NCBI GenBank assembly: GCA_030248295.1
Contig: JASANH010000782.1
Span: forward strand, 62,001 to 126,000
Source of the DNA: Mesodorylaimus sp. YZB2_4
Lineage: Eukaryota > Nematoda > Enoplea > Dorylaimida > Dorylaimidae
Length of the DNA stretch: 64,000 nt
Reading direction: 5' to 3'
Position numbers and translations under genes: made by a program. The notes below the pieces were generated by a model. That model was not told the origin of the DNA, did not search any database, and worked only from the letters and a program-made list of their open reading frames with translations. Of this stretch, positions 1 to 64,000 are shown one piece after another. Numbering within the stretch: the stretch's first letter is position 1; the number at the start of each line of letters is the position of its first letter.

Positions 1-1
1 T

Positions 2-1330
2 GCCATGTTTTCTAGTGGATCCCGAGTCGTACTGGAGCTGACTGATGACCCGGATCAAGTGCGGCAGCTGAAAGTGGTTCAGATGCGAGGGGGCACGCGC
101 ACAGATCTGGGTCTCGCCGATGCCAAAGACAAGGTGCTGGACAAAGCTCGTCCCAACGCCCTGAAGATCGCCATTCTGATCACTGATGGACATACTAACC
201 GTGCACACGAAGTCGACGCAATTGCGAATGCTGCGGCACTACGAAACGATGACGTCGTTGTGTATGCCGCCTACGTTGGCACCCTGCCCGATCACACCCG
301 CCAGCATCTCGACGAAATCACTGGAAATCCGTTTCGTGTGTTTTCAGTCAATGCCTTCGACGACCTCTTGGATGTCATCGTCAAAGATATCCTGAAACAG
401 GCCGACTGCCATTACTCCGCTATCTGTCGCTTCGACGAGCAACGCGGTTGTGGCCCCGTCTGGTGGCAGCCGGCACCATTAGACAAAGTGGCCAACTGCA
501 CCAACCAAAGGCCCGCTGATGACAAAGTGGAGAAAACATGCGCCGAGGTTGAGTGCAACGCGACGTGCGAGAAGTGGGAGTGGGAAGAAGTGAATTGCGA
601 ATCGAGCGGCCAAACTGGCACCAGGCAGCGTGTCGGGCAGAAGCCAAAGCACCAACAGCACGTGTTCGAGCACTGCGCCAAGGAGGAACCGTACGTATGC
701 CCAACTTGGACCACTCTGTCAAACATCGCGCCTGAAAAAGAGACCAAGGCTCCTGAACAAGTGACCAAGGCTCCTGAAGAAGTGACCGAGGCTCCTGGAA
801 AAGTGACTGATGGTGCGGTTGACGACAAGACCCTGGTGAAGGGTGATGAAGGAGGTTCAAATTCATGGTTGATCCCAGTCATCGTCTGCGTGATCGTCCT
901 GCTCCTGCTCATCGTCATTCTGGTTATCGTCCTGACCGTCCGCAGAAAGAAGAAAAGGGACGCTGCTGCTGCCGCCATGGCCAAGAAGAAGGCTGAGGCT
1001 AACGTCAAGTCGGAGGCATCGATGAACAAGTCTCGCATGCAATCCAAGGCGCTCGGCACCCAGACCTTCGATCGTAGCATAAGCGTGGCTGACAGAAGCG
1101 TGGGTGTTAGCATGGCCGAAATGACTAGTACACCAACGAGGAAAACGAAAAATACAGGGCCTCCGGTCAAGAAATCGGGCAGCCAGCATCCCACGCAAGC
1201 AATGGAAGGCAACGTTGAAAAAGAAAGCTCAAAATCAGCCATGCCGTCGAAAAAACCGTCAGTCAGTGGGCCGAAAGAGGCGGGATTCCCGTCGAAGAGC
1301 GGTCTGGTGAAGAAGCCAACGAAAGGATGA
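2..1330 (+). CDS. VWA / 10-cysteine single-pass membrane receptor, 5'-truncated by window edge
   Basis: The frame is open to the left edge, so the true start lies outside the window. Residues are numbered from the ATG at 5. Residues 1–130 are the second half of a von Willebrand A domain: a GGTRTD segment (MIDAS threonine region) and ILITDG with the MIDAS aspartate at 61. The DxSxS loop must lie upstream. Residues 135–232 hold ten cysteines with spacing 5-7-15-13-4-3-9-25-7. The WEWEEVNC and GTRQR stretches recall a thrombospondin type 1 repeat. A stalk of 7-residue repeats (TKAPEQV-like, about 243–268) follows, then a membrane span (about 288–311) and a basic tail with KKK runs and Ser clusters. 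VWA plus TSP1-like modules on one membrane span suggest an adhesion receptor; this is inference. The 10-cysteine pattern recurs in the gene at 14071–15789. Confidence 0.8.
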   Translation, partial: AMFSSGSRVVLELTDDPDQVRQLKVVQMRGGTRTDLGLADAKDKVLDKARPNALKIAILITDGHTNRAHEVDAIANAAALRNDDVVVYAAYVGTLPDHTRQHLDEITGNPFRVFSVNAFDDLLDVIVKDILKQADCHYSAICRFDEQRGCGPVWWQPAPLDKVANCTNQRPADDKVEKTCAEVECNATCEKWEWEEVNCESSGQTGTRQRVGQKPKHQQHVFEHCAKEEPYVCPTWTTLSNIAPEKETKAPEQVTKAPEEVTEAPGKVTDGAVDDKTLVKGDEGGSNSWLIPVIVCVIVLLLLIVILVIVLTVRRKKKRDAAAAAMAKKKAEANVKSEASMNKSRMQSKALGTQTFDRSISVADRSVGVSMAEMTSTPTRKTKNTGPPVKKSGSQHPTQAMEGNVEKESSKSAMPSKKPSVSGPKEAGFPSKSGLVKKPTKG

Positions 1331-1407
1331 CGTTGGTAGTCCGTGATCAGTGATGACACTGAAGAAGATGTTATGCATGTGCTCATATCGTGTTCATTCA
1401 ATGTCTT

Positions 1408-1413
1408 AATAAA
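1408..1413 (+). promoter_or_regulatory. Polyadenylation signal AATAAA of the VWA receptor gene
   Basis: A canonical AATAAA hexamer lies about 80 nt after the stop codon of the VWA receptor, a normal distance for a 3' UTR end. Confidence 0.55.
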
Positions 1414-2675
1414 ATGGGCCAAAATCTGTTCGCAATGTGAGACTTGACTCAATGTGACATTAATAGCTACTCTTTTATTCGCTATATGTGACTGATCAGT
1501 CATCGAGTGATCAGTGATGTCGTTTTATTCATTTTAGAAGATGTATTCTTGAAATTAACGAATTTCTGATGCGAATACTATTTCAGTCAATTGATAAATC
1601 AATCAGGCTAGTCAATCAGCGATCCAGCGATCGATCAATTGTCACGAGAGGGTGTGTCCAACGGTGCATAAAACATGCGGTATGTCTTGTATGTTTCCGG
1701 CAAGGCATAACTGTTTTTTAGGATACCATGTCAATCTTGGAAAAAGAAAATTTTTGTTTGTTGGGAAACGATTTTCAGTGATTCGGAATAGTGCAAATGC
1801 ATAGTATTGTAAAAAATCACTGGATAGCTGGTCAATTCTTTTGTACGTTTCTTCCGTCTCATCTCCTGAATGCTCGCTCGCGATCTCCTGAATGCTCAAG
1901 CCTTTCCTGGCCAGGTCAAGAGTGCCTTCCCTGGACGGCATTTCCGTCCGCTGGACCTTGGTTTGACGGCTGTCCCACACGTGGGATCGTCCGTATATGG
2001 ACTTGGGTCATAAAACGTTGCAAAACCGCCTGTGAGTGGTCGTGGTGACCCCTCAGTATGCATCTGGATCCCTTCTATTACCTCTAGAAGTAGGTGCCGT
2101 TATTCTGCGGCTAAAGGCAACGCACAGATTGTAATTTACTGGGCCTTTTACTGAATGACCATCCAGACCAGAGCTAACTAAAAAAGGGACGAATAGTTCT
2201 ACAAATTTTCACTCGATCAGGCTGGACTGAAATCCCGCTTATTCAAACCCTACACGCAAGCTGCAACGTAAACTTTCTTTTCAAGTCTTCTCTTTTCTGA
2301 TTCATTTTTGATTGCTCGTGCCTTTTCTTTGCTGTTAATGAATCCCTTCTTATCTCGTTTTTCACTGCATTTCTTCTATCTGATAGAAAATCTAGAATTA
2401 GGTAATCGAATTAGAATGTTTTTAGCCCGTTTCTATAATTATGAAACTGGTTCAAAATCAGGGAGGACATTTTTATGAACAAGAGACGTTCATTAGCGTT
2501 CGCTTCTCAAAACCTGTCAAGCAGGGTGTGAGGCGATAAGAGAGTGTGCTCGGCAGACAAATACAAACTTGTTTTGATCGCACTACGCACTACACAGACT
2601 CCCAGCGCATAGCTCTTGCGTTCAGTGTGTCGAGCCAATTTAAGTAGGTAGTAAAGCCGTTAACTTGTGGGGGCA
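1414..2675. other. Intergenic spacer before P450-1
   Basis: No gene is recognised here. At 1560–1640 there are many short GATCA/TCAATC repeats. A minus-strand open frame at 1642–1980 (112 codons) has no family I can name and is probably chance or a decayed repeat. The last part is the presumed promoter of the first P450; no clear TATA box is seen. Confidence 0.5.
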
Positions 2676-4993
2676 ATGATCACATTGTCACACGCGGTGC
2701 TCTTAGTCATTGTGCTTTTTATAATTGGCTCTATTTATTGGTATTTGACAATACCAAAAAATCTTCCACCTGGTCCCCTGGGCTTGCCATTCCTGGGCTC
2801 ATCGCTCCACTATTTGGATGGGACAAAGCAACACCTCATTTTACAGCAACATGTTAAGAAATATGGTCCACTTTTTAAAGTGTATATCGCCAATAAGTTG
2901 GTCATTGTTTTGGGCAATTACGAGCTAATTCAAGAAGCTCTTGTCAAGCAAGGCGATGTATTTGCGGCAAGACCACCGATTGAATCGTTTCTTCCTGAGA
3001 AACTTCGGCAAGCCGGTAAGAACATTTCAATGACATCCTGCATGCAGCAGGTCTTCAACCATAAGTACCTGAACCCGCATGGTATAGGTTACAGCTGGTG
3101 GGTGTAGGCACTGGAAAGGATGTTAGCCAGCAGTTGGCTTTTTGGTGGAAATTTGCCTGCTCCAGCCGAAAGCAGCAGGACAGGGCACAGAATTGAATTT
3201 TAAACAGGGAGACTCCAGCTATCGGGATCAGTGGTTGCTCTTCACAAATTTCAGCCTGCTAGTTCCAAAGTTGGATAGTTTTCTTAAAAATCCTATGGTT
3301 TCCATTGTGCACCAGCAGAGTGCCACTCGGTTATCTTAAAGACCCCAGTAGAGAAAACTACTTTACTAGTCGATAACAAGCAGAGCAAGTGAGTAGTAGG
3401 TGCGATGCGCTAGTTCTAAGGGTAACATGCTCGTAGAAGTAACCTTTGCAGTAGCCTAATCATGAGCGTTGCGAAAGCAAAGTGGCGCGAGACCATGCCC
3501 TGGCAAGTATGCAAACTACCAATGCGTTTACATCACACACTCATACTCGTACAGGAGGTCAGGGTAGTCACATACGCCGGGTGAGATGCTTGACTGGATG
3601 CTCACGATCAGCCCGATAGAGTCGTTCAACAAATCCTCTTCGCGCACTTCATGTGGTCAAACCTGTTCTACTACATAGGCATCTCGATGTCAGAAGGCGA
3701 TCGGTGGAGAGAGCAACGTCGTTTCGCTTTGTCGACACTTCGCGATTATGGCGTTGGTCGTCCGATCATAGAGCCACGGATAAAACAAGAAATAGAACAC
3801 CTGAATGAGCGGATTGTAGAATACGCCGCAAATAAGGTCCCATTCAATCCACAACGACTGGTCACCTGTGCAGTATCAAACATCATGAATCAGCTGCTAT
3901 TCGGACGGCGATTCAGTTACGACGACGAAGAGTTTGTACGCCAGGTCACAGGACTGTCGAGCAGGTCCTCTGGGACAGGGGTCAGCTTCTTGTCACCGTT
4001 TGTGCTCTCAGAGGCGCCGTCCGCACTTATTAAATATTTACCTATGGTAAGAGCTCCAGCTAATTCGGAAGTCCCGTTGGAAAGTTTTCAAAAGGGCGAT
4101 ACTCGGGGCGTGTAAATGTTATGATGCCGACAGGTGAGTGGAATCCATTTCAGGGAAAGAAAATACAAGCTGAAATCACTGATTACCTTCATTATATCAA
4201 AGGTGAATTAGAAAAAACAAGATCAACATTCGACCCAGATTCTGAACCAACAAATTATATCCATGCCTTTATGAAAGCAGCTACAACAGCGAGTCACAAT
4301 AGCTACTTTTCCGATGACCAATTGTTAGCCACCTGCAACGACTTATTCCAAGCCGGTACAGATACCTCATCCACCACCATCCGCTGGGCCATCTTCATCC
4401 TGGCTCACCACCAGGATATCCAAGAACAGATGTACCGAGAAATCAGAGACCAGGTTGGCACCAGTTGCATGCCCAGTTATGCAGACAGATCGAAATTGCC
4501 ACTGGCCGAAGCAGTCATCATGGAGACGCAACGTTACTCCAATCTTATACCATTGGGTGTCTTGCGCAGAACAATAGTCCCCACGAAATTGATGGGATAC
4601 GACATTCCGCAAGATTCTATTATCATACCACTGCTGACTAATATTTTACACAATCCAGACTTGTACCCAGATCCGTTTAACTTTAATCCGAGTAGATTTC
4701 TAGATGGTAGTGGCAAAGTGATAAGGGACCCGAAACTAATTCCTTTCCAAGCAGGTGGGGACTTTTTTAGTTTGGAAAGCCTGAAACAATTCTTGTTTCG
4801 CACTTCAGGCAAACGAATTTGTCTAGGCGAGCCGTTGGCACGGATGGAACTGTTTTTGATTTTGGTTGGACTCGTAAGCAAATTCCGCCTGTATTTCCCC
4901 ACTGATAGATTGAAGCCAAGCATGGAGCCAGTAATTGGGTTCTTCTGCTCACCACAGCCATTCGAAATCTGCGCTGAAGTCAGAAGCGATTGA
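2676..4993 (+). CDS. Cytochrome P450, CYP2-like (P450-1), four exons
   Basis: Join 2676..3015, 3679..4046, 4154..4754, 4809..4993 gives 497 residues, the usual size for a microsomal P450. An N-terminal anchor (about 5–22) is followed by the proline hinge LPPGP. WREQR gives the helix C WxxxR. The I-helix oxygen-activation motif AGTDTS lies at about 303–308, ExxR (ETQR) at 360–363, the FNPSRF meander at 413–418 and the heme loop FQAGKRICLG with Cys441 at the end. All splice sites are GT–AG; intron phases are 1, 0, 1. The ATG at 2676 was preferred over an in-frame GTG just upstream because it starts the anchor directly. The protein should be an ER heme-thiolate monooxygenase; the substrate cannot be told. 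Intron 3 is 54 nt and free of stops. Confidence 0.93.
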
Positions 4994-5634
4994 CAAAATG
5001 ATTTATAAATAGCGGGCTGACAACTTTGGATTAGCAATCGCGAGAAGTCCCTGGCGGAAAAACAATACTTGTATCTTTGAAATGCTTAGCCCTTGAATGA
5101 CTAGCCAACATTTGGATTACCCATCGGTTAATTAAAAGGTCGGTTGCATGTGCCCTTTTTAAATGCCCTTCTGAAGACACATAACACGGGTGTGAACTAT
5201 GTAAATGACATTAAGTTCGAGCAAATTTTTGTATCGGGATTTCACAACTGCTTGCAACTATTGCATCACTTGCGTGTTTCTGAGGGTTTCTGAGAGACTC
5301 GACCCATATATTGACATATATACACTTGACCACTCGACTTTTTTGACCCCTTTTTTATTTGCTCAATCGAAAGTACGCACAAAATTAATTGTCTTGGCCG
5401 GAGTGAAATTTTTTTAAAATGCCCAAATATAGAAACATAGCACATTATAGGTGGAAAATGGCCACTTCTGGTAAAAAAACATACTCATTTTTTGTCCTAG
5501 AACAATTTTAAAAATTCAGAAATGACAGCTACATTTCAAGGAGTCAGAGTCTTTTTTTGAATTAGTCTAGCTATGAACGTTAATGAGATATTCAACAAAA
5601 ACCGCCTGTGATCAGCCGTGATCGGTCACATAAT
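4994..5634. other. 3' flank of P450-1
   Basis: AT-rich spacer without a supportable gene. An ATTAAA hexamer at 5131–5136 could serve as the P450-1 poly(A) signal. From about 5635 the left arm of a long inverted repeat begins. Confidence 0.4.
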
Positions 5635-6535
5635 CGATTATGGGCGAATTATTAAACCAGTCCAACCCTGTTTTTAACACTGAAATTGTGGCCGAGGGCC
5701 ACTATATCACAGAACAGCTCGAAATCTCCCCCTAAGATCACAGATTATTGTGCACACGTGAGATAACTGAACCCCATTTAGGCCATTTTTGCCAAAACTA
5801 ATCAATAATTTTAGCTGTTGATCAGATGCGCTGATCAGTAATGGCCTATCCTGTGGCCATTGAGAAAAGCTTTCAAATGGGGTTTTCTACGTCGAAATTC
5901 ATTAAATTTTACATGAGATATTGAAGAAAACTCAAATTGGGAAGGAGGCCTGCAATACGCACCTTCTGAACTTACCGCCTGCGTGCCGCTTATGACATGA
6001 TAGCGGCTGTGGCTGCTCACTCTGGGAACCGCCACTTGATTCATGACTTTTTCACCTTTTCACTATACGTGCTGGTCTAATTCTGTGCTAGAGTATCTGT
6101 CTTTCATAAAAAGTAAGAGAAGTTATAAGTTTCCTTTAAAATTCCAAGAATAAGCAGCCCAGTCCGCTTATCTGTCACAAGCGGCGCGCCGGCGGGAAAT
6201 TCAAAAGGTGCGTACTGCAGGCCTCCTTCCCAATTTGAGTTTTCTTTAATATCTCGGGTAAAATTCAATGAATTTCGACGTAGAAAAACCATTTTAAAGC
6301 TTTTTTCAAGGGCCACAGGATAGGCCATTACTGATCAGCGCATCTGATCAAAAGCTAAAATTATTGATTAGTTTTGGCTAAAATGGCCTCAATGGGGTTG
6401 TTATCTCACGTGTGCACAGTAATTCATGATCTTAGGGCGAGATTTCGAGCTGTTCTGTGATGAAGTGGCCCTCGGCCACTATTTCAGTGTTAAAAACAGG
6501 GTTGGACTGTATTAATAATTTGCCCATAATAGAGC
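5635..6535. mobile_element. Foldback / MITE-like element with ~330-bp inverted arms
   Basis: The left arm (about 5635–5970) and right arm (about 6205–6535) are imperfect reverse complements around a ~235-bp centre. Matching landmarks include ATTATGGGC paired with GCCCATAAT at the outer edges, the ATCAGATGCGCTGATCAGTA block and the GGAGGCCTGCA block near the centre. Open frames on the minus strand in the two arms are not conserved as protein, so the element is non-coding. It looks like a non-autonomous DNA transposon of foldback type; the family is unknown. Confidence 0.75.
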
Positions 6536-6569
6536 CGCCTTTAGTAGACCAGGGCACTCATCTCCCGAC

Positions 6570-6705
6570 TCACAGCCGGATCAGATCGTATCCCATCCGT
6601 TCGGATCGGATATCCAATCCGATCTGATCCAAAAATTGCCATCCTGAAATTCGGATCAGATCATCCGATCTAATCCATCCGATCCGAAATCCAATGGTTT
6701 TTGCG
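6570..6705. repeat. Degenerate GGATC/GATCC-rich repeat
   Basis: About 135 bp are built from irregular repeats around CGGATC, CCGATC and GATCTGATCC. Shorter stretches of the same type occur at about 47680–47705 and 51050–51115, each next to a copy of the repeat family described for 7153–8443. It is probably the variable end of that family. Confidence 0.6.
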
Positions 6706-7152
6706 ATAACTGTAGGCAAACAACGAATTATCGCTCAATTTTTCTCCGCCCACTCTATAGTGTGATGAATAAAGTGGAATGAATGATTTGCATTGCTGCT
6801 TCCTTTTTTCCTGCTCATATTAGAGTCACGAGTCTCATTATTAATATTTGAGACCAGAAGAAGAATAGATGACTCACACACAAAAGAGCATCCCAACCCT
6901 CAAGTCGAACTTTACAAAACCAAGAATTGGAACCCGAGCGTTGAGATAAACGTGCAGGGCTCTTTCCGAACTAGTTTTTAGCTTTCGATTTTGAGCTTTA
7001 ATTGAGGTTTCAGTTTATTCTATCAAACAGATCCGAAAAATGCAGACGAATAATACAAATTCCAGGACATTAGGCACTAACCACTGCTGACCAGTTGGCC
7101 AGATGCCCCTTTTCTTTTTATACCGATCTTTCTTTACACCCAGAAAGAAATT

Positions 7153-8443
7153 GCAATGTTCAGTTTTGTCAAGCTCGACGCAACGGTTTGCAAAGCTGCC
7201 TCTCCATATTTTGGAAATATTTGGAGTTGGACGACAGAAATATTAGTGAGGAGTGGAAACGAAGTGGAAATATTCCTTTTTTATGAGAGAGATTAAGGTT
7301 GAGGCTGCAGTCATTTATGAGCAGCATGGATCTGTTCACATAATCAGCTTGTGGTGAAGATGCATGATGAGCAGTGGCACGCCTTGAAAGGGACGCTGCT
7401 TGTACTGTACATGGCACCATGATAATAACTACTGTATGTTTACTATTAAAAAGCGACCTTTCGAAAAAAATATATGCGTTATTGTTTGATGGAGAAAATT
7501 TCTAGTATGTACTTTTTTCACATCATCAAATCCTAAATTTTTACCATCCAATCTAAAACAGTGACTCATTCCGAAAGTTCTTGGTATGTGTTGCCAGTAC
7601 TAACGTAGTGCCATGTTGGCCAGCCAAAAAAAAGTGCATGTAACAGCAGGACACCAGGAAATATTGGCCAAGTGGGTCGCCGACCCAAGTGAAATGCCGC
7701 GCCATCTCTAGCGTCGCACTGTACAATACGTAGTCCAAATCCATTGTATGCGGTCTTTTGTTGGCAGCAATTTTCTATGTAGATTTTTGGACCCGCAAAG
7801 CAGATTTGGGCCATTACAGTATGACGTTGTAAATGACTCAGCCCATACCCATGTGGTACGGACAGACATGTGAATTGCAGACACTGGGGTTCAGTCTCTC
7901 GCGCAGAGATTGACTTGGGTCCCAATGGAAAACGAGCGCAGCAGATCAAAGAAACGATGGTTCAGAGGAAGGCTTGCAAAACACCAAGCCAGAGATCATC
8001 TTATCTGCCTCACATTAGTGAGCAGATCAATAAGACATGTGGAAAGATAAATTTGCATCACATAGCTAAAGGATAAAAACCTTGCCCTCAGTCACTTCCT
8101 GTTTTCCCGAGACAGTCTGTCCTTGTTCAGGGGAAAATCTAATTTTTTGTCCGAAGATGGTAAAATGTCCTTGCCCAAGGATATTGTCGAATCATGCTGA
8201 ATTTATTATATCTTAGGAACTTTGATCAATTATGTAACAAGACCGTTTTGATAATGTGAACTGCGTCGGGGCACAAAGCCTTTTAGGTAATGGGCTTAAA
8301 AATCTTGTTGTTGATTCGGGGTCAAGACCATATCCCTTTTTTCGATTTCTTGATCCTGAGTATTGAAGACTGCTGTTCACTTATAGCCGCAGAAGTTTTA
8401 ACTCTGAGCGACTGTTCGGTGGATTAAAGAAACAAGGGGGACG
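7153..8443 (+). repeat. Dispersed ~1.3-kb repeat, copy A
   Basis: This copy matches copy B (11158–12547) in inverted orientation over nearly its whole length. The match runs from the GACGCAACGGTTTGC block near the 5' end to AAACAAGGGGGACGCG at the 3' end. Shared parts include the segment ending in GCACCATGATAATAA. Partial copies lie at 47430–47705 and 50270–51115. No transposase frame is visible. A short open frame seen in both copies (7870–8076 here) carries many amino acid changes, so it is not under obvious protein constraint. Confidence 0.75.
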
Positions 8444-8539
8444 CGCTAATCGTCAGATGCATCGTGAGAAAAGTCGCAACAGAATGGGGAAGTGTTAAGA
8501 AGCGAACCCTGCCCCGAGGGGACTGAACGCTAGGAAAAT

Positions 8540-8572
8540 GGTGATGATGATGATGATGATGATGATGATGAG
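8540..8572. repeat. (GAT)n microsatellite
   Basis: About ten uninterrupted GAT triplets. They sit in otherwise featureless spacer between repeat copy A and the serpentine receptor. Confidence 0.9.
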
Positions 8573-9085
8573 GTATATTCACATTTAACTTCAATTTGAC
8601 GTCACGAAAAGCAGGCCAGGGCTGAAACGATGCATACGAAACAATTTTCTAGCGAGATTGTCATCAAGCGCTGGATTTACGTTAAATGAAGTCTGCTGTC
8701 CAAAAGATACTGCACTCCGCTACAATATATTTGCTGGGCCATCTATCTTCTAATCCCATTATAGGAAAAGATTCTGTTGATAAAGTCAAAGGAAGAGAAG
8801 ACATGCGGCTCGGACAGCCTAGGAAGGCGGGTGCAGGTGCGCTATTATGAACTTTTCGAGTGAAAAGAACATGTCTAGCTAATTGCTTTTCATCGAGGCC
8901 CTGACGTTAGTCGTTATCTTACTGTTTCACCACTTTGGAGACCATATTTATTTTAGCCTTCAAAGTCAAAAGCTAATTCTCGTCAACTCATTGACCTGGC
9001 ACCGTTCTGTACATGCTCTAAAAGTAGCTTACTTGTCAGACGGAGCCATCTTGTTAGTAATCTGACCCCCTGATCCCTGCAAAAC

Positions 9086-10075
9086 ATGAACAACTCGACT
9101 CACTCTTTGGACCAGATCTCTTTATCATCCCTGACTCAACAGGCACCCAATATTTTGTTCATGATCCTAGAATTCCCACTCGTATTTGCAACAAACTTCC
9201 TCCTCATGCTGACTATTCTTTGCACAAAATCTTTGCGTTCAAGTAAAAACCAACTTGTGATAGTCAGCCTCAGTTTTGTCGAAAGTATCCTATTTACTAT
9301 TTTCTTCGGAGTCAGTTTAAGACGATATTTGCTATTCATTAATGGCGTTCCTGAAACTACGACCCAAAAAATGTGCTTTTTGCTCGTCCAAGGTCCTCAA
9401 CACCTTTTTGGAAATTTACAAGAAATTATGGTTTTGAATTTGGCCATTGACAGACTTTTGTGCATAACCATACCATTTTATTACAAATATTGTAAAACAA
9501 CAAAGTACGTAATTGTATTAAATTTAATTTCCTGGTGTTTTTGTTTGACTCAATTCACTGTGGCTTACTGGACACTCGACCACGACCTCCTTGTTCCAGC
9601 CTGCACTCGTGCGACAAGTTTTCATCCGACTTATTTGAAATTTCACACAATTGAAGTGAATGTATTTATTGCTTTGATAGTGCTGATGTACGCGAGTCTA
9701 ATTGGCATCATGTATCGTCGTTATAGAAATGCGGAATTGAATACAGAAACGCAAAAAAGCGAATGGCGGCGACAAATGGAATTTGATATTTTAATTGCCA
9801 CGGTTGTTGTCGGATTGATTTGTATATTTTTTTATGGATCTACTGTGATTATGATATCAGCCATTTCAAATTTAAGATTAGCTGCGAAGCTTACAATTTT
9901 AACCAGCATTTCGAACTGTATTAATTCATCTTCTCATTTCTTTGTCTATTTAACAATCAATCGCAAATTTCGATCCGCGTTCCAAAAAGTTGTGTGTAGA
10001 CGAGATGAAAACCAAGTGATTCAGGTAGCAATTGGATTGAGTATTTACAGGAGTGGACATGCTGAGAGGGGTTGA
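9086..10075 (+). CDS. Intronless serpentine (7TM) receptor
   Basis: A single 329-residue frame starts at ATG with an N-glycosylation site (NNST) at the N-terminus. Seven hydrophobic spans can be drawn, starting around residues 23–45 and ending with a span in NSSSHFFVYLTINRKFR. The span 3/loop 2 junction reads NLAIDRLLCI, so DRL stands in place of the rhodopsin DRY. The last span has no clear NPxxY; FFVYL is in that place. This is a divergent rhodopsin-like receptor of the kind expanded as chemoreceptors in invertebrates; the ligand is unknown. The gene sits in the ~2.7-kb space between two inverted copies of a 1.3-kb repeat. A second, broken receptor is at 54083–55082. Confidence 0.85.
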   Translation: MNNSTHSLDQISLSSLTQQAPNILFMILEFPLVFATNFLLMLTILCTKSLRSSKNQLVIVSLSFVESILFTIFFGVSLRRYLLFINGVPETTTQKMCFLLVQGPQHLFGNLQEIMVLNLAIDRLLCITIPFYYKYCKTTKYVIVLNLISWCFCLTQFTVAYWTLDHDLLVPACTRATSFHPTYLKFHTIEVNVFIALIVLMYASLIGIMYRRYRNAELNTETQKSEWRRQMEFDILIATVVVGLICIFFYGSTVIMISAISNLRLAAKLTILTSISNCINSSSHFFVYLTINRKFRSAFQKVVCRRDENQVIQVAIGLSIYRSGHAERG

Positions 10076-11157
10076 GCTATGTTCTGATTTGAAAGATATC
10101 ATGTGTGCCTCAGTGGGTTTTCTTAACGTGCTCCTCCTGATCGAAGATGGTGAAATGGTATCTCAATGAGGTGATACTTACAGAACAGGACAAAAAACTG
10201 TGCGGGATAGGTTGGAATAACTCGAGATATTTTGCAATATCGTGTGCGCGGTGCGGGGGCGCGACTACTGTAGCGGGCACCAGTGCCTGTAACTGCAGAC
10301 GTAGGACACAAACGGCTCTTGCATGACGAATAAATATTTCTACGGTATGGTAGCTTGAAGATTTTTAATCTCTGACATGGTTATGCCATTTCCACCTCAT
10401 TTACCTTGAGCTGTTATTTTATATATTATAGTTTCATCATGTACAGTATGTTTGAATCCCTTTTTTTTGCAAATTTCAGAGTTCGTACTTTCTGGTATCC
10501 AACTGTTAGACAAAACAAGAACTCAAAATTTTACATGAGTTAATTTTTTAAGACAGCACATAGATCGAGTCCACAAAAATTACCTGAGCACCACGAACAC
10601 CAACAGCATGAATTCAGGACCCAATTACTCTCCAGTTGGAAGTCCTGCTTTCAACTATTTCAGAGATAGCCTTTCTCAAATGGTCAATGTATTTGGTAAA
10701 TTTTTCTGGTGTCACTGTTTCCCAAAACCTGTAAATTCCATGCAAAGCTCATGTTCATGTTTTACCACATCACCAAACGCTTATGCGCACTCGAGGGTGA
10801 AGGGACACATTTTACACGAAATGATTTACAGGCCCGCGAGTCGAACCCCCGCCCGTAATTGCGCACCTGGCGTGAGAAGCACACGCCTACCCCACCAGGA
10901 CACGAGGCCGGTCTTCCTTCACAAGCTCTCCCACTGTGCGCGGCTTCACGTACTTCTTCAACCACACTGGCTGACCGGAGGAAACGCAAAAGAGCCTCCG
11001 CCCGGCTTCGTTTATTGAACACTAGCTAAGTGATTCGACCTCCAGTTGCCCGGCGGCGATAACAACACGAGGGTATTGGCCACCACATCGAGAACAGACC
11101 GCTGCCTCGTGGCCGGCTTCCGGCTTAAAGAAAAAAATGAGCTTGAATAATTGTTGA
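10076..11157. other. Spacer with a tRNA-derived repeat
   Basis: No protein gene is recognised. The only structured part is a tRNA-like sequence at about 10840–10925 (minus) with its downstream tail, listed separately. Confidence 0.5.
10835..10925 (-). repeat. tRNA-derived repeat (SINE head), box A and box B recognisable
   Basis: Read on the minus strand, TGGTGGGGTAGGCG resembles a tRNA box A, and GGGTTCGACTC further on is a good box B. The anticodon arm does not fold into a standard loop with T33, so it is unlikely to be a working tRNA. The sequence after box B (CTGTAAATCATTTCGTGTAAA…) recurs, diverged, after GTTCGACTCGCGG at about 21180–21260. That points to a dispersed SINE family. Confidence 0.55.
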
Positions 11158-12547
11158 AGACGCGTCCCCCTTGTTTCTTTGATCCACCGAACAGTCGTTC
11201 AGAGCTACAACTTTTGCGACTATTCTCATGTGAACAGCAATCTTCAATTCTCACAATCAATGAATCGAAAAAATGGATATGGTCTTGACCCCGAATCAAC
11301 AACAAGATTTTTAAACGCATTACCTAAAAGGCTTTGTGCCCCGACGCAGTTCGCATTATCAAAACGGCCTTGTAACATAATTGATCAAAGTTCTTAAGAT
11401 ATAATAAATTCAGCATAATTCGACAATATCCTTGGGCAAGGACATTTTATCATCTTCGGACAAAAAATTAGATTTTCCCCTGAACAAGGACAGACTGTCT
11501 CGGAAAAACAGGAAGTGACTGAGGGCAAGGTTTTTATCCTTTAATTATGTGATGCAAATGCCGAGTGAATCTTTCCATATGTCTTATTGATCTGCTCACT
11601 GATGTGAGGCAGATGAGATGATCCCTGGCTTGGTGTTTTGCAAGCCTTCCTCTGAACCATCGTTTCTTTGATCTGCTGCGCTCGTTTCCCATGGGGACCC
11701 AAGTCAATCTCTGTGCGAGAGACTGAACCCCGGTGTCTGCACGTCACATGTCTGTCCGTACCACATGGGTATGGGCTGAGTCATTTACAACATCATACTG
11801 TAATGGCCCAAATCTGTTTTGCGGGTCTAAAAATCTACATAGAAAATGCCTGCCAACAAAAGACCGCATACAATGGATTTGGACTACGTATTGTACAGTG
11901 CGACGCTAGAGATGGCGCGGCATCTCACTTGGGTCGGCGACCTACCTGACCAATATTTCATGTTGTCCTGCTGTTACATGCACACTATTTTTAGCTGGCC
12001 AACATCGCACTACGTCAGTATAGGCACATGAGTTAGGCCGTGTCGTATGCAATAAAAGTCCAATCCAGCGGACAGTCCAAGGAATCGGACTTTTATCGGG
12101 CACCACATACCAAGAACTTTCGGAATAAGTCACTGTTTTTTTTTTGATTGGATGGTTACAATTTAGGATTTGATAATGTGAAAAAAGTACATACTTGAAA
12201 TGTTTTCCATCAATTAAAAACGCATATTTTTTTCGGAATGGTTGCTCCCCAATGATAAACATAGAGTAGTTATTATCATGGTGCCATGTACAGTACAAGC
12301 AGCCCCCCTCTCAAGGCTTTGCCACTGCTCATCATGCATCTACACCACAAGCTGATGGTGTAAACAGATCCATGCTGCTTATAAATGACTGCATCCTCAA
12401 CCTTAATCTCTCTTACAAGTAAAACGGATATTTCCACCCCGTTTCCACTCCTCACTAATATTTCTGTCGTCCAACTCCAAATATTTGCAAAATATGGAGA
12501 GACAACTTTGCAAACCGTTGCGTCCACTTGACAAACTCACTCATTGC
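11158..12547 (-). repeat. Dispersed ~1.3-kb repeat, copy B (inverted relative to copy A)
   Basis: Reverse complement of 7153–8443 over nearly its full length, with scattered substitutions. It carries an extra segment of roughly 85 bp at about 12015–12105 that copy A lacks, inserted where a GGCAC motif occurs on both sides. Copies A and B bracket the serpentine receptor. Confidence 0.75.
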
Positions 12548-13251
12548 CGCTCACTGCCCTGCCGGGTGTTTTGGCGATGTCTGTCTTTCCCCACTCGTCT
12601 TTTTCCTTGTCAGGTGCCCTGCAGTCTTGGTGCGCCTGGTCAGTTAGTTGTGGCTGTTCCCGTTCCGCGCAACTGTCAAGTAAATTTCTCTCTCTCGTTT
12701 GGTTGCAAAGCAATTGTGCAGATGATCATCATCATCAATCATTCTGTTCCCGTTTCGTTCTTCATAAAGAATCTCTGTCGGGCATGGAGCCTTTCTTCCG
12801 AGGGTTTTTGCCGCATCTTGAAAAGAGCAAAAAATGAGGACTGCTCTTCTCGAAACGTAGGGACTGCAGGATAGGGTGCACTGCATTGGGGGCTCCAAAA
12901 GCAGCATGAATGTCCTCTAACGATCAGTCACGGTGTGGCAGTGAATTCTGTCCTGAGCGCTCAGTCACAGAGCTCAGTGAGCTGTACAAACGAGCCTTTA
13001 AACAAGACACAATCAGAAGCTCACCGTCGCTGTCAACCGTTATTGCTGACATTGCAAACTTGGTGAATAAACTGACATTCAATTTGTTGCAGATTGGAGG
13101 AAAGAAAATAAGAGACTTTTTCTTGATAAACTAGTTTGTTTGTTTTTTCTTATCTGCTGCTTTAATCTCTGCAACATTAGCGAAAACAATTAGGCACTTA
13201 TCTTATGTTTAGATTGCCCGGCAGAAATCAGAAGGGCGCATTATGGGAGGA
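12548..13251. other. Spacer upstream of P450-2
   Basis: An open frame at 12910–13134 (74 codons, starting ATG) has no recognisable family. No other coding signal is seen. A TATA box for P450-2 lies at the end. Confidence 0.4.
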
Positions 13252-13259
13252 TATATAAG
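13252..13259 (+). promoter_or_regulatory. TATA box of P450-2
   Basis: TATATAAG lies 58 nt before the P450-2 start codon. This leaves room for a start site near 13280 and a short 5' UTR. Confidence 0.55.
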
Positions 13260-13309
13260 CATCAAAGCGCATGCATGCACTCAATTTGTGAACGTGGTTC
13301 TTCCGAAAT

Positions 13310-16300
13310 ATGGGCCTGCTGTGGTACCTTTTTTGGATTTTCTTTCTTTTAACTTCTGTTCTGATCTATTGGTATTGCTCAGTGCCAAAAAATCTGCCGC
13401 CCGGCCCAATTGGTTTACCGTTGATTGGCTCGTCGCTGGATTTTCTGAAGGCGTCAACACAACATTTAGTTTTGTTAAAACAAGTAAAAAAATATGGACC
13501 CTTGTTTAAATTCTATATCGCTAATAAATTAGTGGTGGTACTCGGAAATTATGACTTGATCCAAGAAGCGCTTGTCAAAAATGGTGATGCGTTTACTGGA
13601 AAACCACAGGTTTATGGAATCATGCTAGAAAAAATGAGAAACCGCGGTAAGCTTAGAGCTTTTCTCGTGCCTCGGCTGCATGTCGCAGAAAAATAATAAC
13701 ATAAAAAAAAATTAACCATGCATCCCAGATCGTTAATTAGGGGGATCAGTGCTTAGCACTTCAAAAAACACAAAGTGGTCCGAGGTTTTATTCTTTGAAG
13801 GTGCCTTAACTTTCTGAATCCAAAACTAAAACTTAATGCCCATGGCCATGTGCACAAGAGAAATTCGAGTTGTTTTGCTTATTTTTATCAAAGTCATAAT
13901 TTGAAAAACATTTTTTTGCGCAGGCGTTTTAATCGAATGAAAACCCACAGGCGCGTCACATTTACAGAAACCAGTACATCGCCATTTGATCACCACCTTC
14001 GTCGTGATCACTTCTTTTTCCCGCACAGCATCACTTTGCCAAGCTGTTGAACTTGTGCTCGACTTTGATGCTAGGCTGCCCACGGGGCATTCTTCGCATT
14101 CGTTATGGCTTGAGAGCGCACAGTCGACTGCGAGGCCCCCATGACCGAGCCTTGAGTGCCCGACAGCTCGCTGTCAGATTGGTTGCGAGCGTTTGACATT
14201 TCTGGCTTCACAGCGCTTTTGGTGCGAGCCATTGCTTTCTTAGCGCTGCTCGACTCGACTTGAGAAGGCGACTTCTCAATGAGCGAAGCTTGCACACTTT
14301 TGTCCATGGCTGGCTTCGATTCATCTTGCATTCGCACACTGATGGAGCCTTCGCGACTCGACGTTCCAGATCCACCACTCGATTGAACCACGCGAGCGAC
14401 TGGACTGATCGACTTGGCGGGGATTTTCTTGGATTCCGAGGTGAAACCTGTGGTCCTTGGTTTCCCTTTCTTATGGTGGCCTTTTTTCTTCCTTCGCTTT
14501 CCGATGATCGCGGCAATCACGACGATCACGATCAACAAGACCAACACTCCAAACACGATGAGGGCGATGGTCCAGTCGCTCATTCCCCCCTCATCCATAT
14601 GCCGATCGCGGTGAGTAACGCCGCCCACTGCTCCGTCGCGACTTTCCGTGCTGGGCGCCATGGGCGTCGTTGAGGGCGAATCAGATTTGGCCTCCGTCGG
14701 GGTACTTTTCTTGCTCGATGAAGCCGTGCTGTCCAGGGTCGACCCTTTGTCTTCGCTGCTCGTGGTCGAAGCTTTGGTTTTCTCCGATGATATGAGCGAT
14801 TTCGCAGTGGCTTCACCCGTCTCTGGGATCCATGTCTCGCCTGCGCTGGAGCTTTTGCTGGCGGTGTCTCCGTTCGTGCTGCCACTGGATCCTGGAGCTG
14901 TGCTGGAGCTTGTGCTGGCTTCACTCGTGCTTCCGATGGACTCTGAGGTCATGCTGGAGACCTTGGTGGCGGTGCCCTCACTCGTGCTGCCACTGGACTC
15001 TGAGGTCATGCTGGAGACCTTGGTGGCGGTGCCCTCACTCGTGCTGCCACTGGACTCTGAGGGCGTGTTGGAGACTTTGGTGGCGGTGTCTTCACTCGCG
15101 CTTCCGATTGACTCCGAAGCTACGAAAGATGCTGAAGTTGACGTTGTGGGCGTTTCAGGAGTTTCAAGAGTCTCCTTCGAAGACGCTGTTTTTGGCAGAG
15201 TCTCAACGGTGGAGGCCGTCGTTTCCCCAGTGCTTGGTTCCTTTGAGGCAGTGGCCTCCCCCGACGAAGACGTTTCGGGTGTTGTCGATGACGTCGAGGT
15301 GGTGGTGCTTTCACTCGAGGACGAGGACGAAGTAGCACTCGCTGCTGTTTCTTTCGCCTTGGTTGAACTTTTTGTCCCTTTGGAGCTGCTGTTGGTACTT
15401 CTTCGCGACGGTGGAACCAGTGAGCAGAGCACAAGTTTTGTATTGCTGCACCATTGGTAGAATTTGTGATTGAGTTCAGAGTGCGAAGGCATGGGGCCAT
15501 CGCGGAAGATCGAAGATTGCCGTTGGGTTCCGTTCATTCCGCACCACGGGATTTCAGACCACGGCCAGAAGTCGTCGCACACTTTTTCGCACTGTGCTCT
15601 GTCGCAGTGCATCAGAGGCTGCAGAGTTGACTTCGTTTGGTTGCATTCGACACCGAACGCAGCGGAACCTTCGTCGAAGTAGAAATCGGGCACGCACAAG
15701 AGCTGATTTGGATCACGAAAGCGGCATTTGATCGAGAATTCGCAGGCGGAAGAGAAGGCGATGATGGCGAAGAGCAGAGCAGCGTGCATCCAGTTGAGAC
15801 CATCGACTTGGAACAGCATTTTACTCAGTTTGACGATTCAGAAGCACAGATTTCAATTCACATAAGCAAGCAGCGCAAAACACGACTTTACTCGTTGAGC
15901 GCACAGAGGCAGAATGACGACGGGAGTGCGCTAACTGCTAGATGAGCCAGCAAGCACGCGTGAGAGAACTTTACACTGCATTTTTATCACACAGAGTCGA
16001 AAAAACTAGAAATTTGTTTCGTTCCAGGCATCGGTCAAGCGGAAGGGACATTATGGAAAGAGCACCGTCGATTCGCTTTATCAACGCTGCGTGATTTCGG
16101 TCTTAATCGCCCAATATTAGAGCCTCGAATCAAGCTAGAAGTGGAATGCCTCATTGGGCGCTTCGCTCACTACGCCGCCACCGCCTTGCCATTCGATCCT
16201 CAAGATCTTGTCACATGCGCTGTGTCAAACATTATCAGCCAGTTGTTGTTTGGACGAAGGTTTAGCTACGATGATCAGGAATTTGTAGATCATTTCACAG

Positions 16301-17605
16301 CAGCATCGAAACGAAGGGCAACTAGTCGTGTTGGATTCCTTTCGCCATTGATATTATCGAAGACGATGGGGCATTTGCTGGCTTTCTTACCTGTGGTACG
16401 TTTTTTGGCGCCAAATTTGGTCAACAATTCCCTTGATATTTTAAAAGTGCCAGTCAAGCCCCAAGGATCATCTGTCATTAACATATCGATACTGTACAAG
16501 GTCTCATTGTCTGTGTGTACTAATCCAAACTTTTTACCAACCTGAATTTTTAAATTTCCCGCGTTTGTCGCTTTAGCACTCCACAGCAGTCTTCTCCTTA
16601 TTGACCTGTGCGAAAACGAACAGACGAAACCACTATCGTTTCCCCACGCCTCCTCCCTCCCCACAGCGGCTTTTCAAGTTTTTGGGAGACTAAGTGTAGA
16701 TATTTTAGGTTAGAAGAATGAAAATTCAAATTGAATCGTTTCTCGCTTACGTCGAAAAACAAATGCAAGAAACAATGTCAACTTTTGACCCCGCTCAAGA
16801 ACCAAGCAATTACGTGCATGCGTTTATGAAAACAGCCTTGACTGCAAATAGTCGTGGCTCTATGACTTTTACTCGTGCTCAACTGCATTCCACTTGTTTC
16901 GACCTATTCCTCAATGGCACTGATACCACTGCCACTACTCTTCGTTGGGCCATCCTTTTCTTAGCACACTATCCAGAGGTTCAGGAGAAAATGTCCCAGG
17001 AGATGAATCTTCAGATTGGAACAGATTCATTGCCAAGTTATGCAGACAGAACAAAATTACCATTCTGCGAGGCAGTAATTCAAGAAACGCTACGTTTAGC
17101 TAATTTAATTCCATTAGGAATAATGCGTAGGTCAGTAAGACAATGTATGATTATGGATTACGTAATACCTGAAGATACCATCATTTTGCCATTATTGACC
17201 AATGTGCTCCACGATCCTGCAGCATTTCCACACCCATTGCTCTTTAATCCAGATCGATTCATTGATGTTAATGGAAAGATTTTGAGGAATCCGAAAGTTA
17301 TGCCATTCCAAGCTGGTATGAGGCTTACATATTTGTAAAGAAACATTTTCCAGCTCGTATTGAATCTTTGACACTCGCTAACGCACTGCTTGCGAATTTC
17401 AAACTTTTTAGGAAAACGCATGTGCTTGGGCGAACCATTGGCCAGGATGGAATTATTTTTATTTCTGACGGGACTTGTCAAGCGATTTCGATTTTATTTT
17501 CCTGTTGGTTCACAGACGCCAACATTGCAACCAATGGTCAGCTTCTCTTCTACTCCTGTGCCCTACGAAGTTTGTGTAGACAAGCGCCTTGAAGGAAAGG
17601 AATGA
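13310..17605 (+). CDS. Cytochrome P450, CYP2-like (P450-2), four exons
   Basis: Join 13310..13646, 16028..16395, 16709..17315, 17412..17605 gives 501 residues. Intron positions and phases (1, 0, 1) equal those of P450-1 and P450-3, and exon 2 is exactly the length of P450-1 exon 2 (368 nt). Motifs: anchor then LPPGP, WKEHR (WxxxR), NGTDTT in the I-helix (about 304–309; Asn replaces the usual Ala), ETLR (ExxR), FNPDRF, and heme loop FQAGKRMCLG with Cys442. It is probably an ER monooxygenase of unknown substrate. Intron 1 is 2381 nt, much longer than in its neighbours, because it contains an entire gene on the opposite strand (14071–15789). Confidence 0.93.
14071..15789 (-). CDS. Mucin-like single-pass membrane protein with 10-cysteine module, nested in P450-2 intron 1
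   Basis: The frame is 572 residues from the Met at 15789; an upstream in-frame Met at 15819 gives 582. The inner start is preferred because it begins directly with a signal peptide (MHAALLFAIIAFSSA). Ten cysteines follow (16–122) with spacing 5-9-16-12-4-3-11-30-7. This closely parallels the module at 135–232 of the VWA gene, including the FWPWSEIPWC and GTQRQ thrombospondin-like stretch. Then comes a long Ser/Thr-rich, probably O-glycosylated stalk with 19-residue repeats, one membrane span (about 408–430), and a basic tail starting KRRKKK and rich in Ser. There is no VWA domain. It is intronless and lies wholly inside an intron on the other strand. It is probably a cell-surface receptor or adhesion protein; the function is inferred only from architecture. 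Confidence 0.85.
   Translation of the reverse strand: MHAALLFAIIAFSSACEFSIKCRFRDPNQLLCVPDFYFDEGSAAFGVECNQTKSTLQPLMHCDRAQCEKVCDDFWPWSEIPWCGMNGTQRQSSIFRDGPMPSHSELNHKFYQWCSNTKLVLCSLVPPSRRSTNSSSKGTKSSTKAKETAASATSSSSSSESTTTSTSSTTPETSSSGEATASKEPSTGETTASTVETLPKTASSKETLETPETPTTSTSASFVASESIGSASEDTATKVSNTPSESSGSTSEGTATKVSSMTSESSGSTSEGTATKVSSMTSESIGSTSEASTSSSTAPGSSGSTNGDTASKSSSAGETWIPETGEATAKSLISSEKTKASTTSSEDKGSTLDSTASSSKKSTPTEAKSDSPSTTPMAPSTESRDGAVGGVTHRDRHMDEGGMSDWTIALIVFGVLVLLIVIVVIAAIIGKRRKKKGHHKKGKPRTTGFTSESKKIPAKSISPVARVVQSSGGSGTSSREGSISVRMQDESKPAMDKSVQASLIEKSPSQVESSSAKKAMARTKSAVKPEMSNARNQSDSELSGTQGSVMGASQSTVRSQAITNAKNAPWAA
14939..15109 (-). repeat. 57-bp in-frame tandem repeat in the mucin-like stalk
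   Basis: Three consecutive 57-bp units (14939–14995, 14996–15052, 15053–15109) encode 19-residue repeats around SSGSTSEGTATKVSSMTSE. The first two are nearly identical and the third is more diverged. A shorter, degenerate unit lies at about 14888–14938. Length variation between alleles is likely. Confidence 0.85.
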
Positions 17606-18204
17606 CAGATTTTATTTACTGCAAATACCAAAATAAGACCTTGTAGAAATCAGTGTGTCAACGTTGGTGCGGGGAGGTGCTTAAAGACGAAATGCAGTAT
17701 AAAATCGATGTCGGAATATCCATATTCATGCTCATCATCGCCAGTTTTTAGAGAAAGAGTATGACGTTTAGACTCAGCGCTCGCATTTCATTTGGGATTT
17801 TGGGTCAAAAGTTTTGGACCCTTATTTCAGTTATTTCCCAACGGTTCCCAGCTTGCAATCAAGAATTTCGAGGGTATACACAACCCGTAGGATTTATCTT
17901 ATATTCAAGACGGCGTAGTCTGCAATCTTTTGTTTTTGAGGGATTTTTGCTTATGTTTTTTTATGTACTTTTTTAAAGTTACTTACTTTATATTTCATGA
18001 ATTCCATGTTTTCCTGTGACGTGTTAAAAGATGGCTCCAATTTGTTCGTGCAGGACCCAAAGGAGCAACAATTTCAACCTTTTTGAAAAAATAAAAGTGA
18101 CCCTGTATTAAGCGAGGTTTAAAACGAGAATTTGGCAAGTGTTATAATAAACCATCATAACTCTGAAAACCAAGCCTATTGCCAGCTTATTAGCCTGCTC
18201 AAAT
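17606..18204. other. 3' flank of P450-2
   Basis: AT-rich sequence with no supportable gene or repeat. No canonical AATAAA is found close to the P450-2 stop. Confidence 0.4.
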
Positions 18205-20545
18205 GCTGTATTTCCTCGAAATTGTCCACCCCCTCGAAATCCCCCACCCTCTGATTATTCTCCCCCCTCTAGAAATCCTTCCCCAGGGACGCATTTGAAT
18301 TACCGCATAAAATCATCAGGTGAGGAGAATGTGGAAAATATGAGTGTAGCGTGATATAAAATGGTTTCCTTGAAGAGTCAGATGATGAATATTGTGCATA
18401 TTGATTGAATTCGGTTATGACATGAATACGGGAAGAGAAATATTGAAATAAACGAAGTGAGCGGTACTTATAGGAAATGGGTAGGCCTCGATTTTCGGCA
18501 ATATCTGGAGCCAAATATTTGCAGGCAGGTGCTTCTTATGGCAAAGAGCGTGATATTCAAACAATGATCTGATAGAGACAAATCGTACTGGGTCCGTTGT
18601 CGTTCACGAGCCGCCCAGTGCCGGGTGGCTCGCGTGCCTATTTGTTTGTCTCTCTCTGAACCAAACGATTACGCGTCTTTACGTCAGCGCGAAACGAACA
18701 TGACACAAGACGTGGAATAGCCAAGACAAGGAGTTCATCCAACACAGGATAAAATGCTAATTTGTCAGTGTTTGCACCACGATCCGAGAAGCTGGTGACG
18801 ACCCAGTAAACCTGGAGAGCAAAACGCCGCGATGTCCGTCTGATCCTGAGTTTATCTATCGCACTCTAGTTGTCAGTGGCAGATGTGGCCGAGGGGAAAA
18901 GGCGCTTGGATTGTCGCTGATTAGTTCAGCTGTGTGCAAGTTCAACTCCCACTTCATCCATTAGTTTTGCATTTTTCTTTCTTTCTCGCGCATCATCACG
19001 TGACAAATGATTTGACAAATGATCGCGCCTCCTTGGTCTTTTCTTCCTCCCCCCTCCAAGAGGGGTTTTCTCATAAATGAAAAAGTGAATGAATCGTAAT
19101 GCACCATTTCTTTTGCATGAAACGCAGATAAATTCATACGGCCGTTTAACATTTTTGACCATAGCTGTGTGGTGTATGGCACCCTGATGGTCAAAAGTCA
19201 TTTAAAGTCGTGCCAAACTGTTAAGGCAAGAAAGAATGACTGAGCGCGTAAAACCAAAATCCGAGTGGACAGTGGTCAGTGTCTACATTTAGCACCTTTC
19301 GCAGTATCATTTCCTCTCCCTTACCATGCTTGGCGAGCATCACGGGTTTTCTCATAATCTAATCCGTCTTCGCTCGTTCTGCGGGTGTCATTTGGCAATC
19401 ATTTCTGCGCTCACTCGCCTAGAATCTATTTGTTTTCTCCTCGGGGAAGGCAAAATGGAATTGACGGGCGGCGCGCAGATGATTTGCATGGTGTACACGA
19501 TGATGCCTACATGCCACATACTGCGTAGTGGGACAGATTGTTTGTCATTCGACTGGAATCCGTCTTGTGGCCGCAGTGGTGCAGGCGTTCTGGGCGCCCT
19601 TCTTCCGAGATGGTGAGCCAGACTTCAACTCTGCGAGACGGTAAAGGTGCATCAATCAACATTTTTTCTTGTCTTAATCTGGGTGCTCGGTATTGAGAAA
19701 TAAAGTCTCGCTTAGGCCAGAAAATGGCAAAAATCAGCAAAACAGAAGAAAATGCCGATTCTGTCATGAGGAAATCCCCAAACCGTCTCTTACAGTACAA
19801 TAGGCTCCGAATGTTGCTATGTTTTTACTAATCGTAAGTTTTACATTTACAGTATTGCATGCCCTCTGTCTCGAGGAAACCCTCTTTTCCGTGTATACTG
19901 TACACCATTTCACAAATTACAGAGTAAAATGTCGTCGTGGTGCAGATGGTGATCAGGGCAGTCAACTTAGAATCACGTGTCTTCAGTTTTCGTTCTCTTC
20001 TCAACCACATGTTATCAATTTCTCTTGATTTCGGGCGCCCAGATCGCATGCCGCGGCATTTTATAAACCTAAAGATTGCATGAATTATTTCATGTGGTTC
20101 AGTTGCTGTTACTCACAATTAGAGTATCGCCCTAACCGTTTTGTGTACATGGAAAAAAGGACCACAAGATTGACACAAATAATAGTAGAATTCATATACT
20201 GTCAGTCAGGCAACAGATTACGCCCGCTGCGGCTTATTGATTTTGGGCGCATGTGGGCTAGACACTAGGGTTTAGCCGTGAAAACAATGGGTCACTAACT
20301 TATCAACGTTTCGCCTGGCCCAAAACTCGTTCAACTAGGCCTACCCATTTCCTTTGAGCTTCCCAACAAGTACCGCTAACTTCGACTTAGGGTGTCTATC
20401 TTTCTATAATGGCATCGGGAAAATGTTTGAGTTTTATTCTCCCCCCTCTGGAAATCCTTCCCCCTCTGGTTATTCACCCCCGTCTGGGACTAATTTGAAA
20501 AAATTTTTCCCCTGGGTAGAATTTCGAGGAAATACGGTATATCAG
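18205..20545. mobile_element. Possible transposon remnant with inverted ends
   Basis: The left end (GTATTTCCTCGAAAT near 18208) and right end (ATTTCGAGGAAATAC near 20523) are inverted copies. Further in, GGTACTT…GGAAATGGGTAGGCCT (about 18460–18490) pairs with AGGCCTACCCATTTCC…AAGTACC (about 20335–20375). C-rich CCCCTCT(G/A)GAAATCC motifs occur at both ends in the same orientation. There is no transposase between them, so this could also be two related small elements facing each other. Confidence 0.4.
18879..18958 (+). repeat. tRNA-Ser/Leu-like pseudogene or SINE head
   Basis: GTGGCCGAGGGGAAAAGGCG resembles the type II tRNA 5' half, and AAGTTCAACTCCCACTT resembles the T-arm with box B. The acceptor ends do not pair well and the anticodon region is degenerate, so a working tRNA is unlikely. 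Confidence 0.4.
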
Positions 20546-20888
20546 GAAAAGTCAAAGTGCAAATGACGAGTTTTGCCTGTAGGTATTTGCTGTTCTCATC
20601 GCCAGCCTGAGCTAGCCTACCCGTTTGCCATCCATAAGCACATTACGGGTCACAAATGAGCCTGGCATGCGCCAAAGTAGCTTTAGCGTGTGGAGTCACT
20701 AGTGAGATGCGTAATAAACGACTTGTCCACATGCAAAGAAACTCGCACGCGGTATACCCGTCGCATAGAAAACTGTGTGGAAGACTTTTCGTGAAGCCTT
20801 TCTGGAAAAATCACATTTCAAAGTATACCGCGTGATTGACACTTAGATTGTCTGGTCACAATGGGCCGGATACACCAAACTACAAGCA

Positions 20889-21666
20889 ATTATTTCCAAA
20901 AAAGTCTGTTATGACAGACTCAAAACTTTTAGACCAGCCAATGCACAGAGTGAAACCAGGGCTTAGAATGGCTGGTCTACTCGGCAACTGCTAAGCGCAA
21001 CCACGTTTTAGGAAAAATGTCTGAGCAGAAGCTGCTTTTTCTGCATGAATATCAACAGGACGACTGATCCTGGTAGAGGGCCACACGATCCTGTGCTCGT
21101 GGTCCTCAAAGTGGGCTAGGAGTGTCTAACTCTCGGGCTATGCGTAGTAGCGCTTGCTCGTATCATTACTAGGGAGTGTTCGACTCGCGGCCAGGTAAAT
21201 CATTTTGTGTCATGTGCCCTTTTATCCTAGAGTGTGTCATTACTGATATGATAAACCATGAGCATGAACATAAAGTTGGAAGAAGGGGAAAGATTTTACA
21301 GTGTTCATCGAGGCTTAGGCATGTAACGATAAGCAATATCACTTTGCTCCCAGCGGTACAGCTTTAGCATGCAGTGTGCAGGTTAATTGTGTGGAACAGC
21401 ACAGCTGCCTTTGGGGAGCCTGTCTGAACAGCAGCAGTACATGCACCGAACACAAGCTTTGTGGCTTGGATGCTGACATATCAATGCATACATACATACA
21501 GTATATGTGTGCGAGCAATCACAAGCTGTGTGTGCACTGCCTGTTGGGCCACTTCCCCTTTTTCTTGTGGCCGAGTAGACCAGCCATCCTAAGCCCTGGT
21601 TTCACTGGGTGCATTGGCTAGTCTAAAAGTTTTGAGTCAGTCATAACAGACTTTTTTGGAAATAAT
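20889..21666. mobile_element. MITE-like element with ~97-bp terminal inverted repeats
   Basis: Left end 20889–20985 and right end 21570–21666 are near-perfect reverse complements: ATTATTTCCAAAAAAGTCTG pairs with CAGACTTTTTTGGAAATAAT at the outer edge, and GGCTGGTCTACTCGG with its complement at the inner edge. The ~580-bp interior has no transposase but contains part of the SINE-like tail seen at 10835. This fits a non-autonomous DNA transposon; I could not define a target-site duplication. Confidence 0.75.
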
Positions 21667-22183
21667 AAAACCGTTTTTCGTTTTTTGCTAGAAACTAGTT
21701 TGGCCCAAAACACTTGTTCCTACAACTGAGAGAATTGAGCGACTTGACTGTCATACACCTTCTTCCAAACCTCTCAAAACAGAAACATAGAACGAAACGT
21801 TAGCCCGCGCCCATGAAATTACTCGTAAAGACCGCCTACAGATCGATCGACCATTTCATAGTCAGAAACTCTCACCCGTGCCTGCTCATGAAATGCGCAT
21901 TTTTTTGCATATGTACTCAGATATACAGGCGGCATGAAAAACATAAAAGCTCATTCGTAAGGATTTCTAATTCGTAAGGACTAGCTCATGCTCGAGTGGT
22001 CTTAAGTTCTTTATCCTCAGAGTATTCCATCAGGAGCTGAAACTGAACACTTAGGATACGCAAGTTTTATAAGTTATTTTTAGCTCCTATTTTCCTCAGC
22101 AATATTACCTCCACATCTAATGAAACATGTCCTGACCATGGAATCTCTTTCCACATCATTTATATTCGTTCACATATTCTCAA
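21667..22183. other. Spacer without recognised features
   Basis: I see no coding frame, repeat or structured RNA here beyond scattered short open frames. Confidence 0.4.
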
Positions 22184-22282
22184 TTTATTACCAGCAAATT
22201 TATTGGTGTATATACACCAAAGAATTTGGTAATAAATTACGAAGATGGGTTTGGTGTATGTACATACACCAACCCATCTTCG
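22184..22282. repeat. Two adjacent long palindromes
   Basis: The first palindrome (about 22184–22239) has arms AATTTATTACCA / TGGTAATAAATT around a TTGGTGTATATACACCAA core. The second (22240–22282) reads CGAAGATGGGT…ACCCATCTTCG around GGTGTATGTACATACACC, with a single unmatched T. The shared GGTGTAT…ATACACC core suggests they are related. Confidence 0.8.
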
Positions 22283-22689
22283 TGAAAGCGCGCCAAGTGA
22301 GCCTAGCCAATCAATAGCGCTGCACCTCAACCCGTTCAGTTGATGTTTCTAAGCTGCGCGCCGAAAATGAAAAAAACAGAAGCACCAGAGCCAGCTACTT
22401 TCGGTAGTCAATAACTCAAGAATGATTACACCAAAAAAGTTTATTTTTCGCACGCTTTGCAAGATAGGTCAGATCCGCTGCCACGTCAATTTTTATCAAA
22501 ATCTGTTGAGTACTCGACAAGCGACGGGTTGAAAAAGCCAAAAAAGTGATTATTTTCTGGAATAACCTTTTCGAAACTAAAGCGTTCAAAAAACGAATGC
22601 CAAAAGGCAGATTCTGAAGATGCAAGCTTTCAGAAAAACTAATATTTACACCTGTACGACCTCTGGTTGTTGCTCTAGGCTGATGTTTA

Positions 22690-22721
22690 TCCTCCTCCTC
22701 CTCCTCCTCCTCCTCCTCGTC
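22690..22721. repeat. (CCT)n microsatellite
   Basis: About ten CCT triplets in a spacer that otherwise shows nothing codable. Confidence 0.85.
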
Positions 22722-23033
22722 TTCTCCCCCCTGAACAAGAAATCGCCTATCCTGGAATTCGACAATAGCCGGACGGATTTTGATAAAAATTGGCACGATT
22801 GTAGATTCGGCCGATTCTGCTATGTGTGCAAAAAATCAAAAATTCTCGTCAAATCGTTCTCGAGTTATTAGTCGGTGAAAATGGTCCTTTAGCATTAGGC
22901 GTCTGGTTGGCTGGTCTAAGCAGGCACTACCGTGCCTGCTGATACGTTTTGTGCGTGACTTGCGTCGGCGAATGCAAAATCAATCTTGAATGTAGGCTTT
23001 TTGGACACCAACCCGTGGGCGTGGGCCAGGGGC

Positions 23034-23375
23034 ATTTTGTTTTTTTTTTGGAATTTTTTTTTTTTTTTTCCCTTTTCTTGACAAAAAATAATACTTCCTC
23101 CCTTATTTTTCTCTTTCTTCCTTTCATATTCGTCTCCTTCCTTCCTTTTCTCTTTTCTTTTTTCCTTTTTTTTTTTTAACCGCACTCCACTTTTTATACT
23201 TTCTTTTCCCTCTTCTTTTTAAAAAAAATTTTTTTTTTTTTTTTTTTTTTTTATTTTTATTTTTTTTTTACTTTTCCCAACCACATCTTTTTTTTTATAA
23301 AAAATTTTTAACAAACAAAATATTTTCGATAGAAGATTATCTTTTTTTTTTTTTTTTTTTATTATATATATATAA
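23034..23375. repeat. Polypyrimidine / poly-T low-complexity tract
   Basis: About 340 bp are almost only T and C on the plus strand, with several T runs of 15–30 and an (AT)n stretch at the end. The tract ends about 50 bp before the P450-3 start codon. It may be a real simple-sequence region or poor consensus in the assembly. Confidence 0.85.
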
Positions 23376-23422
23376 TCACCCCACAAAATCAAAGGCAGAA
23401 CTGTTGAGCTATAGAAATAATC

Positions 23423-25825
23423 ATGATTCTGGCCTTGCTGTTTGCTGCATTTATTCTTGCGATAACCTTTGTATTCTATTGGTACTTGAGCGTGCCCAAG
23501 AACTTGCCTCCTGGACCCAAGGGATTGCCGTTGATTGGGTCGGTCCTGGACACATGGGACACGCCAAAGCAGTACCTTCTATTACAAGAATGGGCGAAAA
23601 AGTACGGCCCTCTTTTCAAAGTGTATGTGGCCAACAAAATGGTCTTGATATTGGCTGATTATAAAATTATCCAAGAGGCGTTGGTCAAGCAAGGCGATGT
23701 GTTCGCTGGTCGACCACAGGTCATGAAACTTGTGCCTAAAAAATACTGGGAATACGGTAAGAAAATTTTGAAAAGTAATTTTTCATCGATGAACTTCATC
23801 TTCAATCATGATCCTGATTCAGAATCCTAATAAAGCTAACTTGAAAACTTAGCCCTCGAGTACGCCGTATGGTGATTGGCCATGGATAAAAAATGACATG
23901 ACAACTTCCAGCTAGAATTAAAAAACTGATAGCTGATTAAGCCTGAAGCAAAGAATCTAACATCAGTGTCGAGGTCTTGAAACAGAAAAATGCTATTCCA
24001 CATCCATCAGATCCAGTTAAAACTGTGCCCTGCCTGGTCATTTTCTATTGATCGCAGTAGATCTCTAAACTCTGAAGTGCAATTTATGAGAGCGCTGATC
24101 ATAAGCTGGGCGTGTGACACGCTGCACATTTCTATTCAGGTATTTTCCTAACCGAGGGTGAAATATGGAAAGAACAGCGCCGTTTCGCAATCACCACACT
24201 TCGCGAGTTTGGCTTAGGCAAATCCAGTTTGGAGCCTCATATTCAAGAAGAAGTCGAGCACTTGACTAACGAGCTGGCTAAACACGCCGATGGTCCTGGT
24301 TTCAACTTACATCGAATAGTGAACAATGCAGTGGCTAATGTCATCTGCCAACTGGTATTTGGACGTCGATTCGAGTACGATGATCCTGCATTCGGCAAGC
24401 AGCTGATGGTGCTGACTAGACGCGCAGCCGAGAGCAATATCAGTTTCTTGTCACCTCTTCTCCTTTGCGGATGGGTGGCTAAGACATTGAGCTTGTTGCC
24501 AGCTGTAAGTCATGCTGTAGCTTTGTTAATTGGCATCATGTAAGGACTGCCTCGACAGGGATTCCATTAGAGCGAGAGGACCCTGGAGGAAAACGTGAGG
24601 ATTTGTCTATAGCCCACTGTGAAATGGGGCATTTCCCACATGTATATGTAGATTTATTCTGGATATGCCCTCAGGTTTCGAAATCTGAAAAGTTCGATCA
24701 GTGCCTTCCCCTCGAGCCTTTTCCTTAGCCCTCAGGTGTGCTGTACATATAGTGCAAGACTGCAGATAATGTATGGCATGACATGAGTACCATTTCTTAA
24801 ACGATAATGAAAGCATGGATAGAATAAGAAAAAGTTTGCATTTTTGTAGGCTAAACGGCTTTTGAGCGAGGGCGCCCAATTTGTGAACTATATCGATGAA
24901 CAATGTCAGATAACAGCCAAAAACTACGATCTTAGCACGCCACCAACCAATTATGTGGCTGCGTTCGCCAAGGCCTCCAAGGAACAAGAAGGCACTAGCT
25001 TCCACAACGAGCAACTGGTCTCCACAGTCATCGACCTGTTCGCAGCTGGCACAGAAACTGCTTCAAGTGCCATTCGTTGGGGTGTCCTGTATTTGGCTCG
25101 AATGCCTGACCTACAGGACAAAATCTACCAGGAACTTCACGAAGGGATGTCGGGCGATGTCAACAACAACAAATTGCCAAGTTACGCTGATCGAGGTCGA
25201 TTCCCACTGACCGAAGCCACATTGATGGAAGTGCAACGGATTGGTAGTCTATCCCCCTTGTCAGTCATCCATAAAACGCTGGCGCCAACCAAGCTGATGG
25301 GGTATGACATACCCGAAGGCACGCTGGCCATACCGCTGCTATGGAATGTATTGTCTGATCCTGAGACATTCCCGAATCCAGAAAAATTCGATCCATATCG
25401 TTTCATTGATGAGCAAGGCAAAGTCAAAAGAAATCCGAATTTGATACCATTTTCTGCAGGTATGCAATGACGAAAAACCAGAGGACATGGTTTATGGAAC
25501 ATTCTGCATCAGTATGATCATCAGCGCAGGCATAGAAAAGAGTGAAACAATTTTATTCTCTCTTTAGCTTTTTGTTCCAATGTGAGCCATTCCTATTACC
25601 TAAAAATTACCGGGTTTTAAACAATCTACAATTGTTTTTTTAGGCAAGCGAGTATGCATAGGCGAAGGATTAGCTTGGATGGAATTATTCATATTTTTCG
25701 CTGGCATATTCTCTCGCTTCCGTTTCTTCTTTCCCCCTAACGAACCGATCCCTACTTTAGCTGCTGGTGTTGGTTTTGTGCGCGCTCCAACACCATTCAA
25801 CATCTGCGTCGAGGAAAGAAAGTAG
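23423..25825 (+). CDS. Cytochrome P450, CYP2-like (P450-3), four exons
   Basis: Join 23423..23756, 24140..24504, 24850..25459, 25644..25825 gives 496 residues. Exon structure and phases match P450-1 and P450-2. Motifs in order: N-terminal anchor, LPPGP hinge, WKEQR, I-helix AGTETA (about 299–304, Glu in place of the Asp seen in its neighbours), EVQR (ExxR), heme loop FSAGKRVCIG with Cys441. It is more diverged than the other two, for example EGLAWMEL after the heme loop where they have EPLARMEL. An ATTAAA at 25901–25906 may be the poly(A) signal. Predicted ER monooxygenase, substrate unknown. Confidence 0.93.
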
Positions 25826-25906
25826 AAACCGCCTTCTCACAAATTTTGCGATTCAGAAAAGATTAAGAAGCTTGTAAAAAAGATTTATGGTTTTATATCG
25901 ATTAAA

Positions 25907-28324
25907 TACTAGTTCTAGACTATTATTTAAGAGAACTGACAGTCGTGTTTTGTGCTGTGCTCGGATCTAATAAGATGTAAAAAGCTTGGCATCGAATGCA
26001 TTTTACGATAAACATGTTCCACTCGAGGTGTGTTCTGATTGGTTGAATTCTATTATTTGTCGTCCTTCTGTGATTGGTCGGCTTTCGCTCAGCGTCTAGT
26101 GCACATAGGTAAAATATGGTTCCAGGTTATTAATTATTAGATTCTTTATTTACACTGATCAAATGGAACTTAAAGTTATTGTCCACTGTTTTTGATGTAT
26201 TCAACGCGTCCTATCAATGTTGCAAAAATTCAGAAAAGCATTAGAAAAGTCAAAATTAGTTCAAATATTTTCGGAGAATTATTTAGTGTAGTAATCCTGG
26301 TCCGATATTGTGTCCCGAAACCCAGCCCCAACCCAAATTTTTTCGTTTTTTGGGCTGGGTTGGGTCAGGTTTTTAGACAGCGTGGTTTTGGCTTTTGGAG
26401 GTTGACCATTTTCAGAATGCAGCCCAAAAAACCACTTTTCCACTTGGGTCAGCGTGACCATATGGATGGCCCTCAGCGTACTGAAGCCACTGCGATCATA
26501 TATCCCATGGTTTTAAATCGACAGACCCTGGTGATTCGAAATCGTCCCAGTGCCCAGCTACATATCTGATTCGACATGTCTGACTGTGAGGGAACTGACT
26601 ATAAGATAATCGTCTGATCTCACGATCAGTCGTCGTCTGCCAGCTGTCAGTTGATGTCAGCAGAGAATCGTCTGCCAGCAGATGATATCGAGCTCTGACC
26701 CGATTTCGTGTAGACTTGCTGTCCGAGATCAGGTCATTCAGGTCCTAATTTTACAAGTTTTAAAGGGTGGTTGGTCAGCAGTCCATGAAAAAAGCCTCTT
26801 GCTTTTTGGCAGAGAGTGGGCTTAAGTTTCCGGCTGCGTTTAAGATTATGATTTCTTGCCTTGAAACAGGTATTCTTGCAAATATTTTCATAGACTGGTG
26901 AGAAATTATGTCTGCGAGAGGCTAATTTTGCAAAAACTCTATTGGCTAAAAGTTTGCAAAATATTCGCACCCCACCCCCTCTCGGGCGCTTCTTGTCCTT
27001 TTCCTCGGATTGCCCATCATTGAGCTCTAAATTATTGCATATTTATGCAGTTTCCTTGTTGGCCCTTACGAGCCCGAAACCCTGCGTACGCGAGTGAACT
27101 GATGTGAGCCGGCTCTATTGGCGGGTGAATAATTATGATGACGGAAGACCATCATCTCTTTGTTCGAGGGACGAGGTTGTAAAATTTGAGTGCCGATGAG
27201 CATGTTCCCTCAGCTGGGGCCGGCTGAAGCTGGGATTATGTTATTGAAATTTGTAGCTCGAAAAGGGTGTGGTCGTTGAGATACTGTATAAACAGGATAC
27301 TTCTTAGGTGGCTGCGTTTTAAGGAGGTTATAATCGATTTTGGAGGTGCAGTCAGATCAGCTCAAGCCTGTTTATCACCTGCTAGATAAGTTGCTTCTGG
27401 TATCCCTGGAGATCTTTTTGAAGGTAGATGAAGATGCGAGTGACTCAATCAACTGCTTCAAAAATGTATTCATCGTGTACGGTAAGGCCAATTTTGAGCG
27501 TTTTGTGCTAGCAATCAGTTCCCTGGGGAGGCCAAGAGAGACTCTGCCACTATGCTCGCAACTTCTCTCTGGAGGAAGACATAAAGCCACCATGCAAAAA
27601 TCGGTTTTCCTCAGGTCGCTTAGTAAAGATACACTGATAATATACAGCTTCACTGAACAAAAGTGGTTTTGTTGAGGGTTTCAGTCAAGTTTCTGAAGTA
27701 ATATGGGTTTATGGGTTGGGTTTGAGTTCCCTGGCGAATGGGTTGGGTTATCAAAAGTGGGTTTGGGCGGGGTTCCACTTCAAAATTTTTGTGTTGGGTT
27801 TCGGCCGAACTGTGAACTCATTGTTGGACCTGGGTAGTAATTTCAGGTCTCGGGGTAGTGAAGAAGAAAGGCAAGAGAGCGAAAAAATCCAAGCAAATAA
27901 AAAGGATGAAGTGCAAAACGACATGAGTGATATAGAAGAGGAAAAATAACCAGCTTCTCTTGCTATTGAGATTCTACACAAAAATGTTAGGCTGCATGGT
28001 CAACCGTATCAGAAAGATGTCTTCGGCAACCAAAATGGGCGTAGTTTTACAGAATGTCATCTATCTTTGTATCGAAATTTCAAATTTCCAAAAACACATC
28101 CGCAAAATATGTAGTGTATGTCTTTCTCAAAATATATTTTTAAATGACTCAGTCTCCGTCTAAAAAATACCACTCTACGAAGCTGCACGCAGCGCACATT
28201 TCCCTCGTTGGTTTAGTCATCTAGCTTTCTTCTGCTGTTTACAAAAAATATTATCAAATCGTGCATTATCTCTCATCCATGTGTCAACTCTTTCCCGCTG
28301 TCGTATTTCGGGGTCGTAGCTCGC
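25907..28324. other. Gene-poor spacer with G-rich GGGTT stretches
   Basis: No gene is recognised. GGGCTGGGTTGGGTCAGG near 26354 and several GGGTTGGGTT-like stretches at about 27705–27775 stand out as G-rich. They are not regular enough to be telomeric repeats. Open frames at 27340–27675 and 27716–27949 start at weak positions and match no family I know. Confidence 0.4.
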
Positions 28325-29062
28325 TTACAATCGTTTCTTGACGCCAAGGTAGGCGTGGCATTGGGGACACCGATGTTCCACGTCTTTCAAGTCGTCGATG
28401 CACATCGGAATCAGGCAGCATCCAAGCCAGCATCTGAAAATGTCATGTTTCCTCAAGCAAGAATAAGATGGGAGAAAATGAAAAGGTAAAAGGTGTTTGA
28501 GGTGTTTTTAGACTGTAAACTTTGGTTGTAGATGAACTCATAAAGTTTTGTGCCACTTAAGTAATATTACAAAGCTGATTACTGAGCAAAATCGTAACCC
28601 TGTGCTATTTTGTGATGAAATAAAAAGTTCTCACCCGAACAAAAGCAATACAATCACACTAATCCAAACCAGTGTGCCATTCACGAAAATGGTTTCACTG
28701 ACGATTTGAGAATGACAATTCGGACATTGCATGGAGATGGGGGTGGCTGGTAAATTCGGATTTGTAACGATCACTTTCGTCGTTGTTACCTGTGGACCTG
28801 CACAAAGAAACATAGCGTGCAGACAGAGTAAAAGATTCAAATTTTTGGAAACGCTCAATTGACAGGAAGCAAATGCCGGAAGATCTTTTGCTTGCATTCA
28901 GCATGCATGCAAACAAGGATTTGCAAATGCATGTTTTAATACTATTCAATTTCGTGGCACAAAAAAGCATTCCATTTGTAAAACTTCTGCAGGAAATGCA
29001 CATAAAATGTAAAATTTTGAAAAAATCTTGGCATATCGTTTTTTCTCATACTTACTGGCCAT
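28325..29062 (-). CDS. LITAF-domain protein, three exons
   Basis: Complement of join 28325..28433, 28635..28797, 29056..29062 encodes 92 residues. Exon 1 carries only seven coding bases (ATG GCC A) before a strong GTAAGT donor. A short N-terminus leads into the LITAF domain: CPNC knuckle, a hydrophobic membrane-inserting segment ([13 protein letters not shown]…), then HRCPQC and LG. The CxxC and HxCxxC halves form one zinc site, and the hydrophobic part anchors the protein to the cytosolic face of late endosomal/lysosomal membranes in this family. LITAF proteins act in endosomal sorting and inflammatory gene control. The N-terminus is short and lacks the usual PPxY motifs. All splice sites are GT–AG and the phases join exactly. 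Confidence 0.85.
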
Positions 29063-31090
29063 TTTTCCACAAATGCTTTGTAGGCCAACAGTATTCAACC
29101 AGAGTACCTTGTCGTCTAGTAACTGCTACGCGCTGCGAACTTGAGAAAGTCCGTCTTTTTCAGCTCTCTGTGTCAACGGCTGTGAGAGAGCGCGCTACTA
29201 TTTCTCGCTCTCAGTCCTCGCGCTCGGTCGTGTCGTCAAATTCCAACGTCACTGTCGAAAAACCCAGGGGTTATCTCGCACAAATACACACCCATCACGT
29301 CCGGCTAACCAATTCGTACTGAACTAGTTTGACCATATTTGGTCCACTGAACACTACTTCTACCTATTCTTCCAAGAGACCTACAATGTCAATGATACCA
29401 CGTTTGGTTGACTTGTTAGGAGAAACCTTGGAGAATCCAGTTTCCACATTCTGGTAGGAAACAAATATGTTTATACTGACTTGTTGACTGCCGGCCCCCG
29501 ACGTGTCTAACGAACAGCACCAGCCTAAACCTGCATGGTGCATGTGTACTGTAGTCGTATTGGTTTTGATAAATAGGGTTGCGACTCCAGGCAAAACGCC
29601 GACTCATGTCTGTGTCTCTTCGTGAGCGAATCCGGGTTTCGAAAACTTTTTTTACAATAGCATTGAGCAAAAATTTCTGATAGTTGTAATACCATACAGA
29701 CATGGGATCAAAGTTTTGTAGAAGACAGTACGGAATGCGAAGCAAAAGAAAGAAAGAGTACGGGATTATAAATGAAGAAATAACAGAATAAATTTTGATT
29801 TTGATGAAACCCAAGTCGACAAATTATTAAACGAACAGTCGGACTCACTACTCGCAAGTGCCCTGGATTAAAAAATTACTGTTATGTTTCTCTACAATTT
29901 TTATGTTCGAAAGTGGTCGAAAGTGGTTGCAGCTGAAACTTTTAAGAGAATCGACGAAAACAGTTTTTCCTGTGTTTAAAATGAAGTCACGGACAAACGT
30001 TTGGACAAGTTCTGACCGAGTAGAGCTGCAGAGACGTATCGTAACCGCTCACCTTAGGACGATAGGCGAGGGAGGGGGGCTTTGTTTTGCGTGTGAGCCC
30101 ACTGGAAAAGATAAAGGATGTTATTGTACCGAGTTGGGTGCAGCAGCGGGCTACAACACGCGGGCTGATCAGTGTTCCCACAAAATGTTCAGTAAATTTT
30201 CTCGACTGTTTTCCAGAAACAGTACAAAAGCTCACTTACGATTTCGTTAGTGCAAACAATGTATGTGCAACCTCCTTCATGGCGAAGCCTTGTCAAGCTG
30301 CCAGTTCATTGATTGCTTTAATGTCAATTTTTCTTTCGATTAGCACAAAGATTCGTGTAAAGTCAGTTTCTTGGAGTCAATAGTTAGTTTATGGTAACAA
30401 TGTTCAACAAGCAATAAAGCTTTACATGACAGCTTTTTGTGTTTGCAATGTGGTAAAGTTTTTTCACTTGGTTCCTATTTTGGTTCCTCGGTCGATGAAT
30501 GATTGTGTTAACCGTGCAGACGTGCAGGCTCCACGCGGCCAATATGGTGTTGTCGAAACGATTACTTGGGTACTCGCGATTAGGAAGCTGTCGCGTGATG
30601 CGTGATCGGTTATTGCACTTTAATGTTCTGGGGAATACCGACAGTAACTGTTCAGATACCAAATTTTTCGAGGGAATAAAATATGTTGTAGCTTTCTACA
30701 TTCCTGCAAATGTTGTAATCGTGACCAAGGCTAGAGTCAACATAAGACGAAATGCTTCAACTATGCACATATGATATGGATATTTTAGACAGTATAAAGT
30801 GTATTTGCTTGGTGTCTTAAGTCAGCCATGGAGTCGATAAATGAACAGTCGACTACGCGGAGTGCAACTGTGGTCACGCTACTACTGCACATTGTATAGG
30901 CGGTTGACTGAAGCCTTATCTGGACATACCTATCAGGATGGTGGGGCATTTAAATGTCCAGCACACCCCAAACATAAAAGACTATTTCAAGCAGCTAAGT
31001 ACCTGAGCCTGGCTGCACGTCAAAAACGGAGCCACCCCAACTCACATAGCTATAACGATGACTGCAGCAGACGTGGTACGGCTTTCGAAA
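29063..31090. other. Spacer upstream of the LITAF gene
   Basis: I find no supportable gene. The part next to 29063 is the 5' UTR and promoter region of the LITAF gene on the minus strand. Scattered open frames on both strands have no family resemblance. Confidence 0.4.
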
Positions 31091-31126
31091 TCTTACGCGG
31101 TTTTAGCATAAAGACGCGCAGGATTC

Positions 31127-31900
31127 ATGGCCCCGTCGTTTCTCGACCGGCTGTCGGCAGCCACAAAAAGATTGAAAAGACTAAATGACGTGATACACAA
31201 GTGCAAGATCCTGCCAAGAGATGAACAGCAGGCAAAGCGACTTCTGCTAGAGAGGCCATGGTACATGATCAAGGATGGCATTCTAGTGCATCTAATGAAA
31301 TGGAGCAAGAACACGGAACCCGTATTTTTAAACGGCCATTCCAAACAATCTGAAGGGCGAGATTCTATAACAGTGCCACAGTGAGCCGTGGCGTGTGTGA
31401 TAAAGGTATTCGCACTTGGATTCTGCCGCGCGATTTCCCGTTGACGATCTTTTCCTGTGACAAGCAAGGTGTCGGGCCATAATGGATCCACATTCATTAG
31501 AATAGGTCCTGATTGTCATGTTTAATTAGGCAGCGTAGGTTATATGTTCTGGATCACAAGCTAGGTTCCGTGCTGTAGCCTTTTTTGCAATGTCACTTCA
31601 CCTTCGCCGCTGATTCGGACCAGTTTTCTTGGTGTTTGTATTTGCTCTGACAGACAAGTTCTTACCCGGCGCGTGTATTAGGAAGGGTATAAATAAGAGC
31701 GTCAGTTCATGTATCAGTTCAGTAATTATACGTCTGTTGCTCGAGTAAAGTTGTCGTCAACCAGCTCGTTATTACTTGTACGATTCGTTTAGGCAGTCAT
31801 TCAATAGCCGGCATCGCTGGTGCTCGTCGTAGCGTTCAGCATCAACCATATTATAACGCACTTTAAGTAAGCATCATTGAGTGTGGTGGTGTGGCTAGGT
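31127..31900 (+). mobile_element. Degenerate LTR-retrotransposon remnant (integrase N-part and LTR-like sequence)
   Basis: The frame at 31127–31384 has a segment (RDEQQAKRLLLERPWYMIKDGILVH) like the region before the integrase zinc finger in Pao/Gypsy polyproteins. It then breaks down. About 300 bp later, GGGTATAAATAAGAGCGTCAG (31685–31705) resembles an LTR promoter, and the following 200 bp lack coding signal. No paired LTR or target duplication could be defined. This is a weak call based on pattern only. Confidence 0.35.
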
Positions 31901-34900
31901 CTGTAAGTCACACCCTAGCCAACTTCATCACATCCGAAATGACACGCTCGAGGATGAGGTATACTGATTTCCAATGCTGAAAAAGTATGATTTTATTTCA
32001 ATTTTGTGGCAGCATATGCTCGCTTGGCGTATAGTCAACGAAACTTTTTCCACCCTAGTCGCCTATCATCAGTGCTGTCAATAGAATAGGTTTTAATGGT
32101 ACCTACTGTGTTTCAACAGTACAACTCAACACACCACTGCACGCACCAGTATGGTATGCAAGCATCGCAGCATTCATGAAAAACTTTCTTATCGTCTTGT
32201 ACTCCGTGATGCCCTTCGTGGCGAGCCTAAAAAATGCTTTCATCCGTGGTGAACGTCGCCGTGAAAAAACCAGAAATCTTAGCTTTATTGAGACAAGCCT
32301 GCTTTTGTCAGCTGACGGCGTTTTTTCAGTTACTGCGAAATGGATGCGAAGAGACATAATCCTTTATTTGCGTCAAGGTTCTATCAGAGTCACCTGTTCA
32401 CCAAGTAAGTACCTACTTACAACGTATGGGGGCGACGCCAGTGTCATCAGGTTGCCAATAATCATCAAAGTCAGACAAGCGAAAAATAGATAACGCATTT
32501 TTTTAATGCCTAAAAAATCAAAAATTTGTGTTCTGGTGGCTGAGAACTTGGAGCTTCTTCCTTTTTTGTATGAATTCACTACTGGCTAGAAGTAAGAGCA
32601 GCACTAATGAGCGAGTCCTGAAATCAGCAGTCTTTTAGATTAGTTTTGGTTTTTTAACATTGTATCTTTTCACACACGCTCTGGTACAGAGAGCGTGTGG
32701 GGGGGGGGGGGTTGCTGTCAGGCTAATATGACCTTTCGTATCAAAATTTAACGTCCAAAGCATTGCAGTTTCCAACAAGCTAAGCCCCGTAGTTGCCAAC
32801 AAGCTTAGGTGGAAGGGCTGTCGTGTCTTTACTGTTTCTTGCTTCAGTCCTGCATCGACAGAGCCTGGCTTAGATGGCAGCAATCCAAGCCGAGGCTAGC
32901 AACAAGCTGTCTGAAAGGCTACAGATGGAAGCACCAATTTAGTAAAGCCCGTTTTCATGGAATGGAGCAGCCCTCAGTGGCCATACCTCGCACGTCGAGT
33001 GCAGCGAAGTGGCGGGCGCTAAAGCAGCACTGTGAACAGGAACTGGTCCTTAAACAAGTTCCAAAGACGCCCCCTTAATTGTGATCGCTGTCGAAGCGGG
33101 TGCTCCTAGTAGATAGGCGAAGCCTGCTGTGAGGGTTAGTCACCTGAAGCATATATGACCATATCTGCTGGTCATGGGGAAAGTTAGGCAGCGGCACACG
33201 CCAAACTAAAAAAGGCAGATTTCAGGCAAATAAACTATGCCATAAAGCGCTTAAGTTCAAAACAAAAAAGGTTTCGGAGAAACTTGTTTGTAGTACAATC
33301 GAATCTCCTATAACAACATCACCGGATTGGGGCTCTGAGCAAAGGAACATACTTGTGCAGCGCAAAGTTCAAAGCCTGACGACGAGCATTTCAGCTATTG
33401 TAAGACCATATATGCCAAAGTGCACTTATCGTTTGGCCAAACGACGTTAAAACCTTTTTAGAGATATTTTTTGAAGCTAGCTGCTCATTAAATTCACGCA
33501 TTGGTGCAATTAAGATGCGCCCACTTATCGCTAAATGCGAGTAGACAGCTTTAATGGAAATGTTACAATAATTTAATGGAAATCCTAATTGGACCAAAGC
33601 TTTATCGTAGCTTGATGGCAGTTCACCCATCGATTACGCCCACTCGCAGCCAACAGCTTGAAAAATTGATAATTTATGCTGGAATGTCTGAAAAGGTTTC
33701 AAGCATATTAAAAAAAACATTGCTGACACACCATTTTTGAAGTATCCAGTTTGAATAACAGATTCGAGCCAACATTAAAAACTTTTATAAAAATGAAGTA
33801 CGAGTTGAGGAGGCTTACCGCTACATTAGTGCTGAGAGTACAGAGCTGATATTGGATCGGCCGATGGTGGGGGTGTCAATGAACCTGCCTTTACCAACAA
33901 AAAATGTGCTCTTGATTGCGAAAAAAAGTAATCTTTCTAGAAGTCTTGAAAACTTCGTGCAAAGCTGATGCTTGTTATGCTCATTCGCGGTTTTTTTTAT
34001 TTCTACTCGATTCTCAAATTCGTATCCTAAATGCAAATCACGGCTCTCAGAAGATAATATATAGATATGGTATTAATAATCGTTTCTCGAAAGATATGAA
34101 TATTGATTAGATACAGGTAAACAGGACAGTGGCAAGGTTAGCCATCCAATCGGGTTCGAATTGTGGCCCCTGGCGCCTTATTTGTTCTCTGTGCATTTGG
34201 AAATAGCGTGCACGTGAGGACGTTCACTGAAGAGGGTGCGCAGGCTTTTTCCCAACAAAAGAGCATGAAGATGAATCATGCGGAGGCCAAAGTGGATTGG
34301 GTGGTCTTATTTATTATGGGTTTAAGCAGTGATTACTAGGAAGTCTATTTTTGTTTTGACAAGCGCCCCGCTTAGGAGGCGCGAGTTCCTCTCGTTAGTT
34401 GTTTATGGTGTGTATGAGGAAACACTACATGTTGAAGACCTGTTTTAGTGAACTTGACAATCAGCTTTGTCATCACGTAATTTTAATCGATATCTTGTTT
34501 TCTGATTTGTGTACTCCTGATTATCCGAAATACATACAAATGCACCAGTTCCAGAGTTACAAGTGAGTTGAACGTCCAGCCGTCGCTGTGCTAATTGGGA
34601 AACTAATGGAAGGAAAACGTTTTGGTGTTATTAGCGCGTCATTGCTGCCACGGCGCGATTCCCCAATTGTCGAAACCACCAATATACAACCTATTACAAT
34701 CGCACATTGGGTAAGTGGCATGGAGATTTGATGTAGTGAAGTGTTAGGGTCCATATAAACATACTTCGTTATGGGATGAATGCCTTGTGCCCCCCCCCTG
34801 ATTCTGAGGCAATACAAATTAGTGATACGTTGTGGGAACACGAGGGCAGTGAGTGTACTGTAAGGTACATACAGTATGTAAATTGTACATGAAGGAAGAA

Positions 34901-34910
34901 AGGCGATGAA
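31901..34910. other. Gene-poor spacer
   Basis: Nothing supportable is seen except a G11–12 homopolymer at about 32700. Short open frames (for example 32176–32493 and 32809–33078) have no recognisable motifs. Confidence 0.4.
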
Positions 34911-35165
34911 ATGCTTTTTAATCCGATCGAGAATTTCTGGGATTATATCGATCGCAAACTTTGTGATAGAACATACTCTGATGCTGATCAGTTATGGGAA
35001 GCGATCAAGACCATTCGGGTTTGTATTCCACATGAATTTTTTATAAAATTGGCTTCTGAGTGAAATTGAGTGATTTTTGGAAATATTGGGTTTGTGGAAA
35101 TTATCAGCGTTCCCTGGCGGTTGAAGGCTGCTATTCAAAATCGTGGTGGTCCAACAAAATATTGA
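34911..35165 (+). pseudogene. Tc1-type transposase C-terminal remnant
   Basis: The frame from 34911 reads NPIENFWDYIDRKL…DADQLWEAIKTI…IPHEFFIKLASE and then stops. After two stops the same frame resumes with VPWRLKAAIQNRGGPTKY. NPIEN-W and the terminal R-L-AVI-x-R-GG pattern are typical of the Tc1 transposase C-terminus, whose catalytic glutamate is in NPIEN. The N-terminal DNA-binding part and the first two catalytic aspartates are missing, so this is a dead fragment. Confidence 0.75.
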
Positions 35166-36101
35166 TGAAGCTTCACTTCGATCGATCGACTTGAGGAATT
35201 TTTTTCCTCCATCTTTGCCAAAAAGTTTGCATCGAATGCTGTATCCACTGTTTATCTTGTGCTATTGTATTAATGTATTAAATGTATGTATGCATGTATG
35301 TATGTATTAAAAAAAACGCCGTATGTATTACGCTGTATGTATTAAAAAAATTTGGAGGCAAAACGTCGGGAAAGTGTAACATGATATGTCGCACACACCA
35401 ACCGCCACTGTCGTCAAACAGCAAGTAGATAAATCGTGTACTTTCGAAGCGAGCTTCGACAGTCTCGCATACAGTACTTTAGGCTCGTTAGAGCGGCTTG
35501 ATAGGAGATAGGGCGTGTAAAAGTAGCTGTAGCCTAGCATTTCTGGGGGGAATATATGTCTTACAAGCTCAGTCACCATATTCAAGATCTTGTCGCACGC
35601 ACAGCAGGTAGGCCGGCTACTTTAGCGTACAAGAGACATCAATCTCAGCTTCTCTCACGCGCACTAGTTATTTCGGCCAATAGTGCGCGTGATTTCGGCC
35701 AAGAGATAAAAATTCAACGAAGATAAATAGGATCAGCCAACAGCGGGCCCTTTTCTCACTACAATCTGATCTTCCGGCCGCCGTTTTCGCTTTTTTTTCC
35801 ACAGCGAGCACTTCGAGACAGTCTAGTTGAACTTTCCTGGTCGTGTGTAAGCTAGCATTGCACTGTGAGCCAGCTACGCAAACATTCAAGAAGATGTTAT
35901 TTGAACATGCGACGAGCAAACAGCCTGAATCACTCTAGTCCTTGATGCATTTTCTATCACTATGGCAATACTCATCTGTGCGTGCGTACGTTCAATAGAA
36001 TGTGCAGGAATCTTGATAGTTTTGTAGTAAAGTGGCAAACATTATTTCGTCTCTAATAGTCTAAACTTGCAAATGGTCACAAGTTGCTGTCACTATTTCC
36101 A
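35166..36101. other. Spacer upstream of the calcium-sensor gene, with (ATGT)n
   Basis: An (ATGT)n microsatellite lies at about 35282–35310. The remainder has no recognised gene and probably holds the promoter of the calcium sensor. Confidence 0.5.
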
Positions 36102-39100
36102 ATGGGAGCTAACCATAGTCAACTATTGCCTAAACATATACATTCCATAAAAGAGGAGACTCAATTTACAGAAGAAGAAATTCGCGAATTTCATCAATCA
36201 TTTGTGAAGAAATATCCGAATGGACAATTGACTAAATCTGATTTGACGAAGTAAGTACTAAACTCAGATTAGGATTTTCGAGACGCAGGGCATATTTTTC
36301 AGAAAATTTCTCATGTCTCATAAATCGAAGCCGAGTCATAAACTAGAAGGCTCTGCGGTTACTGCAGATCAAAATTTTACGAAAGGTTTAAATCACTTAA
36401 CCGCCTGCAGTGCAGGGTCACCCTCTCAGGAATTGCGTGTGTGTGTGGGGGGGGGGGGGGGGGGGTACTGCGTACAGTGCGTACAGGGTACATGTAATTT
36501 TACAATATTTTGAGTGATAATTTATTGCTCCAAAGTGGCTAGTTTTTGCAAAGAGCCGTTTAAGACTGAATACATCTATTGTTTTTGTCAGCGAAACATG
36601 AAATAAACTGGTTCACGCACCCTAAAATGGACATGTATCGACTGGGTCGCCAAGTCTCTTTAGAAAAATAACCGCGCGAGTAGCAGACTGCACAAACCTG
36701 CCTGAGCATCACCAGGGGACTGTTTCACCACGGGTTCTACCATGGTAAAACCCGTACCATGGTAGCACCTATCTGTGTTTCACCAAAAACCATACCCCTA
36801 CCATTATCCATTGGTAGTCTACCCACGGATTCACCCTAGATAATCTACCTGTGCGTTTCACCAAAACCCTACAGTATGCCGCACAACCCAGAAAAATGGA
36901 TAAAATCGCAGAGAATTACCCATAAATTTTAACCCTGCTTCGGAGGTGGGTGAAGAGATTATCCATCGTCAAAGTTTGCTGGAAATTGGCAGGAAAAACA
37001 TAATTTTATCTGAAAGTGTCGACCATTTGTGGAAATGAATATCGGCCTGTATCATCGACAAAATTTCTTCGAGTCGGATGAAGAAAATGACGGCGAACGA
37101 CCACCCAGGAGACCTCGAATTTTCCGTCCTCGGAATTATTGCAATCTCGATAATATCGACACGAGAAAACGGTTTCGACTGACATTGAATCACGTGGAAT
37201 TATTGCAGGATCGAATCGGTGGAGTTATCGCGCATAACACCGAGAAGAACTGCGCTTTGGATCCTCGGCAACAAATTTTGCTGTCTTTATGGTATGTCGC
37301 AGTCTATGACACTGACTTTCTGATTTCATCTTTTTAATTTTTGTACGCACACAAGCATTTTACACTGCAGTGCCCACTTTACACTTCCTCTTCGAAAATG
37401 CAAAGATACGCATATGCAAAAATGCAAAGATGCTTATGCAACGATAATGCGCATTATCGTTTTTGAGAATGGAACGGAAGATTCATGTTGCTCATGCTTT
37501 TTTCCAGGTATTTGGCCTCGGGCGATGGATATCAATCGGTCAGCGATGCACAAGGTGTCAGTAAAGCGACGATGTCAAGGACCATCCATCGATTCGTCGA
37601 TGCCGTGAACCGGCATATTTTTCCAACAGTTGTCGACTCGCCAGGTGAACAACGAAAATTGAATGGAATGGCCAATAAGTTCTTGGACGATCGAGGCTTT
37701 CCTTGCGTATTTGGATGCATAGACGGCAGCTACTGCAACATCATAGCTCCAAAGGATGACGAAGCCCAATTTATCGATCGACATCAAAATCACTCGTTGA
37801 ATTCGCTATTCGTATGTGGACCAACAATGCGGTGAGTGGGATTTTGTCTTTGCTTTTTTCGATCATGACTCGCTTTAGCAGTCAGCTAATCGAGTGCTGT
37901 ACATGACTTACAAATTTTGGCTTTCAGGTTTTACTACGTGTCGAGCCGATGGCCCGGGTCGGTCCACGATGCCCGTGTCTTCCGCAATAGCACCCTGAAA
38001 AGACGATTAGACGCGGGTTGGAGGCCGATTCCTCAGGGCGTTTTATTGGGCGACTCCGCTTACTCCGACTGCGATTACCTGGTCACTCCGGTCGCCGATC
38101 CCAGGAATCGATCTGAACGCCATTATAACAAGGCCCATCGTCGAACCCGCAATCTCGTAGAATGCGCGATCGGCATACTAAAGCAACGGTCTCGATGCTT
38201 GTTCAAAAAGATGCATTTGGTGCCGACTTTCGCGGCCGAGGTTATCCGTTGCTGCTCGGCCTTGCACAACTTGCTAATGGATGACGATGAAGCCGCAGAA
38301 GAATTAGTCGAGTTCGATCGCAATCGCGATGGCGAGGACGACCATGACTACGACGTTGTCCAAGGTGATATGACCAGGAAAAGACAACTCATTGCTTTGT
38401 TTTAGACGGTTGAAATTCGAATTTGAATTGTGATCCAGGATTGCGACTGTTGAATGCGGGGCGTGCTCGCCAGATTTGTCTGTATTAAACATGCGAGTGT
38501 TTCTGGATACTCTTGATTTTTCTAGATACACTGCGATGATAGGGAAAGTCAAAGAACATTTGTGAGCACTTTTGTGAATATCCACCCTTTTCCATCCTCA
38601 GAACCAACAACATAGACGCAACATAGAACCTACAAGGAACAGGGAAATGGATGACGCCGAGAACGGCCAGTCGAACATATTCGTCACCCTTTTCAGAATG
38701 AACAAAAACCTACCACAGTATATGACACGGCCCTCAATATCGTGCATAATAATCATAAATCTGTTTCCACTACGTGCTGAACAAGTACGCAGCCCGTTTT
38801 CAATCCTTTTTCATCGATTCAATTTCCAGTTCTAATCGCTTCATTTTCAGCTTCAAATAAGCTATCTGGATTTCAGCCAACTCATTTTGGAGTTTCATGT
38901 GACGTTTCCTTTCTTCCTCGAAATCGGTGTCGGCCATTCGCGAGGCTATTCCCGATGTAGATGAAGAACGTGAACCAGATCCACTCGTGGACAGGCAACC
39001 TCGAGCACTGCTGCTAGAGAATCTTCGAGACTCGGTATTTCCTGCTGCGAAGGTATTTCCAATCCTTATCGGTGGGAACTGCCTCGAAAGCGTACTGGCG

Positions 39101-41948
39101 ACGGCATTTTTCGATGATTTCTTTCCATTTCTTGGTTTTAACTTCGTTTGTAACAGTATTGGTGAATTTTCCCAAGAGAACGTCCTTATTTTCCAAAATC
39201 ATACGTAATATGATCAGTTTCTGATCAGTCGATAAAGGCATTTTTCGATGACAAATATTAGTTTTTGATAGTTTTATCTGTACGTGCTGCCTCCAATTTC
39301 TCGAATTTCAACGATTTATGTGGCGTCTGCGCACCTAGCAGACATTTCTAGATGTGCCTGAAAATCAGATTTTTCATGGGTAATTTTCATGGATAATTCG
39401 CGGGTAAAACCAATGGTTTTCTACCTACGCGTGGTGAAACACAGATAATATCCATTGGTAGAAAACCATGGTAATATCTATTATCTATTACCATGGGTAA
39501 ATGGTTTTTGGTGAAACAGTACCCTGCTGGTTAAAGCGGACAGTTTTTTGATGTGTGCTGTATGTCATGCCATAGTTTATCCATAGTAAAGCACGAGGGC
39601 CAAGGAACACATATTTGACAATCATTTTTCACCCAGGCTGGAGTCAAGCTCTTTAAATGGGCACCTAGCATTAGCGGGCCTTAACGCTGGGTCGTGGCCT
39701 TATCTCGCCAGGCCGACCCAGCGACTGTTGAACACGTTTGTATTCCCAAATTGTTGCGAGATTAGCAACTGCAAATGACTCGAAAAAATTCTAGTTGTTC
39801 TCTCGGGAAAACTTATCTTGTACGTAATCCTAATAGTTACAAGTTACAGCTTGGAGCTTATCTGTGTTTCAATGTGACCTACAGTTCATATGAGCGCCCA
39901 GATTCACTCTACCTCACCAGACATCATACCCTAAAATCTGCGTACGTAACGCTCTGAAACATGGTATGTCTTCTTTAAGCGAATGCCGAAGGATCTTCGA
40001 ACACGCTTTTTCGACTATTTGAAAACTTTTCGTGACGTTTTTAGAATATATAAAGAACTTTACCCGAAAGGTGATCCAGAAGACATCGTTGCAGAATTTT
40101 TTATGGAATACGATGTGGATAGAAATGGCTCGATCGATTTTCGAGGTACATCTGTGTTTTCCAATCCATAGTCGCAGTGGGATGAATTCATAGCTGACAC
40201 AGTGGGGTTGCCGCTGTGTGGGCTGAATTGTTGCATCGAAAAAATCAATTACTGGGGTTAAGATTTTAGTTAGTCATGTCTTTAAATGCGCCAGTATAGA
40301 CCTGGAAAAACTTGAATTTCACGCTTTCAACTTACACCACTTTCGAAGGGCTTAGGACACCGCGCTTTGTCAGAAACACGCAGAAACCGACCGTCAGATG
40401 CGCACGCACAAGCTTGTGATTAAAAAGGGACTTTCCATCTAGGCAAAACTGTTATAGGCATGTGTTAGCGGGAAATTTAAATTTTGCGTGTTAGAAAGCT
40501 TGTAGTGGTCTATATTTGCAAAACCAACTGTATTTGCTGCAATAAAAGTATCATATTTCTTTTAGAATTTCTGTGCGGTATCGGCCTTTTAACTCATGGA
40601 ACAGAAGACGAAAGGCTTAAATTAGCGTTTGGCATGTACGATGTGGATAGTAGTGGATACATTTCTATCAAGGAGTTGAAAAAACTAGTGAGGGTAAGTG
40701 GACTATTTTCCTTTATTCTGGAATGAATGCAACACGAGATGAATTCATAGTTGACACAGTGGGATTGCCACTGTACGGCTGATTTGTTGCATCAGAAAAA
40801 ATCAATAACTGGGGTTAAGATTTTGTTAGTCATGCCTTTAAAGGCGCCTGATTTTTTTCGCTGAAAGCAATATACGAAATTCAATGAATAAACGTGATCA
40901 AGATATCTGTTTACAATTTTTTTATATTTTACCGTTCTTTAGCAGTTTTTAAGCAGTTCAGCTGTTACAGTAGGAGAGAAAAGGCACTCACACATGCACG
41001 GCTAACACAAAAACAGCGGAGTCCCGCGCCAGCAAGTGTTTAATTTGTGACTTGCGTAAAAATTTTTCATCGCCTTCAAGCTTTTTGTAGTGTAAAAATT
41101 TGTATGTGCGCATTTAAAATAAGGATAGGCTCAGGCAGCGCCAATCTACTGTACGTAGACAGGTTTTTTGTGAGAGTCGATCACGGGACGACCAAGCTTC
41201 AATCTCCCAAGCTTCATTCGATGCACCCCTGGGCTGTGATAGTGATGCAACTGCGTTTTTTGTGCAAACTTGATTTTCACAAGATTATCTCGAAAACGCT
41301 TTTTCGAAAGTGGTTAGTCGATATCGACCATAACTCACCAATCTTGCGCTCTTTCTCGATCAACGGCAAATCAGCGTCTTCGCAATTGAATAAGGAATCG
41401 AATGGGTGTTTTCGAAACGTTTTTATCCTTCATCTATCTCAAGATATCAGACCTTTCAGAGCTTCTGTTCCTTTATGCTAACTTGGAGACGGGGTTTGAT
41501 CAGCCTAAAATATGCCCAGTCCATCTAGCTTTCAACGTGATTCCTATCGTCTATATTTTTGCTTTACATTTGAAATCCAAATATGCAAAAAAACTGCAGC
41601 CAAGTACAGGGAGTTTTCAGAAAATTAAATCCAGCAAAGTCCAAATATGTAACTGGTTTTGTGTACCTTCCATATTTTTAAGTGCCCACGTTCTAGGGCG
41701 GTTGAATGTTCTCCTGTAAGTCTTATACCAGCAATACATCAGGTATGAATCTTCTTTTACAGGCCATATACAAATCTCATTCGAAAAACAACTACGACGT
41801 GACACTGGTCGATCTTATTGGAACTGCCATGTTCAAGCAATTAGATGCGAATTCAGACAATAAGATCACTTTGGACGAATTTATCGCTGGTGCCAAAAAT
41901 GACCCAAGGATTCTTCAGTGTCTTCAAGTTGATGTGCTAAGGCGATAG
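36102..41948 (+). CDS. Neuronal calcium sensor (recoverin/frequenin family), four exons
   Basis: Join 36102..36250, 40045..40145, 40566..40693, 41763..41948 encodes 187 residues, close to the ~190 of NCS-1. The N-terminus MGANHS has the glycine and Ser6 of an N-myristoylation site. EF-hand 1 is degenerate (KKYPNGQLTK in place of the family CPxG loop). EF2 (DVDRNGSIDFREF), EF3 (DVDSSGYISIKEL) and EF4 (DANSDNKITLDEF) look able to bind calcium. Such proteins are cytosolic calcium-myristoyl switches acting on kinases and receptors in neurons. All introns are GT–AG and the phases join exactly. Intron 1 is 3794 nt because a Harbinger element sits in it; introns 2 and 3 share a ~113-bp repeat. Confidence 0.92.
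36440..36466. repeat. (GT)n followed by poly-G run
   Basis: A GTGTGTGTG stretch runs into about 18 consecutive G in intron 1 of the calcium sensor. Similar but shorter G runs occur at about 32700, 47592 and 56340. Confidence 0.85.
37035..38405 (+). CDS. Harbinger transposase (DDE nuclease), three exons
   Basis: Join 37035..37291, 37508..37831, 37928..38405 encodes 352 residues with no stops or frame breaks. The N-terminal part carries a helix-turn-helix-like stretch (LLSLWYLASGDGYQSVSDAQGVSKATMSRTI split over exons 1–2). The catalytic triad is readable: Asp158 in GCIDGSY, Asp236 in LLGDSAYSD, Glu272 in LVECAIG. This gives DD35E spacing. WPGSVHDARVF and NKAHRRTRNLVE are family signatures. Both introns are GT–AG and phase 2. 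The protein looks complete and possibly active, although its accessory partner is frameshifted. The frame's first ATG (37035) was chosen as start. Confidence 0.9.
38800..39241 (-). pseudogene. Harbinger Myb/SANT-like accessory protein, single frameshift
   Basis: The frame from ATG 39241 encodes a Myb/SANT-like DNA-binding domain (TKKWKEIIEKCRRQYAF and KDWKYLRSRK) and then reaches a stop at about 39014. One frame over, the sequence continues as a Ser-rich linker and a basic, probably coiled-coil C-terminus (MKLQNELAEIQIAYLKLKM) to a stop at 38800. That is the expected tail of Harbinger accessory proteins. Total length is 442 nt, one more than a multiple of three, so a single-base change near 39020–39050 accounts for the break. 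In active Harbingers this partner carries the transposase into the nucleus and to the ends. Confidence 0.75.
40180..40292. repeat. Intronic direct repeat, copy 1 (calcium sensor intron 2)
   Basis: GATGAATTCATAG, then GCTGACACAGTGG, and on to TTTAAATGCGCC. It matches 40737–40848 with about 10–15% differences. Confidence 0.85.
40737..40848. repeat. Intronic direct repeat, copy 2 (calcium sensor intron 3)
   Basis: Same unit as 40180–40292, in the same orientation and again about 40 bp after the 5' splice site. The parallel position suggests that part of the exon–intron unit was once duplicated, or that a small element inserted twice. Confidence 0.85.
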
Positions 41949-43264
41949 GTCGAGGAGAAATTTATACAGCGATCCGTGGATAGCTTTCTTGCATATGTCG
42001 AATTATATGGACGTAGTTTATGCGTTTTTATGTTAGCAAATGTCAGCTCGAAGTGAACATGCAATAATTCTGAGCATATACAGAGGACATATTGAGCTAT
42101 ATGACGTGTGGGAGATGCTATTGTGCTATTTGTTATACTCAGTATAATCTGGAAATGAGTGCTTGGTATTGACTAGCTTTCATTAGGGTATCATAACCGA
42201 TGGTAGGTCCATGAACTCTGTGACACGTTATTGGTACTTATGCTGAATAAGATTCGCAAAATCTGTTTTGTGTGGACAACATACGAATCAAATCACTCAG
42301 ATAGAGTTTTTGAGCTTTTCTGCCTCTGCGCATAAACCTGTAGATTTTAGTTTATTTTGGCGGAGTAATCAAGCAGTCATTCATATGGACAGTTCATCCA
42401 GATTTACTTTTGGCTCAAAGGTCAAGGTCAAAAAATGACAATTTCTGACTGAAAGCAAAACAGCAGTTTAGGCTTGACCCTCATTCAACATGCAACAAGT
42501 AATTTATTCGTAGATTTTTAGAAGAGCTACTTTTTGGTCAGCAAGAAAACATCCATGATCATGTTTTACATCGCTCTTACTACCTTTTCGCGTTCACAAC
42601 TCCAATTAACAAACTTCGTAACGAAATAACCCGAGCACTCTTTCAGTTCCACTTCCCCCAACCTCAATCTTCTCATATCCCATTCTATGCATTTCCTGTT
42701 TGGCGGCAACGCGCAACAATGCAATGCTGGCAGACAAATAACTGTGAGGCGCCAGATTCAAATTGTAAGCCCATTTTTGGAAATGAAGCGAAATGCCGAC
42801 GTCACGTTCTTGGATGTGCTTGATAACCGTTTGCAATAACTATTTTAGCGATATCGTTTCAAATAGAGGCCTCAGCACTTCTTTTTTGTGCATTTCAGCG
42901 CGATGGACTGAGCATGCTGATTTTTCGTACTTTTCATTTCTTTTTTTATACTCCCATTTTTTTACGTCATTTTCCAGCTTCATCCAGTTTATCACAGACA
43001 ACTTCACTCGTCATCGCAAGCTTCTAAGTCCACTCTTTCAGTTTGACTGATCCCTGACCACAGCACAGCTGCACTGAAATAGCGCCGACAGATCACTGTG
43101 CCGTGACTTCACCATACCGTCAGCTTCATCGTCCCCTTTCAGCTTTGGTCCATCATTGCTGCTTGCCTTTCGATACATCGCCTTCAAGCTTCGGTTGTCG
43201 CTGAAATGTAGCGTTTACACTCCCCCTTCCCCACCGTTTGTCTATTATTTGGGTCCACAGACCC
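41949..43264. other. Spacer after the calcium-sensor gene
   Basis: No gene is identified with confidence. A minus-strand frame at 42606–42836 (76 codons) has protein-like composition, with an AG acceptor just upstream (near 42845). I do not recognise the family, so it may be an isolated exon or a relic. Confidence 0.35.
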
Positions 43265-43515
43265 AATTACTGGTGTTAGAAAAAACAGCCCCACACAAGG
43301 CGAACAAAAAACCCAAACAAACCACACCACCCACACACACCTACCCCCCTCCCGAACAAAAACCAAACCCCCAAAATCAAAAAACAATATAATAAAACAA
43401 ACAAATATTACACTATATAAACAAAACACATATAACAATAACAACAAAAAAAAAAATAACAAATAAAAACATACCAAAAAACCCCCCCACCACACACACC
43501 CCACCCACACAAACA
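43265..43515. repeat. A/C-only low-complexity tract
   Basis: About 250 bp in which the plus strand is almost only A and C, with runs of A and C of 5–10 and ACACACC blocks. It is either simple-sequence DNA or poor consensus in the assembly. Confidence 0.85.
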
Positions 43516-43573
43516 GTCTCCTCCACCCATCAAATTTCGCACCCAGCCGTCAGCAGGGAAGATTATGGCTTAG

Positions 43574-44080
43574 TTTTTCGGGACTCCAAAGGTATCCTCT
43601 TGATCGATTACTTGCCACAAAAAACTACGATTACTGGCCAGTACTATGCCGATTTAATGTGGCAATTACGCTCTGCAATCAAGGAAAAAAGGCGTGGAAA
43701 GCTGACCCATGGTGTCATGCTCTTGCACCACAATGCGACTGCGCACAAGAGCCACATTGCTCTCGTGCGGCTGCCATTCGTGACTGCGGCTTCGTTGAAC
43801 TGAACCACCCACCTTACAGCCCGGACTTGGCTCCCAGTGACTATAGCCTGTTTCGAAATTTCAAATCGCATTTACGTTGAAAGAGGGTTACAGATGATAG
43901 TGAAGTCATATCTTGGGTTGAGGAATATTTTAATGACCTTCCCGATTCGTTCTTTTTAAAAGGGAATAGTCTCGTTGAAAGCAAGATGGGAAAAGTGCAG
44001 TGGTATCAAGGGATGTTATGTTGAAAAACAGAAGTAAAATCATGCTTGTTGTGCCACTGCAATTGTCTGGAACTCCTTGA
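43574..44080 (+). pseudogene. mariner-type transposase C-terminal remnant
   Basis: The sequence reads FRDSKGILLIDYLPQKTTITGQYYADL…AIKEKRRGKLTHGVMLLHHNATAHKS, changes frame, and continues NHPPYSPDLAPSDYSLFRNFKSHLR. After a stop it resumes VTDDSEVISWVEEYFNDLPDSFF. This is the mariner transposase catalytic core and tail. The second catalytic aspartate, normally in HDNAPAH, is His here (HHNATAH). The N-terminal half is absent. The substitution, frameshift and stop show a dead copy. Confidence 0.85.
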
Positions 44081-44678
44081 ACGCCCCTCGCATATATAGA
44101 GTCATGTACATGCAAAAGCGATGGCACTAAAGTTTAGCATGTACATCTTTTAAAAAATTTCGAGGTGCTATAAATTGCTCTTTTTTGTATTGGTGATTTT
44201 ATAAAACTGAGTATTTTTTAGTGGTTGTTTTCGTACGTTTTCCATACAACTCCAAGTTATCAAACTAGTCGCAATTTAAGCACGGCACCAATCAAATATT
44301 TGCAAGTCACCCACTCATCATCCATGTTTTTTGTCCATAATGCTGATAAACCGGCGTTCTTTTAGGCTCACTGTAACCTGACAAATTACTAGGCACAATA
44401 CACAAAGTCGCTGTTTTCGTGCTCGTTCATTAAAATTATTCCTTTTTTTCCATGGATCATAGCAGCATGAAATTTGTTTTACTCTGCACTAAGTAGCTCA
44501 TGAAACAGTTAGACCTTTACCAACCAGAAATATAACGCCAGTATACTGGCTATTACTTTTTCAAACAATAAGGTTAGTGGCGCATATTACATAAAACCTG
44601 ACATTGCAGGTACCAGTCTCAATTTATCTTCCCATTTTTACATTAGTCGTTCCAACTGACAGTCTCTTGTGCCTACAA
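44081..44678. other. Spacer upstream of the first DEG/ENaC gene
   Basis: AT-rich sequence without recognised genes or repeats; presumed promoter of the channel gene. Confidence 0.4.
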
Positions 44679-46391
44679 ATGGAAAATACCATTTCTAAAC
44701 GACTTTTTAAAACCTTCGAAATCATTTTTTTCGTTTCCTTCGCTTTTATCGCTGCTTGGGATGCAAAAAATATAATTGTTGATTACATAACAGAAAATCG
44801 ATTAAGTTTGGTCAAGCAACGTAACATAACAGATCTATTTCCATTTTTGGGCAAAGTGGACATTTGCTTGCAATATGATCATAATTTGTTACCATATGTT
44901 ATCTACAGTGAAGATTTCGATAGTATTACTAGGCAATACTGGCTGTCTGGAAAAATCGATTGGCCGTTTAACTTATCTCAATCTGAAAAAATGTTAACTG
45001 AAAGTATTTTTGATCTTTTCATTTCGCATTTTTTTCTAAGAAACTTAGACAAACTTAGTGAATATATTACATACGATGATTTCCCAACCTATGAGATGTT
45101 TGATAACATAAATGATCCAATCAGTATTTGGCAAATTAATCGATCAGAATTCAATTGGATTGTTGATAATTTCATTAAAAATCCAGATAGCTTGAATCGA
45201 ACTCGTAGAGCGTGGTCAATTTTACAGCCCCAGCTCATTCATCATTCCCGTGGATCTCTTAATCAAAGTCCCCATCTTATCACTTTGTATTCGATTACTT
45301 TCGACAGTATTTGCTTTCGAATTCCACTCAGTCAACATTTGACAATAAATTCAGTCGACAATAATGAATATTACAAAATGGATTTCTTCGATCCCAAGTA
45401 CAATGCGTTCCCTGGACTTACATCAGCAGTGGTCGCCATCACAATCTTTGAAGAAACGCTATCAGCTCCAGCTCCCCCGTTCAATAGGACGGGTGAAATT
45501 GTGGTCGTCATTCGCAATGAAGGCGTATTCGACACTTCTCTTTTCCCACCTTGTACCCCAGACTATGACACTGAACGAGAGTGTCTAAGAGACCTCAGAC
45601 AACGTGTAATATCCGATGTGTGTCAATGCACACAACTTAGTGAATATATCTCAAAATCGATGTTGATCGATGCCAACGATCAATCGATAAAAATCGATAC
45701 CCGAGATCACCGATTTTGTACCACAAAAATTTATGATAAATGTAGAAAACAAGCGATTAAGGAGAGTGAACGTCAATATTTATTAGCCATAGAAAAAGAT
45801 GTGTGCTCGCCTTGTCGTTACCATAAAAATACATACGATAAAAGTTTAAAATTAACAACAAATAAACCTACCGAAGGAATTGTCTTCCCTCGCCTTCTTA
45901 TTGCTTTCAAATGCACGGAAAGACGTTATGTAATTTTCGAAGATCGTCAGCAATTTAATTTTTCCCAATTTATTTCTCAAATCGGCGGCGATCTGGGATT
46001 ATATATCGGATTTAGTATGGTTAGTGTTTTAAAAGTTTTTTCACTTTTATTTAATTCAATTCAAAAATATCGCAAAAAGAAGATTCAGAAAAGAACAGAA
46101 GAATCGGGTCCGCCAATGACAGCGGGCCACCAAACTCATCGTCAGCACAAATGGTTTCAGTACTTGTGCCACCGCTGCGCTGCGGGGGAAGGAAATCCAG
46201 AAGATCCAGAAATAGGCTATGGTCAAGAAACGATTTCTAGAAACAAGCAATGTCAAGATCAGAGAATCTATCAGAAAATGCAAATTCTTCAAGCGAATTT
46301 TCAAACATTGCAGGAGGAAATCAATTTGATGCGACAGGGTATTAATATACGTGGTGCAAAAACCAATGGGTTGGAGGTGAGCAGAATTTGA
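44679..46391 (+). CDS. DEG/ENaC-family sodium channel subunit 1, intronless
   Basis: 570 residues from ATG 44679. The frame stays open 75 nt upstream, but this Met begins a short cytoplasmic tail directly before membrane span 1 (about 13–35). A large ectodomain contains DICLQY early and a cysteine-rich part (CTPDYDTERECLRDLRQ, DVCQCTQL, CSPCRYH). Span 2 follows FNFSQFISQIGGDLGLYIGFS, where GFS (444–446) is the GxS selectivity filter. The cytoplasmic C-terminus (~124 residues) ends in a heptad-like helix (YQKMQILQANFQTLQEEINLM). Members form trimeric amiloride-sensitive channels gated by peptides, protons or force; the stimulus is unknown here. The last codons contain a good donor (GGAG|GTGAGC), so a further 3' exon is possible. 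Confidence 0.9.
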   Translation: MENTISKRLFKTFEIIFFVSFAFIAAWDAKNIIVDYITENRLSLVKQRNITDLFPFLGKVDICLQYDHNLLPYVIYSEDFDSITRQYWLSGKIDWPFNLSQSEKMLTESIFDLFISHFFLRNLDKLSEYITYDDFPTYEMFDNINDPISIWQINRSEFNWIVDNFIKNPDSLNRTRRAWSILQPQLIHHSRGSLNQSPHLITLYSITFDSICFRIPLSQHLTINSVDNNEYYKMDFFDPKYNAFPGLTSAVVAITIFEETLSAPAPPFNRTGEIVVVIRNEGVFDTSLFPPCTPDYDTERECLRDLRQRVISDVCQCTQLSEYISKSMLIDANDQSIKIDTRDHRFCTTKIYDKCRKQAIKESERQYLLAIEKDVCSPCRYHKNTYDKSLKLTTNKPTEGIVFPRLLIAFKCTERRYVIFEDRQQFNFSQFISQIGGDLGLYIGFSMVSVLKVFSLLFNSIQKYRKKKIQKRTEESGPPMTAGHQTHRQHKWFQYLCHRCAAGEGNPEDPEIGYGQETISRNKQCQDQRIYQKMQILQANFQTLQEEINLMRQGINIRGAKTNGLEVSRI

Positions 46392-47249
46392 ATATGTTCG
46401 CCAACAAAAATGATGATTTCCGTAGTTTATGCCTTTTGTAAATGCTCTACAGCACAGTCAGAAAAAAAAGATCGCAAGAAAATTTGTGCTGCAAATCGGG
46501 GTTTCGGCTTTCTGGGACATATTATTTGTATGTTTTGTAAGTTTCCCGCACATGAGCTTCACAATCATCAGTTTGGATAAATTGGGTTGATAGAATCAGA
46601 GACTTTTCAAATTCTGTGTGACGTGCCTGCATTTTGTGCGTTCACTATATTTTCTGCATCTTAGATGTAATATTGACCTTTACCATTCAATATCCTTGTC
46701 GATTAGTGTCTCTGATGTACCAGCAAATACTCGGTTGTGTGATTCTGATGACTGATTAAAATTACGTTATCAAAAAATTGTGTTTTCACAAACAGTAAAC
46801 TTGGAATTAACTCAGAATAGCATTCACAAAATGTTCGCTCTTGAAGGGCCCGTGTAGCCAAAACTTTTAGAAGATATTATGAGACTGTACCCCGAGACAC
46901 CAAACTGGTGGACATAAAAAATTCAGACTACCCAAAATATCAACAAACGCAACGACCAATCCGGAATTCATTGGAATATCTCATTGCCCAGCAGGTTCAA
47001 GCTTCTTATGACAAAATCCCTCATAGTTTGCGTGTGACAAGAATTGCAGCTGAAAAAAATGCTTGCAAATTGCAGAACCACTTTGATCTGAGCGTTTTAA
47101 GGGTAAATCAGCTGAGCAATTAAAAGAATCCGCGAGAATTTAAAATTTTTGACTTGTCGATACGCGGAGGGAAGAGGGAATTGGTTCCTAAGTCCCGTTT
47201 CAGAGCAGCTTTACTGCACTGCAGCATGGTCAGATGTTCTTACATGCGG

Positions 47250-47340
47250 CCGCGGTGGTGCAGCGGTTCAGCAATCGTCTCTCTGCATTGCTCGGGAGCA
47301 TGTGGCTGGACTCGTCCCGCGTTCGATCCTCGGTAATGGA
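47250..47340 (+). repeat. tRNA-derived sequence (SINE head or tRNA pseudogene)
   Basis: GTGGTGCAGCGGTTCAGC resembles box A and GCGTTCGATCCTCGG resembles box B, about 45 nt apart. Acceptor pairing is weak and there is no clear anticodon loop. It is more likely a Pol III-derived repeat than a functional tRNA. Confidence 0.45.
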
Positions 47341-47429
47341 GGTCGATTTGCGAGCCATAAACCCTCGCTGACCTTGCACGCTAGTTCGTGGCTGACTCAT
47401 CCGGTACCGCCGAAGTGCAGGTAGTTATA

Positions 47430-47705
47430 TCCGTCTAAAAAAGGTTGAAGTTGTGGTTGCAGTCATATACGAGTAAGCAGCATGGATCTTCTTGTTGAGC
47501 AGATGCATGATGAACAGTGCGGCAAAGCTTTGAGAGGGGCCCTGCTTGTGCCATGGCACCACTATAATAAGTACTCTATGTTTATCATTTGAGGGGGGGG
47601 GGACCACCTTCCGAAAAAAGTTCATGCGTTATTGATTGATGAAAAAAATGTCAAGTGCCTTTTTCACATAATCCGATCTAAAACTCATCCGATCCGAAAT
47701 CTTTT
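47430..47705 (+). repeat. Dispersed repeat, partial copy C
   Basis: Shares the AGCAGCATGGATCT … TGCCATGGCACCA … TTCCGAAAAAAGTTCATGCGTTATTG series with copy A (7153–8443). It then ends in CCGATC repeats as in the 6570–6705 segment. Confidence 0.65.
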
Positions 47706-48184
47706 TTCTCTCAGCTCCCGTATGCTGTAAATGTTCTCTCACTTGCAACCATACCTTCCATGAAATCGACTTAGTGGGCGATGTTTATTTTTGCATTCGT
47801 ACTTTATCTATTCTGTTCTTCGCGAAATTTAAGCCACCAGCAAAATGAATGAGCAAGCAATAAATTTGATAAGCATCGACTTTTGTTCAATTTTAGACAA
47901 ATTTTATTTTAGCCAAATGAGGACAATAAAATTCATTCACTAATCTGTTGCGATTGATTGGTTTGTTGGTTTTGGATTGGTTTTCGCTGATCGCGAGTTT
48001 GTTTAGCATTGATTTTGTTCATTAAACACTGTCTTTGTTTGGAAATCTGTATGACACATTCCATAGATTACAATCCGTCTGATCGTGAAAGCCAAAGCCT
48101 TCACTGTAGTGAATCCTTCAGCGTAAGATTTTCCACTTTCATTTTCAATCTCATTGCGCTTCTAGATTTTGATCATCTATTGCC

Positions 48185-49990
48185 ATGAGTCCATCAAAAA
48201 TATGCCTCTTTCTTTTTTATATCCTCCTTTACCTAACCTTATTTGGTTTAGCAGTATGGAATATCAGACAAATAACAATGAATTTTCTAAAAGATAATCA
48301 TCATTCGACCATAAAACGCTTAAATTTAACTGATCGCATTCCATATTTGGCGAATCATACTCGAATATGTCTGACTTATTCCAATGTTATCTTCCCTGGT
48401 CTCCTGCCAAATTTGGCTGATTATCGAAATATGGCCCAGAATCGATGGCGCGGCAATTCAATTCCTTGGACTCACAATATGTCCCAAGCAGAAACGGCAG
48501 CCGCGACTGGCGTCTTTGATATCCTACTTTATTCAATTATTCAAAAAATTGATGATTCTGGTTTTACTTCTATTCCAGATACTTTCATGAATCGATCAGA
48601 TCTAATTCCTATTTTGGAAAATATTTTCAATAAAGCTTCAGCAAATATAAATTCCTTGAAACAAGCTTGGTCCGACGCGAAGCCTATGTTTTTTGGCCGT
48701 GAAAAATCTGAATCTTCGACAGCTACGCTTTCTCGTACGACAACTGGTACTGCTGATTCAAAGCGTGTATGCTTTAGCGTACCTGTTTCTGGTGACTTGG
48801 CTAAAAGTCAATGCGCACAACAATCCTATTATGTGGATTTAGCTTACTCTGTACGAGGCGGTGATAAAGTCAGCATTCGATCGTCCTACGCCAAAATTAT
48901 TGAAATCCAGCTTCCGAATGATAATATTGTAATAAAAGATAAATCACCGAAGAAAACACTGGAAACTACCATTTCTATCTCGAACACAGGAATGTTCGAT
49001 TTCACTCTTTCCCCTCCATGCACGAATAAATTTGAATCAGAAGACGACTGTTTAACTGAACTTCGTTGGGAAATTATTTTTGAAATATGCAAATGTACGC
49101 CGTTCACTAAAGCATTGAATGATGCATTTTATGAAAATGTAGATCCTTCGAAAATTTTAATCTGCAATTTGCAATCGTTTGAAGCTTATCCTTGTTCAGA
49201 AGTTCATGAAACAGCAAAGAATCGAATTGATGAAGCTAAAAATAAAGGGACTTGCAGACCTTGCACAACGGTGAAAAATTCGTATCGAATATCACAAATG
49301 TCCCACGATCTGTTAATATTGACCCCAGTAATCCCTTGGTATCCAAGATCAGTCATCAATTTCGAATGCCTGGGTCAAAGCTATTTATTTTTCGAAGAGA
49401 AATTTCACGTTACCGTATTCGAATTTCTAGGACAAATTGGCGGAATTTTAGGACTTTGCATAGGATTTAGTTTATTTGGATTTTTTGAGCTGATACGATT
49501 ATTTTATCAATTGTGTAATCGACGATCGAAAGCGATCGATATTGGTTATGACCAGCATGGATTGATCGAATCCTGTGGATCATATTTTTCATACAAGATC
49601 GACCCATTCGGTTATATAACCAATGTGAAAAATAGATCTAGCGATCAGAACAGAACTGATCTAACTGATCGACTAATCGATTTTGAAAATCGATTAAGCA
49701 TTCAACAAGATCAAAATCAAAGCTTGCAGCTTCAAATTGAAGTTATGAGCAAGCAAATGGAAAGCAATGCAAAGTCAGTCAATCAAAAAGTGGAAGCGCA
49801 AATTGGAAGTTTAACAAGAAAATTAGAGATAAAAGTCGATGGTTTGTTCGGATCGCAAGTCAAAAATCATGTTCCCACCATTGGGAAGCATCAGAAGAAA
49901 AGTGCAGCAAAAGCGATGAGCGTCGAGGCAAAACGAACCCGAACAGATAGCTGGGGCGAAGTAAAACAAGAATCAGGAGATGGAACATAA
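48185..49990 (+). CDS. DEG/ENaC-family sodium channel subunit 2, intronless
   Basis: 601 residues from ATG 48185. Membrane span 1 (about 5–28) is almost at the N-terminus, so the intracellular N-tail with the gating HG motif of canonical members is missing. The ectodomain has RICLTYS early, CTNKFESEDDCLTELRWEI, then EICKCTPF and CRPCTTVKN, in the same order as its neighbour. Span 2 follows FEFLGQIGGILGLCIGFS, with the GxS filter at 427–429. The ~172-residue C-terminus contains a long heptad-rich helix (about 497–550), predicted to be a coiled coil. It is a tandem paralogue of the gene 1.8 kb upstream and well diverged. Predicted plasma-membrane cation channel subunit; the stimulus is unknown. 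Confidence 0.9.
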   Translation: MSPSKICLFLFYILLYLTLFGLAVWNIRQITMNFLKDNHHSTIKRLNLTDRIPYLANHTRICLTYSNVIFPGLLPNLADYRNMAQNRWRGNSIPWTHNMSQAETAAATGVFDILLYSIIQKIDDSGFTSIPDTFMNRSDLIPILENIFNKASANINSLKQAWSDAKPMFFGREKSESSTATLSRTTTGTADSKRVCFSVPVSGDLAKSQCAQQSYYVDLAYSVRGGDKVSIRSSYAKIIEIQLPNDNIVIKDKSPKKTLETTISISNTGMFDFTLSPPCTNKFESEDDCLTELRWEIIFEICKCTPFTKALNDAFYENVDPSKILICNLQSFEAYPCSEVHETAKNRIDEAKNKGTCRPCTTVKNSYRISQMSHDLLILTPVIPWYPRSVINFECLGQSYLFFEEKFHVTVFEFLGQIGGILGLCIGFSLFGFFELIRLFYQLCNRRSKAIDIGYDQHGLIESCGSYFSYKIDPFGYITNVKNRSSDQNRTDLTDRLIDFENRLSIQQDQNQSLQLQIEVMSKQMESNAKSVNQKVEAQIGSLTRKLEIKVDGLFGSQVKNHVPTIGKHQKKSAAKAMSVEAKRTRTDSWGEVKQESGDGT

Positions 49991-50269
49991 ATGATTACTC
50001 TGATAATAAGCCGTGACCTCGAATTTTCGAACAGAAACCTAAAGCTGTGAGGTTTGATTGCATGTTGCAAGGTGCGCAGTGCACTTTTACTTACATTATG
50101 ACAAAGAGTATCTTCTAGATTTGAAAACCGGAGTGAAAAGAGAAATTATACCTAGAACGCAACATTTTCCCGCTTAAAATCTTGACAATATCAGGAGTTG
50201 ATCGAAAGTTACACAAATACACTTTTTGGTCATATAACTGGTGCGTTCCAGCCACCAAAGCAGAGCTGC

Positions 50270-51115
50270 GCGCGCGCTTTATTTTGTAACTAGTTTGGAG
50301 ACGGGCGAACAAAATATTAGCGGGGACTGGAAACCTAGTGAAAATATACTGTAGTATCCGCTTAAAAAAAAGTTATGGCCACAGTCCAGTTTATGAGCAG
50401 CATAGATCTTCTTTACTTTACTTTATCAGCTAGTAAAGTACAGTACAGGCGCGGAATGTCTTTACAAAACAAAAACTGGATATACGTTTTTTTCTTTTCA
50501 ACCCAAAACTATTTAGGTCAAGCTGGTCCGTCATGCGGTGTCATGACTCTAGTCCACTCCGTGAAAGGCAGTGTCGCCTGATCTTAGAGTACTACTCCAC
50601 GTTATCACCATAGACGTCCAAAATTGTTTTTAGCAAATTCCTTCAATGCGATAGGGACAGAAAACGTCAGATGGAGCTACGTGGACTATCGAACCAATAA
50701 AAGAGAGCCTTTCAGTAAAAATCTTGCAGAAAAGACGTCAGAACCTCTAAGGAATGGGTGGGCGTCTTGCCATGATGAAACAAGATTCGACAGTGAAGCT
50801 TTCCTGAGAAGATTTTGCTCAATGCCTGCGGTAATTTGTGCACATCTTGACCCAAATGCAGACCAGTCGTGGCGCTTGTTTATGTTATCAGATTGCCAAG
50901 TACAATAGACCCACGATAAGCAGTGTGGCGAACGAGACCCGCTGCTTGTGCCATGGCACCATGATAATACATACAGTGGGTTTATCACGGGGAGCGGCCT
51001 TTCGAAAAAAAGTCATGCGTAATAGAATGCTAAAAAGTTACAAGTATTTCACATCCGATTCAATCCAAAATTTTTCCCGTCTGGTTCGATCCGATCCGAT
51101 CCAGTCGTTAGATGC
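50270..51115 (+). repeat. Dispersed repeat, copy D, interrupted
   Basis: Both ends match copies A–C: TATGAGCAGCATAGATCTTC near 50391–50410, and TGCCATGGCACCATGATAATA then TTTCGAAAAAAAGTCATGCGT near 50948–51020. About 500 bp of unrelated sequence lies between them, probably an insertion. It ends in CCGATC repeats. Confidence 0.6.
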
Positions 51116-51414
51116 ATCAGTAGAAGTTTATGGGTGTGTACTTTTTGCAAAGCTGTTTGACGAAAGCAAAAGTTCCGTTTGCAATAACGTACAGAGGGGA
51201 GTTCAAAAAGTTACTGCCTGTAATGTGCGGTAAGCATTTTTGTGAGCCCCCTTAGTTCCCACCAGTAGCAAACAACGCACAGTTGGCGCGGTAGGTTTTT
51301 AAAAGTGACTACGCAATCTCTTTGTTCTCGTTCTTTTATAAATCTTTTGTTGGTTGCCTCTCAGAACTTTTATTCTGCCAGCCTTATAATAATGCATGTT
51401 TCCTAATTCTCTAT

Positions 51415-51456
51415 TCAGCCATGCTGAATAGGGCCAACTTTATTCAGCATGGCTGA
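51415..51456. repeat. Perfect 16-bp inverted repeat (hairpin)
   Basis: TCAGCCATGCTGAATA (51415–51430) and TATTCAGCATGGCTGA (51441–51456) are perfect reverse complements around a 10-nt loop. Each arm is itself partly palindromic. It lies about 160 bp before the protease start. Confidence 0.85.
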
Positions 51457-51613
51457 TAGGTTTACTGAATTGGCAGTATCCGAGGCCTTGCCCACATCTG
51501 TCTGCTGGTATACACCATCTCAAAAGAATTCTCTGGCTTTTATGATCAAATCACACTTAGCTGTTGCCAGTTGCTACATTCTGATCGATGCAGTGCAGTC
51601 AGCTGCGCTCATC

Positions 51614-52882
51614 ATGTTCTTCTTATCAGCTGCCTGTTTCGTAAGTTTCCACCAGATTCTCTTGCCATTGGACTCACATGAGGCTGGTTTTAGCTTTTCT
51701 GCATTTATGTCTCCGCAGCTTCAGTCGGATATGGACACCAAGCCTCGGCCTATCCGCCATCTCTTGGTGGTGGTAACCTGCGTATAATTAATGAGGCTCA
51801 GGCCAGGCCTCATTCGTGGCCTTGGGTAGTCAGTTTTCAAGGATTCATGCAAACTCGCACTTGTAGTGGCTCCCTTCTGAGAGTAAAGGATGACGTTGAA
51901 CAAAGTGATATTGTATTAACTGCTGCACACTGCGTTCCACAGTTCAAGTAAGTCATGTCATACTAAGTGCGCACCCAGCGTGAGAGTGAGAAAGTTACGG
52001 TACAGCTTTAGGGCAGCACACTTTTTGACCAAGCCACTTGGCGCTAATGGAAGCAGCCATGTTCTATAAGGTAGCCTCGCAAAAGCGATCTAAAGCCGTG
52101 AATAAAGCCCCTGAAAAATGTGTTCACACGATCGCAAGATTTTTTAGAAACAATGGAAAACCACTGGCCCCATTCCTGAAACCCTACCCGATCATCGTTG
52201 GCAACCACGCTCACTCCACAGTCGAAGCGGGTGAGCAACGAGTAGGCATCGTCGATTATCGCATCCACCAAAATTACAGCAAAGTTGATAAAATCAATGA
52301 CGTTGCCATAGTGAAACTAGCAAGACCAGTTTCGTTCACTGACACTGTCCGACCAGTATGCCTCCCTCAGAAAGAAGAGCCGGTTGCTGTGCACCAAACG
52401 TGTGTGGCTGTTGGATGGGGTCGGAATGATGGTAAGGATCAAAGACACATTTCACAACCAAATGCAGCTGGATTACGTTTTAGCCGAGGATGATCGCAAG
52501 CTGAGTGATGCCCTGCAGCAACTTATCGTCCCGGTTCATGATCAAAATTAGTGCTTCCAAAAGTGGGTTCGAGTTTACAACAAAGAAATCATGACTTGTG
52601 CAGGTGCCATGGACGGGTCTTCTACAGTCTGCAATGTAAGCACTTCATCGTCCGTATTGACTTAATTAGTAGATGCTGTCATTACAGGGCGACTCTGGCG
52701 GCCCGTTGGTTTTCCAGACAAAAGATGGTAGTTGGGTTCAACAAGGTGCAGCCAACTTCGTGGGTGGCCTCAGCTGCATCGGCAAACAACCACCAGTCTA
52801 CGCTCGTGTGAGCGCCTTTATCGACTGGATCAATGAGACTATAAAGGAAATATCATCGGTGGCGCAAGCGGGAATGAAATGA
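51614..52882 (+). pseudogene. S1-family serine protease, five exons, one in-frame stop
   Basis: Join 51614..51640, 51694..51947, 52034..52431, 52484..52635, 52688..52882 gives 342 codons. Exons 1–2 encode a signal peptide (MFFLSAACFLFCIYVSA). Activation would be at LR|IINEAQ (residue 40), followed by HSWPWVVSF. The triad is His88 (LTAAHC), Asp183 (NDVAI) and Ser280 (GDSGGP). Residue 189 (chymotrypsin numbering) is Thr, so it is not trypsin-like. A ~45-residue lysine-rich insert lies before the Asp region. All introns are GT–AG; introns 1, 3 and 4 are 53, 52 and 52 nt. Codon 249 is TAG (52549–52551), which would remove Ser280. A 98%-identical copy of this exon at 53800–53951 has Lys there. It is either a recent pseudogene or a sequence error. 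Confidence 0.8.
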
Positions 52883-53716
52883 TGCATGCTTCGTGATGTC
52901 GATAGCTGATATCCTGACACATTTGATGCTGATATCCGCACTCATTGTTGATTCCGCTGGGCATGAAATCTAAAATGAAGAGCCTGAAGCCCATTCCACT
53001 GTCAGTGTGTTGTGCGAATTTGTGCTGGTACATACTGTATGCTGCGTCTACTGCCCACGCACCACATTAAGTGGTAAGTGCTGCTAATTCTGCTTATTTA
53101 CATTCTTTTCTGGCTTAGAAAATTGACGCAATCTATTGTCTACTTTTGTTTTTTGAGGCAACGACGAAAAAAACCAAATTGTTTGCTGAGGTTACTATCT
53201 GTCTCCGCCTCCAGTAAAAAGTTTAAATAAGACAGAAGTCGCAATCCAACTTTTTAAAGGATTCGCACCACGGAGCTGGCAGAAAGTTAAAACTTGAGCC
53301 TCGCAAAGCATAACGAAATATGAGAGTATGTGCTGAAATAGTGCATGTGTGAACATATATGCGCATTTATCAGATCAGCAGATATTCTTCACACGCAACT
53401 TATAACTAATTCATTATTTCACATCGCAGAGCGACAGGTGTTAATACCAAACTTCTACTCACACTTTATCATTGTATCTGCAATGGCATAACTTTTTTTT
53501 GACTCGCAAAATACAATTATACAGTGCTTAAGGCCTGCTCCCGTCATTTGCTCACGCACCTGAAGCAGCTCCGCGCCTTAAATTCACTTCATAGCACACC
53601 AGGCACATTCTTATCTCCTCTGTCTAATTTCCAAGTCCTGTCTCAGAAAAAGCAGAGAAGGAAGAATCGGGTTAAAATATAAGATCGTTCCTCAGCAAAC
53701 CCTTATCAGCGAATGC
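52883..53716. other. Spacer between the protease and its exon duplicate
   Basis: No gene or clear repeat is seen. Confidence 0.45.
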
Positions 53717-53970
53717 ATGTGTGCTGTTGGATGGGGTCGGAATGATGGTAAGGATCAAAGACACGTTTCACAACCAAATGCAGCTGGATTACGTTTTAGC
53801 CGAGGATGATCGCAAGCTGAGTGATGCCCTGCAGCAACTTATCGTCCCGGTTCATGATCAAAATAAGTGCTTCCAAAAGTGGGTTCGAGTTTACAACAAA
53901 GAAACCATGACTTGTGCAGGTGCCATGGACGGGTCTTCCACAGTCTGCAATGTAAGCACTCCATCGTCGT
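53717..53970 (+). pseudogene. Isolated duplicate of S1 protease exon 4 with flanking intron
   Basis: About 250 bp match 52403–52655 with roughly five differences. The copy spans the end of exon 3 (lacking one G, so frameshifted there), the 52-nt intron, all of exon 4 (53800–53951) and the start of intron 4. It reads Lys where the gene copy has a stop. There is no partner GDSGGP exon after it, so it cannot make a protease alone. Confidence 0.85.
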
Positions 53971-54082
53971 GAGATCATTCATACAGTAAGATTATTCGCT
54001 GATGACGCCTTTGACAGCTTCGAACACGTTTCTTCTCTCCCCTTTCAGTGTCGCCATTCCTTCATGACTACTCGTTTTGGAA

Positions 54083-55082
54083 ATGGAACAAAACGGAAGT
54101 GCTTCTACTTTGAATGCCACCCTAGCTTCATCATCTAAAGTACCTGATTATGTCAATATTTTTCGCTATATTAGCTTTTCATACTCCGCACTATTTTATC
54201 CACCATTGGGTGCATTATGATTATTGCATCAATTTGGGAAGATGACGAGATGAAGAAAAATCGATTTTATGTGATCATGATACATATCTGTATTGGCAGA
54301 ATAATGACCAGCTCACAATGCATGATCGCTGGAATATATCATCTTTTCCGCATCTTCTTACTGGCACCAGCTTATCAAACTAGTCTCAATTGCATTTTTG
54401 TCCAATTTCCTGGTGCCTTCCGGTCCATTCTTGGAGAAGTTGTGTTTGTCTTTTATGACACTGAACCGAATGATTGCCATAATATTGCTCCAATGCGTTA
54501 TTTCAATATGAAAGCGAGCAGGCTGCACTAATCGCTGGCATACTCTACATGGTTACACTCACAGTGAAGATAATGCCTATTCTCGCATTCAATGAATTGA
54601 ACAAACGTGTAATGTGTTTGAGTCCGTATGGTGGACTGACCGAAACCTTGGCCTATTTCGCCCAACTGGAAGACAACACACTTTTGGGCGTGGTTATCGG
54701 CCTTCAAATAATTCTGATGATAGTCGCCTATCGAAGATCGAAGAAAGTTGCAACCACTGAAGCTGAAAAAAGATCGATCGAGCGGCAACTCGCTTTGATC
54801 CCAATTCTGAGAAAGCAAATTACCCTGCACTGCGGATTGCTGATTTCGTCCAGGATTTTTCTGTCCAGTTTTGTTTTAGTGTCGAATCCGATGTTGGCCG
54901 TAGCATTGACGGCGGCGGGTGGATCGATGACCACTTTGGATATTTTGCTGAACACGGTGGCGATACTGTGGAACAAGGATATGAGAAAAGCATTTAGGGA
55001 AATTTTGGGCAGGAACCAGAATTTAGTTTCGTCAGTGAGCATAAAGTCAGGAAACAGAACAGTTAGAGCAGGAAGTCAGTGA
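54083..55082 (+). pseudogene. Serpentine (7TM) receptor with three frame breaks
   Basis: A receptor-like sequence can be followed across changing frames. It starts MEQNGSASTLNATLASSSK with N-glycosylation sites, leading into span 1 (frame 2). Spans 1–2 continue in frame 1 (CIMIIASIWEDDEMKKN…QCMIAGIYHLF). A DRY-region equivalent in frame 2 reads FMTLNRMIAIILLQC. Spans 4–7 and the tail are in frame 0 (AALIAGILYMVTLTVKI … ILWNKDMRKAFREILG), ending at 55082. No GT–AG introns explain the shifts. It resembles invertebrate rhodopsin-like receptors and is not a close copy of the receptor at 9086. It is probably a pseudogene; sequence errors remain possible. Confidence 0.65.
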
Positions 55083-57415
55083 GTGGGGTCATATGATATA
55101 AGTAAAAAGGAGAACGAAATGTTTACCTTAGCTATGATAATATGATTACTTATATAATATTTGTGCTGATAAATGATATAGTCAGTTAAATCTATTTTCC
55201 CATGTTCTAAATCATGAACATAACATGGTTGATGCGCTTACTGTAGTTCCCACGTGGAGACTTAAATTCAATAGTTCCACATGAATGTACTTGGAAACCT
55301 TGTGGATCCGTTTCCCCATGGAAACAAAGTGGTTTCATGCAATTTTCACGTGGGCCCAGTATGTCGTGTAAACGGTTAACGGTTATATTCGGTTAACGAC
55401 GAGTACTTGCATCGTCGTCTATAAATACATCGGTTGTAGAATTACTCACCGAAAATAACGATAAAGATGATAGCTATCAGCTTATTTTCTCTTTTTACAG
55501 GAACTCCACATTGCAAATCGGTCTTGCTTGTTCAATCTTGCTCTCACGGCTATACTGTACATCATCATGCGGTATTCAGATAACTTGCATGAAACAACCT
55601 CAAGGCACTTTGGTAATGTTTTAGGTGACCTTGATATCGAAAAATATTAAAATATCTTGCGGCTCACTGAACATCTTACTTTACGAAGAGTGGTCACACT
55701 TTCTTATATTCCTTCAATTGGACTCTGGTGAATAAATGTGGCAAAATTGAAGAATTCTTCATCCCGGTTTTTCTCAGAATAATCTCAGTCTCTGTTCCTT
55801 AAAGCTTCCTTAAATTGATTTTCAGACTTCTATCCCCGCCGTTTCTCTATCAAATACCAAGAAAAGTTGCGAACACATGCCAAAGTATCAAAACCATGGT
55901 CGGTGGGGACTTTTGACAGCGCTGAACACACTGACAATAATGTGCGGAATGTGAGAAAAGCATGTACTCTACGGATTTGTTAGGCAGGAAGCACAATGGT
56001 TTCTTCAGTGGGGGTCGGAGTAAATGAGTAGGCGTTCATAGATGGTACAAAAAAGGGCTTATGGGATACCGATATTTTAGGAGATTGAGCTAGGAGCAAA
56101 TGGATTACCTGGGTTGTTGGAAGCAGCAGAACGAAGCACATGGATGGGCGCAGCGGTGTTTTACACAACGGTTTGTTGTACAAGGTTCTTTACAAAAGGG
56201 GCAGGATATCACGTTTCGCAAAAGTTAAGGCATTTTTTAACCTTGTTTAGAATGGAAGAACGAAGACCACAGCGGGCAGTCAAGGCTTCGATATAAACAG
56301 CACTTACTGTATGACACGTGGGGCTTCATGACGCGTAAATGGGGGGGGGGCCCATCGTGGGCTTTGCAGATCAATATTTTTTTGCATGCATACTAACAGT
56401 TCCCTCATACATACCTGCATACTACGAAGACCTCAAAGGACCTGCATACTATTCTGCTAATACATCTCTTGAAATCGCTCACCCAAACTAACGATAAAGA
56501 GAAGGCTTTCAGGTTTATTTCCTTCTTTTTTTAGGAACTCCTCCTTGCAAATCAGTGAACGGAGCACGAAAATGTTTACCACGTACTGTATGTGCAATGC
56601 TTCAGAGTATAGAATAACTGTAAGCTTATTGACGAGCTCATTCCAACGGTTGATGCTGGAACGACGAGTGATAGGAAGTGAAGACAGAATAAGACTATTA
56701 AGACTGCAAAGCAGCAGACGCTCAGTAAACGTTGCGAAGATCAGCACTCAGCTCAGCGATAAGTGGTGCAATCAGCTCTACGTTGCATTTTAGCATGTTA
56801 GGGGTGATGATGAGGAAAGGAGGAGGAGACTGACCTATGACTGTTCATTGGAATAGCTAATACATGTGACTGAAAGAACAGCATGCCGCTAACTCCGAAA
56901 ATAGCATGAGCAGTTTGCCCTGGTTTCCTCGCACAGCATGATTCCCTGGCAGATTCGCGTTTTGCATCGCTGGAGGTAGGTTGCCTCTTCAGCTCGCTCT
57001 CGCCATGTATCCTTACTAACGCGAATTCCAACCAAGACACTACAACTCAGACTCGCAACCGAAAAAGAAAACCTCAGATTGATGATGAGAACGAGCGAGC
57101 GTCAGCGAATGTCCTAATTCTGCAGCTCCGACTATCGCGCTTGCAAGCAGACATACTTGAGACACAGAACGAATTGGCGCAATATTTAAGACTCTTTAAA
57201 CAATTTCATCACTCAACGAACCATTTTTTCAAGTTATCGTGACACCAATAACCGCGCTCTTTTTTTTCTTAAGATAAATCTACCTGTTCAGCTTACGATA
57301 TTTCTGAACGCTCGCTCGCTATGGTCTGTAAAACCAACATATTCAGCAAATTTATTTACCAGCGAAGCCGAAAACAAATGAAATTTCACTGGATTGCCAT
57401 AAACATGTGTAATGC
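55083..57415. other. Gene-poor spacer with a short direct repeat
   Basis: No gene is recognised. A segment of about 85 bp at 55447–55530 (CTCACC…TAACGATAAAGA … AGGAACTCC…TTGCAAATC) recurs at about 56473–56556 in the same orientation. A G run lies at about 56341–56350. Other frames have no recognisable motifs. Confidence 0.45.
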
Positions 57416-57760
57416 TTAGGCAGCACATTGCCTGACAGCGTTTTCGCAAATTATTTTTGCCAACGACCTATAAATAACAAATTCGAAAAGAAAAACAATT
57501 AGACCAGCTCCAAGAAAGCAAAATATGGCTGTGGCTATTGTTGGATCAAAGGAAGTTTTTCTCACAATGCCATACTCTCTATTGCACGTGTCCCAATACT
57601 TATGGTATCTCGACGCAAACGTTTTTGCCAATCCATTCTCTCGAAACGCCACGGACGCCATGTTCAACAAAGGCTTCAACTTTGATCCTATTCTTAGGGG
57701 AGCCGTCAAAATTGGTACGTAAAATTTTATGTTCGGGCACATAAAGTGGATGCTCGTTTT
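57416..57760 (-). pseudogene. Ionotropic glutamate receptor-like C-terminal exon (orphan)
   Basis: On the minus strand the frame reads YVPILTAPLRIGSKLKPLLNMASVAFRENGLAKTF with a following C and hydrophobic span FDPTIATAIFCFLGAGLIVFLFEFVIYR before a TAA at 57416. The order SPL-like turn, R-E-x-G helix, cysteine, then last membrane span matches the end of the ligand-binding S2 lobe and M4 of ionotropic receptors (IR/iGluR). No exons for the pore or S1 lobe are visible upstream on this strand. The 5' limit is uncertain because the frame runs into hairpin repeats. It is either the last exon of a decayed gene or of one with distant exons. Confidence 0.5.
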
Positions 57761-57863
57761 TACATAAACTGTATGCTCAGTGAGCATCCACTTTATGCTC
57801 CCGTACATAAAGTGGATGCTCGTTTTTACATAAACTGTATGCTCAGTGAGCATACACTTTATG
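57740..57863. repeat. Two tandem 58-bp hairpin repeats (period 66 bp)
   Basis: Units 57740–57797 and 57806–57863 are identical except for one base. Each begins CATAAAGTGGATGCTC and ends with its reverse complement (GAGCAT(C/A)CACTTTATG), so each folds into a 16-bp stem. The internal loop contains ATAAACTGTATGCTCAGTG. Confidence 0.9.
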
Positions 57864-58486
57864 GATACATGTCCATACAATAGATGGAGCGACGACATCC
57901 ATTCTACGCGGGGCCCCACATCGAGTGGATGCGGTCAGCAAAAGGTGCGTAAATGCTCAGCTGGCGGTCCATCGGTGCGTGTACAGAGAATAGACAAAGG
58001 CTACATAGTGCGCGCCAGCGGCCTGGCGCGGGGTTATCAATGGAGGGCCTCGCCTCGGATTATTGGTGTGTCAATTTCGATGCCACTACAGTGATACGCA
58101 TGGGAGTCGCGGTGCTTGTAGGACTCGTAGGCATGTTTTCTTGATGTGGTGCCGTGTGTCCGACACGGCATCGTGTGTCCGACGTGTTTCTTGATCGAAT
58201 TATGTCCCCCACTGTGTCATTATTCCAACGTTTGGATGCGGCCAGGTTGGGTTATACTTTCGGCAACAGCCAGCGAGGAAAGAGTTGATCGTAGGTATCG
58301 TCAGTCGAGAGTCGTTCTTTTGTTTTTTTCCATCGAAACCTGCTGGTCCGCACCCCATAGGTCCCAGCTGCCATTTTATTCGTGATCTCGTCTTTCTCAG
58401 TTTCCCATTTATTCGCTAATTTGTGAGTTTTGTTGTTGCTCTGCCATTAACGTATTCCGCATACCTCGAATTGTTTCATATCCAGA
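57864..58486. other. Spacer upstream of the BEN-domain gene
   Basis: No gene is recognised; it presumably includes the promoter of the BEN-domain gene. No TATA box is evident. Confidence 0.4.
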
Positions 58487-60162
58487 ATGACAGAAATATT
58501 GTCTGCTACCAGAAGTGCTAGGAAACGTCCCGCATTGAAGTATGCAGTGGTCGAATTCAGTGATGGAGCCTACGTGCTGGAGACCAAATCATTATTGCGT
58601 GTCAGCGAGGATAATGATCCAGCTGATATTGACCTTGTGATTGGTTGCCGTGTGTCCTGCAGTAAATTCACAAACGAGTATGGTGAAACTGAAACTCATG
58701 TTGGTACTGTAAAAGCTTTAAGCAATAGCAAAGGAGATATGGATGGCCTAAAAGCCTCAATGAATAAGCCATCAATTAATCATTTGCGACCTCCGTCAGT
58801 ATCATCAGTAACTTCGTCGATTGCTACCACAGCATCCATTGCCCCGAAACCACCTAGAACTGGTGGCCACATTGTTTCGTCTGCTTTTTATTCTGATTAT
58901 CATCCAAACATTGACACATTAGGACCATGGAATGAAGACTCATGGGTGACTCCCGCGCGGATACTGAGAGGCGTTTACAAAAGCTTGAAACCCAAGTTTC
59001 TGAACTGGCGACTTCTCATAAGCATATGGTCGCTAAACAGCAAGCCGCCAATGAAAAGATTCAGAGCTTGTTGCATGGTCAGGAAGTGATAACTGACTTG
59101 TTGTCATCGATTCTCGGTAAATTGAATTGGGTGGCAGGGGCTACTGAAAAGATTCATACTGCAACTACCCATCGTCTATTGGTAGCTCAAAAGAATGGTC
59201 AATTTTCAGGACCTGATGCGGAAGCAACGAACTACCTCATCCAGGACATTAGTGAGCTGTCACGTGGTATTTCATCTGTTTCTGCTCCAATTTCGAATGG
59301 AGCTGATGAAGAGAGTAATTGCAGTCAGGAGCCAGGAGACCAAGAGAGTGCATCTACAATGTTGTCCCCACCTTCACCATCGATTCCTGCTCCAATCCGT
59401 AGCCTGACACCTGCTTCTGCGAACCCAACGGCTCTGATTTCTGCTTCAGCACCTCGGGCTCGAGACCGGAAAACCAAAGGATCGAACAGCCAGCCGGGTC
59501 TGACACCAAAATTTGTCACTTGCCTCACAGACACAAAAAAGATCTGCGTGGGTGGAGATAAGAATTGTCTCATTAGTATTCAGCGATACTCATCAATATT
59601 ATTATCAGCGCAAACCAGCCGCAAATTGATTTTTGAGCTGATGGAGGAGTTATTATCTGCAGAATTTTTGGCTTCTGCTACATGGGCTGGGGCCGCTGGA
59701 AAAAATGCACTTTGCGAGACAAGTACCTTTAAAGCTGTTTTGAACCAGGTCGCGTTACAATTCCCAGAGTTCAAGGTGGATTTGGCATTGAAACAAGCTG
59801 TTACCCAGAAATGTGGCCGAATGGCTTCAGCGCAAAAGTCTTCCACGTCTGAGGGTATTACGTCCGCCATGGATGCGCGCACTTGCGATGGACCTGAGAA
59901 AAGAATGTCTGAGAGTAACCTTTTTTCCAAGGATGATTTTCCAAGTTTTCCGTCACCATCGCCTAATACGCGGAGGCCAGAGCACTTTCTGACGTTCTTG
60001 GAGGTTATTAATTCGGAAAAAGTTTTCGTTGAGCGAACTGACAACCTGATGAAAAGGTATCAAACTTTGAATTCTGGCAGTCCTTTGTGCTCAATCTGTC
60101 CTTCATATCTTTTTACATCGGAGAGCGAGAAATTGAATCACTACAAAATGTTGCATAGGTGA
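58487..60162 (+). CDS. BEN-domain nuclear protein, reading frame broken once near 58940
   Basis: Frame 1 (58487–59089) begins MTEILSATRSARKRP and has a compact β-like domain (KYAVVEFSDGAYVLETKSLL…), a start common in BEN-domain proteins. Frame 2 (58942–60162, 406 codons) begins with a coiled coil (ERRLQKLETQVSELATSH). It continues with a Ser/Pro linker, a BEN domain (about ICVGGDKNCLISIQRY to CGRMASA), and a C-terminal C2H2-like finger (CSICPSYLFTSESEKLNHYKMLH). The two parts make a normal whole, but frame 2 has a TGA at 58933 just before its ATG. Either one base is wrong, the gene is broken, or there are two overlapping frames. BEN domains bind DNA and act in transcriptional repression and chromatin; they also occur in transposon-borne genes. 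Confidence 0.7.
59450..59924 (+). repeat. 475-bp inverted repeat, arm 1 (BEN coding region)
   Basis: This arm matches 60420–60894 in reverse complement; I saw no mismatch in the parts compared. It covers the linker, the whole BEN domain and the start of the C-terminal region. Confidence 0.9.
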
Positions 60163-60419
60163 CCTCAAGGTCTACTGTGGTGTGGCTACTGTATTTTGAG
60201 TTTTTTGGTCATGCTGTAACATATATTGTCACCCGTTTAATGTCAATGAGCCAGTCAACATATGCTGCGAACATACAGACGCTACACTCTCAGAGCCCTG
60301 ACACAAGAACCAACAAGAAGAATACTGGCTTAAAGCGAATCATCTGCATAAAGGTTCAATCTAATCCAATCCTTGTTACTCAATTAAATCCATCCCCTGT
60401 GTCCCCATAGTCCAAGCCC

Positions 60420-60894
60420 AAAAGGTTACTCTCAGACATTCTTTTCTCAGGTCCATCGCAAGTGCGCGCATCCATGGCGGACGTAATACCCTCAGACGTG
60501 GAAGACTTTTGCGCTGAAGCCATTCGGCCACATTTCTGGGTAACAGCTTGTTTCAATGCCAAATCCACCTTGAACTCTGGGAATTGTAACGCGACCTGGT
60601 TCAAAACAGCTTTAAAGGTACTTGTCTCGCAAAGTGCATTTTTTCCAGCGGCCCCAGCCCATGTAGCAGAAGCCAAAAATTCTGCAGATAATAACTCCTC
60701 CATCAGCTCAAAAATCAATTTGCGGCTGGTTTGCGCTGATAATAATATTGATGAGTATCGCTGAATACTAATGAGACAATTCTTATCTCCACCCACGCAG
60801 ATCTTTTTTGTGTCTGTGAGGCAAGTGACAAATTTTGGTGTCAGACCCGGCTGGCTGTTCGATCCTTTGGTTTTCCGGTCTCGAGCCCGAGGTG
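60420..60894 (-). repeat. 475-bp inverted repeat, arm 2 (duplicate BEN coding region)
   Basis: Read on the minus strand it encodes the same BEN domain as arm 1 with no stops. After SESNL it runs into unrelated sequence (LGLDYGDTGDG…). It lacks the coiled coil and the upstream part, so it is a gene fragment. The arms are separated by 495 bp. Confidence 0.9.
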
Positions 60895-62088
60895 ACCCTC
60901 ACAGAAAGGGTTAGTTTATGTCGGAAGCAGTCGCGCTGTAAACTTTACACTAGCACAGGCAAATAGAGCATTCAATTCTGCATCAGGCAGTGCACTTAAA
61001 TCATCAGGCAAAATGTTACAGGGTCATTCTTGATGGCGCACCCGATAATTGTGCAAAGCTTTTATCTCAAGGAACTTCAGCTACCACTAACAAATCCATG
61101 TCAACCCGACCAAGAGCCTCAGGCTTAACCCGACGTGATTCGGGGTCTACCGGCAACTCATTTTCGTTTATGGGCGCCTAATTCTTCCTGTGGTCTATAA
61201 CCTACTAGCGACCTTTTTACACATTGTGCACTGGCCTCCTCCATGTGTCTGAGTGACCGTTAGGACTAACCTTACCATAAAATAAAATTCCCCTCACAAT
61301 TGCTTGAAGGGGGAATCGCTCGGGGTAAAAATTGAATTGCGAATGAGTCACATTTTGGCGTCGAAGTTTTGGCACATAACAACTTTATTCATCAAATCAG
61401 TTCCTAACACCCTCGCAGCATATAGATCTCGATTCACTCGCTGTAGTGGAGACAGAGCCAACCTCTATCGAACAGTCAGGTGCACAGGAAGTAGAGCAGG
61501 GCGGAGTGAAGGAGGATGAGCCAGGAAAGTGGCGTGATAGAATCTTGGTCCGGAGTTTTAGAAAGAGGAAAGGTCAAAGCATCCCCACGAGGCAGTTCAG
61601 ATAGCCCTGATCACTAACCCACACATTGTTCGAAAATCGTTTTTTGACAAAAACAAAAAACCGACAAAAAGCAGCGACTTGAGTGAGCTAGACCGTGTCA
61701 AACTAAACAGGGCTTACAGATGCGCTGAAAGCTACCAGGGATGCAAGGACGCCTTATCAAATTGTTCAGACTCATAGAAAGCTATGAGTACGGAGGAAAT
61801 CAAGAAGAAAACATGAATACAAGTAACAAAATATGTAGGTAGCAAAGTTTTAGCGAACAGATTATAAACCCAAACCAGCTTTGTTGCTCGCAGCTTCACT
61901 ACGATCAGCGGCTGCGTAGCGTCCCTTAAGCGCTGGTAAATTTTTTTACTGGAGTCAGGCACTACCAATATGTATCTCCAGGAGACATCAATACCAACTT
62001 TGCATCAATGTTTCAAGCCGTTCAATAAAACGCATCGTTGTAATAATCCTACTCCTTCTACAAAGACTGTACTATCCGTAATTTCGCC
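60895..62088. other. Spacer before the C-type lectin
   Basis: No gene or clear repeat is recognised. Short open frames on both strands have no family resemblance. Confidence 0.45.
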
Positions 62089-62739
62089 ATGTGTTTTTTT
62101 ATAACCCTCATAACATTATACCATGTGTCACTTGGACAGCTTTTTTGTCAACCAGGGTACACATTGGTGGACCCGTACACCGCCGTCTTGGAAGGCGGCT
62201 GTTTTAAATTTGTCAAAAACGTGCCATTCAAAATGGCTAATCGAGCCGATGCATTAGTTGAATTATGCGGAGAACAAGGCTGGTGGCCAACTATGACATC
62301 TATGCAAGTAGCGACCAGTTTCAACCAATGGATATTACAACAACCAATCGACGATGCCAAGATCGTCTTCTGGCTGAACATGCGACGCATCGATGATGGA
62401 TTTTGGCAGGATGAGGGATACCCTGACATCGGATACCCGAGCTACAGCTATTCAAATATTTCTCAGGAAATGCATGCATTGTGGGCAGACAACGAGCCAT
62501 CGACCGATCCCAACAAAAAGTGCGCTTATGCCGTTTTATGCAGATCCACAAGACAGCAGCGATGGATCAGCCAGAGATGCGATGCTGATTTACGCAAGCC
62601 CTATTATGTGTGCCAAGTTACTGCTTGGTTTGAAGCTTACAAGGGCAGCTCAGTTCCGATTATTACTGATTCGATAAGCCAGCTTTTCACTAGCTGTGCA
62701 ACAATCATTACAGTATTCATAAAGCGTTCTGTTGAGTAA
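62089..62739 (+). CDS. Secreted C-type lectin-like protein, intronless
   Basis: 216 residues. The start ATG begins a signal peptide (MCFFITLITLYHVSLGQ). One C-type lectin fold follows: CQPGYTLVD opening, GGCFKF, a helix with LCGEQGWWPTMTS, FWLNMRRIDDGFW, and WADNEPS in place of the usual W-x-x-GEPN. CAYAVLC … RWISQRCDADLRKPYYVC supplies the C-terminal disulfide cysteines. WADNEPS has the EPS form rather than EPN or QPD, so calcium-dependent sugar binding is uncertain. The C-terminus (ISQLFTSCATIITVF) is hydrophobic and could be a short anchor. The likely role is extracellular recognition, such as immunity or matrix; the ligand is unknown. Confidence 0.85.
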   Translation: MCFFITLITLYHVSLGQLFCQPGYTLVDPYTAVLEGGCFKFVKNVPFKMANRADALVELCGEQGWWPTMTSMQVATSFNQWILQQPIDDAKIVFWLNMRRIDDGFWQDEGYPDIGYPSYSYSNISQEMHALWADNEPSTDPNKKCAYAVLCRSTRQQRWISQRCDADLRKPYYVCQVTAWFEAYKGSSVPIITDSISQLFTSCATIITVFIKRSVE

Positions 62740-62975
62740 AAGGGTTCTTCTGATCGTGAATGTTCTTAAAAAGCTGTATACACTGACAGATTAGTTACTG
62801 ATAAAACTTTCATTCTTACCCCGCCGCTTCCTTTGTATTAATTTGTCAGCAAATAGTAAACACCTATTGCGGATATAAGTAAAAATTAAGACGTCTTTAA
62901 AGCGACATTTCTGAAGGAACAAGAAGACCAATAAATTACTCAAATAAGACATTATTCATTATATTTTCTATTTTC
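62740..62975. other. 3' flank of the C-type lectin
   Basis: AT-rich, no gene seen. A possible hammerhead-type repeat follows at 62976. Confidence 0.4.
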
Positions 62976-63005
62976 GACGTTTCGTCTTCTCAGGCACCAT
63001 CAGGA
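62976..63005 (-). ncRNA. Possible hammerhead ribozyme core of a Penelope-like/retrozyme repeat
   Basis: Read on the minus strand the segment is CCTGATGGTGCCTGAGAAGA followed by CGAAACGTC. CTGATG … GAAA with a short pairing segment between them resembles the hammerhead core CUGAUGA–stem II–GAAA. GACGAAACGTC is a common context in Penelope-like element termini. One core base differs (CTGATGG, not CTGATGA) and the cleavage-site strand was not located. This is a tentative call. Confidence 0.3.
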
Positions 63006-63069
63006 ACTGATAAAACACATCGTAAGAAGAGTTACCAGGTCTGCAACACAATAATGCCCCAGATGCAGG

Positions 63070-63420
63070 TTCAGATTGCCCTAAAACTGCCCTAGACCAA
63101 GCTTCCAGAAAAAAATGCAAAGAAGGCCCTTAAAAAAGTGCCTGCCAGACACCCAACATTATTCCAACCAAGCCATTGCGTATTTGAATACCATATCAGT
63201 TTTTAAAAGCGCCAACAACTTCCCATGCTTCTTCGACATCTCCACCCAGCTTGCCATCAAGGAAAACACCCTTTGAAACAGCACCATTGTGAGAGGGCTA
63301 AGACAAAGTGCCAAAATCTAAGATTGCCCTAAAAATTGCCCTAGAAAGCTCATTTCCCTAAAACCTGCCCTGACAGCTAGAAATTGCACCAGATCTAGGG
63401 CAATTGCCCTGCGGCTGGCA
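63070..63420. repeat. Degenerate repeats of a (A)TTGCCCTA motif
   Basis: ATTGCCCTAAAACTGCCCTAGA, ATTGCCCTAAAAATTGCCCTAGA, ACCTGCCCTGA and CTAGGGCAATTGCCCTG recur within 350 bp, some inverted. No coding frame is present. Confidence 0.55.
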
Positions 63421-64000
63421 ACGCTGATTGTAACGGCTTCTACATACTTCGTCCGGCTCGAGCCGTCTGGCATGCACGCACTGCTTGGAATGGTCCATGA
63501 TGCTCAGGCAGGCTGTTTATTGCACGGATACACTATCACCACGAGACAAATGAAGGCTCCTTCATACTCCATCCGGCATGTGTTTCCAGGCGCGAGCCGG
63601 CCGGCTTTTCGCGAAAAGGCATCCGGCAAGCGGCATGCCTAGCGTTGTCTGCTAGGTTGCGGGAAGCTACACTACGACCTTGTTCTGAACGTCAATTTAT
63701 AAAAATTTCACAACGGAGTCGACTTTTCAGCAACTTGAAGGTTTGCAATCATTCCACAGGTTAGTACTCTGAGCATAGGGGAATAACAAATAATCACAAG
63801 ACTTGAATAAGGGATGTAAGAATTTATCTTCGACTTTTAAATGGAAGGCCAAAGTACCTGACTGGCACCGTCATTCGTCTTGTGGTTCGTAGGAACGTTT
63901 CTGATAATAAACTATCAGACTCCGACGGAATAGCATACTGTAGTAGCCCTCTCCATACCTAATGTATGTACTTGAAAAATTTTTTAAATGCATTACTTAC
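63421..64000. other. Right-edge spacer
   Basis: No gene is recognised. CGTCCGGCTCGAGCCG and CATCCGGCATG…GCGAGCCGGCCGG suggest a further GC-rich repeat, which I cannot classify. Confidence 0.4.

Follow-up and report, generated by a model that had tools for sequence, protein, structure and literature searches.

A large nematode family of receptor-like proteins built on a ten-cysteine module, and an upstream element it has in common with MSP-domain genes

Two genes and their ten-cysteine module

Two genes with a ten-cysteine module lie on opposite strands of the 64,000-nucleotide stretch of Mesodorylaimus DNA analysed here (the window; Table 1). A sequence-only reading had placed them at 5-1330 and 14071-15789, and both genes exist, although neither begins where it was proposed to begin. 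The 5' end of gene 1 is beyond the window, with a likely ATG at C140:61777, 224 bases before window base 1. Its full protein has 517 aa and matches the VWA domain PF00092 at 84.8 bits (cut-off 23.8). The DxSxS MIDAS loop that had been suggested for the part upstream of the window is there and intact as DESGS (Asp-x-Ser-x-Ser), and GGTRTD and ITDG were also recognised by reading. The open frame of gene 2 starts at 15819, and 15789 is an inner Met that is absent from one relative, L060. A six-frame search near gene 2 gave no VWA match and PF00092 was also unmatched in its protein, which supports the earlier view that one gene has a VWA domain and the other has none.

Table 1. Positions of the two genes and of their features in the window
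Feature	Position	Strand	Basis or remark
Gene 1, 3' part	2..1330	+	single open frame entering from upstream; 442 of 517 aa and the stop
Gene 1 VWA, in-window part	8..373	+	PF00092 profile positions 45-170
Gene 1 ten-cysteine module	407..700	+	family profile, alignment, cysteine spacing
Gene 1 membrane span	881..940	+	most hydrophobic 20 residues (hydropathy); RRKKKR next
Gene 1 tail motif SVGVSM (within DRSVGVSM)	1097..1114	+	
Gene 2, VWA-less member	14071..15819	-	single frame, 582 aa
Gene 2 tail motif SVQASL (within DKSVQASL)	14281..14298	-	
Gene 2 membrane span	14503..14562	-	hydropathy; then KRRKKKGHHKKGK-type basic stretch
Gene 2 Ser/Thr-rich stalk with near-repeats	14563..15423	-	translation, length
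Gene 2 ten-cysteine module	15424..15744	-	family profile, alignment, cysteine spacing
Gene 2 initiator-like TCATTC	15912..15917	-	predicted transcription start A = 15915
Gene 2 upstream element ACTTTACACTG, exact	15968..15978	+ (opposite in direction to gene 2)	precedes the ATG by 159 bp

The spacings reported for the ten cysteines are exact (5-7-15-13-4-3-9-25-7 in gene 1 and 5-9-16-12-4-3-11-30-7 in gene 2), and in both genes the second cysteine is followed by CRF, which is common across the family. BLASTP of the two proteins gave E = 1e-4 across the module, which is weak alone. A family profile built with both genes included scores gene 1 at 6e-24 and gene 2 at 3e-19, and the two genes have some of their genome matches in common, so that other members bridge the pair. 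Two further proposals did not hold. The GTxQR said to be shared corresponds to GTRQR (gene 1) and GTQRQ (gene 2), which are out of register in the family alignment, where R-x-G-x-x-P is the conserved feature of this region. A thrombospondin-like part is rejected: none of the 38 members scanned had TSP_1 (PF00090) reported at E<=10, in a search where HMMER filtering removes most matches with E above 0.1.

That the module belongs to no catalogued family, as first suggested, was borne out in the libraries searched. A Pfam scan of the 38 members gave no family above cut-off for the module, a PDB profile search gave no match at E<=10, and in NCBIfam, a prokaryote-oriented library, nothing exceeded the cut-off. 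Module structures predicted from two-row alignments of the window sequences alone are both of low confidence, too low for a comparison of their folds (mean pLDDT 46.0 and 37.8); Foldseek with the first of these models gave no match at E<=0.001, the best being VWF A1 at 0.016.

A large family with one VWA-less clade

Gene 1 and gene 2 both come from a single large uncatalogued nematode family, and the original description of it as two-member was wrong. Once merged, the matches of four different queries amount to 172 or more module places, spread over 77 contigs of the 145 Mb genome. This is a number of places rather than genes: it takes in fragments, copies that are broken and contigs that may be allelic, it scores tandem modules separately, and it comes from searches that score best candidates only. 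The queries had 63, 24, 115 and 96 own-genome matches, of which 48, 24, 96 and 82 were entered, the last two sets being those at E<=0.001.

A typical member starts with a signal peptide and a VWA domain, continues with the ten-cysteine module and a low-complexity stalk, crosses the membrane once and ends in a basic stretch and a Ser-rich tail, and a span lies in the same frame as the module in 46 of 55 module-bearing ORFs. The architecture claimed to be common to gene 1 and gene 2, from the module through the stalk, single span and basic stretch to the tail, is supported. The tail is Ser/Lys-rich and disordered, next to a polybasic juxtamembrane stretch. The SISV motif noticed in both tails is present, but the family-wide motif is the next one along, S-[VMI]-x-[VATS]-[SN]-[LM], which occurs in 18 of 42 tails versus 0.4 expected from shuffled tails.

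A family VWA profile matched 54 of the 61 sources searched, and the seven unmatched are exactly the VWA-less loci. Those sampled loci form, together with gene 2, one nested clade (support 100/99), and these comparisons indicate that the gene 2 subfamily has lost its VWA domain. In some members PF00092 is below cut-off or unreported (19.8 bits in L052, none in L046 and L050). DxSxS was found by pattern in 17 of 55 rows, one of them probably by chance; since many members lack it, metal-dependent binding would not be general in the family.

An upstream element in common with MSP-domain genes

The upstream regions of the family have an element, ACTTTACACTG, in common with those of MSP-domain genes. 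The sets compared were hand-picked and non-random: 46 family upstreams, and 20 of 102 MSP-domain, 18 of 133 collagen (Col_cuticle_N) and 14 of 150 GPCR matches. The family set was drawn from the 61 loci in hand (60 fetched paralog loci and gene 2), leaving out five that had no long frame fit for use, eight whose signal-peptide start was unclear, L049 and L055. The MSP-domain set was defined by PF00635, a family that also includes somatic VAP-type proteins.

At up to two mismatches the element is present in 38 of 46 family upstreams versus 5.4 in shuffles, a count that is circular because the motif was discovered on these regions. The independent evidence comes from the MSP-domain upstreams, where 16 of 20 have it versus 1.7 expected (13 of 16 once similar upstreams are merged) and four do not. 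At the same level it was found in 3 of 18 collagen and 3 of 14 GPCR upstreams, for which shuffles gave 2.0 and 1.0. The exact core CTTTACAC occurs in 22/46 family, 12/20 MSP-domain, 0/18 collagen and 0/14 GPCR upstreams. Moreover, the top 8-mer obtained de novo from the 16 MSP representatives is again CTTTACAC (9/16 versus 0.13 expected), and the de novo word from collagen upstreams is TATA-like. The element often lies 30-75 bp before an initiator-like TCAKTY, and the two occur together in 18/46 family, 9/20 MSP-domain, 0/18 collagen and 0/14 GPCR upstreams.

On contigs C1-C5, 8 of 13 MSP-domain matches and 0 of 16 collagen matches have the exact element in the 500 bp upstream of them; the exact scan found it within 1500 bp at only 4 of 16 family places. 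Phosphatases (PF00149, a family that includes sperm-type members) were tried as a second sperm class and proved uninformative, with little support from the exact element within 700 bp in 1 of 13 on these contigs. Single-exon form was dropped as a sign of sperm genes, as the srsx GPCR genes of the same genome, judged by eye, are likewise largely single-frame. The spliced leader SL1 (RF00198) had no match, an absence that is unproven as control genomes gave none either, and the SL 22-mer was not found at up to two mismatches.

In gene 2 the exact copy of ACTTTACACTG sits 63 bp before the initiator-like TCATTC. Gene 2 has a copy on contig C33, and the DNA similarity between the two begins at 15919, at the predicted transcription start. 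Conservation is poor in the 3' part of the C33 copy, which also has a site resembling the element, with three mismatches, farther upstream; this would fit a retrocopy and a conversion alike. The best site of gene 1 has three mismatches to ACTTTACACTG, a level often reached by shuffles. Gene 1 has an exact copy of a second upstream element, TGTGCGGTTGTG, which was not found at gene 2.

Genome-wide there are 1454 exact copies of ACTTTACACTG versus 132 of the reversed pattern. Three pairs of copies on C1 are 38 bp apart, and some copies may lie in repeats.

A possible role in the male germ line, and known systems

Since ACTTTACACTG also marks MSP-domain genes, we argue that the family probably consists of type I single-pass surface receptors, made most likely in the male germ line and carried on sperm membranes. 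The element, with the initiator-like TCAKTY, would drive the family genes alongside MSP-domain genes, and the proteins would be placed on sperm membranes after synthesis in the male germ line. There the VWA domain (metal-dependent where its MIDAS is kept) and the module would bind a partner, be it on the egg, in the female tract or on rival sperm. The tail, basic and rich in Ser, could serve as an anchor or as a target through which the many kinases of sperm switch the protein. In open-licence PMC we found no literature that connects nematode sperm with VWA receptors or with CTTTACAC.

That the family could instead be somatic immune or environmental receptors, i.e. expanded, fast-diverging VWA surface proteins of gut or skin resembling the pathogen-induced C-type-lectin and VWA proteins of nematodes, seems improbable to us. 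The large dispersed expansion, strong divergence and degenerate VWA domains are consistent with it, as is the response to pathogens of some large secreted VWA/CTL/EGF proteins of C. elegans, according to one report (PMC3534327). However, those proteins are secreted and have a different domain order, and the promoter element suggests that the family is expressed together with MSP-domain genes rather than with a gut or skin class, the collagen promoters being TATA-like. Somewhat less probable still are male-specific proteins outside sperm, namely surface proteins of the seminal fluid or the male somatic gonad, or proteins of the spermatocyte that stay behind in the residual body; any programme of the male germ line would be compatible with the element, and sequence does not separate sperm, spermatocyte and somatic gonad, but a membrane span and a long tail are ill-suited to a secreted seminal protein. 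We give the least credence to a general housekeeping or TATA-less core-promoter motif whose sharing with MSP-domain genes says nothing on tissue: its 1454 exact copies, some perhaps in repeats, exceed MSP and receptor genes combined, but the exact core is missing from the 18 collagen and 14 GPCR upstreams compared and eight other genes or ORFs of the window have no match closer than three mismatches within 400 bp.

If male-germline receptors are the right reading, the male germ line of this nematode would be supplied with well over 100 module copies of one receptor-like family, whose cysteine module is absent from Pfam, and there would be named candidate surface receptors for amoeboid, MSP-driven sperm. 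ACTTTACACTG, independently recovered from MSP-domain genes, would then be a handle whose 1454 exact copies could reveal the remaining regulon and point to its binding factor. It is conceivable, though doubtful, that the family forms an adhesion and recognition coat of crawling sperm, in which the basic, Ser-rich tails of the VWA/ten-cysteine receptors link what is touched outside to the pseudopod and its MSP drive. Like TRAP it would be a surface adhesin working on a motility machine, one that evolved independently in sperm and diversified to at least 172 places via sperm competition or gamete recognition.

Apicomplexan TRAP is built of a VWA, a TSP1 cysteine-rich part, a stalk, one membrane span and a tail, and the family has the same order of VWA, cysteine-rich part, stalk, span and tail. 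The likeness to TRAP drawn by the sequence-only reading is nevertheless an analogy of layout at most, and its TSP1 component falls away: the family has no TSP_1 match in the 38 members, has another tail, and is found in a genome that its 133 Col_cuticle_N matches mark as that of a nematode rather than an apicomplexan.

Anthrax toxin receptors, which have an extracellular Ig-like Anth_Ig and an intracellular Anth_IC domain, resemble the family in having a signal peptide, a MIDAS-bearing VWA, a stalk or a second domain, a single span and a cytoplasmic tail, and anthrax toxin receptor 1 was a weak match in the PDB search (E = 0.045). They differ in having an Ig-like domain where the family has the ten-cysteine module, and in the family tail, which is rich in basic residues and Ser. 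A scan of nine members at E<=0.01 reported no Anth_Ig and no Anth_IC.

Among proteins of nematode sperm, SPE-56 of C. elegans is described as a sperm protein that spans the membrane once and has a disordered C-terminal region (PMC13070043). The available part of that paper mentions neither a VWA domain nor a ten-cysteine module, and the likeness to our family, in one membrane span and a disordered tail, is one of description. MSP, NSPD, NSPF, DUF780, DUF236 and DUF1248 are lineage-expanded, nematode-specific families tied to sperm in the accessible portions of two reports (PMC8480184, PMC6081950), which do not name VWA for them; the present proteins differ in being receptor-like and in having other domains. 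What the present family has in common with these sperm families is lineage expansion, and with the MSP-domain genes of this genome the promoter element.

Module architecture and extent of the family

Gene 1, the VWA-bearing member at the 5' end of the window, encodes a protein of 517 residues that starts 224 bases before the window, with a signal peptide followed by a VWA domain scoring 84.8 bits (cut-off 23.8). By reading, the domain retains DESGS, the Thr in GGTRTD, and ITDG, motifs that would form a complete-looking MIDAS. In gene 2, the VWA-less member, the 10-cysteine module comes directly after the signal peptide, and a search of the six frames of the window with the family VWA profile found no VWA domain in gene 2, gene 1 being the sole match. 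The cysteine spacings that the sequence-only reading had given for the two modules are exact. Pairwise similarity between the genes is weak (E = 1e-4), and intermediate members bridge both.

Searches of the genome (145,146,385 bases in 1067 contigs; the window is G000:C140:62001-126000) with four queries returned 63, 24, 115 and 96 matches, of which 48/63, 24/24, 96/115 and 82/96 entered the census before merging; the merged 172 on 77 contigs are module places, not genes. A membrane span lies in the same frame as the module in 46 of the 55 module-bearing ORFs examined. In an alignment of 38 rows, C7, C15, C31, C45, C50, W59, C64, R75 and C90 (gene 1 module numbering) are invariant, and C1, C54, W57 and C98 are present in at least 90% of rows. 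No Pfam family scored above its own cut-off in these 38 rows; the commonest weak match, SLR1-BP (8/38 rows, best E 0.002), presumably arises because SLR1-BP is also cysteine-rich. A PDB profile search with the module gave no match at E<=10, and predicted structure models were poor. One locus, L071 (C242:122700-126500), holds a tandem pair of VWA-module units in one open frame.

The VWA-less members form one clade (8 rows, support 100/99), and the sources without any VWA-region match (7/61) are exactly the loci of this clade. Midpoint rooting places it inside the VWA-bearing members, suggesting that VWA was lost once. The motif S-[VMI]-x-[VATS]-[SN]-[LM] occurs in 18 of 42 cytoplasmic tails, including those of genes 1 and 2, against 0.4 expected from shuffled tails.

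A promoter element common to the family and MSP-domain genes

Counting k-mers over 45 family upstream regions of 400 bp yielded ACTTTACACTG, hereafter the first element, and GCGGTTGTG. Occurrence was compared among 46 family, 20 MSP-domain, 18 collagen and 14 GPCR upstreams, sets that are hand-picked and contain non-independent paralogs; the genome has 102 matches to PF00635 (Motile_Sperm) and 133 to PF01484 (nematode cuticle-collagen N-terminal domain), which identify it as that of a nematode. With up to 2 mismatches, the first element is found in 38/46 family upstreams (5.4 in shuffles), a circular count because the motif was derived from them, and in 16/20 MSP-domain upstreams (1.7), a count that is not circular; collagens gave 3/18 (2.0) and GPCRs 3/14 (1.0). 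The exact core CTTTACAC is present in 22/46 family and 12/20 MSP-domain upstreams and in none of the 18 collagen or 14 GPCR upstreams. Once similar upstreams were merged, 13 of 16 MSP clusters kept the first element, and a k-mer search restricted to the 16 MSP representatives returned CTTTACAC as the top 8-mer (9/16 vs 0.13 expected). The same procedure on collagens yields CTTTTATA instead.

An initiator-like TCAKTY follows the first element 30-75 bp farther in 18/46 family and 9/20 MSP upstreams and in 0/18 collagen and 0/14 GPCR upstreams, with at most 0.3 expected per set. In six family members, against 0.6 expected, GGTTGT lies exactly at +28 relative to the A of the initiator-like motif; the two sites resemble the DPE and Inr consensus sequences. 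A second element, TGTGCGGTTGTG, occurs with up to 2 mismatches in 16/46 family (background 1.8), 6/20 MSP (0.6), 1/18 collagen and 1/14 GPCR upstreams. The promoter of gene 1 lies beyond the window edge; it combines TCATTC, a GGTTGT at +28 and an exact second element with a version of the first element that has 3 mismatches.

Genome-wide, exact copies of the first element number 1454 against 132 for the reversed pattern. Some genomic copies of the element may sit in repeats, since two 1-mismatch copies at 37357 and 37376 lie just upstream of transposase pieces. Exact copies were listed completely for contigs C1-C5: there, 8/13 MSP-domain matches, several of them close paralogs, and 0/16 collagen matches have a copy no more than 500 bp upstream, and 4/16 family modules have one no more than 1500 bp upstream. 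In the 400 bp preceding each of eight other genes or ORFs of the window, the best match to the first element has 3 mismatches or more.

Gene 2 within a P450 intron

Gene 2 is nested in an intron of a P450 gene on the opposite strand, between the first exon, which starts at 13310, and the exon that follows at ~16030; in the sibling P450 gene, the interval similar to this intron is only ~0.6 kb. An exact first element (15968-15978) stands 63 bp ahead of the A (15915) of TCATTC. DNA 90% identical to a copy on contig C33 (L059) covers 15424-15919 and begins abruptly at 15919, at the predicted transcription start. This copy, whose 5 kb locus showed no P450 exon, may be either a retrocopy or a product of gene conversion.

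Features of the window
Feature	Position	Strand	Evidence or remark
Gene 1 (single open frame), 3' part	2-1330	+	remainder upstream of window
Second cytochrome P450 gene	2667-4993		PF00067 matches in later exons
srsx-type GPCR, single-frame	9086-10075		PF10320, 1.9e-20
Cytochrome P450 gene hosting gene 2	13310-17605	opposite to gene 2
Gene 2, single-pass VWA-less member	14071-15819	-	translation
Transposase pieces	37485-38405		second ORF DDE_Tnp_4, 2.1e-21
Two DEG/ENaC-type channel ORFs, single-frame	44604-46391, 48185-49990		PF00858
Trypsin-type protease exon	52038-52493		PF00089, 1e-18
Secreted protein, C-type-lectin-like by eye	62089-62739		no Pfam match at E<=0.01

The srsx-type GPCR family has at least 150 matches in the genome, largely single-frame. 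The whole genome gave no match to RF00198 or to the SL1 22-mer at up to 2 mismatches, which suggests a nematode lineage with another SL1 or none.

Putative function and comparison with known systems

Passages of PMC3343087 and PMC9635660 describe the C. elegans MSP genes as sperm genes under the spermatogenesis programme, and passages of PMC8480184 describe young and recently duplicated gene families as abundant in nematode sperm regions. The promoter element common to the family and MSP-domain genes points to expression of the family in the male germ line, a reading tempered by the presence of non-sperm proteins in PF00635. The architecture is that of a putative surface adhesion or recognition receptor, for which we infer a sperm-surface location, a ligand and a function of the tail. 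The likeness to apicomplexan TRAP adhesins drawn in the sequence-only reading survives only as an analogy.
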